Below are positions 1 through 64,000 of a stretch of 64,000 nt of DNA, piece after piece; position 1 is the first letter of the stretch, and every line of letters starts with the position of its first letter. This DNA is from a virus. The notes beneath the pieces were generated by a model, which made no database searches, was not told the origin of the DNA, and worked only from the letters and a program-made list of their open reading frames with translations. Location: positions 1 through 64,000 of the IMG/VR virus record IMGVR_UViG_3300048446_000526; one strand, 5' to 3'. A program made the translations under genes and the position numbers.

Positions 1-3000
1 CAGACAGGTACTCCCGCCGATACATTTATTACTGTAATATCTGGAGTGGGAGGATACGATCCATATGTTACTTTTGAACAAGGATATAATAGTTTCATTG
101 GATTATTTACTAGCGGAAGCAGTATAGTTCAATGTACAGGGGTTTCTACAGAATATGAAACTACCACATTATATGGAGACCCATGCGGATTATGTACAGG
201 TGTTAGTTTATTGGTAGATTTTGAACGAGGTTCACCAAATCAGGTTGTACAGGTTGAAGAAGTATGGTGTGTCAAAGGCCTACAGGCAACACCGTTACTA
301 AACAGCGGTAAGGTGATCTATACTTATCCAGCCATTTCGCAAAATTCTGTAAGAGTAGGACAAAAATTTAATATAGGTAGTGTAGAATATACAGTAGGCA
401 GCGAACTTCCACAAACCTCTTATAGTAACAAATATGGATTTTCTGCTAGCACTTCCGCAAACGCAAGCACAGAAAGAATTGCTTTAAATCCTAATATAGA
501 ATGGATAAACTATACAGGTTTACCTTCTAATCTTTTCCAACCACCTCAAGGAATTACAGCCACACCAGAGGATATATTCGAGCCAAGAGTTCCTGAGTCT
601 GGATTACTACTAGACTCTAATATAGAAATAGAACTGGAGTTTGATGAGCCAGTAACTAATTTAGTTCTTTGTTTTTCTGGAGTACAAGCATCTAACCTTC
701 AGGGAGGATACATACTACAAGAAGATAAAGACGAAATTTTACTTGAAGACGGCCTTGGTTCTCTGGTAAATGATTTTGCTAATGCTCCAAGTGGAGCAAT
801 TATTTCCGATAGACCTCTTCTGCTTATAGATAAAGCAAATCTCCTACCAATCACTGATATAGTGCCTACGATGGTCTCTTTCACTGGTCTGGACTGTCGG
901 TTTGTACTATGTGCTACTGGAACTTTTGACAAAATTTCCTTTACAGCAGCAGTTGACCAAGGAACAACCTACGCACTATCTATCGGAGAACTTGTGCCTA
1001 AGACTATAGACACAAGTAATACTGCTCTTATACAAATAGATACGCCTTACACTGGATATAACAACAACGAAAATTATATTACTGTTGCGGCTGAAATACT
1101 TTATACAGGCACACCTATTGATTCAGGTAACCTGCCTATCAGCGGACTTAAAGAAGGAAATGTATTTTTTAACTGTCAAGAAAATAGTTCTTCGGGAGTC
1201 TATGGTTATGAAACAACCCAACAATACGATGAGGATGCTTGCTATGTTACAGGTCAATGCCAAGTGTATTCAGCAAAAACTACTGTTGATGAAGATGGAG
1301 AAGTTTTAGGACAGGCTTCCTACAAGGTTACTTTTGATGAAGATATATATATAAGTCAAAATAAAGAATCATACGTACAACTTACAAACTGGACTCCTAC
1401 AGACAGCAATCCAGAAAGAACAATCGTACCTGAAGAAGGACACTATCCTATATCAATTCTTTCAAACATTACCAGTAACAGTTTTGTTATACCAGAAGAG
1501 TATGCCATAGCACTACCTATACCCGGAACAGGAATGAGCAGAGAAGGAACTGTCTCGGGTGAGTTTGATATATATCATCCATACAAGACAGAAGACGAGA
1601 AGATTTTAAACCATATACCAGCACAATTTTTAACTATAGAAAGAACATATAACCCTCCTGTTACTAATCCTAATTATAAGCCTAAAGATAATATGTTTGA
1701 AATAATGGGAATAACAGGCAGCAAAATATTTACAGAAGATAAAGTTAATTATGTACTAATAGAGGACAATAGACCGCCTTACCTAGACCAAAAAATATCT
1801 GGGAATTACACAACAGACTCTAGGGAGTTTTATGCTACTACCAGCCCTTTCAGTAACAGGCTCAGAGATTTAACTTTTGACCCTGATAATATCAGAGACC
1901 TAAACTACGCAGACGCACCTTGGAGCCTAAAAGACATTTATGTATTAGCAGATTATGACAGTGCAAATAGCAGACTCACATTGTACAATATACCGACAGG
2001 TATCTTTAAGCCATTAGACACTATACAGGTTAGTTTTAATAGTCCTACTTCTGCCAATAATTCAGGCTGTAACCTTTTCCCTATATACCATGATGTTCCA
2101 GCAGAGAATATGTATCTTTATACTGGTTTACCGATTACAGAACCTAGCGGAGAAAATATTGGAAATATTCTGTTTACTTTTTCAGAAGCACCACCTGAAG
2201 GATGGGTTGTACTTGATGGCAGTACTTATGATAGAACACAATATCCTGCACTAGCACAGTATCTAGATTTCCATAGAGTATTGTATTCAAGCGGTTGGGC
2301 TTTAGGAAATGAAGGATGGACAGCATCTACCCTACCAGACCTAAGAAAAGTAACTCCTGTAGGACAACATGAAAATACTCTGACTGCTTTCTCTAACATA
2401 GGAGAAATTATTAGAGACACAGGAAATAAACTACTGTTAGAAAACAACAAAAATGGTGAGTTTGGTCAGGCTGATAATATTGTTGGCAACTGGATTATGT
2501 ACACTCAGGGCAGTTTTATTGATCCTAGATATCCTATTAATTTCTCAGACAGCGGCACACTAAATTATGTCATTGACAATGTAGACATAAAAGACTCAGA
2601 CGGCGATAAAACAGAAAACTTTATTACTCCTTATGCTAGGGTTCGTATAGATATTTTGCAATTCCTTGAGCCTGATATTAGAATGAATTATCAGGCAGGA
2701 GAAGACGAACCTAATTATATCTACATACAGCATCAACCAGAAAAGACTAATCAATATGATATTTCTGAGCCTAATGTTTTAATTGATCCTAACGGGTGTG
2801 CATTTACTGGTCCGTATTCTGATCCGTATAAAGTATACACTCCTACCAATGAGGTTACAGTTAAACTCAGATATGATGAAAAAGGAGGCAATGGTCAGCA
2901 GTACAGTTTGGTGTTAGATAATAGATATGGAATGAAAAATTTCGAAGAAGACCTTGGATTTGCTCGTTTGTATACTCCTAAGATGTATGACTTTGATGCA

Positions 3001-6000
3001 GGCATAACAGGTATGGCTTGGTGGCCTGAAGGCGTACTTCCTTTATCCATTGCACATGACGGCCCAGCCAGAACACCTTTACAATATGCCAGCGGAGGCA
3101 ACTCTACACCTACAGGATGGGGTATTGTCAACTCTCCTATGGTTTTTGAATATGACACTGACATAGTACCAAATGAAGAGATAGTATTTGGTAATTATAC
3201 AATGTCGGGTAGTTTTGGAATATGGGTTAAGATTTCAGGAGAAGTAACTGATGCTAGTGCCAATACAGCGGTTAGAGTTCTACACAGAAAATATGATCAA
3301 GAAACGCAACTAGCCTGTAGAAAAATTAACAACCCAAGCAGCGATGGATACGTAGTGTCAGACAACAACGGAGGAAGCCAATTATTTTCGATACCACACG
3401 GTCATGAAGTTGTTATACAGTGGGCCAATGGAATTTGCGACGATACAGAAATACCAGAAGGCACAGGGACTTTATATGCACAGATATACGGAGGAATATA
3501 TCCTGAAGGTCGCGGAACACCCGTATACATAGATGTACCTTCTAACTTCTATATTAGAGAAGACTTTATAGAAGCCAACGAAAGAAACCCCAATAAAAAC
3601 CCAAGAAGAGTTTATCAGTTACCTAGCGTAGAACTCAAGAACAACGTATGTTCACCTGATGTAAGGTACAACGGAGAATGGTTTACTTTACCTTACAAGG
3701 CTAGTATTGATAGTTTAAATGTACCTAAAAGTTACCTAGAATATGGCGACGAATTTAAACTAATGAGCATAAACAAAAACAGTAACTTCTCTGACAAGGT
3801 AACTAGAATTTTAACAAAAATCAATCCTACATCAGAAACCACTAGCGTATCCGGTTTGGCAACCTCGTCAGACTTATGCAGATTTATTCCTTGTACAACA
3901 GATTCGGTTTATACTAAATATCGTAAAACTACAATGTGGGGTGACCACGCCACTGATGATTATCCAGCAGTCTCAAACCTAAACTATAGGATCACGGGGT
4001 ACTTTGAGTCTGGTAGTGTTCAACACATAGACTTTATGGATATTTTTCCTTTATCTGAAGATCAATTTACTTTTACTGTAAATATGTATAATGAAGATGA
4101 CTTGCCTTTTACTGGCTGTGTGCTCACTGAAGAGGATGGTTCTTGGGTTAGTATGGCAGAATATGTAGGATGCACATCTCAGGATCAAAAAACTGTAACA
4201 TTTGAGGCCTTCCCTAGGAGTGTTTCTCTTAAAGTGGCTATGCAGGAATGTAGCGGTATTGTTATATTCTCAGTTACAACAAACGACAATGCTATTAGTA
4301 TGCAGGAGAATTTTCCCAAGTCTTGGTCAGACCCACTATTAATTACAGCAGCAAACTGTCCTCTTTCTTATGCAAACAACACTTTTAAGAATATTGATAC
4401 TTTTTGGCAGTCTCCTTTTGAAAGTTGCAACACAGGACTGTATCAAGACAGACCTCGAAGTGCCACTCCTTTTGGCTTGCAATTAAATCAAAATATTGGA
4501 TGGACAGGAATGTGTGAGTTTGTGCAAACCGTATCAGGAAGAATGTATATTCCAGAAAACAACAATCTCTACTTCCATACTTACGGTGGGACAGCAGCAC
4601 ATTGGCCTTTAGATTACAAGGGCAGCGGCATTCCTACTCAACAAACAGGTGTTTATATTATTGATGATGTTCCTGATTTTGGTGCAGTGAATAGTTGTAG
4701 TTCTGGACTGATGTGTATAGCAATATCAGGTTGGAACAACAATCCTATTACAGGTATACCTACAGTAGGAGATCGTAATGATTTAGGAAGTAATCCTATT
4801 ATTATAGAGTCTAATGGTGTCACTGGAATAGTCAGCAATTACGGTGCAAATAAACAACTATTCTTTGACTTTGATGATGGATTACCTCAGATGTCTAAAG
4901 TCTATAACGTAATAGATTATATAGACGGAACAAGAAAGATTGTAATAAACGCACCGTATGATTCATCTGTAGTCAATAAATCTGGCTTAGTATTCATGAT
5001 AGAAAACGATGAAAATATTAAGACTCATCTTAACCCTAATGTAGATAACGAGTTCAATGTCTATGATCCTAACGTAGTACCTTCTAATATTTTTGATCCT
5101 CAGATTAATCATTTTGACCTCAACACAAGAAGATGGAAACACCTGCTCCACTATGACTTTGATCAGATTGGCACAGGATTGCAGGAGGTTACAATCAGCA
5201 TTAGCGGAACAAGTCAAGATGTCAATATATATCCTATATATCCAGTAGGAATTAATTTATCTGGAGTAAGAATTTCGCAAACTTTAAATGGCACTTTCGA
5301 AGACTACTCTTCTGGAGACGCATTTAGTATTGATGACAGTACTTCTACTTTTTATATGCAGGTGGTCACACTTGATGGTCAGCCACCATTTACTGATAAT
5401 GCTTTTGTAGAACTACCAAAGGTAAGTATATCAGGTATACAAGACTATGAATTTATATTTGATGATACTGTTATTGTTGGAGGCTCGCCATTCACAAGTA
5501 GTCATGGTTCTGGCTGGAACATAGGCATACAGGTAAATCGTACACAGGAAGAGATCGACAGCAGATTAATTACTGTAAGAGCAGAAGATATTACAGGTAA
5601 AAGTGATGTTGCTCTTTCTTTCAGTCAAACAGGACTACCAGAAGTATTACAGTCTTATACTGGTTATTCTTTGGTAGGTGATAATACTTGGTTGATTGTT
5701 TATGATACTAAAAATCTTGAACTTAATACTGCCAATGTAGAATTTGAATTATTAGGTTCTCCTGCTGCTGCTAACCAAATTACTTATCAACCTATCAGAG
5801 ATAATGTACTGTCTGTGTCTGGACCTGTGGATGCTGCGGCGACAACAACTCAATACTACGACGTATCTCTTATTGCAAAAACAGGTTCACAAAAGATACC
5901 TGCTGCTACCGGAACAGGTCTTCTTATAGACCTTAAATTTAATAGGGATTGGTCTCCTCTGAACTTAACATTAAATAATTTTAATAGTTTTGGCAAGAGG

Positions 6001-9000
6001 GGCGAATCTGGTATATTCTATCTTGACCCAGCGATTGATGAAGCAATCAATTTCCAAGTACCGCAACCACAAGGCAATATTATAAGTCAGGGTGGAGACC
6101 CGTTTGAAGTAAGTTATATTAATCAGTCTGCTATATCAGAAGATATGGGATACTTACTAAATGTGGGGTTCCTTACTAATGAAAGAAGATTCAATATTAC
6201 TTTGACTCCTACAGGAGTAGATGGAGAATACTACCAAAGAACAGACAGATTCGCAAACCAACAGTTAAAAATTACTATTCCATACAACGCTTACAACTCA
6301 AGTGATGTAGCAGTAGTGCCAACACCATCTCAAACTCTTGAACCTGTATTTGACACCATATTGTACACAGGCCTAATACTGAGTAATACGAACCCCAATA
6401 CTGTACAATACTATGAAAGTGATGAACCTTGGACCATACAAGTTAAAGTGACAGGAGGCGTTGTGGACCATGATCCTACCAATCCTCCAAATCTTAGAAT
6501 ATTCAATGCTCCTAATCAAGGAAGTTATGCGAATAATAATAATCCTATTGATTGTATTATAACTTATACTCATCAAAATGATCCGGGTAATACTTGCTGG
6601 ATTGTGAATGCTACAGCGAGAAGGGATGTCCTTGGTCAATACATGCCTAATCAAACAGGTGAATTTAGATTGGTCGTCAATGCAGATGATGGCCTGACCG
6701 ATTATGCAACTCTCAATGAAGCGAACGGTATCAATGATCAGTTTGTAATTATCTACAGTAAGCCATCTGGTTTTATAAATCTACCTCCTTTACTACATTC
6801 TGTTCCTTCTGCACCCTTCTTTACTCATTGTGATGTTCTTTCTGCAAACAGTGAGACAAGACCTTCTATTAGTCCTCTAAATCTAAATGGCATCAATTTG
6901 ACTAGTATTGATTATAGATACGACCTTGATTTCCCTCTATGGCAACGTGCATACAGAGGTACACAAGGAAATAATTACATTTGGGATGCGAAAGTAGAAA
7001 TTAGCAATAACGGACTTATTACTAGTTCTGTAAAGGCTATTGGAGACGACAAAGTTCAGGCTGTGGCTAAATTTGAGACTTTAGAAATAGAAAGCGATCA
7101 ATTAAAATCAGTACCCTTTAGAATTTTGAGTGTCATACCAGCAGCCACAGAATCAGAAGACTTTCCTCCAAACACTGGCATTGTGGTTGATCAAGGAGAG
7201 GCTTGGGAATTGACTGTTACCACTATTGGTGGAATACAAGATATCAGATATCCACCTACAATTCTATTAAATAACATGCCTACTTTTTGTACAGGCTACA
7301 ATCCTCTAGATAGTAATGCCAATCAAGACCAGCAATGTATTAATGGAGAACCTAATTTCGATGGATCGACTTGGACATTTAACTTTAGTGGTCAACCTTC
7401 TTGTGATTTGCTTGGTATATATCCATTTGATATTCTTGCATTAGACACGCTACCCGGAAATCAACCAAGTCCTTATGTGGCATCAGATACATTTGATTCT
7501 CAATTTATCTATGAGACAGGAGAATTTAGCATACTACCTCCTGAGATACAATTTACAGGTGAGACGATACTATTCCCTGAGTGTAATACTTGTTATACAG
7601 GATATGTAGAATTTGGTCCAACTATTCAAGAAGACTTGGATTGTAATGGCGTAACAGGGATTAAATCTATATCATTTAGCGGAACCTTGCCTAGTGGATT
7701 GGACTATGAAATATTCTTCCCAGAAACTACAGACGGTCCTGCAATTACCAGAGGTAAAGGAACAGGAATACCTCCTACTGTAGTCTTCCCTGCTCCTTGG
7801 GACAATCTTGCTAGTGGATACATACAGATCACAGGATGTCCTACACACTTTGCTACTGGAGGCAGCACATACACAGAAGTCTCAGAAGCAACAGTCTGCA
7901 ACGCAGTAGACGCTTGCGAGTCGTTAACTATTGAGTTCGAAGATGGTTCTGAACCTATTAAACCTAACATTGACTTTTCTTTCTTCTTTCTTCATTCTGG
8001 CATGGTGCAAACAGCAAAGACAGGAACAAGTGTACTTGGAGAGGGAGGAGAAGTAAGCAAGTCATACGCTCCATCTGCACAAGAATACAATCTAGATTGT
8101 GGAACAAGACTAGAGATTAGCGATTGCAGGACTTATGCAGTATTCTATTCGGGTGAGCCCGGACTTGGTAAAACACACGTTAGTGGTATCTACCCTGAAG
8201 GCCAATCTGAGAATAATAAAATTAGTCTTGAACCTTATCCAAATAACTTTGTCTTTATAACTGGACAAAATAATTCTTTCTTCGGCAGGCATATAGCAGA
8301 AGAATCTCCTCTTCCAGAATACGACGTATTACTCAACGTAAGCCTTGCAGGTAACCAAGGCACAGGTCTAATGGTAGTAGAAAAAGTTCCTCAACAAAAA
8401 CCAAAATCAGATAAATTAAATAAATATTTTGATGATCTACTTTTTGATCCATCTACAACCACCTGCCTACTAGGTAATGGAACAATGGGTGCGGGAGAAG
8501 GTCAAGGAGAGACTACTAAATATGGAATTAGAGGACAGGTATTGCCTAGACTATCTGGACAATTTGTAGACATTAATAGTACTTTTGCGGAAAACGATGA
8601 GTATTTCACTGGATTGAATTTAATTGAGATTAATCAAGATACTGATATACCAATAATTAGTTTACTATCAGTTTCAGACTGTTATTCTACTGGATATATG
8701 AGAATAAGCGGAATAGCAGTTCCTTCTATTCAGACAGAAATTACTGACCCTCCTCCAGCAAGTGAATCTCCATTTTTCTCCTACAAGGGACAACAGTTCT
8801 CACTGGCTACAAGATTGTCTTATGGAGACACTGAAGAACAAAGAAACAATCCAGTAAACAGACGACCTAGCCAAACTTTATATTGGACTGCTTATAATTC
8901 TGTTGATGATGTAGCAATTACTAATGGTCAGGTTCAGTCTAGTGGTGCTTTTACATTTACTGCTGGCTCTAGCAGTGGTGTCGTATATGCCATAAGAATA

Positions 9001-10473
9001 TACAATGAAGCCGACTTTGCACCAACTAATATATCCAACATTAAAGGTTATTCGCAAAACGACTACATATGGATACACAAGGGTGGAAACAGGGCAGATC
9101 AGCCAATAGCCACAACCTTCCCTCCTGTTGTACCTACAGGATTTAGTCCTTCAGGCTTGCATCTAAAACAAAACGTAGCCACCATTCAAGCAGGATTAGC
9201 ATACGGTGGATATGTAATACCTGATGGAACAGAAACAGACCCAGAGGGAACTAAGTACAAGATGATACAGGCTGGTGTGCCAGCGATACCTTACTGGAAA
9301 ACACCTAATCCGGGTTCACAAGATTATACATCAGCAGACTATTTACCAAGTATCAGCGGTATGGTTCTGTCTTCTTTTGGCAACCTAGAACCATTTACCA
9401 CAGGTGTAACTGTAGAAATCAATGAGACTCCTAGAACAGGATTGATACCTGTATCAGATGATTATGTTGGAGTAGGAGATAGAGTAGATATATTTATAGG
9501 AGATGAAAACAATACATTCATTAATGAGTCCTACACATTGACTGCTAATGAATTATTAGGCTCTCCTGTTACAGGAGTACAGGTGACAGGAAGCAACACC
9601 CCTTACTTTGGATTCCGACAACTTGATGCGACTATCACTAAAAAAATAGAAGTTAGTGGAATAGTAGGAGGAACAGGAGTTGTGCTTTATCATCCTAATA
9701 TTGATTATACGATAGGAGACATAGTCACCTTAGAAGTATCAGGAGAATCAAGTAGTCTTTATACTGCTTGCAACGATGTTGACCTAATCATTGTTAACGG
9801 AGATACAATAGGCATGGAACTCGCAGTTGCTCCAACAGAAAATTCTTGGTATGTTGGACTACTTCAAGTAGGAGACACAGTAACTCTGCATAAGCAAGAA
9901 GAAGGAGAGATATTTATTCCATCCAATAGTATTACTGTTAGTACTGAAGGTCAATATGCGTTTGAAATACAAGGAACGCCAACCACTTTGTATAAAGATT
10001 ATACGTTTAGAATCGTAACTTGTGAAAACCCTCAACATCCAGTATATACGCAAACCAGCCTAGAGCCTAAACTATACAAAAAAGATTACAATATGTATGT
10101 ATCTAAGCCTATCAATATTGTTAATTCTAGTGTGGTAATTGATGGCAGTAGATCAAACGGAAACTGGAGAGTAAGATTCAACCTAGAAGGAGGACTAAGA
10201 CCTATAAGAAATCACAGCCCAAGAGTCATGTTAAGATACGGAAGCAATACTCTCGGAACTTTCTGTGGATTCACTAGGACTGTAGTTTACGGACCTCCTC
10301 TAGAAGAACCATACCAAGACAATAGAATATTTGACGAATACGATGCAGTAAATGATCAACTTATAGTAGAACTTAAACAAGCCGAAGGTTTTGATTGGAG
10401 TGGTCAATCTACCATCGAAATTGTTGTTCAAGACGAAACAGGGGAAAGCACTTTAAACGTAACACTTCCTTAG
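1..10473 (+). CDS. giant tail fibre / tail adhesion protein with tail collar domain (5' end outside window)
   Basis: The frame is open from the first base, so the gene starts upstream; the GTG at 46 is internal. About 3,490 residues are visible. A phage tail collar-type domain lies near 2150-2370 (PEGWVVLDGSTYDR, then LPDLRKVTPVG), a fold known from short tail fibres and tail tips. The rest is beta-rich and Ig/cadherin-like. Two similar segments start near 6424 (EPWTIQVKVTGG) and 7198 (EAWELTVTTIGG), about 774 bp apart, and look like tandem domains. Ser-Gly and Thr-Gly dipeptides are frequent. The gene ends 13 bp before the collagen-like fibre gene, and I infer a role in host adhesion at the tail tip. 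The tail-protein assignment is firm, the exact role is not. Confidence 0.8.
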   Translation, partial: QTGTPADTFITVISGVGGYDPYVTFEQGYNSFIGLFTSGSSIVQCTGVSTEYETTTLYGDPCGLCTGVSLLVDFERGSPNQVVQVEEVWCVKGLQATPLLNSGKVIYTYPAISQNSVRVGQKFNIGSVEYTVGSELPQTSYSNKYGFSASTSANASTERIALNPNIEWINYTGLPSNLFQPPQGITATPEDIFEPRVPESGLLLDSNIEIELEFDEPVTNLVLCFSGVQASNLQGGYILQEDKDEILLEDGLGSLVNDFANAPSGAIISDRPLLLIDKANLLPITDIVPTMVSFTGLDCRFVLCATGTFDKISFTAAVDQGTTYALSIGELVPKTIDTSNTALIQIDTPYTGYNNNENYITVAAEILYTGTPIDSGNLPISGLKEGNVFFNCQENSSSGVYGYETTQQYDEDACYVTGQCQVYSAKTTVDEDGEVLGQASYKVTFDEDIYISQNKESYVQLTNWTPTDSNPERTIVPEEGHYPISILSNITSNSFVIPEEYAIALPIPGTGMSREGTVSGEFDIYHPYKTEDEKILNHIPAQFLTIERTYNPPVTNPNYKPKDNMFEIMGITGSKIFTEDKVNYVLIEDNRPPYLDQKISGNYTTDSREFYATTSPFSNRLRDLTFDPDNIRDLNYADAPWSLKDIYVLADYDSANSRLTLYNIPTGIFKPLDTIQVSFNSPTSANNSGCNLFPIYHDVPAENMYLYTGLPITEPSGENIGNILFTFSEAPPEGWVVLDGSTYDRTQYPALAQYLDFHRVLYSSGWALGNEGWTASTLPDLRKVTPVGQHENTLTAFSNIGEIIRDTGNKLLLENNKNGEFGQADNIVGNWIMYTQGSFIDPRYPINFSDSGTLNYVIDNVDIKDSDGDKTENFITPYARVRIDILQFLEPDIRMNYQAGEDEPNYIYIQHQPEKTNQYDISEPNVLIDPNGCAFTGPYSDPYKVYTPTNEVTVKLRYDEKGGNGQQYSLVLDNRYGMKNFEEDLGFARLYTPKMYDFDAGITGMAWWPEGVLPLSIAHDGPARTPLQYASGGNSTPTGWGIVNSPMVFEYDTDIVPNEEIVFGNYTMSGSFGIWVKISGEVTDASANTAVRVLHRKYDQETQLACRKINNPSSDGYVVSDNNGGSQLFSIPHGHEVVIQWANGICDDTEIPEGTGTLYAQIYGGIYPEGRGTPVYIDVPSNFYIREDFIEANERNPNKNPRRVYQLPSVELKNNVCSPDVRYNGEWFTLPYKASIDSLNVPKSYLEYGDEFKLMSINKNSNFSDKVTRILTKINPTSETTSVSGLATSSDLCRFIPCTTDSVYTKYRKTTMWGDHATDDYPAVSNLNYRITGYFESGSVQHIDFMDIFPLSEDQFTFTVNMYNEDDLPFTGCVLTEEDGSWVSMAEYVGCTSQDQKTVTFEAFPRSVSLKVAMQECSGIVIFSVTTNDNAISMQENFPKSWSDPLLITAANCPLSYANNTFKNIDTFWQSPFESCNTGLYQDRPRSATPFGLQLNQNIGWTGMCEFVQTVSGRMYIPENNNLYFHTYGGTAAHWPLDYKGSGIPTQQTGVYIIDDVPDFGAVNSCSSGLMCIAISGWNNNPITGIPTVGDRNDLGSNPIIIESNGVTGIVSNYGANKQLFFDFDDGLPQMSKVYNVIDYIDGTRKIVINAPYDSSVVNKSGLVFMIENDENIKTHLNPNVDNEFNVYDPNVVPSNIFDPQINHFDLNTRRWKHLLHYDFDQIGTGLQEVTISISGTSQDVNIYPIYPVGINLSGVRISQTLNGTFEDYSSGDAFSIDDSTSTFYMQVVTLDGQPPFTDNAFVELPKVSISGIQDYEFIFDDTVIVGGSPFTSSHGSGWNIGIQVNRTQEEIDSRLITVRAEDITGKSDVALSFSQTGLPEVLQSYTGYSLVGDNTWLIVYDTKNLELNTANVEFELLGSPAAANQITYQPIRDNVLSVSGPVDAAATTTQYYDVSLIAKTGSQKIPAATGTGLLIDLKFNRDWSPLNLTLNNFNSFGKRGESGIFYLDPAIDEAINFQVPQPQGNIISQGGDPFEVSYINQSAISEDMGYLLNVGFLTNERRFNITLTPTGVDGEYYQRTDRFANQQLKITIPYNAYNSSDVAVVPTPSQTLEPVFDTILYTGLILSNTNPNTVQYYESDEPWTIQVKVTGGVVDHDPTNPPNLRIFNAPNQGSYANNNNPIDCIITYTHQNDPGNTCWIVNATARRDVLGQYMPNQTGEFRLVVNADDGLTDYATLNEANGINDQFVIIYSKPSGFINLPPLLHSVPSAPFFTHCDVLSANSETRPSISPLNLNGINLTSIDYRYDLDFPLWQRAYRGTQGNNYIWDAKVEISNNGLITSSVKAIGDDKVQAVAKFETLEIESDQLKSVPFRILSVIPAATESEDFPPNTGIVVDQGEAWELTVTTIGGIQDIRYPPTILLNNMPTFCTGYNPLDSNANQDQQCINGEPNFDGSTWTFNFSGQPSCDLLGIYPFDILALDTLPGNQPSPYVASDTFDSQFIYETGEFSILPPEIQFTGETILFPECNTCYTGYVEFGPTIQEDLDCNGVTGIKSISFSGTLPSGLDYEIFFPETTDGPAITRGKGTGIPPTVVFPAPWDNLASGYIQITGCPTHFATGGSTYTEVSEATVCNAVDACESLTIEFEDGSEPIKPNIDFSFFFLHSGMVQTAKTGTSVLGEGGEVSKSYAPSAQEYNLDCGTRLEISDCRTYAVFYSGEPGLGKTHVSGIYPEGQSENNKISLEPYPNNFVFITGQNNSFFGRHIAEESPLPEYDVLLNVSLAGNQGTGLMVVEKVPQQKPKSDKLNKYFDDLLFDPSTTTCLLGNGTMGAGEGQGETTKYGIRGQVLPRLSGQFVDINSTFAENDEYFTGLNLIEINQDTDIPIISLLSVSDCYSTGYMRISGIAVPSIQTEITDPPPASESPFFSYKGQQFSLATRLSYGDTEEQRNNPVNRRPSQTLYWTAYNSVDDVAITNGQVQSSGAFTFTAGSSSGVVYAIRIYNEADFAPTNISNIKGYSQNDYIWIHKGGNRADQPIATTFPPVVPTGFSPSGLHLKQNVATIQAGLAYGGYVIPDGTETDPEGTKYKMIQAGVPAIPYWKTPNPGSQDYTSADYLPSISGMVLSSFGNLEPFTTGVTVEINETPRTGLIPVSDDYVGVGDRVDIFIGDENNTFINESYTLTANELLGSPVTGVQVTGSNTPYFGFRQLDATITKKIEVSGIVGGTGVVLYHPNIDYTIGDIVTLEVSGESSSLYTACNDVDLIIVNGDTIGMELAVAPTENSWYVGLLQVGDTVTLHKQEEGEIFIPSNSITVSTEGQYAFEIQGTPTTLYKDYTFRIVTCENPQHPVYTQTSLEPKLYKKDYNMYVSKPINIVNSSVVIDGSRSNGNWRVRFNLEGGLRPIRNHSPRVMLRYGSNTLGTFCGFTRTVVYGPPLEEPYQDNRIFDEYDAVNDQLIVELKQAEGFDWSGQSTIEIVVQDETGESTLNVTLP

Positions 10474-10486
10474 TGAGAATATAATA

Positions 10487-11647
10487 ATGGCTCAATTAAT
10501 AGTAACAGAAAACAGACCTTCAACTTTAGAAATCACAACTTGTGTTGCGAGTTGTCCGGGTATCGCTTCGTCTGTTGATATTATACCGAGCACACAAAGT
10601 CAAGTAGGAATCATATTAGTAGAACAAGGTATTCCCGGTCCACCCGGACCAGAAGGACCGCAAGGCCCACAGGGAACAGGAGAACAAGGTCCACCGGGAC
10701 AACAAGGACCGCCCGGAGATGAAGGACCACCGGGAGCAGGCTTACAACAAATAGACATAACAGACAACACAAACACTATCTCCCTTACCAACCCTACTTT
10801 TGAAGAGATTACAATAGTAGGGGCCACAGGTACTTATTTAGACATAGACGCACAGAACAACATAATCACCATCTCTTCTGAACAAGTAGAAGGTAATTAT
10901 GCACCTATTGTTCATAACCATGTACATACAGATATTACAGATTGGACTGAGGCCGTACAAGACACTATGGCAGATACTCTTGAGGCTGGCTATGGCATAG
11001 AAATAGTTTATAATGATTTTGATTTTAACAATATTATTATTTCTGCCACTGGTCTTGCCGTAGGAACAGATGTGCAAGGTTGGAATATTAACCTGCAAGA
11101 AATATCAGATTTGAGTGTAACAGACAACAAGATATTCTTTGGCGATGGCGTAGACAGCATTAGCCTTATTGACTTCTCAGACTTGGCTGTTGATCTTGTA
11201 GCGGAAAGTACTCAACAAGGTATGCAAAATGTTCTTGGACTAGGCAGTATGGCAGAAGAAGACTCAAACGATTATGCCTTGCTCAATGGAGGCAACGATT
11301 TTACAGGAGACCAGACGTTTAGTGATGATACACTTAGTAGATTCTCTGCTAATTTAGTTAATGTAACAACAAACACATTTACTATAACGCAACAACACAA
11401 TGGTAAGGTTTTGGCTTTTGATTTTGCAAATGGCCCAATTACTGTAGATTTTGACTCTAACCTTATTTTAGGATTCAACTGTCTTGCTGTGCAGATGAAT
11501 GTCGGTCAGGTTAGATTTAATGGTGTCGAAAATAGGTATGGTGAAACAAAACTCGTAGGACAATACTCTATAGGAACTTTAGTTAAGGTGCTTTCTAATG
11601 TTATTATCCTATCGGGAGATGTTACTAAAGCAGACGGAGGGCCATAA
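10487..11647 (+). CDS. collagen-like tail fibre protein
   Basis: The protein has 386 residues. An N-terminal beta domain of about 48 residues is followed by a short collagen-like stretch (10630-10740) of Gly-X-Y triplets such as GPP, GPE, GPQ and GQQ. There are about five triplets, a two-residue interruption, then about seven more. Collagen-like stretches in phage fibres form trimeric rigid stalks. The C-terminal part is beta-rich and ends in a region that may be a trimerising or receptor-binding tip. The gene follows the giant fibre by 13 bp and overlaps the next start by one base (TAATG), which suggests translational coupling. The triplet block is richer in GC than its flanks, as Gly/Pro codons require. 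Confidence 0.85.
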
Positions 11648-11886
11648 TGGTATTACACGTTCCTCCGTTTTATGGATTAAATGCTTCTAAGAAAAACGAC
11701 AATAAAAACGATATTAACAATAGGGTTGGCGTGTCTTTTATTGGCATAGACGTTTTTGTTTTTGGTGGACAAGTGAAGACAGGTGGAGGTTATGACCCTG
11801 AAGCATTAAGCACAAGCAACCTCGACGAATCGACTCTTATAGGAAAAATAGAGTCATATAGACACAGAGACAACGGAGACGTTTAA
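11647..11886 (+). CDS. small protein of unknown function in fibre operon
   Basis: This 79-residue protein is not recognised. Its start overlaps the stop of the collagen-like gene (TAATG), and its stop overlaps the next start in the same way, so it is probably read as part of one coupled operon. It has a short hydrophobic beta-like stretch (VGVSFIGIDVFVFGG) and a polar C-terminus. No signal peptide or metal motif is visible. A small fibre-associated or chaperone role is possible from position only. Confidence 0.65.
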   Translation: MVLHVPPFYGLNASKKNDNKNDINNRVGVSFIGIDVFVFGGQVKTGGGYDPEALSTSNLDESTLIGKIESYRHRDNGDV

Positions 11887-14800
11887 TGAGCACACTCTTT
11901 TTTGAAGGCTTCGAAAGAGGCTATATATATAATGAATTAGATTCAAACTGGACACAGGATGCTTCACAGTCTACTGCGGCTAATCCTTTGTATTCATTTG
12001 GTGGATATACCAGTATGTCTGGTGTTCAAGGAGAGTACTGCTGGGAACTAGCAGCAGAAAGATATTTAGAGGGGGCGAACCCCAGCCCCAACCTTTCACG
12101 CAGTGCTATTAAGCCTGCTCAAGCAGATTATATGTGGCAGTATGCTACTTCTAAGTTCCCAACTCAACTTATGACAGGAATTACTATACCTCCAGAGGGC
12201 TGGGAGTACTCCTGTGATGTTTTTAGTCCTGCCAATGCCTATCCATGTTTAGGAACACCTCCGGGTTTTTTGAGTTTAACCAATATAAACGGAAGAGACA
12301 TATTTAATTATTCAGAGATAGACTCTGTCAACATCACAGGCATGAATCTTGTAACAGAAGGTTCTGATGCTGTTTTCTTTGGTTGCAGATGGCTCGGAAT
12401 GGAAACTAAACACCCAGACTTTATAGCAAGAGACAAAGCAGGAAGATATGGAGATAGGCATCCTCTTGTTTCTTTTTGTAGCGGAGAGCAAGAACTGCTA
12501 TTTAGTCTAGTAAACGTCAGTGGAACTGGATGGTTTCAAGATCGCAAAATTGATGGAGATAGAACTGCTGCAACAATGGGTTTAAGGGTAGAGCAAAACG
12601 GTGTTTTAAAAGGTGTTTTTGATCTGAATATTAGTGGTGTCAACGGAGTGAATAATTTTCAAATTCAAACCATAGCAGATCAAACCGGACAATACAACAT
12701 GGATATCCAAACAGGTAAAATTCTTGGTATTCAAAATATTGTACAACGACTAGGCTTTAATGGACAACCATTCCCGAACACCAATGAAGTTTGCACCATG
12801 TCTAGATGGGCTTTTCTAAATATAGAAATACGTTATGAGCCTGCTCCTTATGTTTCTCTGCAAATAGAAGGCGTTGACGCTATAGCAATTCCTCTGGACG
12901 ACCCCACAGTTAATCTGAACAATAGAAACGACCCTAATATAGACTATGTAATACCTATAGACGTAGCACACTTTAATAAAATTAGGCTATTTAACAGAAC
13001 GTATGATCCAGATGCAAAGTTTACAAGAAAGTTTTCAGACTTTCCTTATGGCACGTTTGAGTGTGATGGCATAACTACAAGTTTTATGAGATATCCTAGT
13101 TATTATGTGATGGAAGGCTCAGTAGTACTAATAGATGACGTATCTCTTGTGGATACTTCTACAGACCCCGGCCCTAATATGAGAGTAGGTCCAGATTCTC
13201 ATGTGTGTCGCCTGTTTCCGGGTTTAGTTGCTCACGCCTCAAATACTAAAGATGCCCCTTTCGCTGATCCTGAATATGGTCTTGGTGATGATTATATGTT
13301 CTTAGACGGTAAAAGCGAATGGACAGCAGAATACGAACAAGTAGAAAAAGCAGCAGCATTTACAGGTTACAACCCCGATAATAATCGCGGCATCAATGCG
13401 GGTACTATGGTAGGCATTCCAGATAAACCTCAGAAAAGAGCAGCAGTAAAAGACGCAGATTGTACGAGTAGTTATATACATGCATTTAAAGAAGGACAAA
13501 TGCAGACAATGCCTTTTTTGCCTCTAGATTTTGCTCCAGACCAAGATTATTCTCCTTACGATCTAGGTGAATATCATGTAGTTTATGATCCTAATAATCC
13601 TATTAGTCAATCAGGATTTTGTACTGCTAATGTTTTTATAAGCAATGAATTTAACGAAGAAAGAAGAGTTGTGTATCCGGGTGATGGAGAATCTGCTTTT
13701 AGATACTATCTTGCTAGTGGAATAGCAGGGATAAAAGTTTATAATCAGTATTTCCCTAGAAGTTTAAACTCAAGTTTTGAAAATATTTTTTGGGGTCCAG
13801 AGTCAGACGATTGGCCCGATATTGACTTATATAATATAGAAACCCAACTTATATGGTACGACCGGATAGAAGACACTACTAACGTCTTTGATACCGGACA
13901 TCGTATAAATGCCACGTATTATCCAGATGATAGGATGGCATGGGTAACAGGGCTTGGATATAATGTACAGGCAGAAGCAGAACAAGTTAGAGAGTTCTAT
14001 GATCTGTGGGGCAATGGCAGAGGTATAAACCTTAGCGATGCTTATGTTCTACCTTACATGGCAAATCTATCTTATGTACAATTTAATCAAACTCGATACG
14101 GAGCAGGAGGAGACCCTGATGTAAGCATAGCCAATAAAAATTATCAAACATGGAGATGTTCTGGTACACAATCTGGTATGCCTTGGGGAATTAGTGCGTG
14201 GGTTTATTTCAAAGAAGAAGATGATATTATACATTTGCATTCTAGATACTTAGACAATGAACTAGGTGTTTCAGGGGTAGTAGACTTTCAAAGAAACTAC
14301 AAAGGAGATTATAATTCAGGAGCAGGGCCACAAGGAAGTAAGTTTCCAGAAATTATTTTTACAGATTGTACCACCAACCCACAATACTGCCAGTATTACA
14401 ATCCTGCTGGATGGAATCCCGATGATTTTTATAGTGTTATAAATCAATTTTGGTATAACTTTAACCCAGACGGGCCTTCTAACTGGCCTACTGGTCTAGG
14501 AGCATATTGGCCTTATGCAGTATATGCAACTAGAAGCGGTATCAGAATTGCTACTATTGGAGCAGAAACCAATACTGTTTTTCATAGGTTTGGAGCAAAT
14601 CCTAACTACGATCCTTTTACCGCCCCAGATGAAAATGGAGCAGATATCAATACTTACAATGTGCCTGAAACATGGCAATGGAGTGGAACTTTAGATGATC
14701 CTTTGATATACAGAGACTTTTTCTTTAGTGGAGAAATACCAGTAGGAGAATGGTGTCATATAGAAATCAACAAAGATGTTGATCGTTATGTCAGAGTATT

Positions 14801-15356
14801 TTGTTCAGGAGTTCCTAGCACTGGTCATCAAGTTGTAGCAAAATCTCATCCACAAGATTATTACTACGCACTATCTACTCAAATGCTAGGAGAAGAAGTC
14901 ACAGGTCCGACTACCGGACTTTATCAATTTAATCATTCTGGTTTCTTTTGGAGAAACAAAGGCGATGCAGCCGACGATCAGCCACCATTATCCTTTTACA
15001 TACCTACAGACACCGGACCTATGTTTAATTCTCTAATTGCTATTCAAGGCAGTGACATTGGCAATGACAACCATATGTTTATTATAGTACCACCAAGAGT
15101 CGGTCCAAATGTGCAAATAGAAGATTATGTGTATGTAACAGGAGCGGTTCTTCATACAGGAGCGTTCCCAGTACCAGATAAATGGATTCCTATTGTGGAT
15201 GATTTTTATAATTCTTGTGAAGTACAAATGACAGGCAATACAGAATGCAATACAACCAACTACTACTTATACAATGACCCTGTTTCTGAACAAATATGGG
15301 ATTCAGGTTTATTCATAGAACCATCAGGCTTTAGATTCGGAGTAAGAAAGACATGA
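11886..15356 (+). CDS. large tail protein with concanavalin A/LamG-like domains
   Basis: The protein has 1,156 residues. Near 14178-14860 it has features of a concanavalin A-like (LamG-type) jelly roll: GISAWVYFKEEDD, and later GEIPVGEWCHIEINKD followed by YVRVFCSG. These are the strand patterns usual in such domains. The N-terminal 400 residues (FFEGFE; a strand ending VSLQIEGVDAIAIPL near 12858) may be a second jelly-roll domain. Such folds bind carbohydrate or stabilise fibre tips. The gene overlaps both neighbours by 1-4 bases, so it belongs to the fibre operon. The protein is acidic and aromatic-rich with no transmembrane segment. An adhesin or glycan-binding tail role is inferred. Confidence 0.75.
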   Translation: MSTLFFEGFERGYIYNELDSNWTQDASQSTAANPLYSFGGYTSMSGVQGEYCWELAAERYLEGANPSPNLSRSAIKPAQADYMWQYATSKFPTQLMTGITIPPEGWEYSCDVFSPANAYPCLGTPPGFLSLTNINGRDIFNYSEIDSVNITGMNLVTEGSDAVFFGCRWLGMETKHPDFIARDKAGRYGDRHPLVSFCSGEQELLFSLVNVSGTGWFQDRKIDGDRTAATMGLRVEQNGVLKGVFDLNISGVNGVNNFQIQTIADQTGQYNMDIQTGKILGIQNIVQRLGFNGQPFPNTNEVCTMSRWAFLNIEIRYEPAPYVSLQIEGVDAIAIPLDDPTVNLNNRNDPNIDYVIPIDVAHFNKIRLFNRTYDPDAKFTRKFSDFPYGTFECDGITTSFMRYPSYYVMEGSVVLIDDVSLVDTSTDPGPNMRVGPDSHVCRLFPGLVAHASNTKDAPFADPEYGLGDDYMFLDGKSEWTAEYEQVEKAAAFTGYNPDNNRGINAGTMVGIPDKPQKRAAVKDADCTSSYIHAFKEGQMQTMPFLPLDFAPDQDYSPYDLGEYHVVYDPNNPISQSGFCTANVFISNEFNEERRVVYPGDGESAFRYYLASGIAGIKVYNQYFPRSLNSSFENIFWGPESDDWPDIDLYNIETQLIWYDRIEDTTNVFDTGHRINATYYPDDRMAWVTGLGYNVQAEAEQVREFYDLWGNGRGINLSDAYVLPYMANLSYVQFNQTRYGAGGDPDVSIANKNYQTWRCSGTQSGMPWGISAWVYFKEEDDIIHLHSRYLDNELGVSGVVDFQRNYKGDYNSGAGPQGSKFPEIIFTDCTTNPQYCQYYNPAGWNPDDFYSVINQFWYNFNPDGPSNWPTGLGAYWPYAVYATRSGIRIATIGAETNTVFHRFGANPNYDPFTAPDENGADINTYNVPETWQWSGTLDDPLIYRDFFFSGEIPVGEWCHIEINKDVDRYVRVFCSGVPSTGHQVVAKSHPQDYYYALSTQMLGEEVTGPTTGLYQFNHSGFFWRNKGDAADDQPPLSFYIPTDTGPMFNSLIAIQGSDIGNDNHMFIIVPPRVGPNVQIEDYVYVTGAVLHTGAFPVPDKWIPIVDDFYNSCEVQMTGNTECNTTNYYLYNDPVSEQIWDSGLFIEPSGFRFGVRKT

Positions 15357-18115
15357 GCAACACAATTAATGGAACTGTAAATTTATATGTAAGCGGTCAA
15401 CAACAGAGTATAAACTCATCAAGTCAGGTTGTAAACATATTTCCTGCACAAGATGTTAACCAAACAGGTACTCTAGGAGTAGTTTCCCCGTCTAATCCAG
15501 ACGGTATTTTTATGACAGGTATTTTTATTGTTAATATTAATACCACGCTTCCTGTGTATAAAGATTCTTTGCTGCTTGCTACTATGACTATTGCTGGAAG
15601 TGAATCTACCATATATGATCGTCCAGAACTTAACAGAAGTCCTTTTGCTTTTGTTAACGGTATTCAAATGATGGAGGATTTAATTGATAATCCTGCTGCC
15701 GGTGCTGATATACCACAAGTTGGTGATTATGTAGTTTTTGTGCAAGATGATCTTCCATATCTAGAAGGTGACAAAGGAGCATGGAATGGTAGCAGTTGGA
15801 TAAAATTTGGGCCGTTTGAACCTATAGATATATCTATTGTTCCAACAAACCCACTTGCAGAAATACCAGTAGCAGTTAAAACTCAAAGCACTAGCGATGC
15901 TGAACTTTTCGCCACATATGCTGATTTTGCAAACTCTGCTAAGAACACTGGAGTGTTTGTAAATTTTAATACAGACGGCGTAAATGCCATAGATATAACC
16001 AGCGTACTAAAACCCGTCACAGAAAGTAGTGCATGGGAAAAAAATAATGGTGTCAATATTATTATTGAACCTACAGGTGTAGCAAGACTTTCTAGGCCTC
16101 CGTATACAACAGTAAGTACTCAGGCCGAAATGTTGGCACTTCCTACTCAACTAGACCCAGACGACCCTACTGTTATACCTGTTGTAGGAGGAGACTATGT
16201 TTATTTCACAGCAGATGACTTTCCATATAATGTAGGAGATAAAGGCTCATGGAATGGAACCTCATGGATCAGAGAGCCTGAAATAAATTATTTAATTGAC
16301 GTAGGTGCTATTTCTCCTTCTCAGTATAGAATCGATCTATTATATAGTAAAGTTCCACCGGAAGCACCGCAAAACCTATCAGTAGTTCCGGCATTTCGTT
16401 CATTAGATGTTTTCTGGGAACCTCCTTTGGATGATGGTGGATCACCAGTTATAAACTATGATATACAATTTCAAAAAGACGGAGAAAGTACATGGACTGA
16501 AGTTTTCCCTCCTGTTTCTGAAACATCAGGGGTAATTCCAAACCTAGAACCAAGCACATTTTATTTTGTCAGAGTAAGGGCTAATAACGCTATCGGTAGT
16601 GGGCCATTCGTTACTACAAGCACACCTGACGCACCAAACAATACAAACCCGGCTCCTATATCTTCATTGGATTTCAACAGTGCTAATCCGATACGAGTTA
16701 GGATTAGAAGAGACCTAAAGGCTAATTGGGATGCAGCAGACCCAATTCTAGCCATTGGGGAGCCGGGATACGAACTTGATACTAACTACCTAAAAGTAGG
16801 AAATGGAGTTAGTAGTTGGACGGGGTTGCCTACAATCAAAGTGCCTGACAGCACAATCAATTTCCCTGTTCCAGCAGATGTATTTCTAAAGATCAAAAGC
16901 AATGCATTCGAAAGTCAACCTGTGGTAACATGCAATCTTTCGCAAGATGTCGGCCTGAGTTTAATTGCAGGCACAGGCATGAATTTACTTTATAGTGATG
17001 AAGATAAAAGCGTTACATTTGCTTTAAAAAATACATTTGATCCTATAAACAGTGGAACTATAGCAAATCCTCAGACAACAGGTACTCCCGGTACGGTTAA
17101 CTATGATGAAAACAGAATATACATTTGTGTAAAACAGAACGAGTGGAAACGAGTGATACAAGATATTCCTTGGTTTAATTTTGTTCCTTTGAATGTTTCT
17201 GATTTTAACGGTAATTACCCTAGTGATACCCAGATTCTTTCTAGTGGAGCCTTCTTAACTGTAACATCAAACGGAGACCCATACCCAGCGTTGGCTGGTG
17301 ATCCACTAACTAATGATGGCTTTACTCCTAGAGGTGGTTTTCTTGGAGGTTATATTCCTGTCAATCAAAATATAAATCTTGCTATTGAATACAGAGGAGG
17401 AGAAAACACTTCTAGTCCAATGCCTGTCGTAACCAATGAATTTGTAGGGGTTACAGTAAATGGTGTCCCAATCAAGCCACCAAGTTACTCTGGTCCTGTT
17501 GATGTTTTCCCTGCTCCTGCTAGCCTTCAATGGAATCTTGTTTACTGGAGCAGATACTTTGGCATGGACGACTGTAACGGTTTAGTATTTTCGGATGGTG
17601 CATATAACTACTACGGAGGTGGTTTTGTGTCTGCTTGCTGGGACGATCCTAAATTTTACGGAGCAAACTCATATTACAGTAATACTGACTTTAACCAAGA
17701 CTATATGAGACATTCAGACGGTCATTCTAAAATCATAGGATTGGCTTTAGACGGCTACCCTATATATGGTCCATTTGGCTACTCAGATGCTCTTGACACG
17801 GGTTCTATTATAAAACGTATGGAAACAGGCTATACAACGCTATTTAACGATTCTCACCGCCCTGTGGATTTTAAGTACACTAATGAATTGGTTATAGATG
17901 ATAGTATTTACCCATTAGTTGCTGGGGCTTTTGTGGAAGATTTTGAGTTTAGCAATGCTGGGGATTTAGACGCATATAATGGTAGATACTGTAAAACTCC
18001 AGACTATCCAAATGGCACTTATGCCTACTTTTTGACGTTTTCTGATGACGGTATGCTATTTCCTGCATATCCTTACATAATTGGTACTAGTACTAGGGAG
18101 CAGCGTAGTGTATAG
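15353..18115 (+). CDS. mosaic tail fibre protein: duplicated module, fibronectin III, Mtd N-terminal-like, YHYH domain
   Basis: The 920-residue protein is a mosaic. A module ending in GDKGAWNGSSWI (near residue 150) recurs near residue 306 as GDKGSWNGTSWI. Residues about 335-426 form a fibronectin type III domain (PPEAPQNLSVVPAFRSLDV, ending FYFVRVRANNAIGSGPF). Residues about 445-500 resemble the N-terminal beta-prism of major tropism determinant proteins (IRRDLKANW, then GEPGYELDTNYLKVGNG). Residues about 725-915 match the YHYH domain (LALDGYPIYGPFGY, YNGRYCKTPDYPNGTYAY). The order suggests a trimeric fibre base with a distal YHYH tip. The start overlaps the previous stop (ATGA). No reverse transcriptase or template repeat for Mtd-style diversification is present in the window. 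Confidence 0.85.
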   Translation: MSNTINGTVNLYVSGQQQSINSSSQVVNIFPAQDVNQTGTLGVVSPSNPDGIFMTGIFIVNINTTLPVYKDSLLLATMTIAGSESTIYDRPELNRSPFAFVNGIQMMEDLIDNPAAGADIPQVGDYVVFVQDDLPYLEGDKGAWNGSSWIKFGPFEPIDISIVPTNPLAEIPVAVKTQSTSDAELFATYADFANSAKNTGVFVNFNTDGVNAIDITSVLKPVTESSAWEKNNGVNIIIEPTGVARLSRPPYTTVSTQAEMLALPTQLDPDDPTVIPVVGGDYVYFTADDFPYNVGDKGSWNGTSWIREPEINYLIDVGAISPSQYRIDLLYSKVPPEAPQNLSVVPAFRSLDVFWEPPLDDGGSPVINYDIQFQKDGESTWTEVFPPVSETSGVIPNLEPSTFYFVRVRANNAIGSGPFVTTSTPDAPNNTNPAPISSLDFNSANPIRVRIRRDLKANWDAADPILAIGEPGYELDTNYLKVGNGVSSWTGLPTIKVPDSTINFPVPADVFLKIKSNAFESQPVVTCNLSQDVGLSLIAGTGMNLLYSDEDKSVTFALKNTFDPINSGTIANPQTTGTPGTVNYDENRIYICVKQNEWKRVIQDIPWFNFVPLNVSDFNGNYPSDTQILSSGAFLTVTSNGDPYPALAGDPLTNDGFTPRGGFLGGYIPVNQNINLAIEYRGGENTSSPMPVVTNEFVGVTVNGVPIKPPSYSGPVDVFPAPASLQWNLVYWSRYFGMDDCNGLVFSDGAYNYYGGGFVSACWDDPKFYGANSYYSNTDFNQDYMRHSDGHSKIIGLALDGYPIYGPFGYSDALDTGSIIKRMETGYTTLFNDSHRPVDFKYTNELVIDDSIYPLVAGAFVEDFEFSNAGDLDAYNGRYCKTPDYPNGTYAYFLTFSDDGMLFPAYPYIIGTSTREQRSV

Positions 18116-18150
18116 TAATATAGGTATTTTACTTTTGAAAGGCAAAAAAT

Positions 18151-18675
18151 ATGTTTGATCATCTCATCACACCGCAATTTAAAAATATTTATAAAGAAGC
18201 AATCGACACGCTTATTGTCAACTCCACCAATTCATTAACCGTACCTTGCAAGTTTATATATGACAGTGCAAAGCGTCAACCTTGTCCTAATTGTGTATTT
18301 GATCCTATACAACAGAGGTCTCTTAATAAATATAACGGCACAGGGCCAGCACCTTTTCCAGATCAAAGCATCTGTCCTGTTTGTGCAGGCTATGGGTTTA
18401 GCAATGTACAGAATGAAGAAGTTGCTCACATGGGAATCATATTCGATAGTAAGTACTGGATGAACTGGGGTTCTAACTCAGTCAATATTACAGAAGGCAT
18501 GGTGCAGAGCCTTTCCACTATCAAACTTTACAACCAGATTAAAAGATGTAGAGAGATGATCATGGACACGAATCTTTCTCATCTTGGTAACTACAATTAT
18601 ACCAGAGCAGGAGAGCCTGAACCAGCAGGTCTAGGTGATCATATTTACTTAATTACTATGTGGAAAAGACTATGA
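18151..18675 (+). CDS. zinc-knuckle virion protein, possible neck/head-tail connector component
   Basis: The 174-residue protein has two CxxC knuckles (C45/C48 and C75/C78). The second, CPVCAGYGF, resembles a DnaJ-type zinc motif, so a single zinc site is likely. A GAAAGG ribosome site precedes the ATG after a 35 bp gap. Its place just before the neck-type and tail-tube genes suggests head closure, adaptor or tail completion. The family is not recognised with confidence. The C-terminus (HIYLITMWKRL) runs into the next gene, whose ATG overlaps this stop. Confidence 0.6.
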   Translation: MFDHLITPQFKNIYKEAIDTLIVNSTNSLTVPCKFIYDSAKRQPCPNCVFDPIQQRSLNKYNGTGPAPFPDQSICPVCAGYGFSNVQNEEVAHMGIIFDSKYWMNWGSNSVNITEGMVQSLSTIKLYNQIKRCREMIMDTNLSHLGNYNYTRAGEPEPAGLGDHIYLITMWKRL

Positions 18676-19310
18676 AACTTACTGTAGATATAAAACAATC
18701 CACAACTCAAATTTCTAAAGACATCGCTAATATTATTTTAGCACAGATGAAAAAGTCTTTTCAAGAAGGAACAGATAAAATTACTCAGCAACTTCCTACA
18801 GTTATACTGAATGCTATTAAATCTCAACCAGAATATAGAGCACTTACATCAGGTGATCTAAGACTTGAATTTGGTTTGACAAATGCAGTAGGTAAAGTTG
18901 ATGCGATACTAGACATATGGGCAAACAGCGTACAAATTTTATATCTTCCTCCAAAACTACAAGGCTATCAAACTGTTGCTGTTTACAATTTTGAGATGAT
19001 ACAGTCTGATTATAGCGACGTTTTAAGTTCCATTGATGCACAACAAGTTATCAAAAATGGCTCATTGCCTTGGCTAGAATGGTTATTGAAGAGAGGTGGA
19101 GACCTGCTTGTTCCAGAATATACGGTTAAATTTGGTCCAAGTGAATTTTCTAGAACAGGTGACGCTATCATGGTAGAAAGTAATAATGGCTACAGGGTAG
19201 ACCCAAAATATGCTGGAGACGTAGGCAATAACTGGGTAACTAGGGCTACTGAAAGCGTAGACAAAGAAATTACAAAACTTATAACTAATTCACTGAAAGG
19301 TACATTATGA
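18672..19310 (+). CDS. putative tail completion / neck protein (HK97 gp10-like position)
   Basis: I chose the ATG at 18672, which overlaps the previous TGA as ATGA and has GGAAAAG upstream. A GTG at 18660 is less likely. The product is 212 residues. It has a helical N-terminus and a C-terminal segment with LPWLEWLLKRGGDLLVPEY, then RTGDAIMV, VDPKYAGDVGNNWVTRA. This layout fits small neck or tail-completion proteins encoded between head and tail-tube genes in long-tailed phages. It is assigned by position and general shape rather than a definite family. Its stop overlaps the next start (ATGA). Confidence 0.55.
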   Translation: MKLTVDIKQSTTQISKDIANIILAQMKKSFQEGTDKITQQLPTVILNAIKSQPEYRALTSGDLRLEFGLTNAVGKVDAILDIWANSVQILYLPPKLQGYQTVAVYNFEMIQSDYSDVLSSIDAQQVIKNGSLPWLEWLLKRGGDLLVPEYTVKFGPSEFSRTGDAIMVESNNGYRVDPKYAGDVGNNWVTRATESVDKEITKLITNSLKGTL

Positions 19311-20386
19311 GTGACGAATGTGGATGTGGAAATAACGTAGGCTTTAGTAAGGTCGATGAAATAGGCGATAGCCAACTTATAAACCAATTAGAAGAAAACA
19401 TGAAAGCCTTTCTAGACTATGGCTTCCTAAACATAGGAGGCTTTATCAATGTAGGCATTGTTACCAGCGGACATTTTGGTGGCTCATTTGACCAGTTATA
19501 TGTATCATCTAACCCTGCTGGCTCTGAAGGAACAATATATGAAACATGGAAGAAAGACTTGGTACATCAGACAAGTATATCTTACAAGGGAATTAACCCT
19601 ACTGCTGTAAGCGGTATATATGTAGATGATACTTTTATTCCCGGTCCAACAGGAGATCAGCAATATGGATACAGCATAAACTATCCTCTTGGTCAGGTAA
19701 TATTCGATCAGCCTGTACCAGAAGGATCAAAAGTACAAATGGCTTACTCTTATCACTGGGTTCAAGTATACAAGAGCAGTGCTAGTCCATATTGGAAAGA
19801 ACTACAAGAACTTAGTTACAAACCCGGAGGTGCTGACAATGGACACAGCACAACTGTGCCACCAACAACAGATTGTGGTCCAATTCCAGTTTATAATGAC
19901 AACTGCAAGTATGTAAATCCTACACTACAAAATCCTAATCACGGAACTCATAATCAGCCTCCATACAACAATTCTATTGGTCACGGACTACAGATGCCTT
20001 GCATAGTAGTGGAACCTATCGCTAGAAGTAGTGCAAAACCCTATCAATTAGGCTGTGTAGACCATTGGATAGACCAAGATATATTGTTGCATGTTTTTGC
20101 TGAAAATGGCATAGACAAGAACAGAATTTGCGATATTATTAGGCTGCAAAAAGAAAAGACAATTTGCTTGTATGACCAAAATAAAGTGGTCAATAGTGGT
20201 GCAAATCCACTAAATTGGGATGGAAGCGTGAATCAAAACGGTCTAAATTACCCTGATTTAGTGACGAATAATGATTATCTTTTTGCAAAATGCTTTTTTA
20301 AAGATATCAAATTAATGGATATGGAAAGTCGTAATAAAAATTTATATTGGTGTACAATAAGGGTAACAACAGAGGTTATCTTGTAG
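19307..20386 (+). CDS. virion protein of unknown function upstream of tail tube gene
   Basis: The 359-residue protein begins with a short Cys-rich stretch (MSDECGCG). A beta-rich domain in the first half includes YGYSINYPLGQVIFD and VQMAYSYHWVQVY, followed by a His/Pro/Asn-rich linker near 19830-20000. The C-terminal domain (CVDHWIDQDILLHVFAENG, and a strand ending IRVTTEVIL) could be a tail terminator or joining protein, judged from its place before the tube gene. It is coupled to the preceding gene by ATGA, with GAAAGG upstream as ribosome site. The family is not recognised. Confidence 0.55.
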   Translation: MSDECGCGNNVGFSKVDEIGDSQLINQLEENMKAFLDYGFLNIGGFINVGIVTSGHFGGSFDQLYVSSNPAGSEGTIYETWKKDLVHQTSISYKGINPTAVSGIYVDDTFIPGPTGDQQYGYSINYPLGQVIFDQPVPEGSKVQMAYSYHWVQVYKSSASPYWKELQELSYKPGGADNGHSTTVPPTTDCGPIPVYNDNCKYVNPTLQNPNHGTHNQPPYNNSIGHGLQMPCIVVEPIARSSAKPYQLGCVDHWIDQDILLHVFAENGIDKNRICDIIRLQKEKTICLYDQNKVVNSGANPLNWDGSVNQNGLNYPDLVTNNDYLFAKCFFKDIKLMDMESRNKNLYWCTIRVTTEVIL

Positions 20387-20409
20387 TCAGTAAGTACTAC
20401 ATTCTTTTT
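20382..20409 (+). terminator. weak hairpin with T-rich tail before tail tube gene
   Basis: TGTAGT (20382-20387) can pair with ACTACA (20396-20401) around an 8-base loop, followed by TTCTTTTT. The stem overlaps the stop codon of the preceding gene. It is short and AT-rich, so it could be a weak terminator or an RNA processing site that sets off the strongly biased tail tube gene. Confidence 0.25.
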
Positions 20410-20443
20410 CCAAATCAAAACAGAACAACTAGTGGAGATAAAC

Positions 20444-21610
20444 ATGGCTAATAACAGAATTTTTTATGCATGTCACAATGTACAGATTTGCGGCCCATCT
20501 GGAACAGAGGCAGCCAAAAATGAAGAGTTTTATACAGTTCAGGGTGCTCAGAGTGTAGGTATGAACACCTCCTTTAATCTTGAGGCCGTGTATCAACTAG
20601 GTCAGTTGAGTCTTTATGACAACTATGAAGAAACTCCAGAAGTTGAAATCACAGTTAATAAAGTACTTGACGGTCAACCAACGATGTATCAGAAATCAAT
20701 GGGTCAGGGAGACCTTGCTTCTGTTGCTAATAGTCGTTGTGGTATTAAATTAAATATTTACCCAGATACAGACACTCGTACTACTGGTACTCCCATCGCC
20801 TCTGTTTTATGTGAACCAGCGTACCTTAGTTCTGTAACTTACACTTTCCCAACTGAAGGAAACTTCACTGAAGAGTGTACTTTTGTTAGTAATGACAAGG
20901 TTTGGTTGAAGAAAACAGCAGACAGTGCATATCCTCCATTCAGTGCCGATGTAAACTCTGCTCCTGTAGCAGAATCACCATCTGGTATCGGTATCATGCG
21001 TCGTCAGGCTTATGATAAGGAGAACAGCATTCTGCCAACAGGCCTATCAAACACAGAACCAACTAAGTTCCACGGTAGTGGTGGTATCCCTCATACCATG
21101 CGTTTCAACAACATTACTGTTAGTATGAACCTTGGTCGTGAAGAAATTCGTGAACTTGGTCGTCGTCAGCCTTTCTATCGTTACATTAGTTTCCCTGTTG
21201 AAGTCACATGCGAAATCGAATGTACCGCTAATACTGGTGATATGGTTGGTACAAGTTCAGGTGCAGAAGGATGTAACACTCCTAAACTTCTTAGTGAAAA
21301 AGAAATTCACTTGAAGTTCTGCGATGGCATGGAACTTGATCTAGGCACTAAGAATAAGTTGCAGAGTGTTAACTACACTGGTGGTGACACTGGTGGTGGT
21401 AATGTTCTTATCACTTACAGTTACAGTAACTTTAATGACTTTACTTTCCTCGGTCCAAATGCTGGCGATGATGATATTAATCTCGAAGCCGGTTACTTTG
21501 TATCAGCCAACTCTGGACCATATCCAGACGAGAGTGGTGGTGAGAGTCGTGTTAAGAAGCCTACTGGTTACCAAGCAGATAACACTGCAACACCTAGTAA
21601 TGGAGATTAG
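20444..21610 (+). CDS. major tail tube protein
   Basis: I take the ATG at 20444, six bases after a GGAG site, rather than the GTG at 20432; the product is 388 residues. It contains the pattern of phage tail tube proteins: QSVGMNTSFNLEAVYQLGQL, then ETPEVEITVNKVLDGQPTMY, and a long beta-rich C-terminus with FPVEVTCEIECTA. Tube proteins stack as hexameric rings around the tape measure. Codon use differs from the neighbours: 11 of 12 arginines are CGT, while flanking genes mostly use AGA or AGG. This fits a very highly expressed structural gene. Its place upstream of chaperone and tape-measure genes supports the call. A 57 bp gap with a weak hairpin precedes it. Confidence 0.8.
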   Translation: MANNRIFYACHNVQICGPSGTEAAKNEEFYTVQGAQSVGMNTSFNLEAVYQLGQLSLYDNYEETPEVEITVNKVLDGQPTMYQKSMGQGDLASVANSRCGIKLNIYPDTDTRTTGTPIASVLCEPAYLSSVTYTFPTEGNFTEECTFVSNDKVWLKKTADSAYPPFSADVNSAPVAESPSGIGIMRRQAYDKENSILPTGLSNTEPTKFHGSGGIPHTMRFNNITVSMNLGREEIRELGRRQPFYRYISFPVEVTCEIECTANTGDMVGTSSGAEGCNTPKLLSEKEIHLKFCDGMELDLGTKNKLQSVNYTGGDTGGGNVLITYSYSNFNDFTFLGPNAGDDDINLEAGYFVSANSGPYPDESGGESRVKKPTGYQADNTATPSNGD

Positions 21611-21647
21611 TAATAGTTTAAATAGGATTTAATTGTCGGAGGATAAA

Positions 21648-21791
21648 ATGGAAGAGATATTTCAACACCTTGGGCGACTGTACTATGATGTGGTGCAGTC
21701 GCAAAAGGTTATAGAACAAATAAAACAAAAATTAGAAGACAAAGAAAAAGAACTTGAGACTTTAAAACAAGGCATTAAGACGGAAGATTAA
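21648..21791 (+). CDS. small coiled-coil protein
   Basis: A 47-residue open frame starts at an ATG with a strong CGGAGGA ribosome site five bases upstream. From about residue 16 it is a charged helix (VVQSQKVIEQIKQKLEDK) with heptad-like hydrophobic positions and is very likely a short coiled coil. It lies between the tail tube and tail-chaperone candidate genes and ends eight bases before the next start. It is not recognised; an assembly-factor role is possible from position. Confidence 0.65.
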   Translation: MEEIFQHLGRLYYDVVQSQKVIEQIKQKLEDKEKELETLKQGIKTED

Positions 21792-21799
21792 GGATTACA

Positions 21800-22834
21800 G
21801 TGGATGAAGACAGAAGAATACAGTACTTAGTACATAGGCTATTATCTGGTAAACTCTTAATACCAGATGGAGATCGCATACTAGAATTGCGTTCGCCCTC
21901 TCTTCAGATACAATATGAATCCGACACTGTCTACAAACATCATTATGAACAAAATATTTTTGAGTTTATATTGAAAGAGGATATTAAACCTTTGTTGTTA
22001 GAATCAGGAGTGATAACCCACTTTCATGAACAAGATTTAAAAAAGATGAATAAAAAACTTGAAAGATTAAAAGTTCAATTATTCACAGATTTTTGGGACA
22101 GAACGAAGACGACAAGGCACAGAAAGTCTATTGTAAGTGTCAAAAAAAGAATCAGTCAGTTGGAAAGAGATGGGACATCAATGGACCACTTAACCTTGGA
22201 GCATTTTTGTTTCTTGGAATCAATGAAGTATATTATAAGAAAAACATTGTACGATAGTGAAACAGGGGAGTTGTTTTTTGATGATGACACCCCTCCTCAC
22301 GACTATGAAAGACTTTTGTTGTTAATCAACAAAGAATCCTTAGATATGAGTGAAATTAAAAAAGTAGCAAGAAGTTCGTATTGGAAAAGTTATCATAGTA
22401 TTGGAAATCAAAACACAATATTGGGTCATGTTTCAGACTACAGCAATGAACAAAAAAGTGTGCTTAGTCTAAGCATGATGTATAATAAAATAGCAGAACA
22501 TCCAGAAGCACCTAACGAAGACATCATGAATGATGATGATGCACTAGATGGCTGGATGATCTTTCAACAAGAAAAAAATCAAGAAGAAAAAAGAAACGCA
22601 AACAGCACCACTAAAAAAGATAAAATAAATAATGCACAAGAAGTATTCTACATGGCAGAAAACAGAGAACAAGCAGAAGATATAAGAGGCTTAAACACTA
22701 CAGAATCACATATGGTTTCAAAGAATAGAATGAATCAATTATTCACAAGTGAGACAGAAGTAAATGCAGCAGATTTTAGAGACACAAGAGATATGCTAAA
22801 CAAGGCTGTTGCTAACCACCAAAAGAAAGCATAA
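21800..22834 (+). CDS. putative tail assembly chaperone
   Basis: The start is GTG at 21800 with AAGGA about five bases upstream; the nearby ATG is in another frame and stops quickly. The 344-residue protein is highly charged and helical, with a basic coiled-coil-like section (residues about 75-125). A conserved-looking core reads SYWKSYHSIGNQNTIL, then PEAPNEDIMNDDDALDGWMI. The end is Gln/Glu/Lys-rich. Its position between tail tube and tape measure is that of tail assembly chaperones, which keep the tape measure soluble. No clear slippery sequence links it to the next gene, so I see no evidence for a programmed frameshift. Confidence 0.55.
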   Translation: MDEDRRIQYLVHRLLSGKLLIPDGDRILELRSPSLQIQYESDTVYKHHYEQNIFEFILKEDIKPLLLESGVITHFHEQDLKKMNKKLERLKVQLFTDFWDRTKTTRHRKSIVSVKKRISQLERDGTSMDHLTLEHFCFLESMKYIIRKTLYDSETGELFFDDDTPPHDYERLLLLINKESLDMSEIKKVARSSYWKSYHSIGNQNTILGHVSDYSNEQKSVLSLSMMYNKIAEHPEAPNEDIMNDDDALDGWMIFQQEKNQEEKRNANSTTKKDKINNAQEVFYMAENREQAEDIRGLNTTESHMVSKNRMNQLFTSETEVNAADFRDTRDMLNKAVANHQKKA

Positions 22835-22837
22835 ATT

Positions 22838-23134
22838 ATGGCAAACAACAAAGAAGTTTCAACATTAATGAAAAAGAAAATACAAACAACTATGATTGGT
22901 GCATTAGCAAGATTTGAAGAGAACTTCGGTCATCTTTGGGGACACTTTAAAGACCCCAACGATCCCCTTACTGAACAAGAAGAAAAATTTGCTGATATGT
23001 GGGACTATACCAGAAATCAAATTTTGAATCAAGGTAATAGTCAAATAAGAAATATAGAAAAAGACCTTGAAAATATTGTTGGGGGTGTGACTAGATACCA
23101 ATACAATTTCGGAAAACCAAGAGAAAGAGGATAA
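22838..23134 (+). CDS. small helical protein, tail assembly region
   Basis: The 98-residue helical protein begins three bases after the previous stop and ends one base before the next start. It has an amphipathic N-terminal helix (STLMKKKIQTTMIGALARF) and a polar middle (HLWGHFKDPNDPLTEQE). It may be a second tail-assembly factor, as the gene order tube, chaperone, small gene, tape measure suggests. The family is not recognised. Confidence 0.6.
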   Translation: MANNKEVSTLMKKKIQTTMIGALARFEENFGHLWGHFKDPNDPLTEQEEKFADMWDYTRNQILNQGNSQIRNIEKDLENIVGGVTRYQYNFGKPRERG

Positions 23135-23135
23135 T

Positions 23136-24050
23136 ATGAATACCTACGATTTTACAGTTAATATTGATGGCAAGGATACAGATTTCGCTGTGGTAAGTCC
23201 TTCTAATGTACATTACACAGAAGCACAGAAGGTTTACAACAATGCCTTTAGCGAAGCCATCAAATCAAAGGCTATAGTTAGGGCTAAAATGGAAGATGTC
23301 TTAAAAGACCAAGGATTATGGGATGATATGAAACAGGCTGAATATACACGGCTTGCAGCAGAAATCAACGAGTGTGAAATGACACTTAAAAAAGGCGGTA
23401 TCAAACTGTCAGACGCTAAGGCAGTAGCCCTAAAAATGCGTGGTTTAAGGGATAAATTAAAAGAATTAGTCTCTGTAAGGACCACTTTAGACAACCAGAG
23501 TGCCGAAGGTCAAGCAGATAACGCTAAATTTAATTATCTCGTATCGGCCTGTGTGGTGTATAAAAACAATAACCAGCCCTATTATAAAAACCTAGAAGAC
23601 TATCTAAATAGTCCTGCCAGTGAGGTTTCTATCATGGGTGCTAAACATTTGGCTAGTATGATTTACGGACTTGAAGACGACTTTGAGAAGAAACTGCCAG
23701 AAAATAAGTTTCTTACTAAATATAAATTTGTAAATGAAGACTTGGAACTGGTCAACAAAGAAGGCCACAGAGTTGATTCCGATGGAAGGCTTATCAACCA
23801 ATTTGGTCGCTTTGTAGATGAAGAAGGCAATTATGTTGATAAAAATGGTAACCCTATTAGTGAATCGGGTGACTATATTGTTGATGAGCAACCCTTCTTA
23901 GATGATGACGGTAATCCTATTGTAGACGAAGAAACAAAGACAGAAGAAACCCCAACAGAAGAACAGCAGGATGAGTCTAAAGAAGAAACAAAATCAAAGC
24001 CAAAAGCAAAGAAGCCAAGGGTTAAAAAGCCTGCTGCTACTACAGAGTAA
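23136..24050 (+). CDS. tail-region protein with DxDG-type repeats and lysine-rich tail
   Basis: The 304-residue protein has a helical N-terminal part (residues about 20-115). Near 23750-23930 a stretch of short repeats each carries a D/E-G turn: KEGHRVDSDGRLI, EEGNYVDKNGNPI, DDDGNPIVDEE. The end is acidic then basic (KSKPKAKKPRVKKPAA). The repeats resemble short beta-hairpin repeats seen in other phage accessory tail proteins. The basic tail could bind nucleic acid or the acidic tail-tube interior, but that is speculation. An AGAGG site within the end of the preceding gene supports the start. It precedes the tape measure by 41 bp. Confidence 0.6.
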   Translation: MNTYDFTVNIDGKDTDFAVVSPSNVHYTEAQKVYNNAFSEAIKSKAIVRAKMEDVLKDQGLWDDMKQAEYTRLAAEINECEMTLKKGGIKLSDAKAVALKMRGLRDKLKELVSVRTTLDNQSAEGQADNAKFNYLVSACVVYKNNNQPYYKNLEDYLNSPASEVSIMGAKHLASMIYGLEDDFEKKLPENKFLTKYKFVNEDLELVNKEGHRVDSDGRLINQFGRFVDEEGNYVDKNGNPISESGDYIVDEQPFLDDDGNPIVDEETKTEETPTEEQQDESKEETKSKPKAKKPRVKKPAATTE

Positions 24051-24091
24051 ATCTATACTTTTGATGTCTCTAGAAACATAGGAGAACTAGT

Positions 24092-27000
24092 ATGGCATCA
24101 TTTGATATAACTGCACAAATTAATCTGAGAGGGCCAACGAATGTCAAGAAGATTGCTGCTGACATTCGTAGGCAACTTTCTACTGTTACTACAGGTAGCG
24201 TAAAATTAAATATTGACCCAAAGACCAACCAACAAGTTAATCAACTTAACAAGTCATTTCAGCAGTTTAACAATACTTTAAAGCAGACAAACACTACTGC
24301 TAAACAAGCAGCCGCAAGCCTTAATCAATTAGGTTCTGCTGTTAATACAGTTAACACTAATGCTAGGGCAACCACCAACGCACTAAATCAAGTACAAACT
24401 GCAAATCAAAAAGTGGCAACTAGCACTAAACAAGTAGCCCAAAACGCCCAAGCCGCAGCAACAGGTTTCGATAAACTTGGTAAAAATATTGGTCGTCGTA
24501 TCACAGACTTTTTAGCATTTAGAGCAGTGTCTACTGTGATTGGTGGTTTAAGTTCAGCCATAAGTCAGGCAGCAGGAAACTTTATTGACTTTGAAAGAGC
24601 ACTTGCTAAAGTTCAGCAGGTTACAGGAGGAACGAATGCGTCTATTCAAGTCTTGTCCAACACCATTAATAACGCAGCCGTTGCAACAGGTTCAGCCGCT
24701 AAAGAACTAGCAGAGGTTACAGTAACTTTATCTCAGGCTGGTTTAAGTGCCGATGATACAGCGACAGCGTTAGAGGCTCTAGCACAAACAAAGTTAGCAC
24801 CTACATTTGGAGACATAAAGGATACAGCGGAAGGTGCTATTGCTATTTTAAGACAGTTTGGATTAGAAGCAGATCAATTAGGAGATGCACTAGGTAGCAT
24901 AAATGCTGTAGCAGGTCAGTTTGCTGTTAGTTCAAGTGATGTTATTGTTGCTGTTAAACAAGCGGGTGCTGTGTTTGCAAGTTCAAGCAGAGGAGTTGTT
25001 GATGCTGAGACTGCATTGCAGCAATTTATTGCAACATTTACTAGTGTTAGGCAGACTACGCGAGAAAGTGCAGAAACTATTGGTACTGGTCTTAAAACTA
25101 TTATCACTAGATTACAGAGACTTGATACCATAGAATCATTAAAAAACTTTGGCATTGAACTTACAGACCTTGAAGGTAAGTTTGTAGGACCATTTGAGGC
25201 CATCAAAAGATTAAATGAGGGATTAAAGAATCTTGATACTAGAGACATTCGTTTTGGTGCCATCATTGAAGAACTTGGTGGTTTTCGTCAGGTCGGTAAG
25301 GTCATTCCTCTTATTCAACAATTTGCTGTTGCACAAGAAGCACTAAAGGTGGCACAAGAAGGGCAGGGTTCTATATCAGATCAAGCCGTTATCGCACAAA
25401 AAACTCTAGGCTTTGAAGTTGCACAAACAGCAGCACAATTTCAAAAGTTAATTACAACAATAGGCAACAGCAGTGCTATTCAAGGAACAGTAAGGGTTGT
25501 CTTAGAATTAGCACAAGCACTTCTTTCAGTAGCAGACGCATTAAGTGATATATTGCCCCTGCTTCTTGCAGTAGGAACTAATGCTGCTATTGCAAGCATT
25601 GCAAGTGTTGGAAAAGGCATCGGTAAGTCTTTTGGGTTTAATCAAGGAGGAGTAGTACCAAAAGGCTATGCTAGTGGAGGTTATGTTCCGGGTTCAGGAA
25701 ATCGAGACACTGTACCAGCAATGCTGACTCCCGGTGAGTTTGTTATTCGCAAAAAAGCAGTACAGGCTATTGGCGTTGATAAATTAGGAGCAATGAACCA
25801 AGGAGGAGCATCTACCGTAACACAAGCCAAACACATGGGAGGCAGAATACAAAAGTTTGCAACTGGTGGACAAGTAGCAGTCGATTATGTTCAAAGCAAG
25901 CCTGACGCCGCCACAGAAAAACAGTTAATAGGAAACAATATAATCAATTCTATTAATAATCTTGCAAATTTCTTTAGTCCTGAAGCAAAGAATGTATCAG
26001 AAAGAGCCGATCCTAAGAATGTTGTTCCTAACTATTCTGGTATGGTTGGAGGAATCTTTGAAAAAGCAGTTGAATTAGTAGCAGGAGTTACAGTACCCAA
26101 GTCAAAAAATAATCAGGTATGGGACTATCCTGCTGGACTTGGAGATACCGAACTGTTTAACTATGTACCAAGTTTAAATAGACCTACAGACGCTAAAAAC
26201 AGTGTTAATAGCAATGCTGTTATTGACAAAAAACTACAAGCACATTACAACAACGCTAAAGGTTCAGAAAAATTAAGAACTAAATTTGGTATTGTTGTAT
26301 TTGATGAAGGCGTAGATTATGATTATACTTTTGATCCTTCTTATTTCAAAGAACGAGCATTAGACAAAGATTCTGTAAAGAAAGCAAGAGGAGGCTTGAT
26401 ACAAAATTTTGTTGACGGAGGCGAAGCAATACCTATAGCAAAATCAGGCCGAATCAAAAAGAAAGATTTAGCAGATGCCACTACGCCACAACTAGAACAA
26501 CTATTAAAAAATCCAGCAGTTATAAGCAATCCTTCTACTACACAAGCAATTAACAGCGAACTAGCAAAAAGAGGAAAAGAAGCCAAGGCAGAAAAATTAG
26601 GGGTTGTAGGCATACTTCCTATAAACTACGCTAAGGACTTAGCACCCGCAGATTATGGCGGTACGTTTGCTAAAATCTATGCTAGAGGCTTGCCACAAAA
26701 ATATGAAGAAACCGTACTCAATATCTCTAAAGGACTAAGAGGGGTTGTAGACGAGGCAGCAAGAGGATTAGGTGAAGACAATCCACAGGCTCTTTCTCCT
26801 GAACAAGAAAAAGCAACCGGACTAGAAAACGTACAAGGAACTGTTTTTGAAGCAGTGCTTTCAGCCCTTGGTGCAAGAGGCGGGAGCGTACAAAATCAAG
26901 CCATTGATTACCAAAATGGTCTTGGTCCTGCTGCAAGAATATTTCCGGGTATTGGTCCAGATTGGCCTACAGAGGTCAAACGAGATGTAACTGGTGCTGG

Positions 27001-30000
27001 TATGAGTAGGGCAAAAGGAGAGTTTGCCAGATACTTTAAGGAAAACGCACAAAATAAAAGCATAGGAGGAGCAATACAAAGATTTGCTACCGGAGGCAGA
27101 GTAAATGATAAAGCAGGACTGAAGATTAAAACTACCGGAGGAAGCACAATCACTTCTACTTTTGAAGAAGGCCAAACTAGTTCTGGAGAAGTGGTGGCAC
27201 AGAATATAGGCAAAAATTTATTTTCTGTTGTTGCTGCTCAGGCATCAGGTGGTGGAGGAAGGGCTTTATACGATGCTGCTATGAAACAAGCGACAAGACA
27301 AGGAGGAAGTTTGGTTTCAGATAGAAGCAGAGTTAGTTCATCGGCCTTAAATCGTATTTGGAATACATACTATGGTACGGGTAAGAGTAAAACAGGCCAG
27401 AGAGTTGGCAGGCAACCTGTACCAGAAGACATGCTTTATACAGGTGCGTTCTTTAAAGATTCAGATTTTCCAAGCCCTGATCCTTCAACATGGCAAGGTA
27501 AGGCAGTGTCTTTGCAGTATGCATATCAACAATTTGCAGATGGTGGAGCAGCATCAGGAGGAGATACGGTTCCTGCTATGTTGACTCCCGGCGAATATGT
27601 TATTAATAAAAAAGCAGCAAAACAAATTGGTTTACCCAAACTTAACCAAATGAATTATGCTGATAGGATTAAGGGATATGCAACAGGCGGGCCTGTTGGT
27701 CCGGTGCAGTACTTTAACAATGGAGGATCACCTGCTTCCGGTTCTGCTCCTGCCAGCAATCCTTGGGTAACTGCCGCAAAGATTAATTTGACTGCTGCGA
27801 AACTTAATCAAAAAAACGCAACAACTAATAGTAAGACAGCGGCTACAAACGGGCAAGCAGCAAATACAACCTCGAACAGCGTAAACAATATTCCTAAAGA
27901 AATGGGTATTGGAGCAAGACTTGCTTTCGGGCTCATAGGCCCGCTTATTGAACAAGCAATCGTAAAAATAGCACCAAATAGTGCTATTGCTGCTGGTGCT
28001 GGAGAAGGTATTAGTCAGGGTATTGTGGCTTCTTCAACGTCTAAAGAACTTCTTGGTGGTTTAAGTGGAGCGGCAAAACTTGCCGCTGGAAGGTTTGGAA
28101 AGTTTGGAAAACTTTTAGTTACTAGTGGGAAATTTTTAGAGAAATGGACCGGGACAATTACAACAGGAATAGGCCTCTTCGCTGGTTTTAACGGGTTCCT
28201 TAGTGGTCAATTAAACAAAAGTATAGAACTATTAGCCCTAAGAACCACTGAAGCAGGAAAAGCGGCAGAAGAGGCATTTGCAGGTCTACCGGGAGTAATA
28301 GCAAAAATTGGTACTAACGCAGAAGACTACAATGCCATATTATCAGACGGTGGTGCAAAACTAGCAGATATGATTACAGCAGCAGAAGCACAGAGACAAA
28401 AATCCCAACAAAAAAACCAAGGAGGATATTTTGGTGCAGCATTTAGAGGTCTTGGACTTGAAAGTGAGGAAGGCAGAGAAATTAGAGAGGCTCAAGGAAG
28501 AGACATAGACAGAGAAGCATTTAGGGCAGCAGGTGATTTAGCAACCAAGCAACTGCTGGCGATTGTTTCATCGGGCGACAGCGTAGAAGAGGCATTTGGG
28601 GGCAACAAAGTCGCTTTGGATAGTTTCAAGAGAGCCATAGCACTTACTGATCTTGCATATCAAAAAGAAGAGAGAAGATTACAGGATTTAATTAATAAGG
28701 CTGGAGCACAGTCGGCAGCAGGTCAAGCCTATACAGAAGAACTTAGAAAGGCTCGTGAGGATGCTTTCAAAAAAAGAGCAGCCGATGTTGACGCAGCAAT
28801 AGCATCCCAAAAACTCAAGAAAGAAATAGAGGAGCAAAGAAAGGCTTTAAATTTAGCAACAGTAGCCATTGCAAACTATACCATAGCCTATAACAAGGGT
28901 GCTGACCAAGCAGCATTTGCGTTTAAAAAACTGGCTAAGTCAGCAGATCGTATGGCTGAAGGACTCAGTGGAACTGATCCAAGTCAATTATTTGCTGATA
29001 ACATCAATGTTATACAAAACCCTGAACTCTTTAATCAAACAGACAACACGCTCGCTCTTGAACCTCTGAAAAATATATTAGGAGGTAATCGAGATGCTAT
29101 TCAGGCATTTACAACTCTTCCCGCTGAAATTGCAGGAGCACTGCAAAGAGCCGTTAATCAAAACCCTGAAAACAATGCACAAGGTGCTGCAATCATACAA
29201 GGTGAAATAGACCAAGTTCTCGCTGATAAGTTTGGTAGCAATAGTCTGTTCGCTAGGACACTGAGCAATAGCATAAAAGGTTTAATAGCAGAAGCACAAG
29301 GAAATCAAGATGGTGAATTTAATGCAGCAGCATTGATCAAAGGCACTACGGAGATTATAGAAAAGTTTGGTGAAGATGTTAAAAAAGGTTTAGTAAAAAG
29401 TTTAGAAACCATTCAAGAGGCATTCGGAAAATTAGCACAATCTTCTGCTAGACTTTTCCAAGCACAAAACAATTATGCTAATGCGGTCAGGAATAGTGTT
29501 ACAAGTCAATTAAAACTTAATCAAGAGATTAAGGAGGCATTATCAGAAGTTCGTCAACCTAGAAGTATATCTTCAATAAATGATACAAGTGGTGTTTCTC
29601 AACAACAAGTTAGTAATGCTGGGGACTATTTCCAGCAGTTGGCTATTATACAGCAGGAGCAAACCAGACTCAATGTAGAGCAAGTCAGGCTGACACAAGA
29701 AGGCATAGACAAAGACGGTGAAAACGCCACAGAAATCGCTACTGCTATAGGAGCCAACGAAGCAGCCCTAGCAAACCTAAATGCTAATACCAAGAATTTA
29801 CAAGCCGCTTTACAAGATAAATTAGGTCAACTTCAAAGTGAACTAGGAAGTAGACTAGCAGACCTGAAAGCGGAACAAGCAGCAGCAGAAAGTATTTTTG
29901 AAAGCCTGTTAAAGGATGAAGGAGATACTAATCAAGGCATATCAAGGGCGTTGCAGGTAGCAAGCGGTCAGGGCGTTGGTAATCTTACCGGAGACGAGGC

Positions 30001-33000
30001 TATTCGTGTATTGAAAGATATTAAGCAGTTGCAGGCTGCTGGTATTATAGAAAACAATAAAGAGACAAGAGAAAATGTAGTAGGGGTTCTTGGTGAATCA
30101 AGAGGACTTGGTAATTTTACTGGCTTAGGACAAGAAATTATAGATAAGATTATTAATGCACCGGGAGAGGATGATCAGGTTAAGGCCTATGTAGCAGAAA
30201 TACAAAGAACTAATATTGCTATTAATCAACTTACATCTGCTTTGGCTTTCACAGAATTTAGCAATGCCTCCAAAGCATTGAATATTTCACAGGACGCACT
30301 AAGAGTTTCTATAACAACACTTAACGATACTATAAAGTCGGAAATAGGTAAAATTAAAGCCAACGGAGGACAAGACGTAGAAGGGATTACTAATGAACCA
30401 GAAACAAAAGCAAAAGGAGGTTTAATTTATCGTTCAAGCGGTGGTGGTACACAAAAGGGAGTAAATTGGCAACCTAGAGGAACAGACACTATTCCAGCAA
30501 TGCTCACTCCGGGTGAATTTGTAGTAAATGCAAAAGCCACATCGCAAAATAGAGGTCTTCTTGAGTCTATAAACAGATCGTCTGGTGGTCCTGTATCACC
30601 TGCTAGAAAAAGTACTGGAGGTATTCTTTACAGAAATGCTGGAGGAGGCACTGATAGTTCTTCAACAGAGAGTGTTGGATCAATACTTGATGGACTTAAT
30701 GCAAAGCAGATATTAAATCTCTTGAAAGAAGCAGACTTTATGAAAGAAGGGGGTGCGTTGAACAGCATTAGAGATTGGACATCCAATACAGCAAGTGCCG
30801 TTAAGTCAGCCATAACCAAAAGAGCAAGCGGAGTTTATGGAGGTTTTAAGAATTTTGGAAAAATTAAAATTCCTACATGGATGGATGACGCAGTTAAAAA
30901 CGGCCTTTTAAGTGAAGATGTAGTAGCAGGTTTAGCCGATAAACCATATGCGGTTACTAAATTCCTTAGAGGAAAAATAGATTCTCTTACTGCTGGCCCA
31001 GTTGCACAACGAATAGGACAATTTACTGGTGGGGCTTACAAGTTTGCAAGTAATAAACTAGGCTTACTGGCTCAATCTAAGTGGATTAAAAATATTCTAG
31101 GTCCAGCAAAGAGTGTTCTTAAATATATTCCGAAACTTGGCTCATTCCTTGGTAATTCTCCTGCTTCAAGTCTTGCAAGCAAAGGACTTGCGTGGGCAGG
31201 TCTTGTTGAGCATATGATATCAGGTGCTTATGCAGGAGTTAATAGAAGTCAAGATTTGCAAGATTCGGGAGTTAGTCCTTTGTCGTTTCAAGGAATAATG
31301 TCTCCTTTGGCTGAATTTCTTGCAGGAGGAACCGCTGACGGTGCTTTGCCTCCAAACGCAACAAAAGAGCAAAAGGCAGCATGGATGGAAGGAACCAAGA
31401 ACGGAAAAATTCCTCGATACAATTCGGCTAGTTTTCAGGCATGGGGAACCGCAAGTCTAAGTAATCTACTTAGAATGGTTGGAGGAATGGGTACTGGTTT
31501 TACTCTTGCTGCTCAATATGCCCCAGCGGCAATGCCTTATTCGGGAATGATTGGTGCTGCTGTTGGAGGCGGCATAGTTGTTGCTGGTCAAACTTTCCGA
31601 ACCCTTGAAGAAATCGCTGGTCTTTGGGGAGATCAACCAGACCTTGCTCAAACAAGAAGACAAGAACAACAAAATGAAGACTCGAAGCAAAGTTTCGTTG
31701 GCGACACTAAAGACCAACTACCGGTTCTTGGTGACTTGCAATACAACAGGGCTGTCTTTGCAGGACAAAAGAGAGGAAAACTCAAAAAATATGAGAATGA
31801 TAAAGCCAGATGGAAAGAGGTTGAAAAACAAGGTGCAGCAGTTAAAGTTAATGATGTAGATGCGTGGGCTTACGTAAAAAGTAAATATGAAGCCGGTTTA
31901 CAATCGCATAAGTTTGATGTAGAAGATGGTAAATTTTTAAGAAACCTTATTCCTGTAAAACAGCAAGGTTATCTGTGGGATCAATATAGCGACGAAGATA
32001 TACAAAAAGCCTATACCGCTGTTATGCTGGCTTCAGAAGAGAAGTGGAAAGACTTACCTCTCATAACATCCCTTAATCCTAATAAGAATATTAATTTAAC
32101 TTATGGTGATAATATTAAAAACTTGAGGGCTGTTGCAGAAAGCACACAAACAAGATTATTTGGAGACGGTGAGGATAGACCAGCAGATGAAAATTATTTT
32201 GAAGGAGATGATAAGTTAAGAAGTATTATGGCTCAAAAGGGCGAATTGTATAATGCGAATGCCTCTTGGTTGGAAACATATGTTGGTAGCGAAACAAATC
32301 AAGATAAAAGCGAAATGGATTTCTTAGATTACGAATCTAGTAACTTCACTAAGATATCAGAATACAATAAGGCAATAAAGGCTAGGAGAGCAGAACTTAT
32401 TCAAGAAGAGAAGGATAGGCGAATTGCAGAAGCAGAGACAAAGAAGGCAGCAGAAGACAAGCAAAACGAAGAAGTCAGAAAGTTCGGAGGACTACAACAG
32501 AATTTACAGTCTCTTACATCAGCAGAAAATCCCGACTTTGAGTTTATGCCACAGGCTCCATTTATTAAGCCTAAATCAAGGTTGATACTTCAGCGGCAAA
32601 AAGATAGTTTGGCAATGAGACAGAAACTTGCAGAGACACCTGTATTTTACCCAGATGAAAACGATAATCTTGTACAAGGACCACCAATGGGTGAGTACTT
32701 AGATTGGAAGACAGGTGCGTTTACAGATAAGCCTGAGTTAATTAAAACTAAAAGCGAATATGATTTCTGGTCAGGAATTGGTAATGCTATAGTAGAATAC
32801 AGAAAAAATTACAGAGTCGGTGGTGACCTGTATGATGTGCTTCCTACAGTCCATCCATCTCAGGCTATATTAAAAGACATTGCTGGTGGCACTCAAAGTG
32901 AGCAAATTGCTTTTAGAAACTTTATGAATCCAAAAGCAACAGACGCTAAAACTTCAACCGCTGGTGCTTTTCAAGAGTTGTTCACAGATTATCCTACAGA

Positions 33001-34696
33001 ATTTGCGAATATAACTAAACTTTCTGAAGAAGAGAGCAAACTACCTCAAAAAGAACAAGAAAAACTTATACAAGGCAGAAGAGATGCACTCATTGCTAAA
33101 CTTGCTACCCAAAACGGCTTACTGGATGGTCAAGGTCAGCAGGCAATTTACAATAAAATCGCATTGGCATTATCTCCTCTAGCAGGCGACTATTATGAAA
33201 ACATTAAGGGAGTAAATTTTTATACTGATAAGTACACTCCAGAGCAAATTTGGACTGCTAGTAATCAGAACGGTCAGTTTGGTCTTGGTCTAACATCAAT
33301 GATAGGGGCTATGGGTGTAGACAATGCAAAGGAACTATATCCTCAACTTGCTGGTGCTAAAAAAGGTATGGATTTTGCTGAACTCAAAGGAAATTACCAA
33401 AAGAGAATTCAAAACCTGTATAAGGTTCGTGGAGATGATCCTTTTGAAGAACAAGACTTACAAAGACAAAGAAGCAAAGATAAAGCCCAAGCAGATGCTT
33501 ATGCCAAACAAGAACGACAAAGACTCAAGAAGGTTGAAAACTATGCTAGACTTAATCTTGTAGGTCAAACTTTTCCTGAAGACCCTCTTGAGTATGTAGA
33601 CTTTAGACAAAAACAAACAGATGCTTTCTCAAGGTCTGTAGAAGGTTTTGGTCCAACTTATCCTGTGCCTTCTGATCTTATAGCATTCAAAAACGGTGGT
33701 GTGTCTGAAAGATGGGTAAGAAAATTATTCACTCTTAAAGATCAAGCATCTAATTTTGAACTTAGTCAAAAAACAGCAGAAGCACTACTCAGATACAAGG
33801 CTCAGTTCGGTGAAGGCACTGACGCAGAACAATGGCTCTCTAAGGTTTACCAACTTGATGGCAAAATTGATATTGATGATATATATGCAAGTACTCCGGG
33901 TGAAGGTGGTGCAGCAAGTGCAGCCTCAGATTTATCCAATATTCAAACTAAGATAAGTGATGTAGAGAAGGTAGTAGCAAGCATAAAAGGTAAAGCAAAT
34001 TCTAAAAACGCTGTAGCAAGAAGAAAACTAGAAAATTCTATGGTAGACTTGAAGGTTGCTGGGCTGTGGAATCCTGCTCAGGGCGTAGACCAAAACGCAC
34101 AGAGCCTTATGAGTCTGAGTCAGGGACAATTTGCAGCAGACCCACTTTTAGATAAACTCAAAGAATATGGCGATATCAACCTTTCTGATAAATTCCGTAA
34201 TGCTAAGGCTATAGGCCTAGCAACAGGAGGGATGGTTCCAACAAGCGTATTTACTCCTAGAGGCACAGATACCGTACCTGCTATGCTCACACCGGGAGAG
34301 TACGTTGTAAATAAGAAGGCCGCAGCAGAAAATAGACCTTTACTAGAGTCTATTAACGGTAAAAGAAAGTCCAGAAACCCCAGAAGTTCATACTATCAGG
34401 ACGGTGGTAATGTGAGCAATAATGGTGTAAATAATGTTGTCGCAATAGATGTGCAGGAAATCAGCAAGTTTGTTACCTCATTTGACAGATTTAGTAAAGA
34501 ATTAGCCAATTTGAATATTCCTTCGGAAATTACTCTACAAGGAACACACACAGTTGATGTTAATGTAAACGGGGCTCAAGTCTTGAACGACTTACTTAAC
34601 GGCCCGATTGGTGAAATGGTAGCCAGCGAAGTAGAATTGGCGTTCCAAAGACAAAGCAACGAATCAGAAGGGGCAGTACCAAATCCATTTAGTTAA
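24092..34696 (+). CDS. tail tape measure protein with inserted enzyme-like modules
   Basis: The 3,534-residue protein starts after an AGGAGA site. Residues about 150-480 match the TP901-type tape measure core (FERALAKVQQVTGG; QAGLSADDTATALEALAQT; TTRESAETIGTGLKTIITRL). From about residue 515, glycine-rich motifs of the type GGxIQxFATGG alternate with globular segments. Four copies of DTxPAMLTPGExV lie at residues 539, 1158, 2132 and 3393. Between the first and second copies are two PD-(D/E)XK-like segments and one GNAT-like segment, listed separately. A hydrophobic helical region near residues 1270-1390 and another near 2300-2530 could become membrane-inserting. The rest is polar and helical. 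The tape measure sets tail length and is ejected into the host first, so attached modules would be delivered too. The tape-measure call is firm, module functions are inferred. Confidence 0.88.
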   Translation: MASFDITAQINLRGPTNVKKIAADIRRQLSTVTTGSVKLNIDPKTNQQVNQLNKSFQQFNNTLKQTNTTAKQAAASLNQLGSAVNTVNTNARATTNALNQVQTANQKVATSTKQVAQNAQAAATGFDKLGKNIGRRITDFLAFRAVSTVIGGLSSAISQAAGNFIDFERALAKVQQVTGGTNASIQVLSNTINNAAVATGSAAKELAEVTVTLSQAGLSADDTATALEALAQTKLAPTFGDIKDTAEGAIAILRQFGLEADQLGDALGSINAVAGQFAVSSSDVIVAVKQAGAVFASSSRGVVDAETALQQFIATFTSVRQTTRESAETIGTGLKTIITRLQRLDTIESLKNFGIELTDLEGKFVGPFEAIKRLNEGLKNLDTRDIRFGAIIEELGGFRQVGKVIPLIQQFAVAQEALKVAQEGQGSISDQAVIAQKTLGFEVAQTAAQFQKLITTIGNSSAIQGTVRVVLELAQALLSVADALSDILPLLLAVGTNAAIASIASVGKGIGKSFGFNQGGVVPKGYASGGYVPGSGNRDTVPAMLTPGEFVIRKKAVQAIGVDKLGAMNQGGASTVTQAKHMGGRIQKFATGGQVAVDYVQSKPDAATEKQLIGNNIINSINNLANFFSPEAKNVSERADPKNVVPNYSGMVGGIFEKAVELVAGVTVPKSKNNQVWDYPAGLGDTELFNYVPSLNRPTDAKNSVNSNAVIDKKLQAHYNNAKGSEKLRTKFGIVVFDEGVDYDYTFDPSYFKERALDKDSVKKARGGLIQNFVDGGEAIPIAKSGRIKKKDLADATTPQLEQLLKNPAVISNPSTTQAINSELAKRGKEAKAEKLGVVGILPINYAKDLAPADYGGTFAKIYARGLPQKYEETVLNISKGLRGVVDEAARGLGEDNPQALSPEQEKATGLENVQGTVFEAVLSALGARGGSVQNQAIDYQNGLGPAARIFPGIGPDWPTEVKRDVTGAGMSRAKGEFARYFKENAQNKSIGGAIQRFATGGRVNDKAGLKIKTTGGSTITSTFEEGQTSSGEVVAQNIGKNLFSVVAAQASGGGGRALYDAAMKQATRQGGSLVSDRSRVSSSALNRIWNTYYGTGKSKTGQRVGRQPVPEDMLYTGAFFKDSDFPSPDPSTWQGKAVSLQYAYQQFADGGAASGGDTVPAMLTPGEYVINKKAAKQIGLPKLNQMNYADRIKGYATGGPVGPVQYFNNGGSPASGSAPASNPWVTAAKINLTAAKLNQKNATTNSKTAATNGQAANTTSNSVNNIPKEMGIGARLAFGLIGPLIEQAIVKIAPNSAIAAGAGEGISQGIVASSTSKELLGGLSGAAKLAAGRFGKFGKLLVTSGKFLEKWTGTITTGIGLFAGFNGFLSGQLNKSIELLALRTTEAGKAAEEAFAGLPGVIAKIGTNAEDYNAILSDGGAKLADMITAAEAQRQKSQQKNQGGYFGAAFRGLGLESEEGREIREAQGRDIDREAFRAAGDLATKQLLAIVSSGDSVEEAFGGNKVALDSFKRAIALTDLAYQKEERRLQDLINKAGAQSAAGQAYTEELRKAREDAFKKRAADVDAAIASQKLKKEIEEQRKALNLATVAIANYTIAYNKGADQAAFAFKKLAKSADRMAEGLSGTDPSQLFADNINVIQNPELFNQTDNTLALEPLKNILGGNRDAIQAFTTLPAEIAGALQRAVNQNPENNAQGAAIIQGEIDQVLADKFGSNSLFARTLSNSIKGLIAEAQGNQDGEFNAAALIKGTTEIIEKFGEDVKKGLVKSLETIQEAFGKLAQSSARLFQAQNNYANAVRNSVTSQLKLNQEIKEALSEVRQPRSISSINDTSGVSQQQVSNAGDYFQQLAIIQQEQTRLNVEQVRLTQEGIDKDGENATEIATAIGANEAALANLNANTKNLQAALQDKLGQLQSELGSRLADLKAEQAAAESIFESLLKDEGDTNQGISRALQVASGQGVGNLTGDEAIRVLKDIKQLQAAGIIENNKETRENVVGVLGESRGLGNFTGLGQEIIDKIINAPGEDDQVKAYVAEIQRTNIAINQLTSALAFTEFSNASKALNISQDALRVSITTLNDTIKSEIGKIKANGGQDVEGITNEPETKAKGGLIYRSSGGGTQKGVNWQPRGTDTIPAMLTPGEFVVNAKATSQNRGLLESINRSSGGPVSPARKSTGGILYRNAGGGTDSSSTESVGSILDGLNAKQILNLLKEADFMKEGGALNSIRDWTSNTASAVKSAITKRASGVYGGFKNFGKIKIPTWMDDAVKNGLLSEDVVAGLADKPYAVTKFLRGKIDSLTAGPVAQRIGQFTGGAYKFASNKLGLLAQSKWIKNILGPAKSVLKYIPKLGSFLGNSPASSLASKGLAWAGLVEHMISGAYAGVNRSQDLQDSGVSPLSFQGIMSPLAEFLAGGTADGALPPNATKEQKAAWMEGTKNGKIPRYNSASFQAWGTASLSNLLRMVGGMGTGFTLAAQYAPAAMPYSGMIGAAVGGGIVVAGQTFRTLEEIAGLWGDQPDLAQTRRQEQQNEDSKQSFVGDTKDQLPVLGDLQYNRAVFAGQKRGKLKKYENDKARWKEVEKQGAAVKVNDVDAWAYVKSKYEAGLQSHKFDVEDGKFLRNLIPVKQQGYLWDQYSDEDIQKAYTAVMLASEEKWKDLPLITSLNPNKNINLTYGDNIKNLRAVAESTQTRLFGDGEDRPADENYFEGDDKLRSIMAQKGELYNANASWLETYVGSETNQDKSEMDFLDYESSNFTKISEYNKAIKARRAELIQEEKDRRIAEAETKKAAEDKQNEEVRKFGGLQQNLQSLTSAENPDFEFMPQAPFIKPKSRLILQRQKDSLAMRQKLAETPVFYPDENDNLVQGPPMGEYLDWKTGAFTDKPELIKTKSEYDFWSGIGNAIVEYRKNYRVGGDLYDVLPTVHPSQAILKDIAGGTQSEQIAFRNFMNPKATDAKTSTAGAFQELFTDYPTEFANITKLSEEESKLPQKEQEKLIQGRRDALIAKLATQNGLLDGQGQQAIYNKIALALSPLAGDYYENIKGVNFYTDKYTPEQIWTASNQNGQFGLGLTSMIGAMGVDNAKELYPQLAGAKKGMDFAELKGNYQKRIQNLYKVRGDDPFEEQDLQRQRSKDKAQADAYAKQERQRLKKVENYARLNLVGQTFPEDPLEYVDFRQKQTDAFSRSVEGFGPTYPVPSDLIAFKNGGVSERWVRKLFTLKDQASNFELSQKTAEALLRYKAQFGEGTDAEQWLSKVYQLDGKIDIDDIYASTPGEGGAASAASDLSNIQTKISDVEKVVASIKGKANSKNAVARRKLENSMVDLKVAGLWNPAQGVDQNAQSLMSLSQGQFAADPLLDKLKEYGDINLSDKFRNAKAIGLATGGMVPTSVFTPRGTDTVPAMLTPGEYVVNKKAAAENRPLLESINGKRKSRNPRSSYYQDGGNVSNNGVNNVVAIDVQEISKFVTSFDRFSKELANLNIPSEITLQGTHTVDVNVNGAQVLNDLLNGPIGEMVASEVELAFQRQSNESEGAVPNPFS
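25706..25753 (+). repeat. tape measure motif copy 1
   Basis: The segment encodes DTVPAMLTPGEFVIRK at residue 539, preceded by a glycine-rich GGYVPGSGNR linker. It is one of four near-identical copies in the protein. Confidence 0.9.
25862..26420 (+). other. inserted PD-(D/E)XK-like module 1 within tape measure
   Basis: This segment lies between the linkers GGRIQKFATGG and GGLIQNFVDGG. It contains a GGIFEK helix (E657), WDYPAGLGD (D678) and RPTDAK (D700, K702). The E, D and D-x-K spacing of 21 and 22 residues fits the catalytic signature of PD-(D/E)XK nucleases. It parallels module 2, which suggests a duplication. No search was run, so this is an inferred fold. Confidence 0.4.
26420..27100 (+). 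other. inserted PD-(D/E)XK-like module 2 within tape measure
   Basis: The segment starts after GGLIQNFVDGG and ends at GGAIQRFATGG. It contains GTVFEAVL (E920), AIDYQNGLG (D939) and WPTEVKRD (E961, K963). Spacings are 19 and 22 residues. The motifs DYxxGLG and PT[DE]xK are shared with module 1. All candidate catalytic residues are present, so an active nuclease is possible if the fold is right. Confidence 0.45.
27100..27540 (+). other. inserted GNAT-like module within tape measure
   Basis: After GGAIQRFATGGRV, the segment has FSVVAAQASGGGGRALYDAA (glycines 1053-1056), a helix, then GGSLVSDRSRVSSSALNRIW (D1077, R1078). This resembles the acetyl-CoA-binding loop and following strand of phage GNAT-like proteins, which often show LYDAAM and PDR-VS motifs. 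It may be an acyltransferase-like fold or a degenerate copy. Confidence 0.4.
27563..27610 (+). repeat. tape measure motif copy 2
   Basis: The segment encodes DTVPAMLTPGEYVINK at residue 1158, just after the GNAT-like module and preceded by FADGGAASGG. Confidence 0.9.
30485..30532 (+). repeat. tape measure motif copy 3
   Basis: The segment encodes DTIPAMLTPGEFVVNA at residue 2132, preceded by WQPRGT and followed by LLESINRSSGG. Confidence 0.9.
34268..34315 (+). repeat. tape measure motif copy 4
   Basis: The segment encodes DTVPAMLTPGEYVVNK at residue 3393, preceded by FTPRGT and followed by LLESING. Its flanks match copy 3, so these two form one subgroup. Confidence 0.9.
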
Positions 34697-34713
34697 ACAC
34701 AGGAGCCTTAGAC

Positions 34714-37700
34714 ATGGCAGACGAATTTACAACAGGTAATTTATTTTTAGGTTCTGGTACTAATGTATCAGAAACAGAATTTGATATAAGGCTTTCTACT
34801 GATGAAGGTCTTTCTACTTTATTTAATGCTAGTGGAGTAGATACTGATTTCCGTGTAAATGCTTCAGGGAAGGTGGGTCTGCACGTAGACGCAGACACAG
34901 GGCGTGTTGGTATAGGCACCGGCAACAATATAGGAGCAGCATTGCATGTAGTTAGCACTTGTGCGAGTGATGGGCTTAGAGTAGAGACCAGAACAGACTG
35001 TCCTACTGGAGTAGAGATTGAATTTATTCACAAACCCCAGACACCTCCAGTAAATGGTTCACTTCCTGTACAAATTAATCTTGCTGGCAGAAATCAAAAC
35101 AGTTCTGACGTAAATTATGCTAGGATTAAAAGTAGAGCACTCTCTACTGCTACAAGTCAGGAAACAGGCGAATTAGTTTTCACTGTGATTAAAGACGGTG
35201 TTGATGTAGATGCACTTGTAATCAATCCATTGACAACTTCTATCGGATCAGAAAACTCACAATCAGGAGATAATTACCTATTCATTGGTAGCAATAACTT
35301 AGTTTCTGGTAATAGTTTTATTATCTTTGGTTCTAATAATACAGGCTTAATAAACAACGGTATACTTTTAGGTGCCGATAACCACATTCATGGAGACAGA
35401 CTGCTAATTGTTGCAGATAACTCTGTTGTTTCTGGAGACCAGAATATTGTATTTGCTTTAGATAGTGAAATTTATGGTGACTCTAACCTTGTTATTGCAG
35501 AAAATGTATTCACTGACGGCGATCAAAACATTGTCTTTGGACACAATACAAATAGCACTGGTGATTTTAATATCTTGCTTTTAAATGACTCAGATAATAT
35601 AGGCAGTAGCGGAGTAGGTTTTGGTAACCAATCTTTAAATGTTGGTAACAACAATGTCTTTGTCGGTAACTTTAATACTGTGGATGGTGATAATGACCTT
35701 ATTATTGGTTCAGAAGTAGAGGTTACTGGTGACAACAATATTCTTTACGGTTCTGAATCTAGTGTCAGTGGTAGCAACATTATTTCTATAGGTGCTGGAA
35801 ACGATGTACTTAATATCGCAAGCGGTGTGTTTATAGGTTCAGATATTGACTTGAGAAACAGCGAAAAGTCAGTTGTAATCGGTTTGGCGAATGCAACAAC
35901 TGGTAGTTTAACATCTAGTGTTATACTGGGCTTAGAAAATGATACTACCAACGGTAGACCAACAGGGGTAATTATTATTGGACAACAGAATACTGTTTCC
36001 ACTATAGCCAACACAACAATAATCGGTAATCAAAATGAAGCCAGTGGTTTGGTCCTGAACAACTTAATATATGGGACTCTTAACTCTGCACCAACAGATA
36101 GTCGTAATAATGTAGTTGTAGGTGTTATGAATAATACCACAGGCAACATATTGTCCGCTGGTACTTTACAGCCTAGCGGTCGTAAAGATGGTACTATGGC
36201 AAATACTGTAGTATACGGTATTAACAACATAGTTTCTGATGTTAGCGGAAGTAATGTTCTAGGTAGCAAAACTTATGCAGAGGGTCAAAGCATCAATGTT
36301 TTGGGTTCTCTTAATCAACTCAAAGGCTCTAATGATACTCAGATATTAGGACATTCTAATTTTAGTGTGGGCAACCACAATACTATTATTGGTAGCCATA
36401 ATGATATTATGGGTTCTCATTCTATACTACATGCCGCATCTGATGATCGTAACCAATTATTTGGTAGCGGTAACATATCTATTGGTAATAGTGAGGCCGT
36501 AGTTAGCGGTATGACTATTGGTTTTCAAAACGCAATGAATGCACCTTTCGGTATTGTTTATGGTAGCGGAAACCAAATAGGTCTGAGAAGACATTTGTTT
36601 ACCGTAGACAACAACGGCAGTACTACACTGAGAGTTAATGGAGATCAAACAAACGTATATGAACCTAGTATGGTAATCTTGCTTGCTATGGTCAATCCTA
36701 CTTCATCAGGTGATAATACCAATATTAAATCTATTCAAACAGTAACCTATAACAACGGAGGAGGCGTAAATGACTATACTGATATAGTTATAGATTCAGC
36801 ACCTTTGTTGCCTTCTACTACAGTCAACTATCAAGTCAACGAATTTTTTGATGAAGAAACCTATCAATTAGGTGATAACAGTGTTATTAGTGGATGGATC
36901 ATGCCTTATCAGTCAGGACAAAACACTGAGATAGACACCATTAATTTTCCAAGATATGGTTACTCATCAATTATACTAGGTAACAATAACAAATCCCTAC
37001 ATGCCAGCGGTTTGATATTTGGTCAAGAAAATAACGTGTCTGGTAGCAGGCACGTTGTAATTGGGAATAATATTTCTGGTTTTTATAATAACGCAGTACA
37101 AATTGGTACTAACAACACTAACAAAATGTATCTAGATGATGATTCAGTAATTTTTAATACTGGTGCTAGTCAAAATGACATTATTTTTAATAGCAGCACA
37201 GAAGGTGTTACGGCTTACTTTGATCTTGACGAAAACAGAGTAGGGATCAACAACGCTGACCCACAAACTACGCTTGATGTTTCTGGCGTGATTACTGCGG
37301 GTGGTATTAAATTACTTGGAGATTTTTCAGAAAATAGTGGCTGGATACCAATTAATACAGGAGACGGCACTGTACAGTGGCAGAGACCAACTACTCTATC
37401 AGGCATAAACAGCGGTATATGCATGAAGGTTAGTGACTATGTTTCTAGCGGATTAGAAACATTTAACTACAACACATCTAGTCAGACTATATTCTTTGAT
37501 CGTAGCAATATCCGTAGAGATGATAGATATGTTTACGATAAAGATGCCGGAGATTCATTAGAAACCGCTATAATGATCGACACAACCGGGATGTTTTTGA
37601 ATATTGATCCTAATGGAAGAGACAATGGATACAACTTTACTGTTTATGGATCGGGAAGCAATGCTCCTTTAAACAACAGAGATGGTACTGATAACGTATA

Positions 37701-39324
37701 TTTAATTAAAACAGATGTGCCTAGAGCAGAAGTACAGTTTACAAATTTGACAGGACTTAGTGGTGCATTTAATGAGTTTATAATTAATGACGCACTTAAA
37801 GTTCCTCCTAATCTTACAGGAACATTCTTGTACTGTGATTCTAATAATGATAATTTGTTACGGTCAAAAGTCACACCTAATTTCAGTATTTTGTTCACTA
37901 GAAACGACAGTTGGCAAACAGGAGAGGCGAGTTTAAGATATTTTTATAATGATCAAGTATTTACTATTGGTGGAGACGGTGAGACCAATGCAGCATTGGA
38001 TGTAGGTTATGAATCGAATGAACCTAATAGTAATATCGTTTTAGCCCATACTCAAGACCAAAGAACAATATTTAATAATCGTAGTTATGGCACAGAGTTT
38101 GTCATTAAAGAATCTGGTGCTTCTAATGGTAATTTCAACGGTTTTCACTACAATACAGAAAGTGGCGTATTAGGCCTTAATGTTAATGATGCAACAGATG
38201 TCGTTAAAGAAGGAACTGCTAATAGTCCTACTCCTTGGTATGACAGAACTAGCAGTCAAGAAACTATGGTAATGTATGCCAATGGTAAGATTCGTGTAGA
38301 AGGTCTGCAAATGGGTGCTGGTGGTGGAACTTTTAATGCGTCTATAAAAGACCAGTTTCTTACAGTGGTTGACGACTACGGCAATATCGGTTTTGCTACT
38401 CCTTCAGTAGATCAAAGTTTTGATGTTAGATTTCCTTTGGCTATTAATGGTCAGACATCTCAAGACGTTACCATGTATGAAATATCTGAAGATGATGAAG
38501 ATGGAAACAGCCTAACAACAAATCAAAGAGGCATGGCTTTAATATGGGAAGGTACTCGTTGGGTTCAAGGTGCTAGCAACGTAGGCTATTGCACCAGACT
38601 TGGTATTCCAAGTGCCTCCACTCCAGACAATTATTATACTTCAGAAGGTAGTAGTTTTGGACCTTATGCAACACTTCCTTCAGGTCAGCAGAACTCATTT
38701 GTGATTGCTGGTCAACCAATCGTTGAAGAAACAGCCCGTAGAGCAAATCCGGGTCATTCAAGAAGTATGCAACAAGAAACCACTATACTAAAAGCCATAA
38801 CAACAGGAACTAATACTGAAGAATTAACTACAAGTTTCACAAAGGGCAGCACTGGCAACGGTGCTACTGGCACTAATACGATTTCTCTTATTGTAAACCC
38901 AGAAATTCCCAACGATATATATCAGCAAGTTGTATGGAAAGTTGAAATTGACTATGTTGTAATGACACAACAAGACGGTGGAAGCGACAGTAACCTTACC
39001 AATCTTGCTGCAACCGTTGGCAAGTACACGGCTGGCTTAAAAATATTTAGTGATGCTCAAGGTCAACGTCAAGCAGGTGCTCTCTTTGGAGGTGTGTTTG
39101 ATAGTGTTCATGATGGAGGAGGACCGGGGAACATATTTGGAGGGCTTGATGCACAAAATGGCCCGATTACTGTTTCAATAGATTCTACTAGTACTCCGTA
39201 TCGTTTATCGCTCAAGACTGTTGGACCGGGAGGTGGTTACACCTCTATTTATGAAGCAGTAGTTAAACTTACACAAATGCAAGTGCCTTGGAAGATGCCT
39301 TTCACAGGGTCCGATCCAAACTAG
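34714..39324 (+). CDS. tail fibre with YadA-head-like beta-roll
   Basis: The 1,536-residue protein has an N-terminal fibre motif (DTGRVGIGTGNNIGAALHV) near residue 65. Residues about 185-630 are made of repeats of roughly 14 residues with the form NxxIxGxxNxxxG, as in NNNVFVGNFNTVDG and DNNILYGSESSVSG. That period and pattern are those of the left-handed beta-roll of YadA-type trimeric adhesins. A second fibre motif (ENRVGINNADPQTTLDVSG) follows near residue 843. The C-terminal part is beta-rich and ends with a probable tip domain. Such fibres are trimeric. An AGGAG site precedes the ATG, directly after the tape measure, so it may sit at the tail tip or as a side fibre. Confidence 0.8.
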   Translation: MADEFTTGNLFLGSGTNVSETEFDIRLSTDEGLSTLFNASGVDTDFRVNASGKVGLHVDADTGRVGIGTGNNIGAALHVVSTCASDGLRVETRTDCPTGVEIEFIHKPQTPPVNGSLPVQINLAGRNQNSSDVNYARIKSRALSTATSQETGELVFTVIKDGVDVDALVINPLTTSIGSENSQSGDNYLFIGSNNLVSGNSFIIFGSNNTGLINNGILLGADNHIHGDRLLIVADNSVVSGDQNIVFALDSEIYGDSNLVIAENVFTDGDQNIVFGHNTNSTGDFNILLLNDSDNIGSSGVGFGNQSLNVGNNNVFVGNFNTVDGDNDLIIGSEVEVTGDNNILYGSESSVSGSNIISIGAGNDVLNIASGVFIGSDIDLRNSEKSVVIGLANATTGSLTSSVILGLENDTTNGRPTGVIIIGQQNTVSTIANTTIIGNQNEASGLVLNNLIYGTLNSAPTDSRNNVVVGVMNNTTGNILSAGTLQPSGRKDGTMANTVVYGINNIVSDVSGSNVLGSKTYAEGQSINVLGSLNQLKGSNDTQILGHSNFSVGNHNTIIGSHNDIMGSHSILHAASDDRNQLFGSGNISIGNSEAVVSGMTIGFQNAMNAPFGIVYGSGNQIGLRRHLFTVDNNGSTTLRVNGDQTNVYEPSMVILLAMVNPTSSGDNTNIKSIQTVTYNNGGGVNDYTDIVIDSAPLLPSTTVNYQVNEFFDEETYQLGDNSVISGWIMPYQSGQNTEIDTINFPRYGYSSIILGNNNKSLHASGLIFGQENNVSGSRHVVIGNNISGFYNNAVQIGTNNTNKMYLDDDSVIFNTGASQNDIIFNSSTEGVTAYFDLDENRVGINNADPQTTLDVSGVITAGGIKLLGDFSENSGWIPINTGDGTVQWQRPTTLSGINSGICMKVSDYVSSGLETFNYNTSSQTIFFDRSNIRRDDRYVYDKDAGDSLETAIMIDTTGMFLNIDPNGRDNGYNFTVYGSGSNAPLNNRDGTDNVYLIKTDVPRAEVQFTNLTGLSGAFNEFIINDALKVPPNLTGTFLYCDSNNDNLLRSKVTPNFSILFTRNDSWQTGEASLRYFYNDQVFTIGGDGETNAALDVGYESNEPNSNIVLAHTQDQRTIFNNRSYGTEFVIKESGASNGNFNGFHYNTESGVLGLNVNDATDVVKEGTANSPTPWYDRTSSQETMVMYANGKIRVEGLQMGAGGGTFNASIKDQFLTVVDDYGNIGFATPSVDQSFDVRFPLAINGQTSQDVTMYEISEDDEDGNSLTTNQRGMALIWEGTRWVQGASNVGYCTRLGIPSASTPDNYYTSEGSSFGPYATLPSGQQNSFVIAGQPIVEETARRANPGHSRSMQQETTILKAITTGTNTEELTTSFTKGSTGNGATGTNTISLIVNPEIPNDIYQQVVWKVEIDYVVMTQQDGGSDSNLTNLAATVGKYTAGLKIFSDAQGQRQAGALFGGVFDSVHDGGGPGNIFGGLDAQNGPITVSIDSTSTPYRLSLKTVGPGGGYTSIYEAVVKLTQMQVPWKMPFTGSDPN
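35272..36590 (+). repeat. approximately 14-residue (42 bp) beta-roll repeat block
   Basis: Successive units such as NYLFIGSNNLVSG, DQNIVFGHNTNSTG and DNDLIIGSEVEVTG follow one another with few gaps, then become irregular toward the end with longer inserts. The DNA copies are diverged, so the repeat is visible mainly in protein. Confidence 0.75.
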
Positions 39325-39345
39325 GAAATATTATAGGAGATATAG

Positions 39346-41025
39346 ATGCCACCAAACAGAAATGGCCCTAATATACAATATGGAAATTTTTGGTTTGATC
39401 CGATCAGTGGATTTCCAGTTCCACAGGTAAGTATCAGTCAAAATGTAAACAGAAGCAGTGCCGGTGTGGTGATTGGCTACGAGTCATCAGTTACACTAGA
39501 AGGTATTATTTATGGATTTACAGGCTATAACAATGACTGTCAAAGTCCTAGTCAGTTAGATCAAGATACCGGCTTTGCATTTCTTATGGAGCAGGTTGAA
39601 ACTCTTAGCAAAGTTTTTTCAAGCGATTTTAAAGCACTAGAGATTACTTGTTCGACAGATGAAGGAGACCAAGTATTACTAAGTGCTGATGGTACGGGCA
39701 ATGTAACAAAAGTAAATAGTATAAACTTTAATCAGTCTCAAGACTTATGGGCGATTACTGTGCCTTACAGTATTGAAATAGGTGTAATTACGAGTTCTGG
39801 TATTGCTGGTGGTGGAGAAGGCTATCCTAGCGGTGGCAACAGGCCGTATTTTATTAGCAATTACACAGATAATATACAGATCAATGTAGACACAAGTAAG
39901 AGTTACTATCTTGCAGACGGCAACAATCCGATTAAACAACCATTTCCTAATCCTTTTGATTCGAGTACATCATTCGATGGTGGAAGCAGAATGGTTCCAT
40001 TTGAATCATCTACCGGATACCCTGTCTACACTGTAACAAGAACCATTGGTGCTGTAGGCATAGCGACTTCAGGACTTAATCAAGTAGAGAATGCAAAAGA
40101 TTGGGTAGCCAATCAGTTACTCGTTTATCCCATTGGAACATTAACACAAGACCTAGACCTGTATAATAGAGAAAGAAATATTTCTTCTGATGAAGCAGGA
40201 GGCTCTTATCAGGTTACTGAAACTTATTTAGCAACTAGAGCAGGCACACAAAACGGTTACTTAGAAACTTTTGAAGTTAGTCAAGATATTAGCACTAACG
40301 GAAATAGAACGGTCACAATAGCAGGACAGATACAAGGATTAGAGTGTGGCAATATAGGGATTGAACCTCCAGTAGGTACTTATACTGGTGTTGTTTTTCC
40401 GACACACACGGGAACTTCTCCTGATTGCACAAAATACGATAATGCTCTTAGTGGCTACCTGATTGAGCAGAGCAACTTTTTTCAGCGTTGCATTAATACA
40501 ATGCCTTACTATCAGCCTGTAGAGGACACATCGAAGTTTTTTACAAGTCCTAATTTTTTAAATCCTAATCCTACTAATAAAAGAGACGGTTTTAATCCAG
40601 CAAATGGTACAGTCAGTTACACTTGGTCCTATGATAATAGACCCGGATCGCTTATTGATGGTGCTCAAGGCGAAAGATTAGATATTAACGATAATTATGC
40701 GGTACGTTCTGTTGCAAATGTGTATGTAATAGGTAGGAGATTAGGACCAGTAACACAGGATTTGGGTACTTATACAAAGCCTACTAGAAGAGTAACTTAT
40801 TCAGCAAGGTTTCCTAGACCGAGTGGATTTGAAGGCTATAATTTTGATGTATTGGTAACAAATGATATTGTGAACCTTGTGGCTTTATATGATCCTGCAA
40901 GAGTTAACCCCACTCCAACTAGTGGGCCAGTAGTCAGTAATATAAGATCGGACAATTATTCATTCAACCCTATTGATGCAAGCGTAAGTTATACGGTGGA
41001 ATGGGAATATACAAAATGTAATTAA
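39346..41025 (+). CDS. putative tail tip / distal tail structural protein
   Basis: The 559-residue protein starts after TAGGAGATATAG. It is beta-rich with no membrane segment. Recognisable stretches include YPVYTVTRTIGAVG, NAKDWVANQL, then LYNRERNISSDEAGGSYQVT and a final YSARFPRPSGFEGYNF. This arrangement is like structural proteins that follow the tape measure in large marine phages, but I cannot name a family. Its location between the beta-roll fibre and a hub-like giant suggests a distal tail or tail-tip ring component. Confidence 0.55.
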   Translation: MPPNRNGPNIQYGNFWFDPISGFPVPQVSISQNVNRSSAGVVIGYESSVTLEGIIYGFTGYNNDCQSPSQLDQDTGFAFLMEQVETLSKVFSSDFKALEITCSTDEGDQVLLSADGTGNVTKVNSINFNQSQDLWAITVPYSIEIGVITSSGIAGGGEGYPSGGNRPYFISNYTDNIQINVDTSKSYYLADGNNPIKQPFPNPFDSSTSFDGGSRMVPFESSTGYPVYTVTRTIGAVGIATSGLNQVENAKDWVANQLLVYPIGTLTQDLDLYNRERNISSDEAGGSYQVTETYLATRAGTQNGYLETFEVSQDISTNGNRTVTIAGQIQGLECGNIGIEPPVGTYTGVVFPTHTGTSPDCTKYDNALSGYLIEQSNFFQRCINTMPYYQPVEDTSKFFTSPNFLNPNPTNKRDGFNPANGTVSYTWSYDNRPGSLIDGAQGERLDINDNYAVRSVANVYVIGRRLGPVTQDLGTYTKPTRRVTYSARFPRPSGFEGYNFDVLVTNDIVNLVALYDPARVNPTPTSGPVVSNIRSDNYSFNPIDASVSYTVEWEYTKCN

Positions 41026-41041
41026 GGAAAGGAATTAAAGG

Positions 41042-44000
41042 ATGGCAGTAGACAACGGGCCTATAACTTGTAGTAATTTAAGCGTAAATCAAGTAGGGCC
41101 GTATAGCCAAACTCTGGTTTTAGGGTGCAGTGCTACAAATCTAAGTATGAACGTAGGATGGGGTTCTACCAGCAGTACTTGTTCTATTACGATGGTACGA
41201 GACACCTGCCGTCATTGGAGAGATGAAACGTATGATGAATCTAATACCTACTGGCAAAGTCTTCTTCAGCAAGGACCGGACAATCCAATAGGAAATGCGT
41301 TACCAAAAGGCCCAGATGGAAACATAGACCCATCTCAATCAGACCCAAGAAGAACTTGGCAAAAAAATATAGCCCGACAACAAGTAGCAGAACAAAACTA
41401 TAAATTAAATAATCAAGACAGCAATCAAGCATACGGTGACTTTGGAAAACAAATGTGGTATTCTAATTTGGCTGGTGGTTTTGGCATGGTAAATTGGCTT
41501 GGCCCAGACCCCGGATTTTTAGCCAACTCAGACAATGCTGCTACACAGATTAATAATCCCGGTGCTACTGTAGGCTATGATGTAAACGGTACTTGTGTTT
41601 TTGTAAAAATGGAAGACTTGTTTTTTGGAGGAATAATTAAAAGTTGGGAAAACAGAGCAGCCCAAGGAGGAGTCACTACTTCTGTACAATTAGAAAGTAT
41701 GGCAAGCCTACTTAAAGGCACTAGTATGATTATAAATAACTTCAATGGTTCTGTTGGTAGCAGATATTATTCTGGATTTACTGATATTCCTATTGTTACT
41801 GTACCTAGTAATGATGTAGATGGAGATGTTGGTGTTGGTGCCAATATATATAACGGTAGTGTCAGAGGAGGTAATCACCCTAATTTAATCAATTTACAAG
41901 GCCTTGCCAATTTTGTTTATGGTTTTAGTGGTGCTTCTTGGGCAGGAAGCAAGGGTGTTAGTGCTGCTGATATATACTTTATGATTAATAGTGTTCTTAA
42001 CCCAAGTAATATATCTCTACCAACAAGCCCGTACTTTCCTTATGGTGCTTTAGTTGGAAGAAGTTTAATAGACAGATTTACTGGTAGTTTTATTGACACA
42101 AATCAACAGGTTCTATCTTATGGAAATACACAGATTTCTTACGAAGCATTAGGATGGATGCCTACAAAACTCGCTATCGACAACAGGTTCAGACCTATGT
42201 TTTCATTAGATTTAAGCGAAGTTCCTGTTCCTCCAGCAGACATATATTTTACTGAAGACAGTCTAACCATTACAGCATTTTTAGACGCTATCTCTCAAGG
42301 AGGCCAATATGATTACGTCATAGACTGTGCTCCAAGTACCAACCCTCTGTATAGTGCTTGCATCAAGGTTAGAACAGTCAATCGTTCAATAGCGGTTCCT
42401 CCTAATACTCTTGGCAATGCACTTGCTACTAGAGATGATTTTCAAAATGTAAATTATGGTGAAGAATTTGATACGGCAGATGTTCGTGAGGTTATAGTAG
42501 GTGCTCCTCAAAAAAGACTGATGCAGTTTACAACTATAGGCAAGTCTATATTTCAAGAAACAAGAGTTTACGATCCTTTTGTTGAAAGAGGAGGAGGACT
42601 CGTAAGAGGTTCTGATGTAGTTGTTCCTTATGGTTCGCAAATGGTTACAGAGTTTGATCCTGACCCAGAAGTAGAACTAGATACTGTTAATGTCCAGCAA
42701 GGACAAAATTCTTTCCAGCCTAATCTGATAGACATAAGATGGTATAAATCATATAGGGTTGGTGCTGGCGTGGTGGCACAACAAACTACAACAGATCAAT
42801 TTTTTAGAAATTACAATAATGGTGGTAGCCAAGGAGTCAAAAAACTAGGCAACTATGGGCTAAAAACATTTGTTCGTATGCCTGCTGGAATTGACCAAGA
42901 GGCAAACTCATATCCCTTGTGTTCAGACTTAATTAGTCCTTTCTACGGCAAAGACAGCACAGGCAACATTAGGCTTGTTTACTTTGATCGAAAGATGGGT
43001 CAAATTCAAGTTATGACAAGTGTTTTTGATTGGAGACTATGGTGCAGTTATGCAACACCAGATTTTGCACAGCCAACACCTAATAATGCGAACGGTGAAG
43101 GACAAGGCCAAGGAGGAGAACCCGGAGACGATACCATAGGCGATGACGAACCAACCAATCCAGTTTTTAGAGTAGTAGGCACACAATGGGTTATAACAGA
43201 AACCGAAATCAGAGCAGCAATGTCTGGTATCGACATTTTCTTTCATTATTTATTTGATGAATATAAAAATGGTTTTGTTACCATGACTGCTAAATACTTT
43301 TATGATTACATAGCAGAGGCTTTTTGTACGAATGTTGCGGATCAATTACTAAATGGTGGTCAATGGTGGGAAAACACCAAAGAGATAGACTCTAGTAAAG
43401 CAGCATATCCTAATGCAGATGGTATATTTATAGCCGATGGACCAGATGGAGCCACAGACAGTAGATGGGTTCCAGCATTAACAGACTATAGAGTTTTTCA
43501 AGAACTTAAAAAATTAATGAAGTTTCTTGCTGAAGATATTGGTGAATATCATGCAAAATCTTATTTAATCAGAATGCCGCAGGTATACTCTTTTACAGAT
43601 CGTGCCGGAAACAGACAATACAATTACCAGCCATCTGATTTTGGATGGGAAGAAGAAGGTAATCCTTTGGATGACACTATGGTAATAGGTTCTTCAGCAT
43701 CACGAACGCTAGCAAACGGAAATGGTACTTTTGGTCCTATGGTGGGCTTTCTAGCAAATCTAGAATTTGATGGACAGAACCAAACTTTTACTGAAGATGA
43801 AATCACCCAAATGAAATTACCGGAACAATGTCCAGAAGAACCTCCTCCACAGCAACCAGAAGCAGAAGACCCAAAAGAAGATGCTGCTGGTGATAAATTA
43901 CCAAACGGAGCAAACCCTCCTAATGATCCCGGCAGGCCTCCTCTTCCGAAAAATGCACAGCAAGGACCAGCAGCACAATCATCAAGAAATACTGTTTCTA

Positions 44001-46954
44001 TAATGGCAGGCGAAGATGCAGATGGAGATGGTGAAGTTGATAATGTAAATGATAATCCTAATCAGGCTCCTCCTCAAGGTCCGCTTACTGATGCAGGAGA
44101 TGGTGGTTCACCAAAAGATGACAAGAGACCAACTAAAAATCTTGAAAGAGGATGGTATGTACCATTAGATTTATCAAAAGTAGATAAGAGTACTTCTATA
44201 TACTATGTTAGTCAAAATCTAATAAATGACAGAAACAGTTTTTATGCCTCATTAGGCTACCCCGTTGCAACAATCACCAGACCTTTTTATGATACAGAAG
44301 GGGAAGCACACAATTTTAGAAGAAGAAATGTTTCTTGTTATCGTAAAGCATATCTCAAGGCAAATTTTTTAGTACTGAATGATTATGATAAAACACCTGA
44401 TCAACTAGGATTTTCTAGAATGCATGGAGGCAGTCCGTGTGTTGCTTTGCAAGTAAGTTCTACAGTAGATCAGATATCAGAAAGAGGAGTTGATTTTGTA
44501 ATGGAGATGCAGAAATTCCTTCTTCAGTTTAACGGCTACCAACTTCCAAAAGAGTCTGGACTACAAAGAAACTGGCAAAAAGGAAAACAAATCACTTTTA
44601 TTGATAAACTGGACGATGAGACACGTAAACCAGCATCGAAAGCGATTCTTGCTGGTAGAATAAACGCAGCAAGAGCCAGAAGAAGACTTATTGTTTCTGG
44701 TCAAAACGATAAAAGTGCCGACATGGAAAAGTCAAATAGAGTATTTAAAAGAGGTGTTTTTGCTATACCAGTATTTGCAATGGTTCCAGTGCAATACAAT
44801 ATTGCAAACTATGGGCCGTGGGCTACTGTTCCCGGTACTGTAGAAAATATTGTATTTAATGACAGTAACCCTATTTTTAATGCTACTCTTGCAGATAATA
44901 TGGTAGGAGGAGTAAGAGTTAAATATGATAGTAATGCTGCTCCGTGGAATTACGGAGGAATTGAATACCTAGACTATGCTAAACTTACAGAAGTAACATC
45001 TACCCTTAAAGGCCAGCAGTCTTTAGAAAAAGCATCATTTCAAGTTCCGGGTGTATTATTGTCTGACGGCTTTCCTGTTAGTATAGGTTCATTTGTAGCA
45101 GGACAAGGAGCCATTGTGAATAGTCTTAGCACTAATATCAGTGCTCAGGGAGGATTTAGTACCAACTATACTCTTAGAACATATGTAAAGAAAATTGGTT
45201 TTTATAATAATGAAAGAGCCAAAGAAATAGCAGAACTAGGAAAGCAAAACAGCGACATTAGAAATGAACTAACAAGACTGCAACGAGAGGCTTTTGATCT
45301 TCGTGTCAGTACAACTCAAAATACTACTAGAGGAAGTAATGGAAACGGTGGTTCTGACAGTTATAGAGTTCCACCAGATAAAGAAGAAGGTCTTATTGGA
45401 GATACAAGTCCTGTAGAAGCATTAGTCGGTAAGGCAAGACCATACATTCGAACTGGTGCTTCTTTTGCAAACGAACAAGGATATAGTCCTTCTTGGCATA
45501 TCACGCAGTCAACAGCAGGTGCTACTACCGGACCTGATGATACATATCAGCATATATCTAGAACTACACTTTATAAAGACGACGAGTTTATAACTAAGTT
45601 TATGGACCCTGCTATTTATGGTTCTCAGTCTATGATGAGTCTTGACGGTATCATTTCTCCTATATCTTTCTATCCTACTCCATACGGAGCAACTTACCAT
45701 ATCACCAGATATGATAGAAAACATTGTCCATACTGTAAAGGAACAGGGTCATACAAATACAAAGTTGGTAGCACTCTTTCAGTAACCAGTGAATTTCCTA
45801 CCTATGACGAGATGGATGCAGGAGCCACTCTTACGGCAGATTGTACTTTCTGTACAACAGACAAAGAACAAGAAAGAAATGGAAGTGCTGGTAAAACTAC
45901 CATTAGAACTCCTCCTTATATTATTGATAAAGGTACAGATGAAGAATTAGCAGAAGGTGCTACAAACGTAGGAGAAGATGCCTGTCAAGATTCTAGAGTT
46001 CTTATTAACTATACAACTTTAACTCCTGTCGTTATGTCTTCCACTAGTGGTGAGTTTGCTGTTTCTATTAATAGACAAGAAGGCGATCTTTGTGCTCATT
46101 CTATCAGGATGGTTGGGGTAGGATGGCAACCTCCTAGCGGATCACAAAGTTTACACTTACAAGGAGCAGGTAACAGAACCAAGAACTACTCTGATTATGA
46201 CATCAGTTATAATAATGGTTCCACAGACCCCGACTTTGAAGCATTAAACAATGCAAGGTTTATGGGTTTGCGTGGACCAATGATGTTGCACGGCTGGGGT
46301 TATGATGTAGATGGTTATCCAGTACCTAATGCTTCTGGAGATATACAATACGGAGACGACGGTTCTCCTGTTACAGACGCAGATGGAAACACTATTTATG
46401 CTAATCAGGTTCAACAAGCAGACGGTTCATTTTCTGAGCCCTTTCCTGAACAAAAGTTTGCAAAAAATTGGGCAAGTGCTCCGAATACTTGGCCCGTAGG
46501 CCCAATAGATTTAAGATGGAATCCAAAGGCTAAACTTTGGACTGTAGGAACAAGTTATACAGACGTATACGTTACATTAGAGAACGACCTTAAAGGAGAC
46601 ACACCAGTAAGAGCAGTGTTAACAGATGCGGCAGACAACACTGATCCTTTACCTGACGGCTACAGGAAACTAGTATTTGTTCAAGACCCCAATGGTTTCT
46701 TTAGTGCTCCTCGTGGTGCCACCATATATGCCAAATACAATACTGATTCTGGTTTTTACAACCCTATCTTTAACAACACCACTATAGTACTAGGAGTTGT
46801 TAATGCTGCTGGTGCTGCCACGGTGTATATAGATGATAAGGCGTATGATGTAGGGTTTTCTAACCCTTTAGAAATTGGCGTAAATGTTGGAGGAAAAGCC
46901 ATTTTTATGTTTGTCGATGGAGAGTGGATTATTCAAGCGACTAGTTGTAGATAA
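41042..46954 (+). CDS. giant tail hub / tip protein with zinc-knuckle and calcium-type motif
   Basis: The 1,970-residue protein carries a hub-like section early on (near 41610-41760: FFGGIIKSWEN, GVTTSVQLESMASLL), similar in style to tail hub proteins. A Pro/Gln-rich linker near 43830-43990 precedes a DADGDGEVDNVND stretch (44018-44056), which resembles a thrombospondin-3 or dockerin type calcium-binding loop. Two CxxC knuckles (C1562/C1565 and C1601/C1604) include CPYCKGTG, a DnaJ-like zinc motif, so one zinc site is likely. The C-terminus is beta-rich. It lies between other tail-tip genes, and I infer a central tip or baseplate component. No lysozyme or peptidase motif was recognised. Confidence 0.6.
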   Translation: MAVDNGPITCSNLSVNQVGPYSQTLVLGCSATNLSMNVGWGSTSSTCSITMVRDTCRHWRDETYDESNTYWQSLLQQGPDNPIGNALPKGPDGNIDPSQSDPRRTWQKNIARQQVAEQNYKLNNQDSNQAYGDFGKQMWYSNLAGGFGMVNWLGPDPGFLANSDNAATQINNPGATVGYDVNGTCVFVKMEDLFFGGIIKSWENRAAQGGVTTSVQLESMASLLKGTSMIINNFNGSVGSRYYSGFTDIPIVTVPSNDVDGDVGVGANIYNGSVRGGNHPNLINLQGLANFVYGFSGASWAGSKGVSAADIYFMINSVLNPSNISLPTSPYFPYGALVGRSLIDRFTGSFIDTNQQVLSYGNTQISYEALGWMPTKLAIDNRFRPMFSLDLSEVPVPPADIYFTEDSLTITAFLDAISQGGQYDYVIDCAPSTNPLYSACIKVRTVNRSIAVPPNTLGNALATRDDFQNVNYGEEFDTADVREVIVGAPQKRLMQFTTIGKSIFQETRVYDPFVERGGGLVRGSDVVVPYGSQMVTEFDPDPEVELDTVNVQQGQNSFQPNLIDIRWYKSYRVGAGVVAQQTTTDQFFRNYNNGGSQGVKKLGNYGLKTFVRMPAGIDQEANSYPLCSDLISPFYGKDSTGNIRLVYFDRKMGQIQVMTSVFDWRLWCSYATPDFAQPTPNNANGEGQGQGGEPGDDTIGDDEPTNPVFRVVGTQWVITETEIRAAMSGIDIFFHYLFDEYKNGFVTMTAKYFYDYIAEAFCTNVADQLLNGGQWWENTKEIDSSKAAYPNADGIFIADGPDGATDSRWVPALTDYRVFQELKKLMKFLAEDIGEYHAKSYLIRMPQVYSFTDRAGNRQYNYQPSDFGWEEEGNPLDDTMVIGSSASRTLANGNGTFGPMVGFLANLEFDGQNQTFTEDEITQMKLPEQCPEEPPPQQPEAEDPKEDAAGDKLPNGANPPNDPGRPPLPKNAQQGPAAQSSRNTVSIMAGEDADGDGEVDNVNDNPNQAPPQGPLTDAGDGGSPKDDKRPTKNLERGWYVPLDLSKVDKSTSIYYVSQNLINDRNSFYASLGYPVATITRPFYDTEGEAHNFRRRNVSCYRKAYLKANFLVLNDYDKTPDQLGFSRMHGGSPCVALQVSSTVDQISERGVDFVMEMQKFLLQFNGYQLPKESGLQRNWQKGKQITFIDKLDDETRKPASKAILAGRINAARARRRLIVSGQNDKSADMEKSNRVFKRGVFAIPVFAMVPVQYNIANYGPWATVPGTVENIVFNDSNPIFNATLADNMVGGVRVKYDSNAAPWNYGGIEYLDYAKLTEVTSTLKGQQSLEKASFQVPGVLLSDGFPVSIGSFVAGQGAIVNSLSTNISAQGGFSTNYTLRTYVKKIGFYNNERAKEIAELGKQNSDIRNELTRLQREAFDLRVSTTQNTTRGSNGNGGSDSYRVPPDKEEGLIGDTSPVEALVGKARPYIRTGASFANEQGYSPSWHITQSTAGATTGPDDTYQHISRTTLYKDDEFITKFMDPAIYGSQSMMSLDGIISPISFYPTPYGATYHITRYDRKHCPYCKGTGSYKYKVGSTLSVTSEFPTYDEMDAGATLTADCTFCTTDKEQERNGSAGKTTIRTPPYIIDKGTDEELAEGATNVGEDACQDSRVLINYTTLTPVVMSSTSGEFAVSINRQEGDLCAHSIRMVGVGWQPPSGSQSLHLQGAGNRTKNYSDYDISYNNGSTDPDFEALNNARFMGLRGPMMLHGWGYDVDGYPVPNASGDIQYGDDGSPVTDADGNTIYANQVQQADGSFSEPFPEQKFAKNWASAPNTWPVGPIDLRWNPKAKLWTVGTSYTDVYVTLENDLKGDTPVRAVLTDAADNTDPLPDGYRKLVFVQDPNGFFSAPRGATIYAKYNTDSGFYNPIFNNTTIVLGVVNAAGAATVYIDDKAYDVGFSNPLEIGVNVGGKAIFMFVDGEWIIQATSCR

Positions 46955-46963
46955 GGATTTTAA

Positions 46964-49900
46964 ATGTCTTGCTGTAATATTAATTATTCCAGAAATTATG
47001 AAACTGTTGTAACTTCTGCATTTAAAAGCAGTTTTGCTTCAGCACAAAAAAGTTCTGTGTCTAGAGAAAATACACCTAGTACAACAGGGTGGTTTCCTAT
47101 AATCGCTAGATATAGTCCTAGGGGAAATGCTTTTTATACACCTCAGTTAAGTATGCCTCAAATAACAGGATACACTCTTTTTGATCCTATTAATTGCAAC
47201 AATGCAGATTTTACAGACCGGGAGTTAAGCGACCCAAACAGTATAAATATGGACACATCATATTGTGAACAATGGTCTCCCGAAAACAATGCTAGTATTC
47301 AAACAGGGAGAATGAAAAAAGCAGACGGTACTCAGGCTCCTGTCTCTAGGAAAGGCGGCTTGAGTGATGTTATGACCCATCAATCTGATATATATCATGG
47401 TATTCCATACTTGATGACACAATATGCTAGCGGTTTTATGGACAACAAATTTGATGGAACTTTTCCTCTAACTATGAACAACCCTGTAGGATGGAATAGT
47501 GTTGTAGAGTCTACGCCAGAAGAAGGAACAAATAAGAGATATTCTGATTGGCATATTATGCCAAGAATGGGAGAGATAGATTACGATCCTATGACAAGCC
47601 AATATCTAAACGAGCGAGATCATTCTATGGCTAATAAAAAAGCCATGATTGCACATAAAACAGCGGGCAATTTTATTCTGTTTAATATTGGAGATGTTTT
47701 TCAAGAAAATGATGAAGATTGGGAAGATGATTATCTTGCTTATGCAGATATTCTAGAACCTCTTTTGGTGGATACATCACAAGGAGAGAAAATCAATGAA
47801 AGAGGGTCGTGGGACTTAAAACTTCCTGAGCCTGAAGAGTTTATGCAGCCTTATGGCTTTGATGCATTTACTTATAACAATGTTTTTGTTGGAGATAAAA
47901 AACGTGTTTCATATTGGAAATGGGATATAAATAAATGTTCTGCGGCGTGGGTTCTCAAGACGGATGAAGAAATTAAAATAGAGGTAGGAGAAGAAAGCGA
48001 TAAAATGGACTATATAACATATATTCCATCCGGTGATTGTTTTATTGCTAAAATTGATCCTATAGAACCTCAAAATAAATCTAGTGACCCCCAAATGAAC
48101 AAAGAAGGTGAAAAGAGGTGTCCATCTGGTGTTAAATTTATTGACGAAGGCACAGTCTATACAATTCCTCATAACAGTTATGCCGTGTACATATCTTGTA
48201 ATATTTATCCTGCTTTTTATGAGGCTTTCAATGCTTTAAAAAAAATAACAAAAAGTATCGAAAATCTTATGCCTGTTGAACCTGACGAAGAAGGAGATAG
48301 TAAAAATACTCTTTATCGTGTGATTGAACAAGCCATGTATGTGGCTACTCATCCTTTAGTCGATAAAATCACCGTAGACCTGCATAAAAATAACATCCAA
48401 AGTGCTGAAAAACTTACACCTCATATCTGGGGTGGTTATCTTAATCCACAGTATTCGTACATGAACGCATATGATAAAAATTATGCTAGTTTTAATAATT
48501 TAAATCTTTGTAAAACTTGGACAGATTTAGGCAGGACAATTAATAATAAGTATGGATCATATTTTACTGAAGAAATAGAAATAGGATCAGAATCATTTGC
48601 TCCTTATACTTCTTCTCATATAGGCGTTGATGTGCTTTATGATCTTTATGCCAAAGGGGGTTCGTTCAGAACTAAGGGTAGACAAAGTACTGACTATAAA
48701 GATATGACTCCTTGGTATCCTGATTTTCAGGTATCGCTTGGAGGACTAAAATTAAAAGTTGCTGATGAAAGAAGTATTATAGAAAGAACATACTATAGTT
48801 TTAATGAAGATGAAGAAGGGTGTTCTCTTGATGATTGGAAGGCTTTTAGCAATTTGCAATTAAATGATAAAACTTTATATAGCCGTTATTTGCAAAGCGG
48901 ACTATATGAGATGAATAGTTACTATGTAAGAAATGTTAATGAACAAGGTGGCAGCATTAGAGGTTATTGTGATATATGTGACGAGTACAGCACATATGAA
49001 AATTACGGAGGAGAAGAAAACTGTGTTGAACACGATGGATCGCTTCCGTTTTGTGACTGCGACGAAAATCCAGACCCAGAAAAATATCCTGAACTGCCTT
49101 GTGTAGGCATATCCGATAATACTGTAAGACTAGAAAGAAAATACGAAGTTATCGTAGATACTAATTCTTTTCCTATTAATATGGCTTTTCATTTGGACGG
49201 AGGTGCTTATTATAGGGCGAGAAATCTAGAAGAAACAGGATTTATACAAAATGCAAATATTCAAGCATGGGGCAGTATGAAGGTAAGGTTTGCTTCATTC
49301 GATACTCGTGTTGCACAAACTAGGGCTTGGGCTGTAGACGTATACCAGTTACAGACCGACGACCCAAAGACGTTCTCATGTGAAAGGTTTCCTGTATTAG
49401 AAAATTGCGAACAAAGCAAAATTCTTTACGATGACACTTACCCTATTCAAAAAGACACTTTGGTATACGCACATACTACTGCTTATACTCCTGCTCAAAG
49501 CACTAAATACTCTCCTTCTCTTAAATTATATGGAGGCTACGACAAGGGCAAACTTGAAGAATTATTTCCTGCGTATGATTTTCCTGATGTAGGGAAGACT
49601 GTCAGAGGTAAGACTACTTATAGAATAGACCCTGATAACCCATTCGGATGTGAATCAAATGACTATTTAGTACATGAAAATTATTTGAGAAGTTCTATAA
49701 AAATAGAACTCAATAATCAAAATGACCCATATTGCGATCTAGTTATGACTTCTAGAGAAACCGTAGACATTACTGGTCCTAGATACTTTATTACTTTTGA
49801 TGAATTTGGAAATGAAGAACAGATACTCAATAAAGATTTTAAAAGATTTTCTACGAGTGTGACTTATCAGCCACAAGAGCCTGAGCCCACACAAGGATCG

Positions 49901-52900
49901 CCTTCTGTAAAAAGCAATAGTGTAGTATGGCCCGGAGGAGGAAAGTTCCTTGTTCCACAGCAAGACCAAAGCAAAGATAATTGGTTCTTGACTTTTGAAA
50001 ACTCATTCTTAATGGAACTAATGAGCAGTGCAGGAGCACTTTCTCCAGAAGATGAAGACAGCGGTATCTCAGCCAACATATTTCCCGGTATAGAAAATCC
50101 ACAACATCAATTTGAAAATATTTACTTTGATGACATATCTTATACATTATGCAATAATAAAGAATTATGGTTTGATTTCGGAGATCAAACATCTTCAGTG
50201 AGATTAACTTTCATAAAAAGACCTAGACCAGTTAAGGCAAAATTTGCTTTATTCGCCCCAAATCTTGTTGAGTTAGGAGAAAATGTCAAGTTTGATTTTA
50301 ATCAGATTAAGACCGACGATGAAAACATGGCAACCGTAATGCCTAGTTATTTTAGAAATCAGTTAAACTCAGATCAGATGCCTAAGTATACTTTTAACAA
50401 TGACATTTCATCTGAATCAGAACTACCAGAAGCAGCAAGTTGGATAATATCAAGTGAACAAGCGAAAGCCTTAGCCCCTTTATTTAAAACCGTAAGTTCT
50501 TTTGACAGTAATAGAAAAATCAGAATCATATTTAAACAAGACAAAACTTACTGGGAACTTAAAACCTTACCTACTAAATATTACTCTCATGGAAAATCAT
50601 GGCAAGGATATCCTCACTTTGTTAAACCAGTTTTTCAAGGTATTGACACAAATTATATTCCCGGTATGGTTCCCTATGTGCAGAGAACGTCTACTCCTGA
50701 AGAAAGTAGATGGATAGTGAAACCTAATACTGAATATGCTTCAGACAAAGCAGGTTTAGTTATGGGAGAAGATGAAACGGCTTTTGATCCGCAATGGCCT
50801 CTCAATCTACAACTTAATAACTATGCTGTAAACTTAGATAAAAATACAGTAGTATTTCCCGGTGCTAGAATGTTTTTTGCTATGTTTCCTGAGATAGATA
50901 CATGGGATGGTGCTGCGGACAATGCTCCTGCTGGAAGTCTTGTAAAGATAGGTAATTTTATATACTATAAAATACAAGGTGGCAGTCCGTCAGAAGATGA
51001 AAGATTCCAAGACTATTACTTAATATTTAATCCTCTTGATACATACACATGGCAGAAGTATTCTGATTTACATATAGACTTTGCTAATACTAGTTATGCG
51101 GGATATGTGTATAATGGTTCATTTGACTTGCCAAATATACCGTTTTACTTTTATCGTTATCCGTTTGGAGACAGAAGCAAGATTAAAAAGGCTTTGGCTA
51201 CTAAAATTAGTATTAGGTCTACTTTACAAGATAGTTCAGGTCGTAGAATTTTTCCTGCTACGCTTATTGATGGATGTGTAGATTATTGTCAAGAAGGTGG
51301 TGTGTCTTATTTAAAAATAGAAACTGAAATTAAGTTTGCAACTAAGTTAAACAAAGATTGGTTAGAAATTAACAGTAAAAAAACACCTATATCTTCTTAT
51401 CACATATACCACCCAGAATGTGTTGGTGCGGAGAAAGATAGGCTGTTGGCTAATGAGAAATATGCTACTAAATGGGCTGATCTAGAACACTTTGATGATA
51501 TAATATTTGATCACTGGATAGCGAATGAAGTTGGAGAATCTTATTATCCGCAAAGCAGATACCTTAACACTTTTTACAAAACTATAGTTGACAATGGCAA
51601 TTACATTAACACACAAAAAAATTCTGTACTGCCACAAGCAGGACCGTTTAGATTTATGGTTCATCAAAAGTACAGCGTAGACTATAACGCAGGAGAACCT
51701 GTGGCAGCAAGAAGAATAAGCGGTGTTCATAACTATCTTCCGTTTATGGATATAAATGATAAGAGTGCGGTGCAGTCTGCAAATTATTTAATTACAGAAC
51801 CGACTGATAATTTTGATGGATTACTAAAACCAGTAGCAGAAGATGAGAACGGAGTGGTAAGGCCTGACTTGGAGTTCGTGCTTACTGTACCAGTAGAATG
51901 CGAACTAGAACGTGTCTGGTTGCCTGCAAAAAACAAGGCTATGCTTAGTGAGTCTTTAAGAATGGATACACCTCAGTATTGGATAGAAAATATTCAACAG
52001 GAAGAAGAGGACAGATGTGACGGAGAAAGCCTGAGTCAAATATTTCCTCGTCCTATTAAAGGCAAAAACTATGGCAGTTCTTTTGGTGGTGCAGTGAGAG
52101 GTATTACCGCTAGCACTATAGCAGATGATGATAAGTTTCCTACTGCTACGTGGACTCCAGAAGCCTATGCTATATGGACTCAGTATTGTGACTTTGATCC
52201 GAAAGGTTGTGATCCTGTGGGGACGCCTTACCGATCAGGAATTAAGCCCTGCTACATGAATCAGGGAGGCTCAACATCGCTAAAAGCAGAATACAAATTT
52301 GCTAACCCTAATACTATACCTTTCGCAAATGTAGCCACTTCTATAGACGGCGTATATATTACTTACGATGCAGGTATTATCAACGGAATGAACGGATATC
52401 GTCCTCCGATGATTTTAAGGTCTATTTCTGAACCTACATATAATAAACAGAGTAAAAATAATATACAGTACTCCCAAGACTATCCTGACTCTTGTAATGA
52501 TAGTGTGGTCTTGCCTCCTTTGTACCAGTATCCTGAATGGGACGATGAGGTATCAGATACATTTATGGCAGGAGCAGACAAGTGGCGAAAGGCTGCCCTA
52601 GAAAACGATAGGGCTAAAAATGTTTTCTATGCAGATGTCTATGCAGAAGAAATGACTTTTCGTGCTTTATACGGTGAAGTTGAATTTGTAAATAGACAAT
52701 CTATAAACGGTACAAAAAAATTAACTGCGAATGAAATTATTAACTATGTTGATCCTGAGATCACAGTTAGCGAAATGCATGATCAAATTCTGTGGGATTA
52801 TGACAGTGCTGGCGACAGGATACAGAAACCAAAGGTGGAAGGGTTTTTTACTGTAAAATCACCTATGGAAGATGGAGAATCAGTGTCGGTAGTAGTCAAC

Positions 52901-55900
52901 GGTGAAACTATATCTGCATATATTACGGCGGCAGACGGAGGAAGTTACGTTGGCAGTACTATGAATATTAGTTTCAAAGATGAAACTTATTCGTTTCCGA
53001 TACGAATGGTATCAGCAAAATATGCTACAATGATATCTGTTGAAAGCGATTCTGAGCCTCCAGAAGTTGCTGAAGACGAAACCTTAGAATTAGTACAAAA
53101 AGGCAGAGTAGTTCATCCTTATGAAAGTTATACGTCGCTGTCTTGTCAATCTGCGGTAGCAGGCTGTCCAGTTAGTTATCCTCCATCTTATAATGACATT
53201 AGTGATGATGATTGGGGACCGGGAGAAACCCGGACATATGTCCAAAGTACATCTGAAGTTGATATGGGAGATTGGTATTCAATGATCACACTGGTTCCTA
53301 CTGCTGATGTATATAGATGGTACGATACTTATGATGTATGTGAAAGTACTCCAGAATTTTATGGCCCTTATAGCAGAAGATGCAAGCCATATGAATATGG
53401 GTATTGTAACTTTGATAACACTGAATGTCCTCCGTGTGTACCATCTAGAGGTAATGAAACGCAATTTCTAGAAGGAAATGCGAAAAAAAGTTATTATACA
53501 AACAAAAATGTATGGGTTAATAATTTCATTGCATCAGACAATGAACAGTATGATTATGAGTGGAGATATTGTAGGAATATTTTTAAGAATCATGGTTATT
53601 TTAATAGAGATAATTTTTCTTATCATCCAAATGATGTATACCGGACTGATTTAGTTTTAGAGTATGCTGGAGAGTATAATGCTATTCTTGAGGCATATGC
53701 TAGTTGTGTAGGAGAATGCAATGGGGATTGCGGCTGTTACTGTGCCACACCGAAAAACCAAGGAATTGGTTGGTATCCGGGTCGTCCCAACGGAACTAAA
53801 GAAGGATGGGGTTGGTGTGATTTCGAGAGAAACGTATGTCCTTGGGGTACTTACCCGGGACAAACTGGAGAAGTTCCTCCAAATTACTATAAGTGTGCTG
53901 ACTGCGAATGCATTGGAGATACGAGTTGGCTTCCTTCGACAGCAGACCCAATACCAGACGAGTTTTATGCACCGTATGGTGATTCTGGTAGTTGTTTTTG
54001 TAGAGGACAGGGAGGAGGAGGCAATGGGGGTTGTGGACAAAACCCTCCACAGGCGTGTTATCAAAGATATTGTTATCCTGCTACAGTTGCATGTGCTGAA
54101 GGTAAAAACGCTTCGGCGGCAGACAGTGGTTGGTGGCCTAGTTTTGGATACGACCCAGACACAGGAGAAGCCTACACGCATGCCCTATGTTACCCCAAAG
54201 GTTATTGTAATAGTGCTCACGATAGTTGGACCAGAACAGGACCAAAATATGAATGGCGTGACGGTGAGTGTGGATTTCCATACAGAAAAAGAGTAGATCG
54301 CTACAGCAGAGCAGGGAATTTTTCCTATTATAGAGATAGATGTAATTGGGGTCGTGCTACGTGTATGTATAGTTGTGTTGATGATGGTAATGAATTTGCC
54401 CCACCCGGATCAAGTGTTGTAGACCACAAATTTACAACTATAACAGAAACTAAAGAGGTTCTGTACGACACATATATCAGAGAGACAAACTATGGAGGAG
54501 GGGCAGGAGGTATAATTTGTAATTCTGGAGCACTTTTTGATGGATGTCCTAATACATGGTTTACAGTTTCTTATACCAACAACAAAATAAACCTTACTTT
54601 TCAAAGCGGTATTATTGCTTGGATAGAAAGTGATGAAAGACCGGGAGGAATAGACAAATGTACAGGCCCAACAATTTCTGCGGAAAACCACACGATATGT
54701 GAGACTGTAAAATATCAAACGAATGCAAATGTAAGAGCCACTTTTAACAATGAACTAGGACATTTAGATAATTACGTTCAAACCACAGACTGTAATTGTG
54801 GAGAAGATATATCGGTTGACGTACCTGAACAAACTCCTCAGTGGGCTACAAGGACTTTGGAGGGTAAGTGTTATGTTTCTCAATGGATGGAGGAGCATGT
54901 GCATGAAAGTGTTTTTACTGCTGGCTACAACTGGACTGCTGTGTGCCAGAGCAACCAATCTCTAGGAAATTCTTACTTTGGATTCTTGCAAGGTTATAAT
55001 GACGGTGATTGTTACAATAACGCTGCCGGTTCAGACTGTCCTGTTGACAGACCTTGGTATGGAGTAGCACAAGGTAAACTACAAGGGGTTGATTGTGATA
55101 ATACTGATTCTTGTTCGGTTGGTAAAAGAAATTGGGAACAAGAACAAAATAGATATCACGCAAGAAAATTAGAACAATACAACTCTGCAAACGATAGTAT
55201 ACCTGAAGAAAATATTTTAGAGGGTGTGGTTCCCGGTAGTATGTCAGAACTCAAGTTTAAAACTTATAGCATTGAGGGAGGCAAGGCCGTAAGAGCAAAT
55301 CAAGACCAGTTCGGTGCATCTGTTGAAGATATCAATGTTCAGGTTACTGTGGCATACTATGAATATAAATATAGGGTAAGGTGGGATATTAATGATGCCA
55401 TTGCTCAAACAAGAGGAGACACATATTTCGTGCCATCAGAAGGAGCAGGAGCAACAGAAGATGATTTCCAGAGTTGTTTGGCTGGTCGCCCCTTTGGACC
55501 TGCCGATACGTCTAGTCTAGAACCAATAGACGAGTATCTTGATATGAATCAAAGCGAGTCGTTTCAGTTTAGCAAACTGAACTATCGTTGTGATGGAGGT
55601 TCGGGATTTACTTTCGGTAGACCATATCCCAACTGGTATGATTTTCAGGTAGCACCACATGGATGTCTACCTAGATACGGAGAATATTACGGAAGATATG
55701 ATAGTCCTCCAAATAATTTCATATGGACAGTACCCACAATCAGCCAAAAGTCTTGCACAAAACGAAGAACTTGTTATTATAATGATAAGTTATGGCCTTC
55801 TGATGATAGCGATTATTATTCACTCAGTAGTCAACCTACATTTTTACACTGTCATAAATTTTTAAGCAAAAACTGGATATATGATTATATTCGTGGATCA

Positions 55901-55912
55901 CCATTCGGATAA
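46964..55912 (+). CDS. giant cysteine-rich tail / virion protein
   Basis: The 2,982-residue protein begins with MSCCNINYSRNYET after an AAGGATT site. Most of it is beta-rich, acidic and aromatic-rich with no transmembrane segment. A first cysteine cluster lies near 48960-49105 (GYCDICDEYS, FCDCDENPD). A much denser region spans 53300-54400 and is listed separately. The protein ends with a Tyr-rich tail. It sits last of the giants on the plus strand, next to the tail tip genes, and is probably a virion protein of the tail tip or fibres. I recognise no family. Cysteines at this density are unusual for phage proteins and point to disulfides formed outside the cell or metal binding. Confidence 0.6.
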   Translation: MSCCNINYSRNYETVVTSAFKSSFASAQKSSVSRENTPSTTGWFPIIARYSPRGNAFYTPQLSMPQITGYTLFDPINCNNADFTDRELSDPNSINMDTSYCEQWSPENNASIQTGRMKKADGTQAPVSRKGGLSDVMTHQSDIYHGIPYLMTQYASGFMDNKFDGTFPLTMNNPVGWNSVVESTPEEGTNKRYSDWHIMPRMGEIDYDPMTSQYLNERDHSMANKKAMIAHKTAGNFILFNIGDVFQENDEDWEDDYLAYADILEPLLVDTSQGEKINERGSWDLKLPEPEEFMQPYGFDAFTYNNVFVGDKKRVSYWKWDINKCSAAWVLKTDEEIKIEVGEESDKMDYITYIPSGDCFIAKIDPIEPQNKSSDPQMNKEGEKRCPSGVKFIDEGTVYTIPHNSYAVYISCNIYPAFYEAFNALKKITKSIENLMPVEPDEEGDSKNTLYRVIEQAMYVATHPLVDKITVDLHKNNIQSAEKLTPHIWGGYLNPQYSYMNAYDKNYASFNNLNLCKTWTDLGRTINNKYGSYFTEEIEIGSESFAPYTSSHIGVDVLYDLYAKGGSFRTKGRQSTDYKDMTPWYPDFQVSLGGLKLKVADERSIIERTYYSFNEDEEGCSLDDWKAFSNLQLNDKTLYSRYLQSGLYEMNSYYVRNVNEQGGSIRGYCDICDEYSTYENYGGEENCVEHDGSLPFCDCDENPDPEKYPELPCVGISDNTVRLERKYEVIVDTNSFPINMAFHLDGGAYYRARNLEETGFIQNANIQAWGSMKVRFASFDTRVAQTRAWAVDVYQLQTDDPKTFSCERFPVLENCEQSKILYDDTYPIQKDTLVYAHTTAYTPAQSTKYSPSLKLYGGYDKGKLEELFPAYDFPDVGKTVRGKTTYRIDPDNPFGCESNDYLVHENYLRSSIKIELNNQNDPYCDLVMTSRETVDITGPRYFITFDEFGNEEQILNKDFKRFSTSVTYQPQEPEPTQGSPSVKSNSVVWPGGGKFLVPQQDQSKDNWFLTFENSFLMELMSSAGALSPEDEDSGISANIFPGIENPQHQFENIYFDDISYTLCNNKELWFDFGDQTSSVRLTFIKRPRPVKAKFALFAPNLVELGENVKFDFNQIKTDDENMATVMPSYFRNQLNSDQMPKYTFNNDISSESELPEAASWIISSEQAKALAPLFKTVSSFDSNRKIRIIFKQDKTYWELKTLPTKYYSHGKSWQGYPHFVKPVFQGIDTNYIPGMVPYVQRTSTPEESRWIVKPNTEYASDKAGLVMGEDETAFDPQWPLNLQLNNYAVNLDKNTVVFPGARMFFAMFPEIDTWDGAADNAPAGSLVKIGNFIYYKIQGGSPSEDERFQDYYLIFNPLDTYTWQKYSDLHIDFANTSYAGYVYNGSFDLPNIPFYFYRYPFGDRSKIKKALATKISIRSTLQDSSGRRIFPATLIDGCVDYCQEGGVSYLKIETEIKFATKLNKDWLEINSKKTPISSYHIYHPECVGAEKDRLLANEKYATKWADLEHFDDIIFDHWIANEVGESYYPQSRYLNTFYKTIVDNGNYINTQKNSVLPQAGPFRFMVHQKYSVDYNAGEPVAARRISGVHNYLPFMDINDKSAVQSANYLITEPTDNFDGLLKPVAEDENGVVRPDLEFVLTVPVECELERVWLPAKNKAMLSESLRMDTPQYWIENIQQEEEDRCDGESLSQIFPRPIKGKNYGSSFGGAVRGITASTIADDDKFPTATWTPEAYAIWTQYCDFDPKGCDPVGTPYRSGIKPCYMNQGGSTSLKAEYKFANPNTIPFANVATSIDGVYITYDAGIINGMNGYRPPMILRSISEPTYNKQSKNNIQYSQDYPDSCNDSVVLPPLYQYPEWDDEVSDTFMAGADKWRKAALENDRAKNVFYADVYAEEMTFRALYGEVEFVNRQSINGTKKLTANEIINYVDPEITVSEMHDQILWDYDSAGDRIQKPKVEGFFTVKSPMEDGESVSVVVNGETISAYITAADGGSYVGSTMNISFKDETYSFPIRMVSAKYATMISVESDSEPPEVAEDETLELVQKGRVVHPYESYTSLSCQSAVAGCPVSYPPSYNDISDDDWGPGETRTYVQSTSEVDMGDWYSMITLVPTADVYRWYDTYDVCESTPEFYGPYSRRCKPYEYGYCNFDNTECPPCVPSRGNETQFLEGNAKKSYYTNKNVWVNNFIASDNEQYDYEWRYCRNIFKNHGYFNRDNFSYHPNDVYRTDLVLEYAGEYNAILEAYASCVGECNGDCGCYCATPKNQGIGWYPGRPNGTKEGWGWCDFERNVCPWGTYPGQTGEVPPNYYKCADCECIGDTSWLPSTADPIPDEFYAPYGDSGSCFCRGQGGGGNGGCGQNPPQACYQRYCYPATVACAEGKNASAADSGWWPSFGYDPDTGEAYTHALCYPKGYCNSAHDSWTRTGPKYEWRDGECGFPYRKRVDRYSRAGNFSYYRDRCNWGRATCMYSCVDDGNEFAPPGSSVVDHKFTTITETKEVLYDTYIRETNYGGGAGGIICNSGALFDGCPNTWFTVSYTNNKINLTFQSGIIAWIESDERPGGIDKCTGPTISAENHTICETVKYQTNANVRATFNNELGHLDNYVQTTDCNCGEDISVDVPEQTPQWATRTLEGKCYVSQWMEEHVHESVFTAGYNWTAVCQSNQSLGNSYFGFLQGYNDGDCYNNAAGSDCPVDRPWYGVAQGKLQGVDCDNTDSCSVGKRNWEQEQNRYHARKLEQYNSANDSIPEENILEGVVPGSMSELKFKTYSIEGGKAVRANQDQFGASVEDINVQVTVAYYEYKYRVRWDINDAIAQTRGDTYFVPSEGAGATEDDFQSCLAGRPFGPADTSSLEPIDEYLDMNQSESFQFSKLNYRCDGGSGFTFGRPYPNWYDFQVAPHGCLPRYGEYYGRYDSPPNNFIWTVPTISQKSCTKRRTCYYNDKLWPSDDSDYYSLSSQPTFLHCHKFLSKNWIYDYIRGSPFG
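53300..54400 (+). other. cysteine-rich region with a duplicated knot-like motif
   Basis: About 28 cysteines fall in roughly 370 residues. A motif of the form G-[YW]-C-[ND]-F-[DE]-x3-C-P occurs twice, at 53399 (GYCNFDNTECP) and 53810 (GWCDFERNVCP). CxC and CxxC pairs are common (CGCYC, CADCEC, CFC). This suggests small disulfide- or metal-stabilised modules. The spacing does not match a family I know. Confidence 0.6.
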
Positions 55913-55923
55913 AGGAGAAAATA

Positions 55924-56631
55924 ATGCATTGCGTAATGATTCCTATAGGCGGCAAATTTTTTAAAGGAAAACCTGTATATAAATGCACTCAGTGCGGTAT
56001 GACTGTAGGTTTAGAAAATCCTGAGACAAAAATTATCTGCCCCACCAGAGCAAAACTAGATAATATGCATAATCTACACACTAAGAACCATTATAGAGAA
56101 CTAATGCAGAATCAACATCCATCAGAGTTGTCTCATGATGAAGACCTATCAATGAAGCCTAATATGAGCGTTAGGGATAGAATTATATTGATTACTAAAA
56201 GAAAATTAGTTTCTCAAGCCGAACAAAGCAGAAAACTTAATCCCCTGAATCCAAACAATGAAATGGTAATGGAAGACATAGAACGTGAAGCGGAAGCAGC
56301 AGCAGATGCATACCTATCAGGAAAAGCAACCGAGAAAGCAGATAAATTAGACAAGGCAAAACAAAGAGAACAAGAAAAGGCCAAGTGCTCACAAGAAGAA
56401 ATAGATGCAAGACTCGCTATCTGCGACTCTTGTGAGTATTATGAAAATGAATCATGTCTTCAGTGTGGTTGTGCAATATCTAGAGATCGTGTATACGGAA
56501 ATAAATTGGCATATAAGAACAAATCATGTCCTATTGGTAAATGGGGTCCAATCTTTAATCAAATTCCTACGAATGGAGAAACAGGCACTTCTTCTGAAGA
56601 TGGTGATTCAGGTTCAGCGGGATCGGATTGA
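55924..56631 (+). CDS. zinc-binding protein with C-terminal Cys-rich domain
   Basis: The 235-residue protein starts after AGGAG. It has an N-terminal CTQCG knuckle (C21, C24, with C39 near) and a helical, charged middle (REAEAAADAYL, KAKQREQEKAK). The C-terminal domain has C167, C170, C178, C181 and C183 followed by SCPIGKW. That last pattern (CDSCEYYENESCLQCGC, then SCPIGKW) recurs in many phage and bacterial proteins of unknown function. It may end the tail-assembly operon; its role is unknown. Its last 73 bases overlap the 3' end of the opposing gene. Confidence 0.65.
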   Translation: MHCVMIPIGGKFFKGKPVYKCTQCGMTVGLENPETKIICPTRAKLDNMHNLHTKNHYRELMQNQHPSELSHDEDLSMKPNMSVRDRIILITKRKLVSQAEQSRKLNPLNPNNEMVMEDIEREAEAAADAYLSGKATEKADKLDKAKQREQEKAKCSQEEIDARLAICDSCEYYENESCLQCGCAISRDRVYGNKLAYKNKSCPIGKWGPIFNQIPTNGETGTSSEDGDSGSAGSD

Positions 56632-57566
56632 GATTTACCTCTGTGCTTGACCCAAAAGGTATGTATTCTTTTAGAAGCATAGTTATTTGCTCTAAAAGTA
56701 ACACTGCCATGAAATACTCTAGGTTTTTCACCTTCTTCTTGGAAAAGAACTGTATACTTAACAGCCTTTGCACTCGTATGTTTTCTGTACCAATGTACAT
56801 AAACCCCGTATCTTCCCGCCACAAAGTTTTCTAGGTATATATTTTCTACAGCGTCATTGGTGTTTGGATATACATTCATATCAATGTCAAGATGTGCAAA
56901 CTCTGTTTTTTGATTTTGAAAGCAACACATATCCTTAAACCACTGGCCTTCTTTAGGTAGCAGTTTTTGCTTAACAAGATGAAGGTCTAGGTCGTCTGTT
57001 GTGTTCCAAAATAGAGAAACTGTAATTTTACCTCTTTTTGCACCTAGTCCAGCCAGTTTCTTTAACATACCGCCAACCTGACCGTCACCTCCTGTCCCAC
57101 CTTCCATTATGGTTCCTGTCAGAGGATTACCCATTTCATTGGATTTGCTGTTTGACCCCAACTTCTCAGATAATCCACCCATCAAGTCAGCAGGATTTAC
57201 CTCTGAGAGGCTCATATCGCCTTTCTGAGGCTCTGGATTAAAAATAGGGTCTTCGATAGGGCTAATATCCGCAGGTTTAAAATCTGGCTCTAGTATGGTC
57301 TCAGCCAGTTTTGCTGCTTCTTGTGCTGTTTCTATTTCAGCAAACCAATCTACCATTTCTTGGTTTACATAAGGTTCCTCATCCATAATGATAGAATCTT
57401 CATCGTCCTTGGCAGAACTCATAATAATTTGGATAGGGTTTAGTTCTTCAGGCACAGGAACATAGATGACCATCATCATAACCATGATGCCTATATGAAC
57501 TACCACACTCGCCATCCATCCGGGCGAGTCTCGTTTAGATAGATTGTCTATATCTTTAATATCCAT
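56559..57566 (-). CDS. membrane-anchored protein with YfaP/DUF2135-like domain
   Basis: The 335-residue protein has a short basic N-terminus (KR at 11-12), one hydrophobic helix (residues 17-36, WMASVVVHIGIMVMMMVIYV) and a long acidic then glycine-rich region. It ends in a beta domain at about 178-305. The segment KITVSLFWNTTDDLDLHL (W187, D191-D194) followed by GRYGVYVHWY resembles YfaP/DUF2135-type domains. The topology fits an anchor in the inner membrane with the domain outside the cytoplasm. The anchor resembles N-termini of planctomycete-type proteins. It has its own promoter and a GGAG ribosome site seven bases before the ATG. Function is unknown; envelope interaction, such as blocking a second infection, is speculative. 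Confidence 0.7.
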   Translation of the reverse strand: MDIKDIDNLSKRDSPGWMASVVVHIGIMVMMMVIYVPVPEELNPIQIIMSSAKDDEDSIIMDEEPYVNQEMVDWFAEIETAQEAAKLAETILEPDFKPADISPIEDPIFNPEPQKGDMSLSEVNPADLMGGLSEKLGSNSKSNEMGNPLTGTIMEGGTGGDGQVGGMLKKLAGLGAKRGKITVSLFWNTTDDLDLHLVKQKLLPKEGQWFKDMCCFQNQKTEFAHLDIDMNVYPNTNDAVENIYLENFVAGRYGVYVHWYRKHTSAKAVKYTVLFQEEGEKPRVFHGSVTFRANNYASKRIHTFWVKHRGKSQSDPAEPESPSSEEVPVSPFVGI

Positions 57567-57573
57567 AATATTT

Positions 57574-57577
57574 CTCC
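57574..57577 (-). promoter_or_regulatory. ribosome binding site of membrane-protein gene
   Basis: GGAG on the minus strand lies seven bases before the ATG at 57566 and fixes the start. Confidence 0.75.
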
Positions 57578-57590
57578 AAAAGTATAACCA

Positions 57591-57618
57591 ATTATACCAG
57601 ACAAAACTAATTTGTCAA
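57591..57618 (-). promoter_or_regulatory. near-consensus sigma-70 promoter for the membrane-protein gene
   Basis: On the minus strand, TTGACA (57618-57613) is separated by 16 bases from TATAAT (57596-57591), preceded by TGG as an extended -10. Both hexamers are perfect. The start of transcription would be near 57584, giving a leader of roughly 18 bases before the ATG at 57566. The -35 lies inside the last codons of the upstream gene. Confidence 0.85.
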
Positions 57619-58140
57619 GAGTATATTTCTGTATGATTCATAATTTTCTTTTGTGGCTTCTGTTAGATTATGCGGAGCACATCGCCAGTAGTCACCATTG
57701 CCTTGCGGCTCAAACCATTCGTTATAATCCTCACGCTTGGCTTCAGGTGGTATAACTACAAAACCTAGTACATCAACCTGTCGCCATTCTTCACAAGGAA
57801 TAAAACAACCAAATAATATTTTGCCTCTGTCTGTAGGACGGATCGCAGGCCCAACGCCTTTTTTGCGAGACCTGCGAACCTCTATGTCTAGTCCAACATC
57901 AGCATCAAATTTTTTCTCTTGGTGCTGGTCGGAGTGCCACAGTGTAGGCACGTAGTATATGTTTAGTAATTTTGCAACTGCCATTTCGCACAGAATAGCC
58001 GCTGGCTGTGCTACTCTATCGCTTTCCATCAGTTTACGATCATAATAAGACTTGTCACTCTTGCCTTCATTAGCAAGTTGACGCATCAAACCGTACTGAT
58101 TTGCAATCGCTATTTCTACCAAATTCATATCTACCAACAT
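57607..58140 (-). CDS. PD-(D/E)XK-like nuclease-type protein
   Basis: The 177-residue protein has the pattern of a small phage PD-(D/E)XK family: a helix CEMAVAKLL with E52, then DADVG (D81) and IEVRRS (E87, R89 in the position of the usual lysine). A strand later reads VDVLGFVVIP. The R at the lysine position is a known variant. Spacings of 29 and 6 residues fit. The gene is two bases from the zinc-ribbon gene upstream and next to an annealing-type protein, which suggests a recombination or DNA-processing cassette. It could be a nuclease for phage recombination or host DNA attack. An AAAGG sequence in the end of the preceding gene is the likely ribosome site. Confidence 0.6.
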   Translation of the reverse strand: MLVDMNLVEIAIANQYGLMRQLANEGKSDKSYYDRKLMESDRVAQPAAILCEMAVAKLLNIYYVPTLWHSDQHQEKKFDADVGLDIEVRRSRKKGVGPAIRPTDRGKILFGCFIPCEEWRQVDVLGFVVIPPEAKREDYNEWFEPQGNGDYWRCAPHNLTEATKENYESYRNILLTN

Positions 58141-58142
58141 AA

Positions 58143-58478
58143 TTACTTACCTTTCTTCTTACCTTCCCACTTATACCATCCGTTATTTTCGAGCCAATTA
58201 CCTTGCTCGTCTTTACGCTTAGGAAAGAGAGTGTCGCCTTTCTTGTGTTGTCCAAATGATAGAACAGCACCGCAATCCATGCAACGACATTCGTAATATT
58301 CATTGCCGTCCACATTTCTAACGACAAACTTAATATTATGTGAACCACAGATACCACACTGTACTTCACTAAATACTTCTTGCACAATAGAAAGATTCTT
58401 AAAAAGTTCTTTCTGTCCTGCACCTTCAATATGAAACTCTAATTTTTCGCTTGGTCTAAAAATTGCTTTATTGCTCAT
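58143..58478 (-). CDS. zinc-ribbon protein
   Basis: The 111-residue protein has C41-x2-C44 and C66-x2-C69 (CGICGS, CMDCG), with YYECR between, typical of a small zinc ribbon. The C-terminus (KKGDTLFPKRK, ending NGWYKWEGKKKGK) is basic. Similar ribbons often sit next to single-strand annealing proteins in phages. It lies between an annealing-type gene and a nuclease-like gene with gaps of two and three bases, so it is likely co-expressed with them. DNA or RNA binding is likely. Confidence 0.65.
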   Translation of the reverse strand: MSNKAIFRPSEKLEFHIEGAGQKELFKNLSIVQEVFSEVQCGICGSHNIKFVVRNVDGNEYYECRCMDCGAVLSFGQHKKGDTLFPKRKDEQGNWLENNGWYKWEGKKKGK

Positions 58479-58481
58479 AAT

Positions 58482-59192
58482 TTATTTCCATGATTCTTCG
58501 TAGCCTAGTAAATTTGCAGAAATATTGGAAGTGTCAGTTTGCAGGTCTGTAAGTTCCCTAACAAGTTTAACAGCATCCTCATGCTTAATATTATAAACAC
58601 CTTCTGCTACAATGTCAAGTGCTTTAATAACATTATGTACATTAATATCGCATCTTTTTGCAATTATATCTATAAAATTAATCTGATTGGGAGTAATCTT
58701 AGACACACTGTCGAAATCCGGGTTATCTTCAGCATCTTCTACCAGTTCTTCAGCGGCTACTACTTTCCGTAGTTTTAATGCTCTACGTAAGGCACGACCT
58801 TCTGCCCTAGTTTCTGCTACAGCCACAGGGTGGTTACGGAACACCTTATCGCAGTTTCCCCAGTATACATCAGCAGAACCGCTAATAGAACGTGTTCTAA
58901 GAACATCCTCCATGTCTTTATCATTCATTATATAAGACAGTGTATGCACAACAGTAGCACGTTTCTCATTATCAGGAGTTGGCTGTTGTAGAACCTCAGA
59001 CATAGCCTGTATGACTGTACAATTCAGTGCAATCTCAAATACTCTACGCAGACCATCTGTTGTAGGATTTCCCTCAATCAGTTCGTCTTTGTTTAACAAT
59101 CCCAGCACATGGTCAGTCCACCCTAATTCATTAGGTGTTACACTTATGCTTACTTCTTCAACTTTTTCTTCAACTTTTTTAGTCCTTGGCAT
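58482..59192 (-). CDS. putative single-strand annealing / Rad52-like recombination protein
   Basis: The 236-residue protein has the core AVAETRAEGRALRRALKL and VVAAEELVEDAEDN. This arrangement is typical of phage annealing proteins of the Rad52-like (Sak) group. An earlier section contains RTRSISGSADVYWGN. The C-terminal third is helical and may form a separate domain. The start has GAGG upstream inside the end of the preceding gene. Such proteins anneal complementary single strands and usually work with a nuclease; the downstream PD-(D/E)XK-like gene could be its partner. Confidence 0.55.
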   Translation of the reverse strand: MPRTKKVEEKVEEVSISVTPNELGWTDHVLGLLNKDELIEGNPTTDGLRRVFEIALNCTVIQAMSEVLQQPTPDNEKRATVVHTLSYIMNDKDMEDVLRTRSISGSADVYWGNCDKVFRNHPVAVAETRAEGRALRRALKLRKVVAAEELVEDAEDNPDFDSVSKITPNQINFIDIIAKRCDINVHNVIKALDIVAEGVYNIKHEDAVKLVRELTDLQTDTSNISANLLGYEESWK

Positions 59193-59195
59193 AAA

Positions 59196-59984
59196 TTAAT
59201 CCTCTATAGTAGTAATCTTAGTTTTAGTATTCTTAATATTTTTTAACACATCCAAGAGATTTGTCAATACCCTTTTTGCTCTTGCTTCTGAGTATTCATG
59301 TTTTTGTGCAACACGAACCATCTTGTATCCTTTTCCCACGATAAGCCCTGACTTTTTCTTATCATACCTTTGTGTCCTTTCTAAGGCTTCCTCTCCCCAT
59401 ACAGGAAAGAAATGAGATGGGCCATCGACTTCTATCGCTACACTTATAGTAGGCAGGAACAGGTCAAGATGCAAGTTTGTTGTCCCTAAAATTTGCTGCT
59501 TATGCGGCTCCACTTTGTAACCACCCTTAATTAAACCATTTAAAAGATAGTGTTCCAGTTTAGAGCCTGTTTTGCTGGTGGCACGAACTGCTGATCTTGC
59601 TTTTGCAAGCCTTTGCTCTTTGACTTCTTCTGGAATATTTTCCCATAGTGCTTTGGCTGTGTCTTTGCGTTTCTTTAATTCTGCTGGAGATAAATTCTCC
59701 CATGTGGTCATTAGCGTTTCACCAATCTTCTGTTTTGACTCTTCACTGTGGTGTTTGCCTTCTGTTGGATGACTAGCAGAACCAGTTTTAAGTGCATTAG
59801 ATTGTGCAGAACTTTTATCTCTTAACGTAATTCCGTATTTTTTAGCATCACGCCTGATTTTATTTGCGTAAGTACCTAAAACCTTAGCCGTATCTGCTAG
59901 GCTCTTTTTTTCTTGACAATATATTTTTTTAATAGCAGCCTTTTTATCATTATCTGCTAAATCACTGTATTTCTTCGATGACAT
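59196..59984 (-). CDS. EDxHD (Vsr-like) homing endonuclease, free-standing
   Basis: The 262-residue protein has an N-terminal helix-turn-helix-like region (LADTAKVLGTYANKIRRDA). A NUMOD3-type motif (HPTEGKHHSEESKQKIG, residues 72-88) follows, and NUMOD3 is known as a DNA-binding module of phage homing endonucleases. The C-terminal domain carries SKLEHYLLNGL (E144), LHLDLFLP (D174) and AIEVDGPSH (D187, H191), followed by RYDKK. This fits the EDxHD, Vsr-like fold. It overlaps the preceding gene by 23 bases, so no intron is evident. It sits between glycan genes and the recombination cassette and is probably mobile. Confidence 0.75.
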   Translation of the reverse strand: MSSKKYSDLADNDKKAAIKKIYCQEKKSLADTAKVLGTYANKIRRDAKKYGITLRDKSSAQSNALKTGSASHPTEGKHHSEESKQKIGETLMTTWENLSPAELKKRKDTAKALWENIPEEVKEQRLAKARSAVRATSKTGSKLEHYLLNGLIKGGYKVEPHKQQILGTTNLHLDLFLPTISVAIEVDGPSHFFPVWGEEALERTQRYDKKKSGLIVGKGYKMVRVAQKHEYSEARAKRVLTNLLDVLKNIKNTKTKITTIED

Positions 59985-60438
59985 TATTAAATTCCTCCGC
60001 TGATAGTTGTGGCAATAGTTTTACAGGTTTTTTCCAGCAAATATCCAGTAAATCATACACTTCTTGACTATGTGCAATAAACTCTAGATTACTAGAGCCA
60101 TACTGGTTTTGCCACTGCGTATACAAATTTTGAGTGGTACTTTCTCTACCCCAAGGTATTTCTGCAATATACATGACTTGTTTTGCTGGTGTTTTAAATG
60201 TCTGAGTAAGAAGCCTAGACTTATGGTCAAACAAATATAAGTTACCCTTGAAAAACTTAGCCTGACTCACATGCAGCATGTAGTACCGATTACCTTGTAT
60301 AATTGCATTAGGAGTATTACTAAATACAACTATATTATCCTTGGGTCTTAAAAGACAAAGATCGTTAATCATTGCCAGTAGACCAAGACAGTTTTGATTT
60401 TCTTGATCAATATCTAATAGGTAAAATCCTATGTTCAT
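59962..60438 (-). CDS. small protein of glycan cluster, unknown function
   Basis: The 158-residue protein starts MNIGFYLLDIDQ and has a Rossmann-like opening (LCLLRPKDNIVVFSN). It ends with a polar helix. It resembles half of a GT-B glycosyltransferase in general layout but lacks a recognisable donor-binding motif. It overlaps the upstream gene by four bases and the homing endonuclease start by 23 bases. Confidence 0.55.
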   Translation of the reverse strand: MNIGFYLLDIDQENQNCLGLLAMINDLCLLRPKDNIVVFSNTPNAIIQGNRYYMLHVSQAKFFKGNLYLFDHKSRLLTQTFKTPAKQVMYIAEIPWGRESTTQNLYTQWQNQYGSSNLEFIAHSQEVYDLLDICWKKPVKLLPQLSAEEFNNVIEEIQ

Positions 60439-61226
60439 ATGTTCTTCCTTATATATGGGACAATTTCATGTTTTGTAAAATACTCAAATGTTCTTTTATC
60501 TAAAAGCGGTACTTCTGGTATTGTTTTACCAGACTCAATAGCCTTTTCTATGCCGTCTGTTAAGTCTAAGTTTTTGATACCACAGGCTTGGGCTTCTAAA
60601 GTGAGATCGTCAGTCAGGTCAATAAAATAACTATATTCGTTTAGTACAAGGCTTAAACTTCTGGGGTCTAACATGCCTAAGTTTTGATGGTTATGAATAT
60701 TTGTATCATTAAATACATTAATTTTATGTTTAGTATTAGGGTACAATACGGGATTGATTACTTTCTCTATTGTTTCTGGCATACCATCAGACATAAGAGC
60801 AATTTTACCATTGCGTTCTTTATTTAAGCCTGCGAAGCAGGTGTTGTCATACTTATTATCATATGTCAAATATATAGGTGGCACTTGACGTTTTACAATC
60901 TTGCTGTTAACAATTAATTTAACCTGAGAAGTTGTCAAATAGTTCCACAGTTCATCGTTTTCTGGTCCTAGGTCTTTGTCAAACAATAAGAATATTTTAC
61001 AGTCAGTCTGGTGTTCAGTAATGAAGTCATGCACTTCTTGACTATAATCTAATATTGACATAAGAATAGCATCTGGTTTGTATCTTACATAGTAGTCGAA
61101 AAGCCTGCCATATATATTGACGACTTCTAAACCCACATTTTCATCTGGCAATGTGCTTTGTAAAGCAATAGAGATACATCTATGTGGAACACTTTTTTGA
61201 CTGAATGCTGTAGCGAATTTTTTCAT
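60435..61226 (-). CDS. glycosyltransferase-like protein of glycan cluster
   Basis: The 263-residue protein has alternating strands and helices and a late section SYFIDLTDDLTLEAQACGIKN. That resembles the C-terminal nucleotide-binding part of GT-B enzymes, where an acidic residue followed by A-x-x-x-G is common. The N-terminal half (GLEVVNIYGRLFDYYV, KPDAILMSILDYS) looks like the acceptor domain. Overlaps of four bases on both sides indicate coupling. It may be a degenerate or diverged transferase. Activity cannot be judged. Confidence 0.45.
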   Translation of the reverse strand: MKKFATAFSQKSVPHRCISIALQSTLPDENVGLEVVNIYGRLFDYYVRYKPDAILMSILDYSQEVHDFITEHQTDCKIFLLFDKDLGPENDELWNYLTTSQVKLIVNSKIVKRQVPPIYLTYDNKYDNTCFAGLNKERNGKIALMSDGMPETIEKVINPVLYPNTKHKINVFNDTNIHNHQNLGMLDPRSLSLVLNEYSYFIDLTDDLTLEAQACGIKNLDLTDGIEKAIESGKTIPEVPLLDKRTFEYFTKHEIVPYIRKNI

Positions 61227-61903
61227 GTTTTATTCTTTTCCTTTTTTACAATTATGCTGTCACTATTTTTATTAAGTTTTAAAAATGCCAAAGATATGAG
61301 GCCATCTGCTATTGCAGCGTTCAAAATCTCAAACAAGAACATATTATCGTAATACCTATCATTTATTCCTTCTTTTAAACTTTCCCAATCTTTTTTGCAT
61401 ATGTATATACCCTCGTTCCAAACATAGTCCCCTATACCGTAAAACATATAGGCTATTTGTCCTGTACCTTCTTGTAAGGTAAAACCTACAGGTTCTTCGT
61501 GTTTGGTTTTGCTGTTCCTTTTTTTTGCTAATATCCAAGATTTATTATAGTCTTTGGGTTCAAACTTTTTAGGCAAAGTATCTCCATTTAATATAAACAA
61601 TCCGGGGCTATCATCAAGTTTTATTTTTTTCAAAAGCATCTTGATAGCATAGCCATGATTCTTTTCCAAAAACTGTGGATTGTAAATATCAATTACGTCT
61701 TCATTGACAATCTTACGTAAAAGTTTTTCTGTTCCAAAACCTGTGCAGACGTATATTTTCCCATCGAACAATTTGTCCAAGATTTTGATTTGTTTATTAA
61801 TAAGTTCAGTAGCGTTAGGAGATGTTTTAACCAAACCTATAGGGCCAAAGGACTTCATTCCTTTTTTTATCTCGTATGCTAGTATACATGATTTTACTTT
61901 CAT
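61223..61903 (-). CDS. nucleotidyltransferase-like (GT-A fold) protein
   Basis: The 226-residue protein opens with a beta strand and later has IYVCTGFGTEKLLRKI, NPQFLEKNHGYAIKM and FILNGDTL. These correspond to the order seen in sugar-phosphate nucleotidyltransferases, where a GD motif binds the metal and nucleotide. The classic N-terminal GxGxR loop is not clear (YEIKKGMKSFGPIGL instead). It probably acts on a sugar phosphate. It overlaps both neighbours by four bases. Confidence 0.5.
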   Translation of the reverse strand: MKVKSCILAYEIKKGMKSFGPIGLVKTSPNATELINKQIKILDKLFDGKIYVCTGFGTEKLLRKIVNEDVIDIYNPQFLEKNHGYAIKMLLKKIKLDDSPGLFILNGDTLPKKFEPKDYNKSWILAKKRNSKTKHEEPVGFTLQEGTGQIAYMFYGIGDYVWNEGIYICKKDWESLKEGINDRYYDNMFLFEILNAAIADGLISLAFLKLNKNSDSIIVKKEKNKT

Positions 61904-62307
61904 TTTTTCCTGATCGTGGCAACAGTGTAGATTCCTTCATAGTGTTGACTATCTAAATCATAACCAATGTTATCTAACCAAGAGTGAAAATCTTTTTCTG
62001 ACCAAACAGACTGTATAGTAGGCAATATAGCAGAATACTTTTCACTACTAAGATCACCACTGGCAATTTGTTTCTGAACCAAATCAAGATTAGTGAACCT
62101 AACAAGCATTTCTCCACCGACCTTAATTTTTTTTGCTGCTTCATTACACACCGTCAAGCGGTCTGCTGAAACCATATTATCCATACAATAAAGTGTCAGT
62201 TTTTCCACATAGCCATTGCTAATTATCTGTAATTGATTCACAGGCACATTATTAACACCTTCGATTTGTTGAGATTCGTGATAGATCACATTCATTTCTT
62301 TAATCAT
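61900..62307 (-). CDS. partial methyltransferase-like protein
   Basis: The 135-residue protein resembles the second half of a class I SAM methyltransferase: a helix ending AAKKIKVGGEMLVRF, then SEKDFHSWLDNIGYDL and a final strand. The N-terminal SAM-binding loop is missing or very diverged. It may be truncated, or a diverged short form. It overlaps both neighbours by four bases (ATGA). Confidence 0.45.
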   Translation of the reverse strand: MIKEMNVIYHESQQIEGVNNVPVNQLQIISNGYVEKLTLYCMDNMVSADRLTVCNEAAKKIKVGGEMLVRFTNLDLVQKQIASGDLSSEKYSAILPTIQSVWSEKDFHSWLDNIGYDLDSQHYEGIYTVATIRKK

Positions 62308-63203
62308 GCTATGTATGCCTCTCTTATTTTCTTGTTGAATATTTCTGTAATCCTAGTTTGAAAAGTACCAAAACTGTAATTGTCTTCCAAATATTTTCTA
62401 TTCGCTGTAATATCTTGTTTTGTTGACAACAGACTTTGGACTGTTTCTAACATTTTAGCACCGTTATTTTGTATTGTAATTCCCGGTGATTGTTCAATAA
62501 CGCTGTTTGATCCTATTACTGATGCACCGCAAGCGACCGCACATAGAGCCTCATAGTTGCCATTTAAGGTGGTTGTTATAAAAACCTTATGTTTCTTCAC
62601 TTGGTTGCTAAAATCCTCTAATGTATGAAAATGAGGAGTCAGATTGCATGTCAAGCCTGCTTGTTGAAACTGACCAGCCAGTTGTCGTCCCAACATGCTA
62701 GTGTCATGTATAAGGACATCTTCTGATTGTGTAATGTCTTCATCTGTTAAAAGATCAAGAGGTACGCCAAATTTAACAACTTCAGAATTATTAGGCATTC
62801 CCCATGTGTCTGCTATACCTTGCGAAGTATAAAGTTTAAGAACCTGATCACTTCTTTGTGCCAAAATCATCCAATCTTCTTTTTTAATATTGCCTCTTGG
62901 CATATTAAGAACCAAAATCCTATTAACATGACGAGACATTGCTTCTTGAGCACTATTGTCGTTAATATTTCCTGTTACAACAAGACTGTATTTTTGGTCG
63001 CTGTGATATGGCTCTGGTAAAGTAATAGCGGTTCTGCTAGAAGGATTTTTAAAATTTGGATTCTGCATAGGCCTTAAATAGTACCTAAAACCAGTTTCAA
63101 AAAAAGCACAGTCTAGTAGTGAACCAGTAGGGGTCCAAGAGATATTGTGATTATCATCAATAAGACAATGTAAAATATTTGTTGTGGCTCTTGCTAGTTG
63201 CAT
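62304..63203 (-). CDS. GT-B-like glycosyltransferase
   Basis: The 299-residue protein has a C-terminal donor-binding section: KVFITTTLNGNYEALCAVAC, then GASVIGSNS, typical of GT-B enzymes. The N-terminal half (KYSLVVTGNINDN, RHVNRILVLNMPRG) resembles the other Rossmann-like half. The final part (NRKYLEDNYSFGTFQTRI) matches the usual C-terminal helix of such enzymes. It overlaps the next gene by four bases and the preceding gene by ten. Confidence 0.6.
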   Translation of the reverse strand: MQLARATTNILHCLIDDNHNISWTPTGSLLDCAFFETGFRYYLRPMQNPNFKNPSSRTAITLPEPYHSDQKYSLVVTGNINDNSAQEAMSRHVNRILVLNMPRGNIKKEDWMILAQRSDQVLKLYTSQGIADTWGMPNNSEVVKFGVPLDLLTDEDITQSEDVLIHDTSMLGRQLAGQFQQAGLTCNLTPHFHTLEDFSNQVKKHKVFITTTLNGNYEALCAVACGASVIGSNSVIEQSPGITIQNNGAKMLETVQSLLSTKQDITANRKYLEDNYSFGTFQTRITEIFNKKIREAYIA

Positions 63204-64000
63204 ATTTTCTTTCCTATGTTTTCGTAAGTAAATTGATCAACAGCATCTATACCTAGTTGCTGTTTGGCTTCGTAGGCTTTTCTGTCTTTTTTGTACATCT
63301 GATAAACCTTTTGCATGTGGTCAATTAGAACATAAACATTCGGCCTATACCAATATGAATTTGCATTATATATATCAAATGATTCTGACAAAGTTCTAGT
63401 GTTGGCAATTACAGGATACTTTTGACTACTGATTATAAAACCATTATCCTTGTTTACAAAGTCTACCATACCAGTGTTAGCAGTTACAATAGGTGTTTTT
63501 CCTAACACAAGTGCTTCTGCGGCTGGACGGCAGTATGCTTCACCAAAAGAAGGCATGACAAAACAATCAGAGGCATTGTGTAGACCAAGCATATCAACAT
63601 CACTAAGTCTTTCTGTAACAACATATTCATCTCTACATTTACCTATATTCATTCTCTTCTTGTGTGCATCAATAGCACTTTTGACAATGTTCATTGCTTC
63701 TCCCGTATTTTTTCCGGGTACGCTAGTTTTTATGACTAGCGATACATTCTCATTGTTGCGAAAAGCAAGATTATATGCTGTGATTAAATCTGTAAGATTT
63801 TTTCTTTCTACAAACTCTCCCACATAGTAAAAAACAAATGATTTTTGTATTTTAGGGTGAATATTTAGTTTATGGTCTTTGTGCTTTTTAATAAATTCTA
63901 CGTCTAAAGCACCAGAAATAACTTTACACTTTGTGGTAATACCAGATGCTTTTACGCTTTTTGCTTCTTGTTTACTGGGGACAAGAATCAAGTCCATGTT
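63194..64000 (-). CDS. glycosyltransferase family 4-like protein (5' end outside window)
   Basis: The frame continues past the right edge, and the ATG at 63997 is probably internal because it lies inside the typical DLILVPSK strand of these enzymes. At least 268 residues are visible. It has FYYVGEFVERKNLTDLI and the E-x7-E donor site MPSFGEAYCRPAAEAL, followed by GKTPIVTANTGMVDFV. These identify a GT4-type GT-B transferase using a nucleotide sugar. It overlaps the next gene by ten bases. Acceptor and sugar are unknown; the cluster suggests virion or surface glycan modification. Confidence 0.75.
   Translation of the reverse strand, partial: NMDLILVPSKQEAKSVKASGITTKCKVISGALDVEFIKKHKDHKLNIHPKIQKSFVFYYVGEFVERKNLTDLITAYNLAFRNNENVSLVIKTSVPGKNTGEAMNIVKSAIDAHKKRMNIGKCRDEYVVTERLSDVDMLGLHNASDCFVMPSFGEAYCRPAAEALVLGKTPIVTANTGMVDFVNKDNGFIISSQKYPVIANTRTLSESFDIYNANSYWYRPNVYVLIDHMQKVYQMYKKDRKAYEAKQQLGIDAVDQFTYENIGKKICN

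Follow-up and report, generated by a model that had tools for sequence, protein, structure and literature searches.

The window, that is, the whole stretch of 64,000 nucleotides analysed here, forms part of an 87,412-base virus record and carries on its plus strand the gene for a tape measure protein (TMP) of 3534 residues. The preliminary description had taken this ORF for a TMP, and the database searches bear it out: residues 194-393 match PF10145 [PhageMin_Tail] above the Pfam cut-off (E 7.4e-22), PHROG tail length tape measure families match with E 3e-23 and weaker, and tail fibre and baseplate matches occur among the adjoining ORFs. What is found is a conserved N-terminal domain in a very long ORF of a tail cluster. 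TMPs are usually regarded as rulers which aid the passage of DNA through the envelope, and the enzymes known from them are cell-wall hydrolases. They exit the tail either together with the genome or ahead of it, and their site of action is the host inner membrane.

Between the N-terminal tape-measure domain and the long rod of this protein lies a segment of about residues 553-1157 which we call the cargo bay. DTVPAMLTPGE linkers form its ends, GGxIQxF hinges divide it internally, and in the window it holds module 1, module 2 and a GNAT-like module. The features are as follows, with the basis of each call in brackets.

24092-34696, plus strand: tape measure protein, 3534 aa (Pfam and PHROG matches)
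25706-25747, plus strand: first bay-flanking linker DTVPAMLTPGEFVI, residues 539-552 (sequence)
25838-25870, plus strand: linker GGRIQKFATGG, residues 583-593 (sequence)
25859-26425, plus strand: module 1, PD-(D/E)XK-like, with E657, D678, D700 and K702 (sequence, family alignment, profile comparison)
26060-26062, plus strand: codon of E657, the helix glutamate (E or Q in 55/55 non-redundant copies)
26123-26125, plus strand: codon of D678 (D in 55/55 non-redundant copies)
26189-26197, plus strand: codons of D700-A-K702 (D/E in 55/55; K in 36, T in 18, R in 1)
26390-26422, plus strand: linker GGLIQNFVDGG, residues 767-777 (sequence)
26423-27100, plus strand: module 2, PD-(D/E)XK-like, with E920, D939, E961 and K963 (AlphaFold model, family alignment A2)
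26849-26851, plus strand: codon of E920 (sequence)
26906-26908, plus strand: codon of D939 (sequence)
26972-26980, plus strand: codons of E961-V-K963 (sequence)
27065-27097, plus strand: linker GGAIQRFATGG, residues 992-1002 (sequence)
27101-27508, plus strand: third module, GNAT-acetyltransferase-like by eye, GGGGRALYDAAMKQATRQGGSLVSDR (motif only)
27563-27604, plus strand: second bay-flanking linker DTVPAMLTPGEYVI, residues 1158-1171 (sequence)

The preliminary description had placed two PD-(D/E)XK-like modules in a block at 25862-27100. Both modules are present; the block was drawn too narrowly, as the bay extends from the linker at 25706-25747 to that at 27563-27604 and takes in a third module. 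All eight residues proposed as catalytic were recovered at their TMP positions with the spacings given for them (E657-D678, 21; D678-D700, 22; E920-D939, 19; D939-E961, 22). Only two stretches of the TMP, residues 653-702 and 916-963, match the common pattern G[GT][IV]FE...DY..GLG...PT[DE].K, and three GGxIQxF linkers do indeed frame the two segments. In module 1 a predicted helix and the segment KFGIVVFDEG follow.

The two segments, previously likened to each other by motif, proved to be homologous when module 1 was compared with the family from which it had been removed (hhalign probability 97.5%, E 8.7e-12). Given this value, and since the motif columns rank with the best conserved of 55 non-redundant relatives, the pattern is more than chance. 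The two modules share approximately 18% identity and sit in separate subfamilies with local supports of about 0.94-0.95. As they are homologous but of different subfamilies, a recent tandem duplication is rejected as their origin.

Relatives were recovered by two routes. The N-terminal region of the TMP retrieved 65 from IMG/VR, in whose TMPs the same module occurs at varying positions, while two scans with module subfamilies gave 51 further loci, each with its module inside a giant ORF and most of these ORFs with the DTVPAMLTPGE linker as well. There are 71 distinct copies of the module in uncultured-virus contigs, every one of them carried by a TMP-like ORF; copy counts are taken from a hand-checked alignment (A1), later profile iterations having been excluded because they strayed to the TPGE linker. 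Within eight complete records the nuclease-like domain is confined to the TMP-like ORF. A profile search found it in 37 of 40 distinct TMPs which had been fetched by their N-terminus alone and extend for at least 700 aa beyond the first linker. In two of the three profile-negative TMPs (L031 and L055) a copy that is degenerate or was missed can be made out by eye. A tblastn search of 50,697 phage records with the modules gave no match, nor did single-module scans of viral contigs or a scan of genome contigs with one module subfamily, and no modules were seen in the linker-bearing TMPs of cultured cyanophages, Clavibacter phage CN1A and others.

The residues singled out in the window are those which the family keeps. 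Among the 55 non-redundant copies (<70% identity) the first position is E or Q in 55, the second D in 55 and the third D or E in 55, the last being K in 36, T in 18 and R in one; conservation is among the strongest in the columns G, D, E/Q, D/E and K/T. The acidic signature E/Q...D...(D/E)x is thus present in 55/55, and both window modules possess it in full, the lysine included. In 41 hand-aligned modules D, G, E, K and D/E are the five top columns by information, and 28 modules collected without motif-based selection agree (D 28/28, D/E 28/28, E/Q 28/28, K 21, T 7). The expectation that the acidic residues and the lysine would be conserved across homologues was therefore borne out for the three acidic positions and in part for the lysine. 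Where threonine takes its place, a Gly-Lys is found approximately 6-12 residues downstream in 16/19 members, as against 1/46 of those with K (Fisher p 2e-11, a value which overstates independence, as the T members are themselves relatives of each other). Many members also show [QEN]xxx[YFW] in the next helix, resembling the QxxxY motif which is typical of RecB-type nucleases. This pattern supports the view that the conserved acidic and lysine positions behave as catalytic residues would.

Module 2 gave a confident AlphaFold model (pLDDT 91.2, pTM 0.80; alignment A2, 33 sequences); that of module 1 was poor (pLDDT 60) and unusable. In module numbering, the model of module 2 opens with a three-strand beta meander (57-65, 70-77 and 82-89) lying ahead of the motif helix. 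Helices follow at 92-115, 126-132 and 134-148, the last bearing E143 (E920), then a bridge at D162 (D939), a helix at 168-173, a strand at 183-188 with E184-x-K186 (E961-x-K963), and a helix at 191-213. The modelled succession helix(E)-strand(D)-strand(ExK)-helix agrees with that of PD-(D/E)XK enzymes. The nuclease fold proposed from the motifs drew no support from the searches: Foldseek returned nothing below E 0.001 for this model against PDB and BFVD, the top PDB rows being G-protein entries at E 0.13, and neither Pfam and PHROG scans of 40 members nor PDB profile searches matched a known nuclease. The PD-(D/E)XK reading is thus partly supported: the order of residues and of helices and strands agrees with it, but these searches gave no profile or fold match with a known nuclease. 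Three further features count against it, namely the D-to-(D/E)xK gap of approximately 22, which is long for PD-(D/E)XK, the unusual strand order that the modelled meander implies, and the replacement of K in a third of the family.

The bays of five relatives (L004, L018, L063, L114 and L117) hold modules, such as GLAFEEIVQKLAG...SRLDGLYKNSLAEIKS...INFGTVYVF, in which G, E, D and ExK are invariant and the spacing is that of a textbook PD-(D/E)XK enzyme (e.g. SRLDGLYKNSLAEIKS). These were pooled initially by pattern and their relatedness was then assessed with leave-one-out profiles, by which four are clearly related (E 3e-7 to 1e-11) and that of L063 weakly (0.06). Compared with the main family minus module 1, the set aligned in the catalytic register with a weak score of 21.4 (single-comparison P 0.004), none of six module controls exceeding 16.3 and none of 60 column shuffles 10.6. 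A direct comparison with module 1 alone was not significant, and the set had no match among Pfam and PDB profiles. We take these canonical-spacing modules as a hint, short of proof, that the family may belong to PD-(D/E)XK.

Around the nuclease-like domain the content of the bay changes from relative to relative, and enzyme-like modules are exchanged among bays. The second linker may lie up to 1,900 residues further on, as in L105, with different modules before it. By in-house profiles the bays hold up to six modules each, and among 68 distinct ORFs the nuclease-like domain occurs in 66, a tally that is biased because many loci were retrieved with that very domain. Others in the same ORFs are HAD-like modules of two types (14 and 9), SNase-like (13), P-loop plus HIGH-nucleotidyltransferase-like (13), HExxH (9), GNAT-like (8) and second ART-like (4). 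The labels GNAT, HAD, SNase, kinase/P-loop and metallopeptidase/HExxH are motif readings and claim no family membership. The ADP-ribosyltransferase (ART) module, matched by ADPrib_exo_Tox (PF03496), alone among the bay modules scored above the Pfam cut-off, in L025, and more weakly in L064; the nucleotidyltransferase module is weakly supported (PF16581 below cut-off; PDB 3gmi at E 3.2e-4). The motif of the third module in the window is conserved in L002, L008, L011 and L038, and Pfam, PHROG and PDB searches gave its GNAT-like reading no support.

Modules 1 and 2 belong to one domain family not described before, which we put forward as a candidate nuclease family. The likeliest role of the conserved E...D...(D/E)xK residues is as the metal-dependent phosphodiesterase (nuclease) site of a PD-(D/E)XK-type enzyme. 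One might instead suppose that the nuclease-like fold has no catalytic activity, that it binds the leading genome end or a host factor at ejection, and that its acidic residues serve to hold a metal or the fold. Presence in 37/40 members of the TMP clade does suggest a core role in the tail or in ejection over that of optional cargo, and T stands for K in 18/55 non-redundant copies; yet E/Q, D and D/E are absolutely kept, the exchanges are only those which are chemically typical, and copies that lack the K tend to have a lysine close by. We consider this alternative rather unlikely.

We judge it quite unlikely that the modules represent some different type of enzyme, such as a metal-dependent hydrolase of separate origin and new fold which has converged upon the E/D/DxK pattern. 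Such an enzyme would account for a confident model of module 2 that finds no Foldseek match in PDB or BFVD, and for its unusual strand order. It would not be expected to agree with PD-(D/E)XK in residue chemistry, in helix-strand-strand-helix order and in a QxxxY-like motif, nor to align in register, albeit weakly (21.4 versus <=16.3 and <=10.6), with canonical-spacing modules from the same bay. That the segments are a structural spacer or an assembly module of the TMP, conserved for folding and devoid of enzymatic function, is very unlikely in our estimation: they do lie inside a rod-like ruler protein, between linkers which are generic and occur in the TMPs of many phages (the first-linker repeat is found in 229 INPHARED phage records, in many cases within TMPs), but their conserved columns are mainly charged and not core hydrophobics, and ART, nucleotidyltransferase and HExxH-like segments share the bay.

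We hold, with moderate confidence, to a hinged TMP bay which contains a new metal-dependent nuclease of PD-(D/E)XK type, is delivered ahead of the genome and is active early in infection. The best model is the delivery of effectors alongside DNA, for which both activity and delivery are predicted. The TMP would exit the tail before the genome, bringing the bay to the envelope or cytoplasm, where the hinged modules would refold once past the tube; it counts against the model that the lumen of the tail leaves little room for folded domains, so that refolding has to be assumed. The nuclease domain could then act early upon host or rival nucleic acid or upon the incoming DNA end, while the accessory enzymes of the bay may be tuned to the host. 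The earlier suggestion of nuclease-like cargo entering along with the DNA is plausible, and the other enzyme-like modules of the bay strengthen it. That the nuclease-like domain stays nearly constant while its neighbours are exchanged points to a single core task with host-specific extras. What the sequences show directly is the bay and its modules, with their homology, their conserved residues and their exchange between relatives; catalysis, delivery and target we infer. More tentatively, and with somewhat less assurance, we propose that in a lineage of uncultured phages the TMP is a general effector carrier whose bay, with its exchangeable enzyme modules around the new nuclease family, passes down the tail and reaches the host ahead of the genome or together with it.

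If this is true, the TMP would be a delivery vehicle which acts ahead of any phage gene expression, and its whereabouts during infection become testable. It would also provide a natural scaffold with which to load proteins into the tail tube, add a new family of candidate nucleases, and give phages an equivalent of the TMP-derived effectors of contractile injection systems (CIS). Delivery of the bay and its refolding beyond the tube are proposed by analogy with TMP-related CIS effectors (PMC11126660, PMC13277306). A host nuclease has been described which encounters TMPs at the host inner membrane (PMC13190303).

The preliminary description knew of no comparable arrangement, and in the open-access literature we likewise found no phage TMP bearing nuclease modules or a cargo bay; a jumbo-phage survey (PMC7824862) names the tape measure protein once, as a conduit. 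The modules resemble the PD-(D/E)XK superfamily (RecB/Hjc-like) in the succession of a helix with E/Q, a D, a strand with (D/E)xK and a further helix, and many of them also carry a QxxxY-like motif. They differ from it in lacking a profile or fold match, in the additional beta meander before the motif helix, in a longer D-to-ExK gap, and in having T instead of K in one third of their family.

Closest in concept are the polyvalent proteins of phages and conjugative elements (Iyer et al. 2017, PMC5512222), which likewise unite many enzyme-like domains, metallopeptidases included, in a single polypeptide that is putatively delivered with DNA. A word search of that paper does not find the tape measure protein; in the present case it is the tail ruler itself that serves as carrier. 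The protein Tme from the contractile injection system of Streptomyces davawensis (PMC11126660) is a TMP-related protein with a nuclease domain, comparable to the nuclease-like modules here. It is a bacterial CIS effector whose C-terminal EndA-like (DRGH / H-N-N) nuclease has demonstrated activity, and Tme-like CIS effectors are marked by such a nuclease and by DUF4157; the present carrier is a phage TMP, its modules are internal, and their residue signature, E/D/DxK, is a different one. Sle1-type TMP-like CIS effectors (PMC13277306) also place swappable functional domains upon a TMP-derived scaffold. They belong to bacterial CIS and not to phage TMPs, the domain is C-terminal, and the word "nuclease" is absent from the main text. 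Finally, TMPs with peptidoglycan hydrolases (e.g. the annotated lytic transglycosylases of SPbeta-like phages) resemble the present one in that an enzymatic domain, here a predicted one, lies within the TMP; theirs are directed at the cell wall, whereas the modules of the bay appear to be aimed at nucleic acid, nucleotides or proteins.

A match to PF03496 above the Pfam cut-off was found at L025:5990-6730, in the bay (the stretch between two DTVPAMLTPGE linkers) of a related tape measure protein (TMP) from an uncultured-virus contig. This match supports the prediction of an ADP-ribosyltransferase (ART) exoenzyme domain within a phage tape measure protein.

In the window, the third bay module resembles a GNAT acetyltransferase, judging from its motif GGGGRALYDAAMKQATRQGGSLVSDR. 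It is kept in six related loci (L002, L008, L011, L038, L109 and L110); Pfam, PHROG and PDB gave no supporting match to it. The structural region of the window possesses two giant ORFs besides the TMP.

46-10473, +, giant ORF, structural region, 3475 aa
25706-25747 and 27563-27604, DTVPAMLTPGE linkers flanking the bay
27101-27508, +, GNAT acetyltransferase-like third bay module
46964-55912, +, giant ORF, structural region, 2982 aa
59199-59984, -, HNH/homing-endonuclease-like ORF (PHROG, E 6e-14)
63197-63997, -, glycosyltransferase-like ORF (PHROG, E 3e-17)

Putative SNase-like segments, recognized by motif, occur at the bay start in L006, L007, L023, L027 and L105, most of them bearing DGD[ST]...G[YV]DA[YF]E. 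The L105 bay comprises ~1,900 aa (residues 543-2453 of the ORF at 229), and this single TMP appears to carry SNase-like, HEMTH metallopeptidase-like, P-loop, HIGH-nucleotidyltransferase-like, nuclease-like (candidate PD-(D/E)XK) and ART-like segments.

The DTVPAMLTPGE linker is widespread, being found in 229 cultured-phage records; these include T4-like cyanophages, where it adjoins baseplate hub genes.

Follow-up and report, generated by a model that had tools for sequence, protein, structure and literature searches.

What is the conserved stretch that sits inside the tape measure protein of this virus, between a nuclease-like region and a recurring PAMLTPGE motif? The window analysed here, a stretch of 64,000 nucleotides (positions 1 to 64,000 of IMG/VR virus record IMGVR_UViG_3300048446_000526), encodes on its plus strand an open reading frame (ORF) of 3534 amino acids (24092-34696). 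It contains a PhageMin_Tail domain (residues 194-393, 24671-25270; Pfam, E 7.4e-22) and matches several PHROG profiles named 'tail length tape measure', such as phrog_1272 (E 3.3e-23); domain and profiles together identify it as a tape measure protein (TMP). Four PAML-type motifs are distributed along the chain, starting at residues 539, 1158, 2131, and 3392. The first two read DTVPAMLTPGE (residues 539-549, 25706-25738, and residues 1158-1168, 27563-27595), followed by a DTIPAML variant, TDTIPAMLTPGE (residues 2131-2142, 30482-30517), and by TDTVPAMLTPGE (residues 3392-3403, 34265-34300). Three modules, designated M1 (residues 644-759, 26021-26368), M2 (residues 840-982, 26609-27037), and M3 (residues 1003-1147, 27098-27532), lie between the first and second motif. 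M3 is framed by a GGAIQRFATGG linker (27065-27097) and a FADGG linker (27533-27547). The original prediction placed a GNAT-like domain between GGAIQRFATGG and the second DTVPAMLTPGE on the basis of two peptides, and both placement and peptides hold: GGGGRALYDAAM begins at 27248, SDRSRVSSSALNRIW spans 27317-27361, and both are in frame with the TMP. Elsewhere in the window, a second giant ORF of 3475 amino acids (46-10473) has weak tail-fibre PHROG matches, and large ORFs near the tail genes (11886-15356, 34714-39324, 39346-41025, and 41042-46954) have no PHROG match at E 0.001.

Searched directly against Pfam and PHROG, M3 returned nothing significant (best phrog_18444, E 0.043), and the same holds for tblastn against INPHARED at E 1 and 10 and for peptide-pattern scans of viral contigs. 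PF00583 had no match in the virus record, compared with matches in 14 of 14 control genomes. The query motif was then recast as DNA patterns, with which viral contigs were scanned twice. Of the 39 stretches obtained, 36 encode clear members of one family with M3; the other three (L002, L003, and L022) do not, and were excluded from the eight-copy profile described below, as was the window's own locus. The family comprises stand-alone proteins of about 200 amino acids as well as copies inside giant TMP-like ORFs on viral contigs. M3 thus has stand-alone relatives within its phage family, of which it is the single member in the whole 87,412-base virus record. A profile of eight copies from long ORFs (six from TMPs, two from the multi-GNAT ORF of L023) matches M3 at E 2.7e-20, where the best of 200 shuffles reached 0.2. 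Because the profile copies had been found with a query-derived pattern, the motif was masked in a control; the same profile still matched at E 2.4e-9 (best of 500 shuffles 0.6), the all-family profile at E 6.9e-5, and the stand-alone profile at E 0.0036. The homology therefore outlasts removal of the motif.

The family was further delimited by a separate scan with a different, C-terminal motif, which gave 32 confirmed loci, all within ORFs 1915 to 6100 amino acids long, several of these ending at the locus edge. The closest relatives are 71% (L076/L078, within L079/L080) and 62% (L077, within L081) identical to M3 over the module, and L014 shares 40% identity over 89 amino acids. A pattern scan of genome contigs found three contigs in bacterial metagenome-assembled genomes (L073, L074, and L075), all carrying stand-alone copies; these are perhaps phage contigs within the bins. 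Stand-alone members also occur in multicopy sets, with ten matches in G007 (L007/L010), six in G006 (L021), and five in G005 (L026), many of them arranged in tandem. The 1383-residue ORF of L023, on the minus strand, holds three GNAT-like domain copies, and its identity as a TMP is putative. INPHARED at E 0.01 had no match for the relatives L014 and L007. Across 31 family members there was no credible Pfam, NCBIfam, or PHROG family and, at the curated cut-offs of Pfam and NCBIfam, no GNAT family; a PDB sequence search with the 31-member alignment was empty up to E 10. DUF7570 (2 of 31 members, best E 0.007), phrog_5910, which has no name given (2 of 31, best E 0.0014), and three NCBIfam matches with one member each (best E 0.026) were taken as chance.

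The fold of M3 was addressed with two AlphaFold models. The first, built from a 31-row alignment (mean pLDDT 66.2), consists of strands 7-13, 17-24, 28-36, and 41-49, helix 54-67, strand 71-74, and helix 81-93. Confidence is highest over residues 11-80 (blocks of 78-93), drops to 67 and 52 in the last helix, and stays below 50 over residues 96-147. The second model, covering M2 and M3 from 14 contiguous rows (mean pLDDT 59), shows the same order of elements with a pLDDT of 43-62 over M3. Helix 81-93 and the C-terminus are poorly resolved by the modelling. Both predictions contain the beta2-beta3-beta4-alpha3-beta5-alpha4 core of GNAT proteins, helix 4 having a pLDDT of 52-67 in the first. The low-confidence tail of the first model coincides with a C-terminal extension (SPDPSTW..SLQYAY, 27383-27538) that is conserved in the TMP copies.

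Structure searches with these models mostly returned acetyltransferases. For the first model, Foldseek gave weak matches in the PDB, starting at E 0.25; Ard1 and further acetyltransferases rank near the top, interspersed with unrelated entries. VIA listed 50 matches with Z-scores of 8.2-6.2, 43 of which name an acetyltransferase or acyltransferase, GNAT, or an abbreviation thereof; the other seven are presumably GNAT-fold proteins as well. A Z-score below 8 may reflect a merely common arrangement, although for M3 nearly all listed entries share one fold. With the M2-M3 model, Foldseek matched 1r57 at probability 1.00 and E 0.018, 46 of the 50 matches listed name acetyltransferase, GNAT, GCN5, or Ard1, and VIA gave Z-scores of 8.7-7.3 over about residues 172-261; none of its matches covered M2, an absence without bearing on the fold of that module. 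No Foldseek match of M3 fell below E 0.001 in the PDB searches or the viral structure library; among the first 50 entries of the latter, some were named N-acetyltransferases and one 'large polyvalent protein', beside unrelated entries. Profile alignment (hhalign) against 24 ordinary GNATs set the GGGG loop in register with the P-loop RxxGxG at low probability (30.5 for the long-ORF, 10.8 for the all-family, and 6.1 for the stand-alone profile). The corresponding P-values were 5e-4 (long-ORF profile, including L023), 0.003, and 0.006, compared with 0.44 for an M2 control. The assignment of M3 to the GNAT fold type, as originally predicted, is supported by the modelling, since both predictions show a small GNAT core and acetyltransferases make up most of the structure matches.

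The module is set apart from the rod of the TMP by its conservation. Compared with L079, M3 is 70.3% identical over 145 amino acids without gaps, M2 64%, M1 54%, and PhageMin_Tail 77%, whereas the rod reaches 31.5% and 28.7%. On the strength of this difference and of the beta-rich models, we reject a helical bundle continuous with the rod. Between the M3 copies of the window and L079, dN is 0.19 and dS, which is near saturation, 0.97 (NG86). In a tree of the family, all 24 TMP copies form one group with a support of 0.77, and the L023 copies fall outside; such a single group is consistent with the domain having entered TMPs once and spread from there.

Whether the fold is still that of an enzyme depends on its candidate active-site residues. 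Among 66 distinct copies, Tyr58, Arg76, and Ala83 are kept in all 66, and Asp75 and Trp88 in 65. The conservation of D, R, V, S, A, and W is partly biased, because those columns stood in some search patterns; Y58, G52, and G54 were outside all of them, and the C-terminal-motif loci were drawn with another motif. The P-loop equivalent of M3 is ASGGGG (27242-27259), set against the GNAT consensus Q/R-x-x-G-x-G/A (excerpt of PMC4964394). Its GxG glycines are kept in most copies (G52 in 60 and G54 in 61 of 66), but Ala takes the first position in the window, as it does in 48 of 66 copies, and no copy has Gln or Arg there. Of the proposed likeness to an acetyl-CoA loop, the glycines are thus present, in putative P-loop register, and the Gln/Arg signature is absent from all 66 copies. 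Strand 5 closes with S-D-R (27317-27325), and the Trp at 27359-27361 aligns with the GNAT Tyr in the all-family profile. Tyr serves as the acid in 62% of the characterised GNAT enzymes tallied in the same excerpt (PMC4964394).

These deviations would suit a catalytically dead GNAT fold, namely a tail component with a structural or binding role that packs on tail-tip or host-envelope proteins, or recognises a ligand, without acyl transfer. The Ala at P-loop position 1 and the Trp at the Tyr position both point this way, and Eis offers a precedent, one of its GNAT domains being inactive and without Gln/Arg in the P-loop (PMC4964394, excerpt). However, the near-invariance of Tyr58, Asp75, Arg76, and Trp88 in TMP and stand-alone copies alike is site-like, even with D, R, and W in some search patterns, and the multicopy stand-alone relatives suggest a function outside tails. 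Furthermore, in the same excerpt (PMC4964394) one enzyme departs from the usual P-loop, and an Asp on strand 5 is put forward as the base, so the deviation of M3 lowers the case for an enzyme and spares that for the fold. With Asp75 at the end of the strand-5 equivalent, unusual chemistry is possible, and so is a dead fold. We regard the inactive fold as unlikely, but as an explanation that deserves real weight.

M3 adjoins two modules that are read as nuclease-like from their conserved residues. M1 (...E...D...PTDAK) has relatives in L045, L065, and L079, which mostly keep E, D, and DA[K/R]; the relatives of M2 (FE...IDY...TEVK) keep E, D, and [E/D/Q]xK. The shared E..D..[E/D]xK signature may be the PD-(D/E)xK nuclease motif. 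The helix and strand order of M2 in the M2-M3 model fits an alpha-beta core, and M1 and M2 are linked by an iterated profile, a procedure that can include the match itself. Neither M1 nor M2 has a PDB-sequence match or a match to a named PHROG enzyme. M3, distinct from the rod and next to this pair, takes its place as the third module that had been proposed, and the window TMP thereby combines several enzyme-type domains in one phage polypeptide, as polyvalent proteins do.

The position of M3 is an exchangeable slot, bounded by FAxGG linkers and the PAMLTPGE motif, that is empty in some related TMPs and filled in others. In L136, NYFAKFAIGG is directly followed by SVQDTVPALLTPGE; in L142, NYFAKFAFGG is followed by about 320 residues that include a GNAT and end in KKFAKGG, and then by SAEDTVPALLTPGE. 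Other related TMPs carry different sequence at this position. M2 abuts the next PAML motif within 40 amino acids in 16 of the 50 loci, near-identical ones included, that have M2 and a later PAML motif. A Pfam scan of the module regions (23 stretches from 22 TMPs) found ADPrib_exo_Tox, an ADP-ribosyltransferase (ART) domain, above cut-off in six TMPs (L046, L134, L146, L164, L171, and L179) and a cytidyltransferase-related domain above cut-off in one (L115) and below it in L064; the remaining 15 TMPs had nothing above the Pfam cut-off. The TMP of L046 unites the ART match with M2 and a GNAT. Reading by eye, we noted a HAD-phosphatase-like stretch (DFDKTLV, LSARPQS) just before M2 in L059 (8207-9151), and similar stretches in the TMPs of L051, L053, and L055.

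The neighbourhood of GNAT and nuclease could also be explained as a modification and attack pair, with a GNAT that, like Mom, acyl-modifies DNA, and a nuclease directed at host or rival DNA without the modification. M2 is indeed present in 17 of 19 distinct assessable GNAT-bearing TMPs, a count that excludes L023 and four TMPs with an open 5' end (L044, L049, L056, and L067) and takes L080 together with L079. The order is reversed in L081, with the GNAT at residues 542-605 and M2 at residues 877-1011. Mom domains of jumbo phages are reported to be typically fused to REase-fold nuclease domains (PMC7824862, excerpt). Against this, the best 80 of 178 loci selected by the TMP N-terminus contain 57 distinct TMP relatives (11 unassessable, 46 assessable), and among the 46 assessable ones M2/M1 occurs in 35, a GNAT in six, and both in five; M2 is common without a GNAT, and its frequency alone therefore predicts the co-occurrence. 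There is also no obvious way for a TMP to modify packaged DNA, which leaves such a pairing improbable. That M3 is an ordinary coiled-coil or linker of the TMP with a chance motif is next to untenable: the glycine-rich flanking linkers and the insignificant direct searches would allow it, but it is contradicted by the masked-motif control, the stand-alone homologues, the beta-rich models, and conservation far above that of the rod.

We lean towards the view that M3 is an independent, small GNAT-fold accessory effector that is delivered with the TMP and acts on the host. M3 occupies the exchangeable slot between the nuclease-like module and the second PAMLTPGE motif and, being built into the TMP, would travel with it in the tail. 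Upon ejection of the TMP it might reach the host envelope or cytoplasm, where it could bind acyl-CoA and, side by side with the nuclease-like modules, modify some host component or affect it in another way. A folded domain may be hard to accommodate within the tail tube, which counts against an effector. That M3 is delivered cargo is nevertheless likely by analogy, because in lambda, during injection, a proximity enzyme at the inner membrane robustly labelled the TMP and no other phage protein (PMC13190303, excerpt), a TMP-related nuclease effector is known (PMC11126660, excerpt), and polyvalent proteins, which are presumed to be injected, include GNATs and ARTs among their domains (PMC5512222 and PMC7824862, excerpts). 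More broadly, and as a tentative proposal, the TMP in this clade may also be an effector carrier, its exchangeable enzyme modules swapped at FAxGG beside PAMLTPGE and delivered before the first phage gene is read. Such modules would be nuclease-like, GNAT-like, and ADP-ribosyltransferase, perhaps joined by HAD and nucleotidyltransferase types.

Polyvalent proteins and other proteins of the virion already provide examples of injected phage enzymes. Should enzyme modules indeed be swapped in and out of TMPs, a structural protein that is very common would supply host-takeover enzymes not yet catalogued, and these could be found by a simple rule: look between PAMLTPGE motifs and split at FAxGG. 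The action of ejected tape measures inside the host would also become a directly testable question. Among the matches listed in our literature search, no paper describes a phage TMP with an internal GNAT or nuclease module, though one may be in print.

Several known systems resemble parts of this arrangement. Small GNATs (1r57, 102 amino acids; YjdJ, 5i0c, 89 amino acids) are like M3 in the predicted strand-helix-strand-helix core, the GxG loop, and helix 4; in contrast, M3 has no sequence-family match and no P-loop Gln/Arg, carries Trp at the Tyr position, and is embedded in a TMP. The TMP of mycobacteriophage TM4 reportedly carries a peptidoglycan hydrolase motif. It would thus place an enzyme activity within a TMP, as proposed here, but as a cell-wall hydrolase, neither GNAT-like nor nuclease-like. 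Polyvalent proteins likewise unite several domains of enzyme type in a polypeptide that presumably enters the host, with GNAT and ART both named in the excerpt of PMC5512222; their GNATs are placed in RimI-like families and are likened to M3 by description only, and the text makes no use of the term 'tape measure'. Tme, from a Streptomyces contractile injection system, is a TMP-related effector with an endonuclease domain, like the window TMP, but its domain is EndA-like and C-terminal, in a non-phage TMP and, as far as the excerpt of PMC11126660 describes it, without a GNAT. The phiKMV-like Rac, finally, is a phage GNAT acting on host RNA polymerase; in the excerpt of PMC7824862 it appears without a tail-protein context, and by description it is a proposed host-takeover tool, the role that we suggest for M3.
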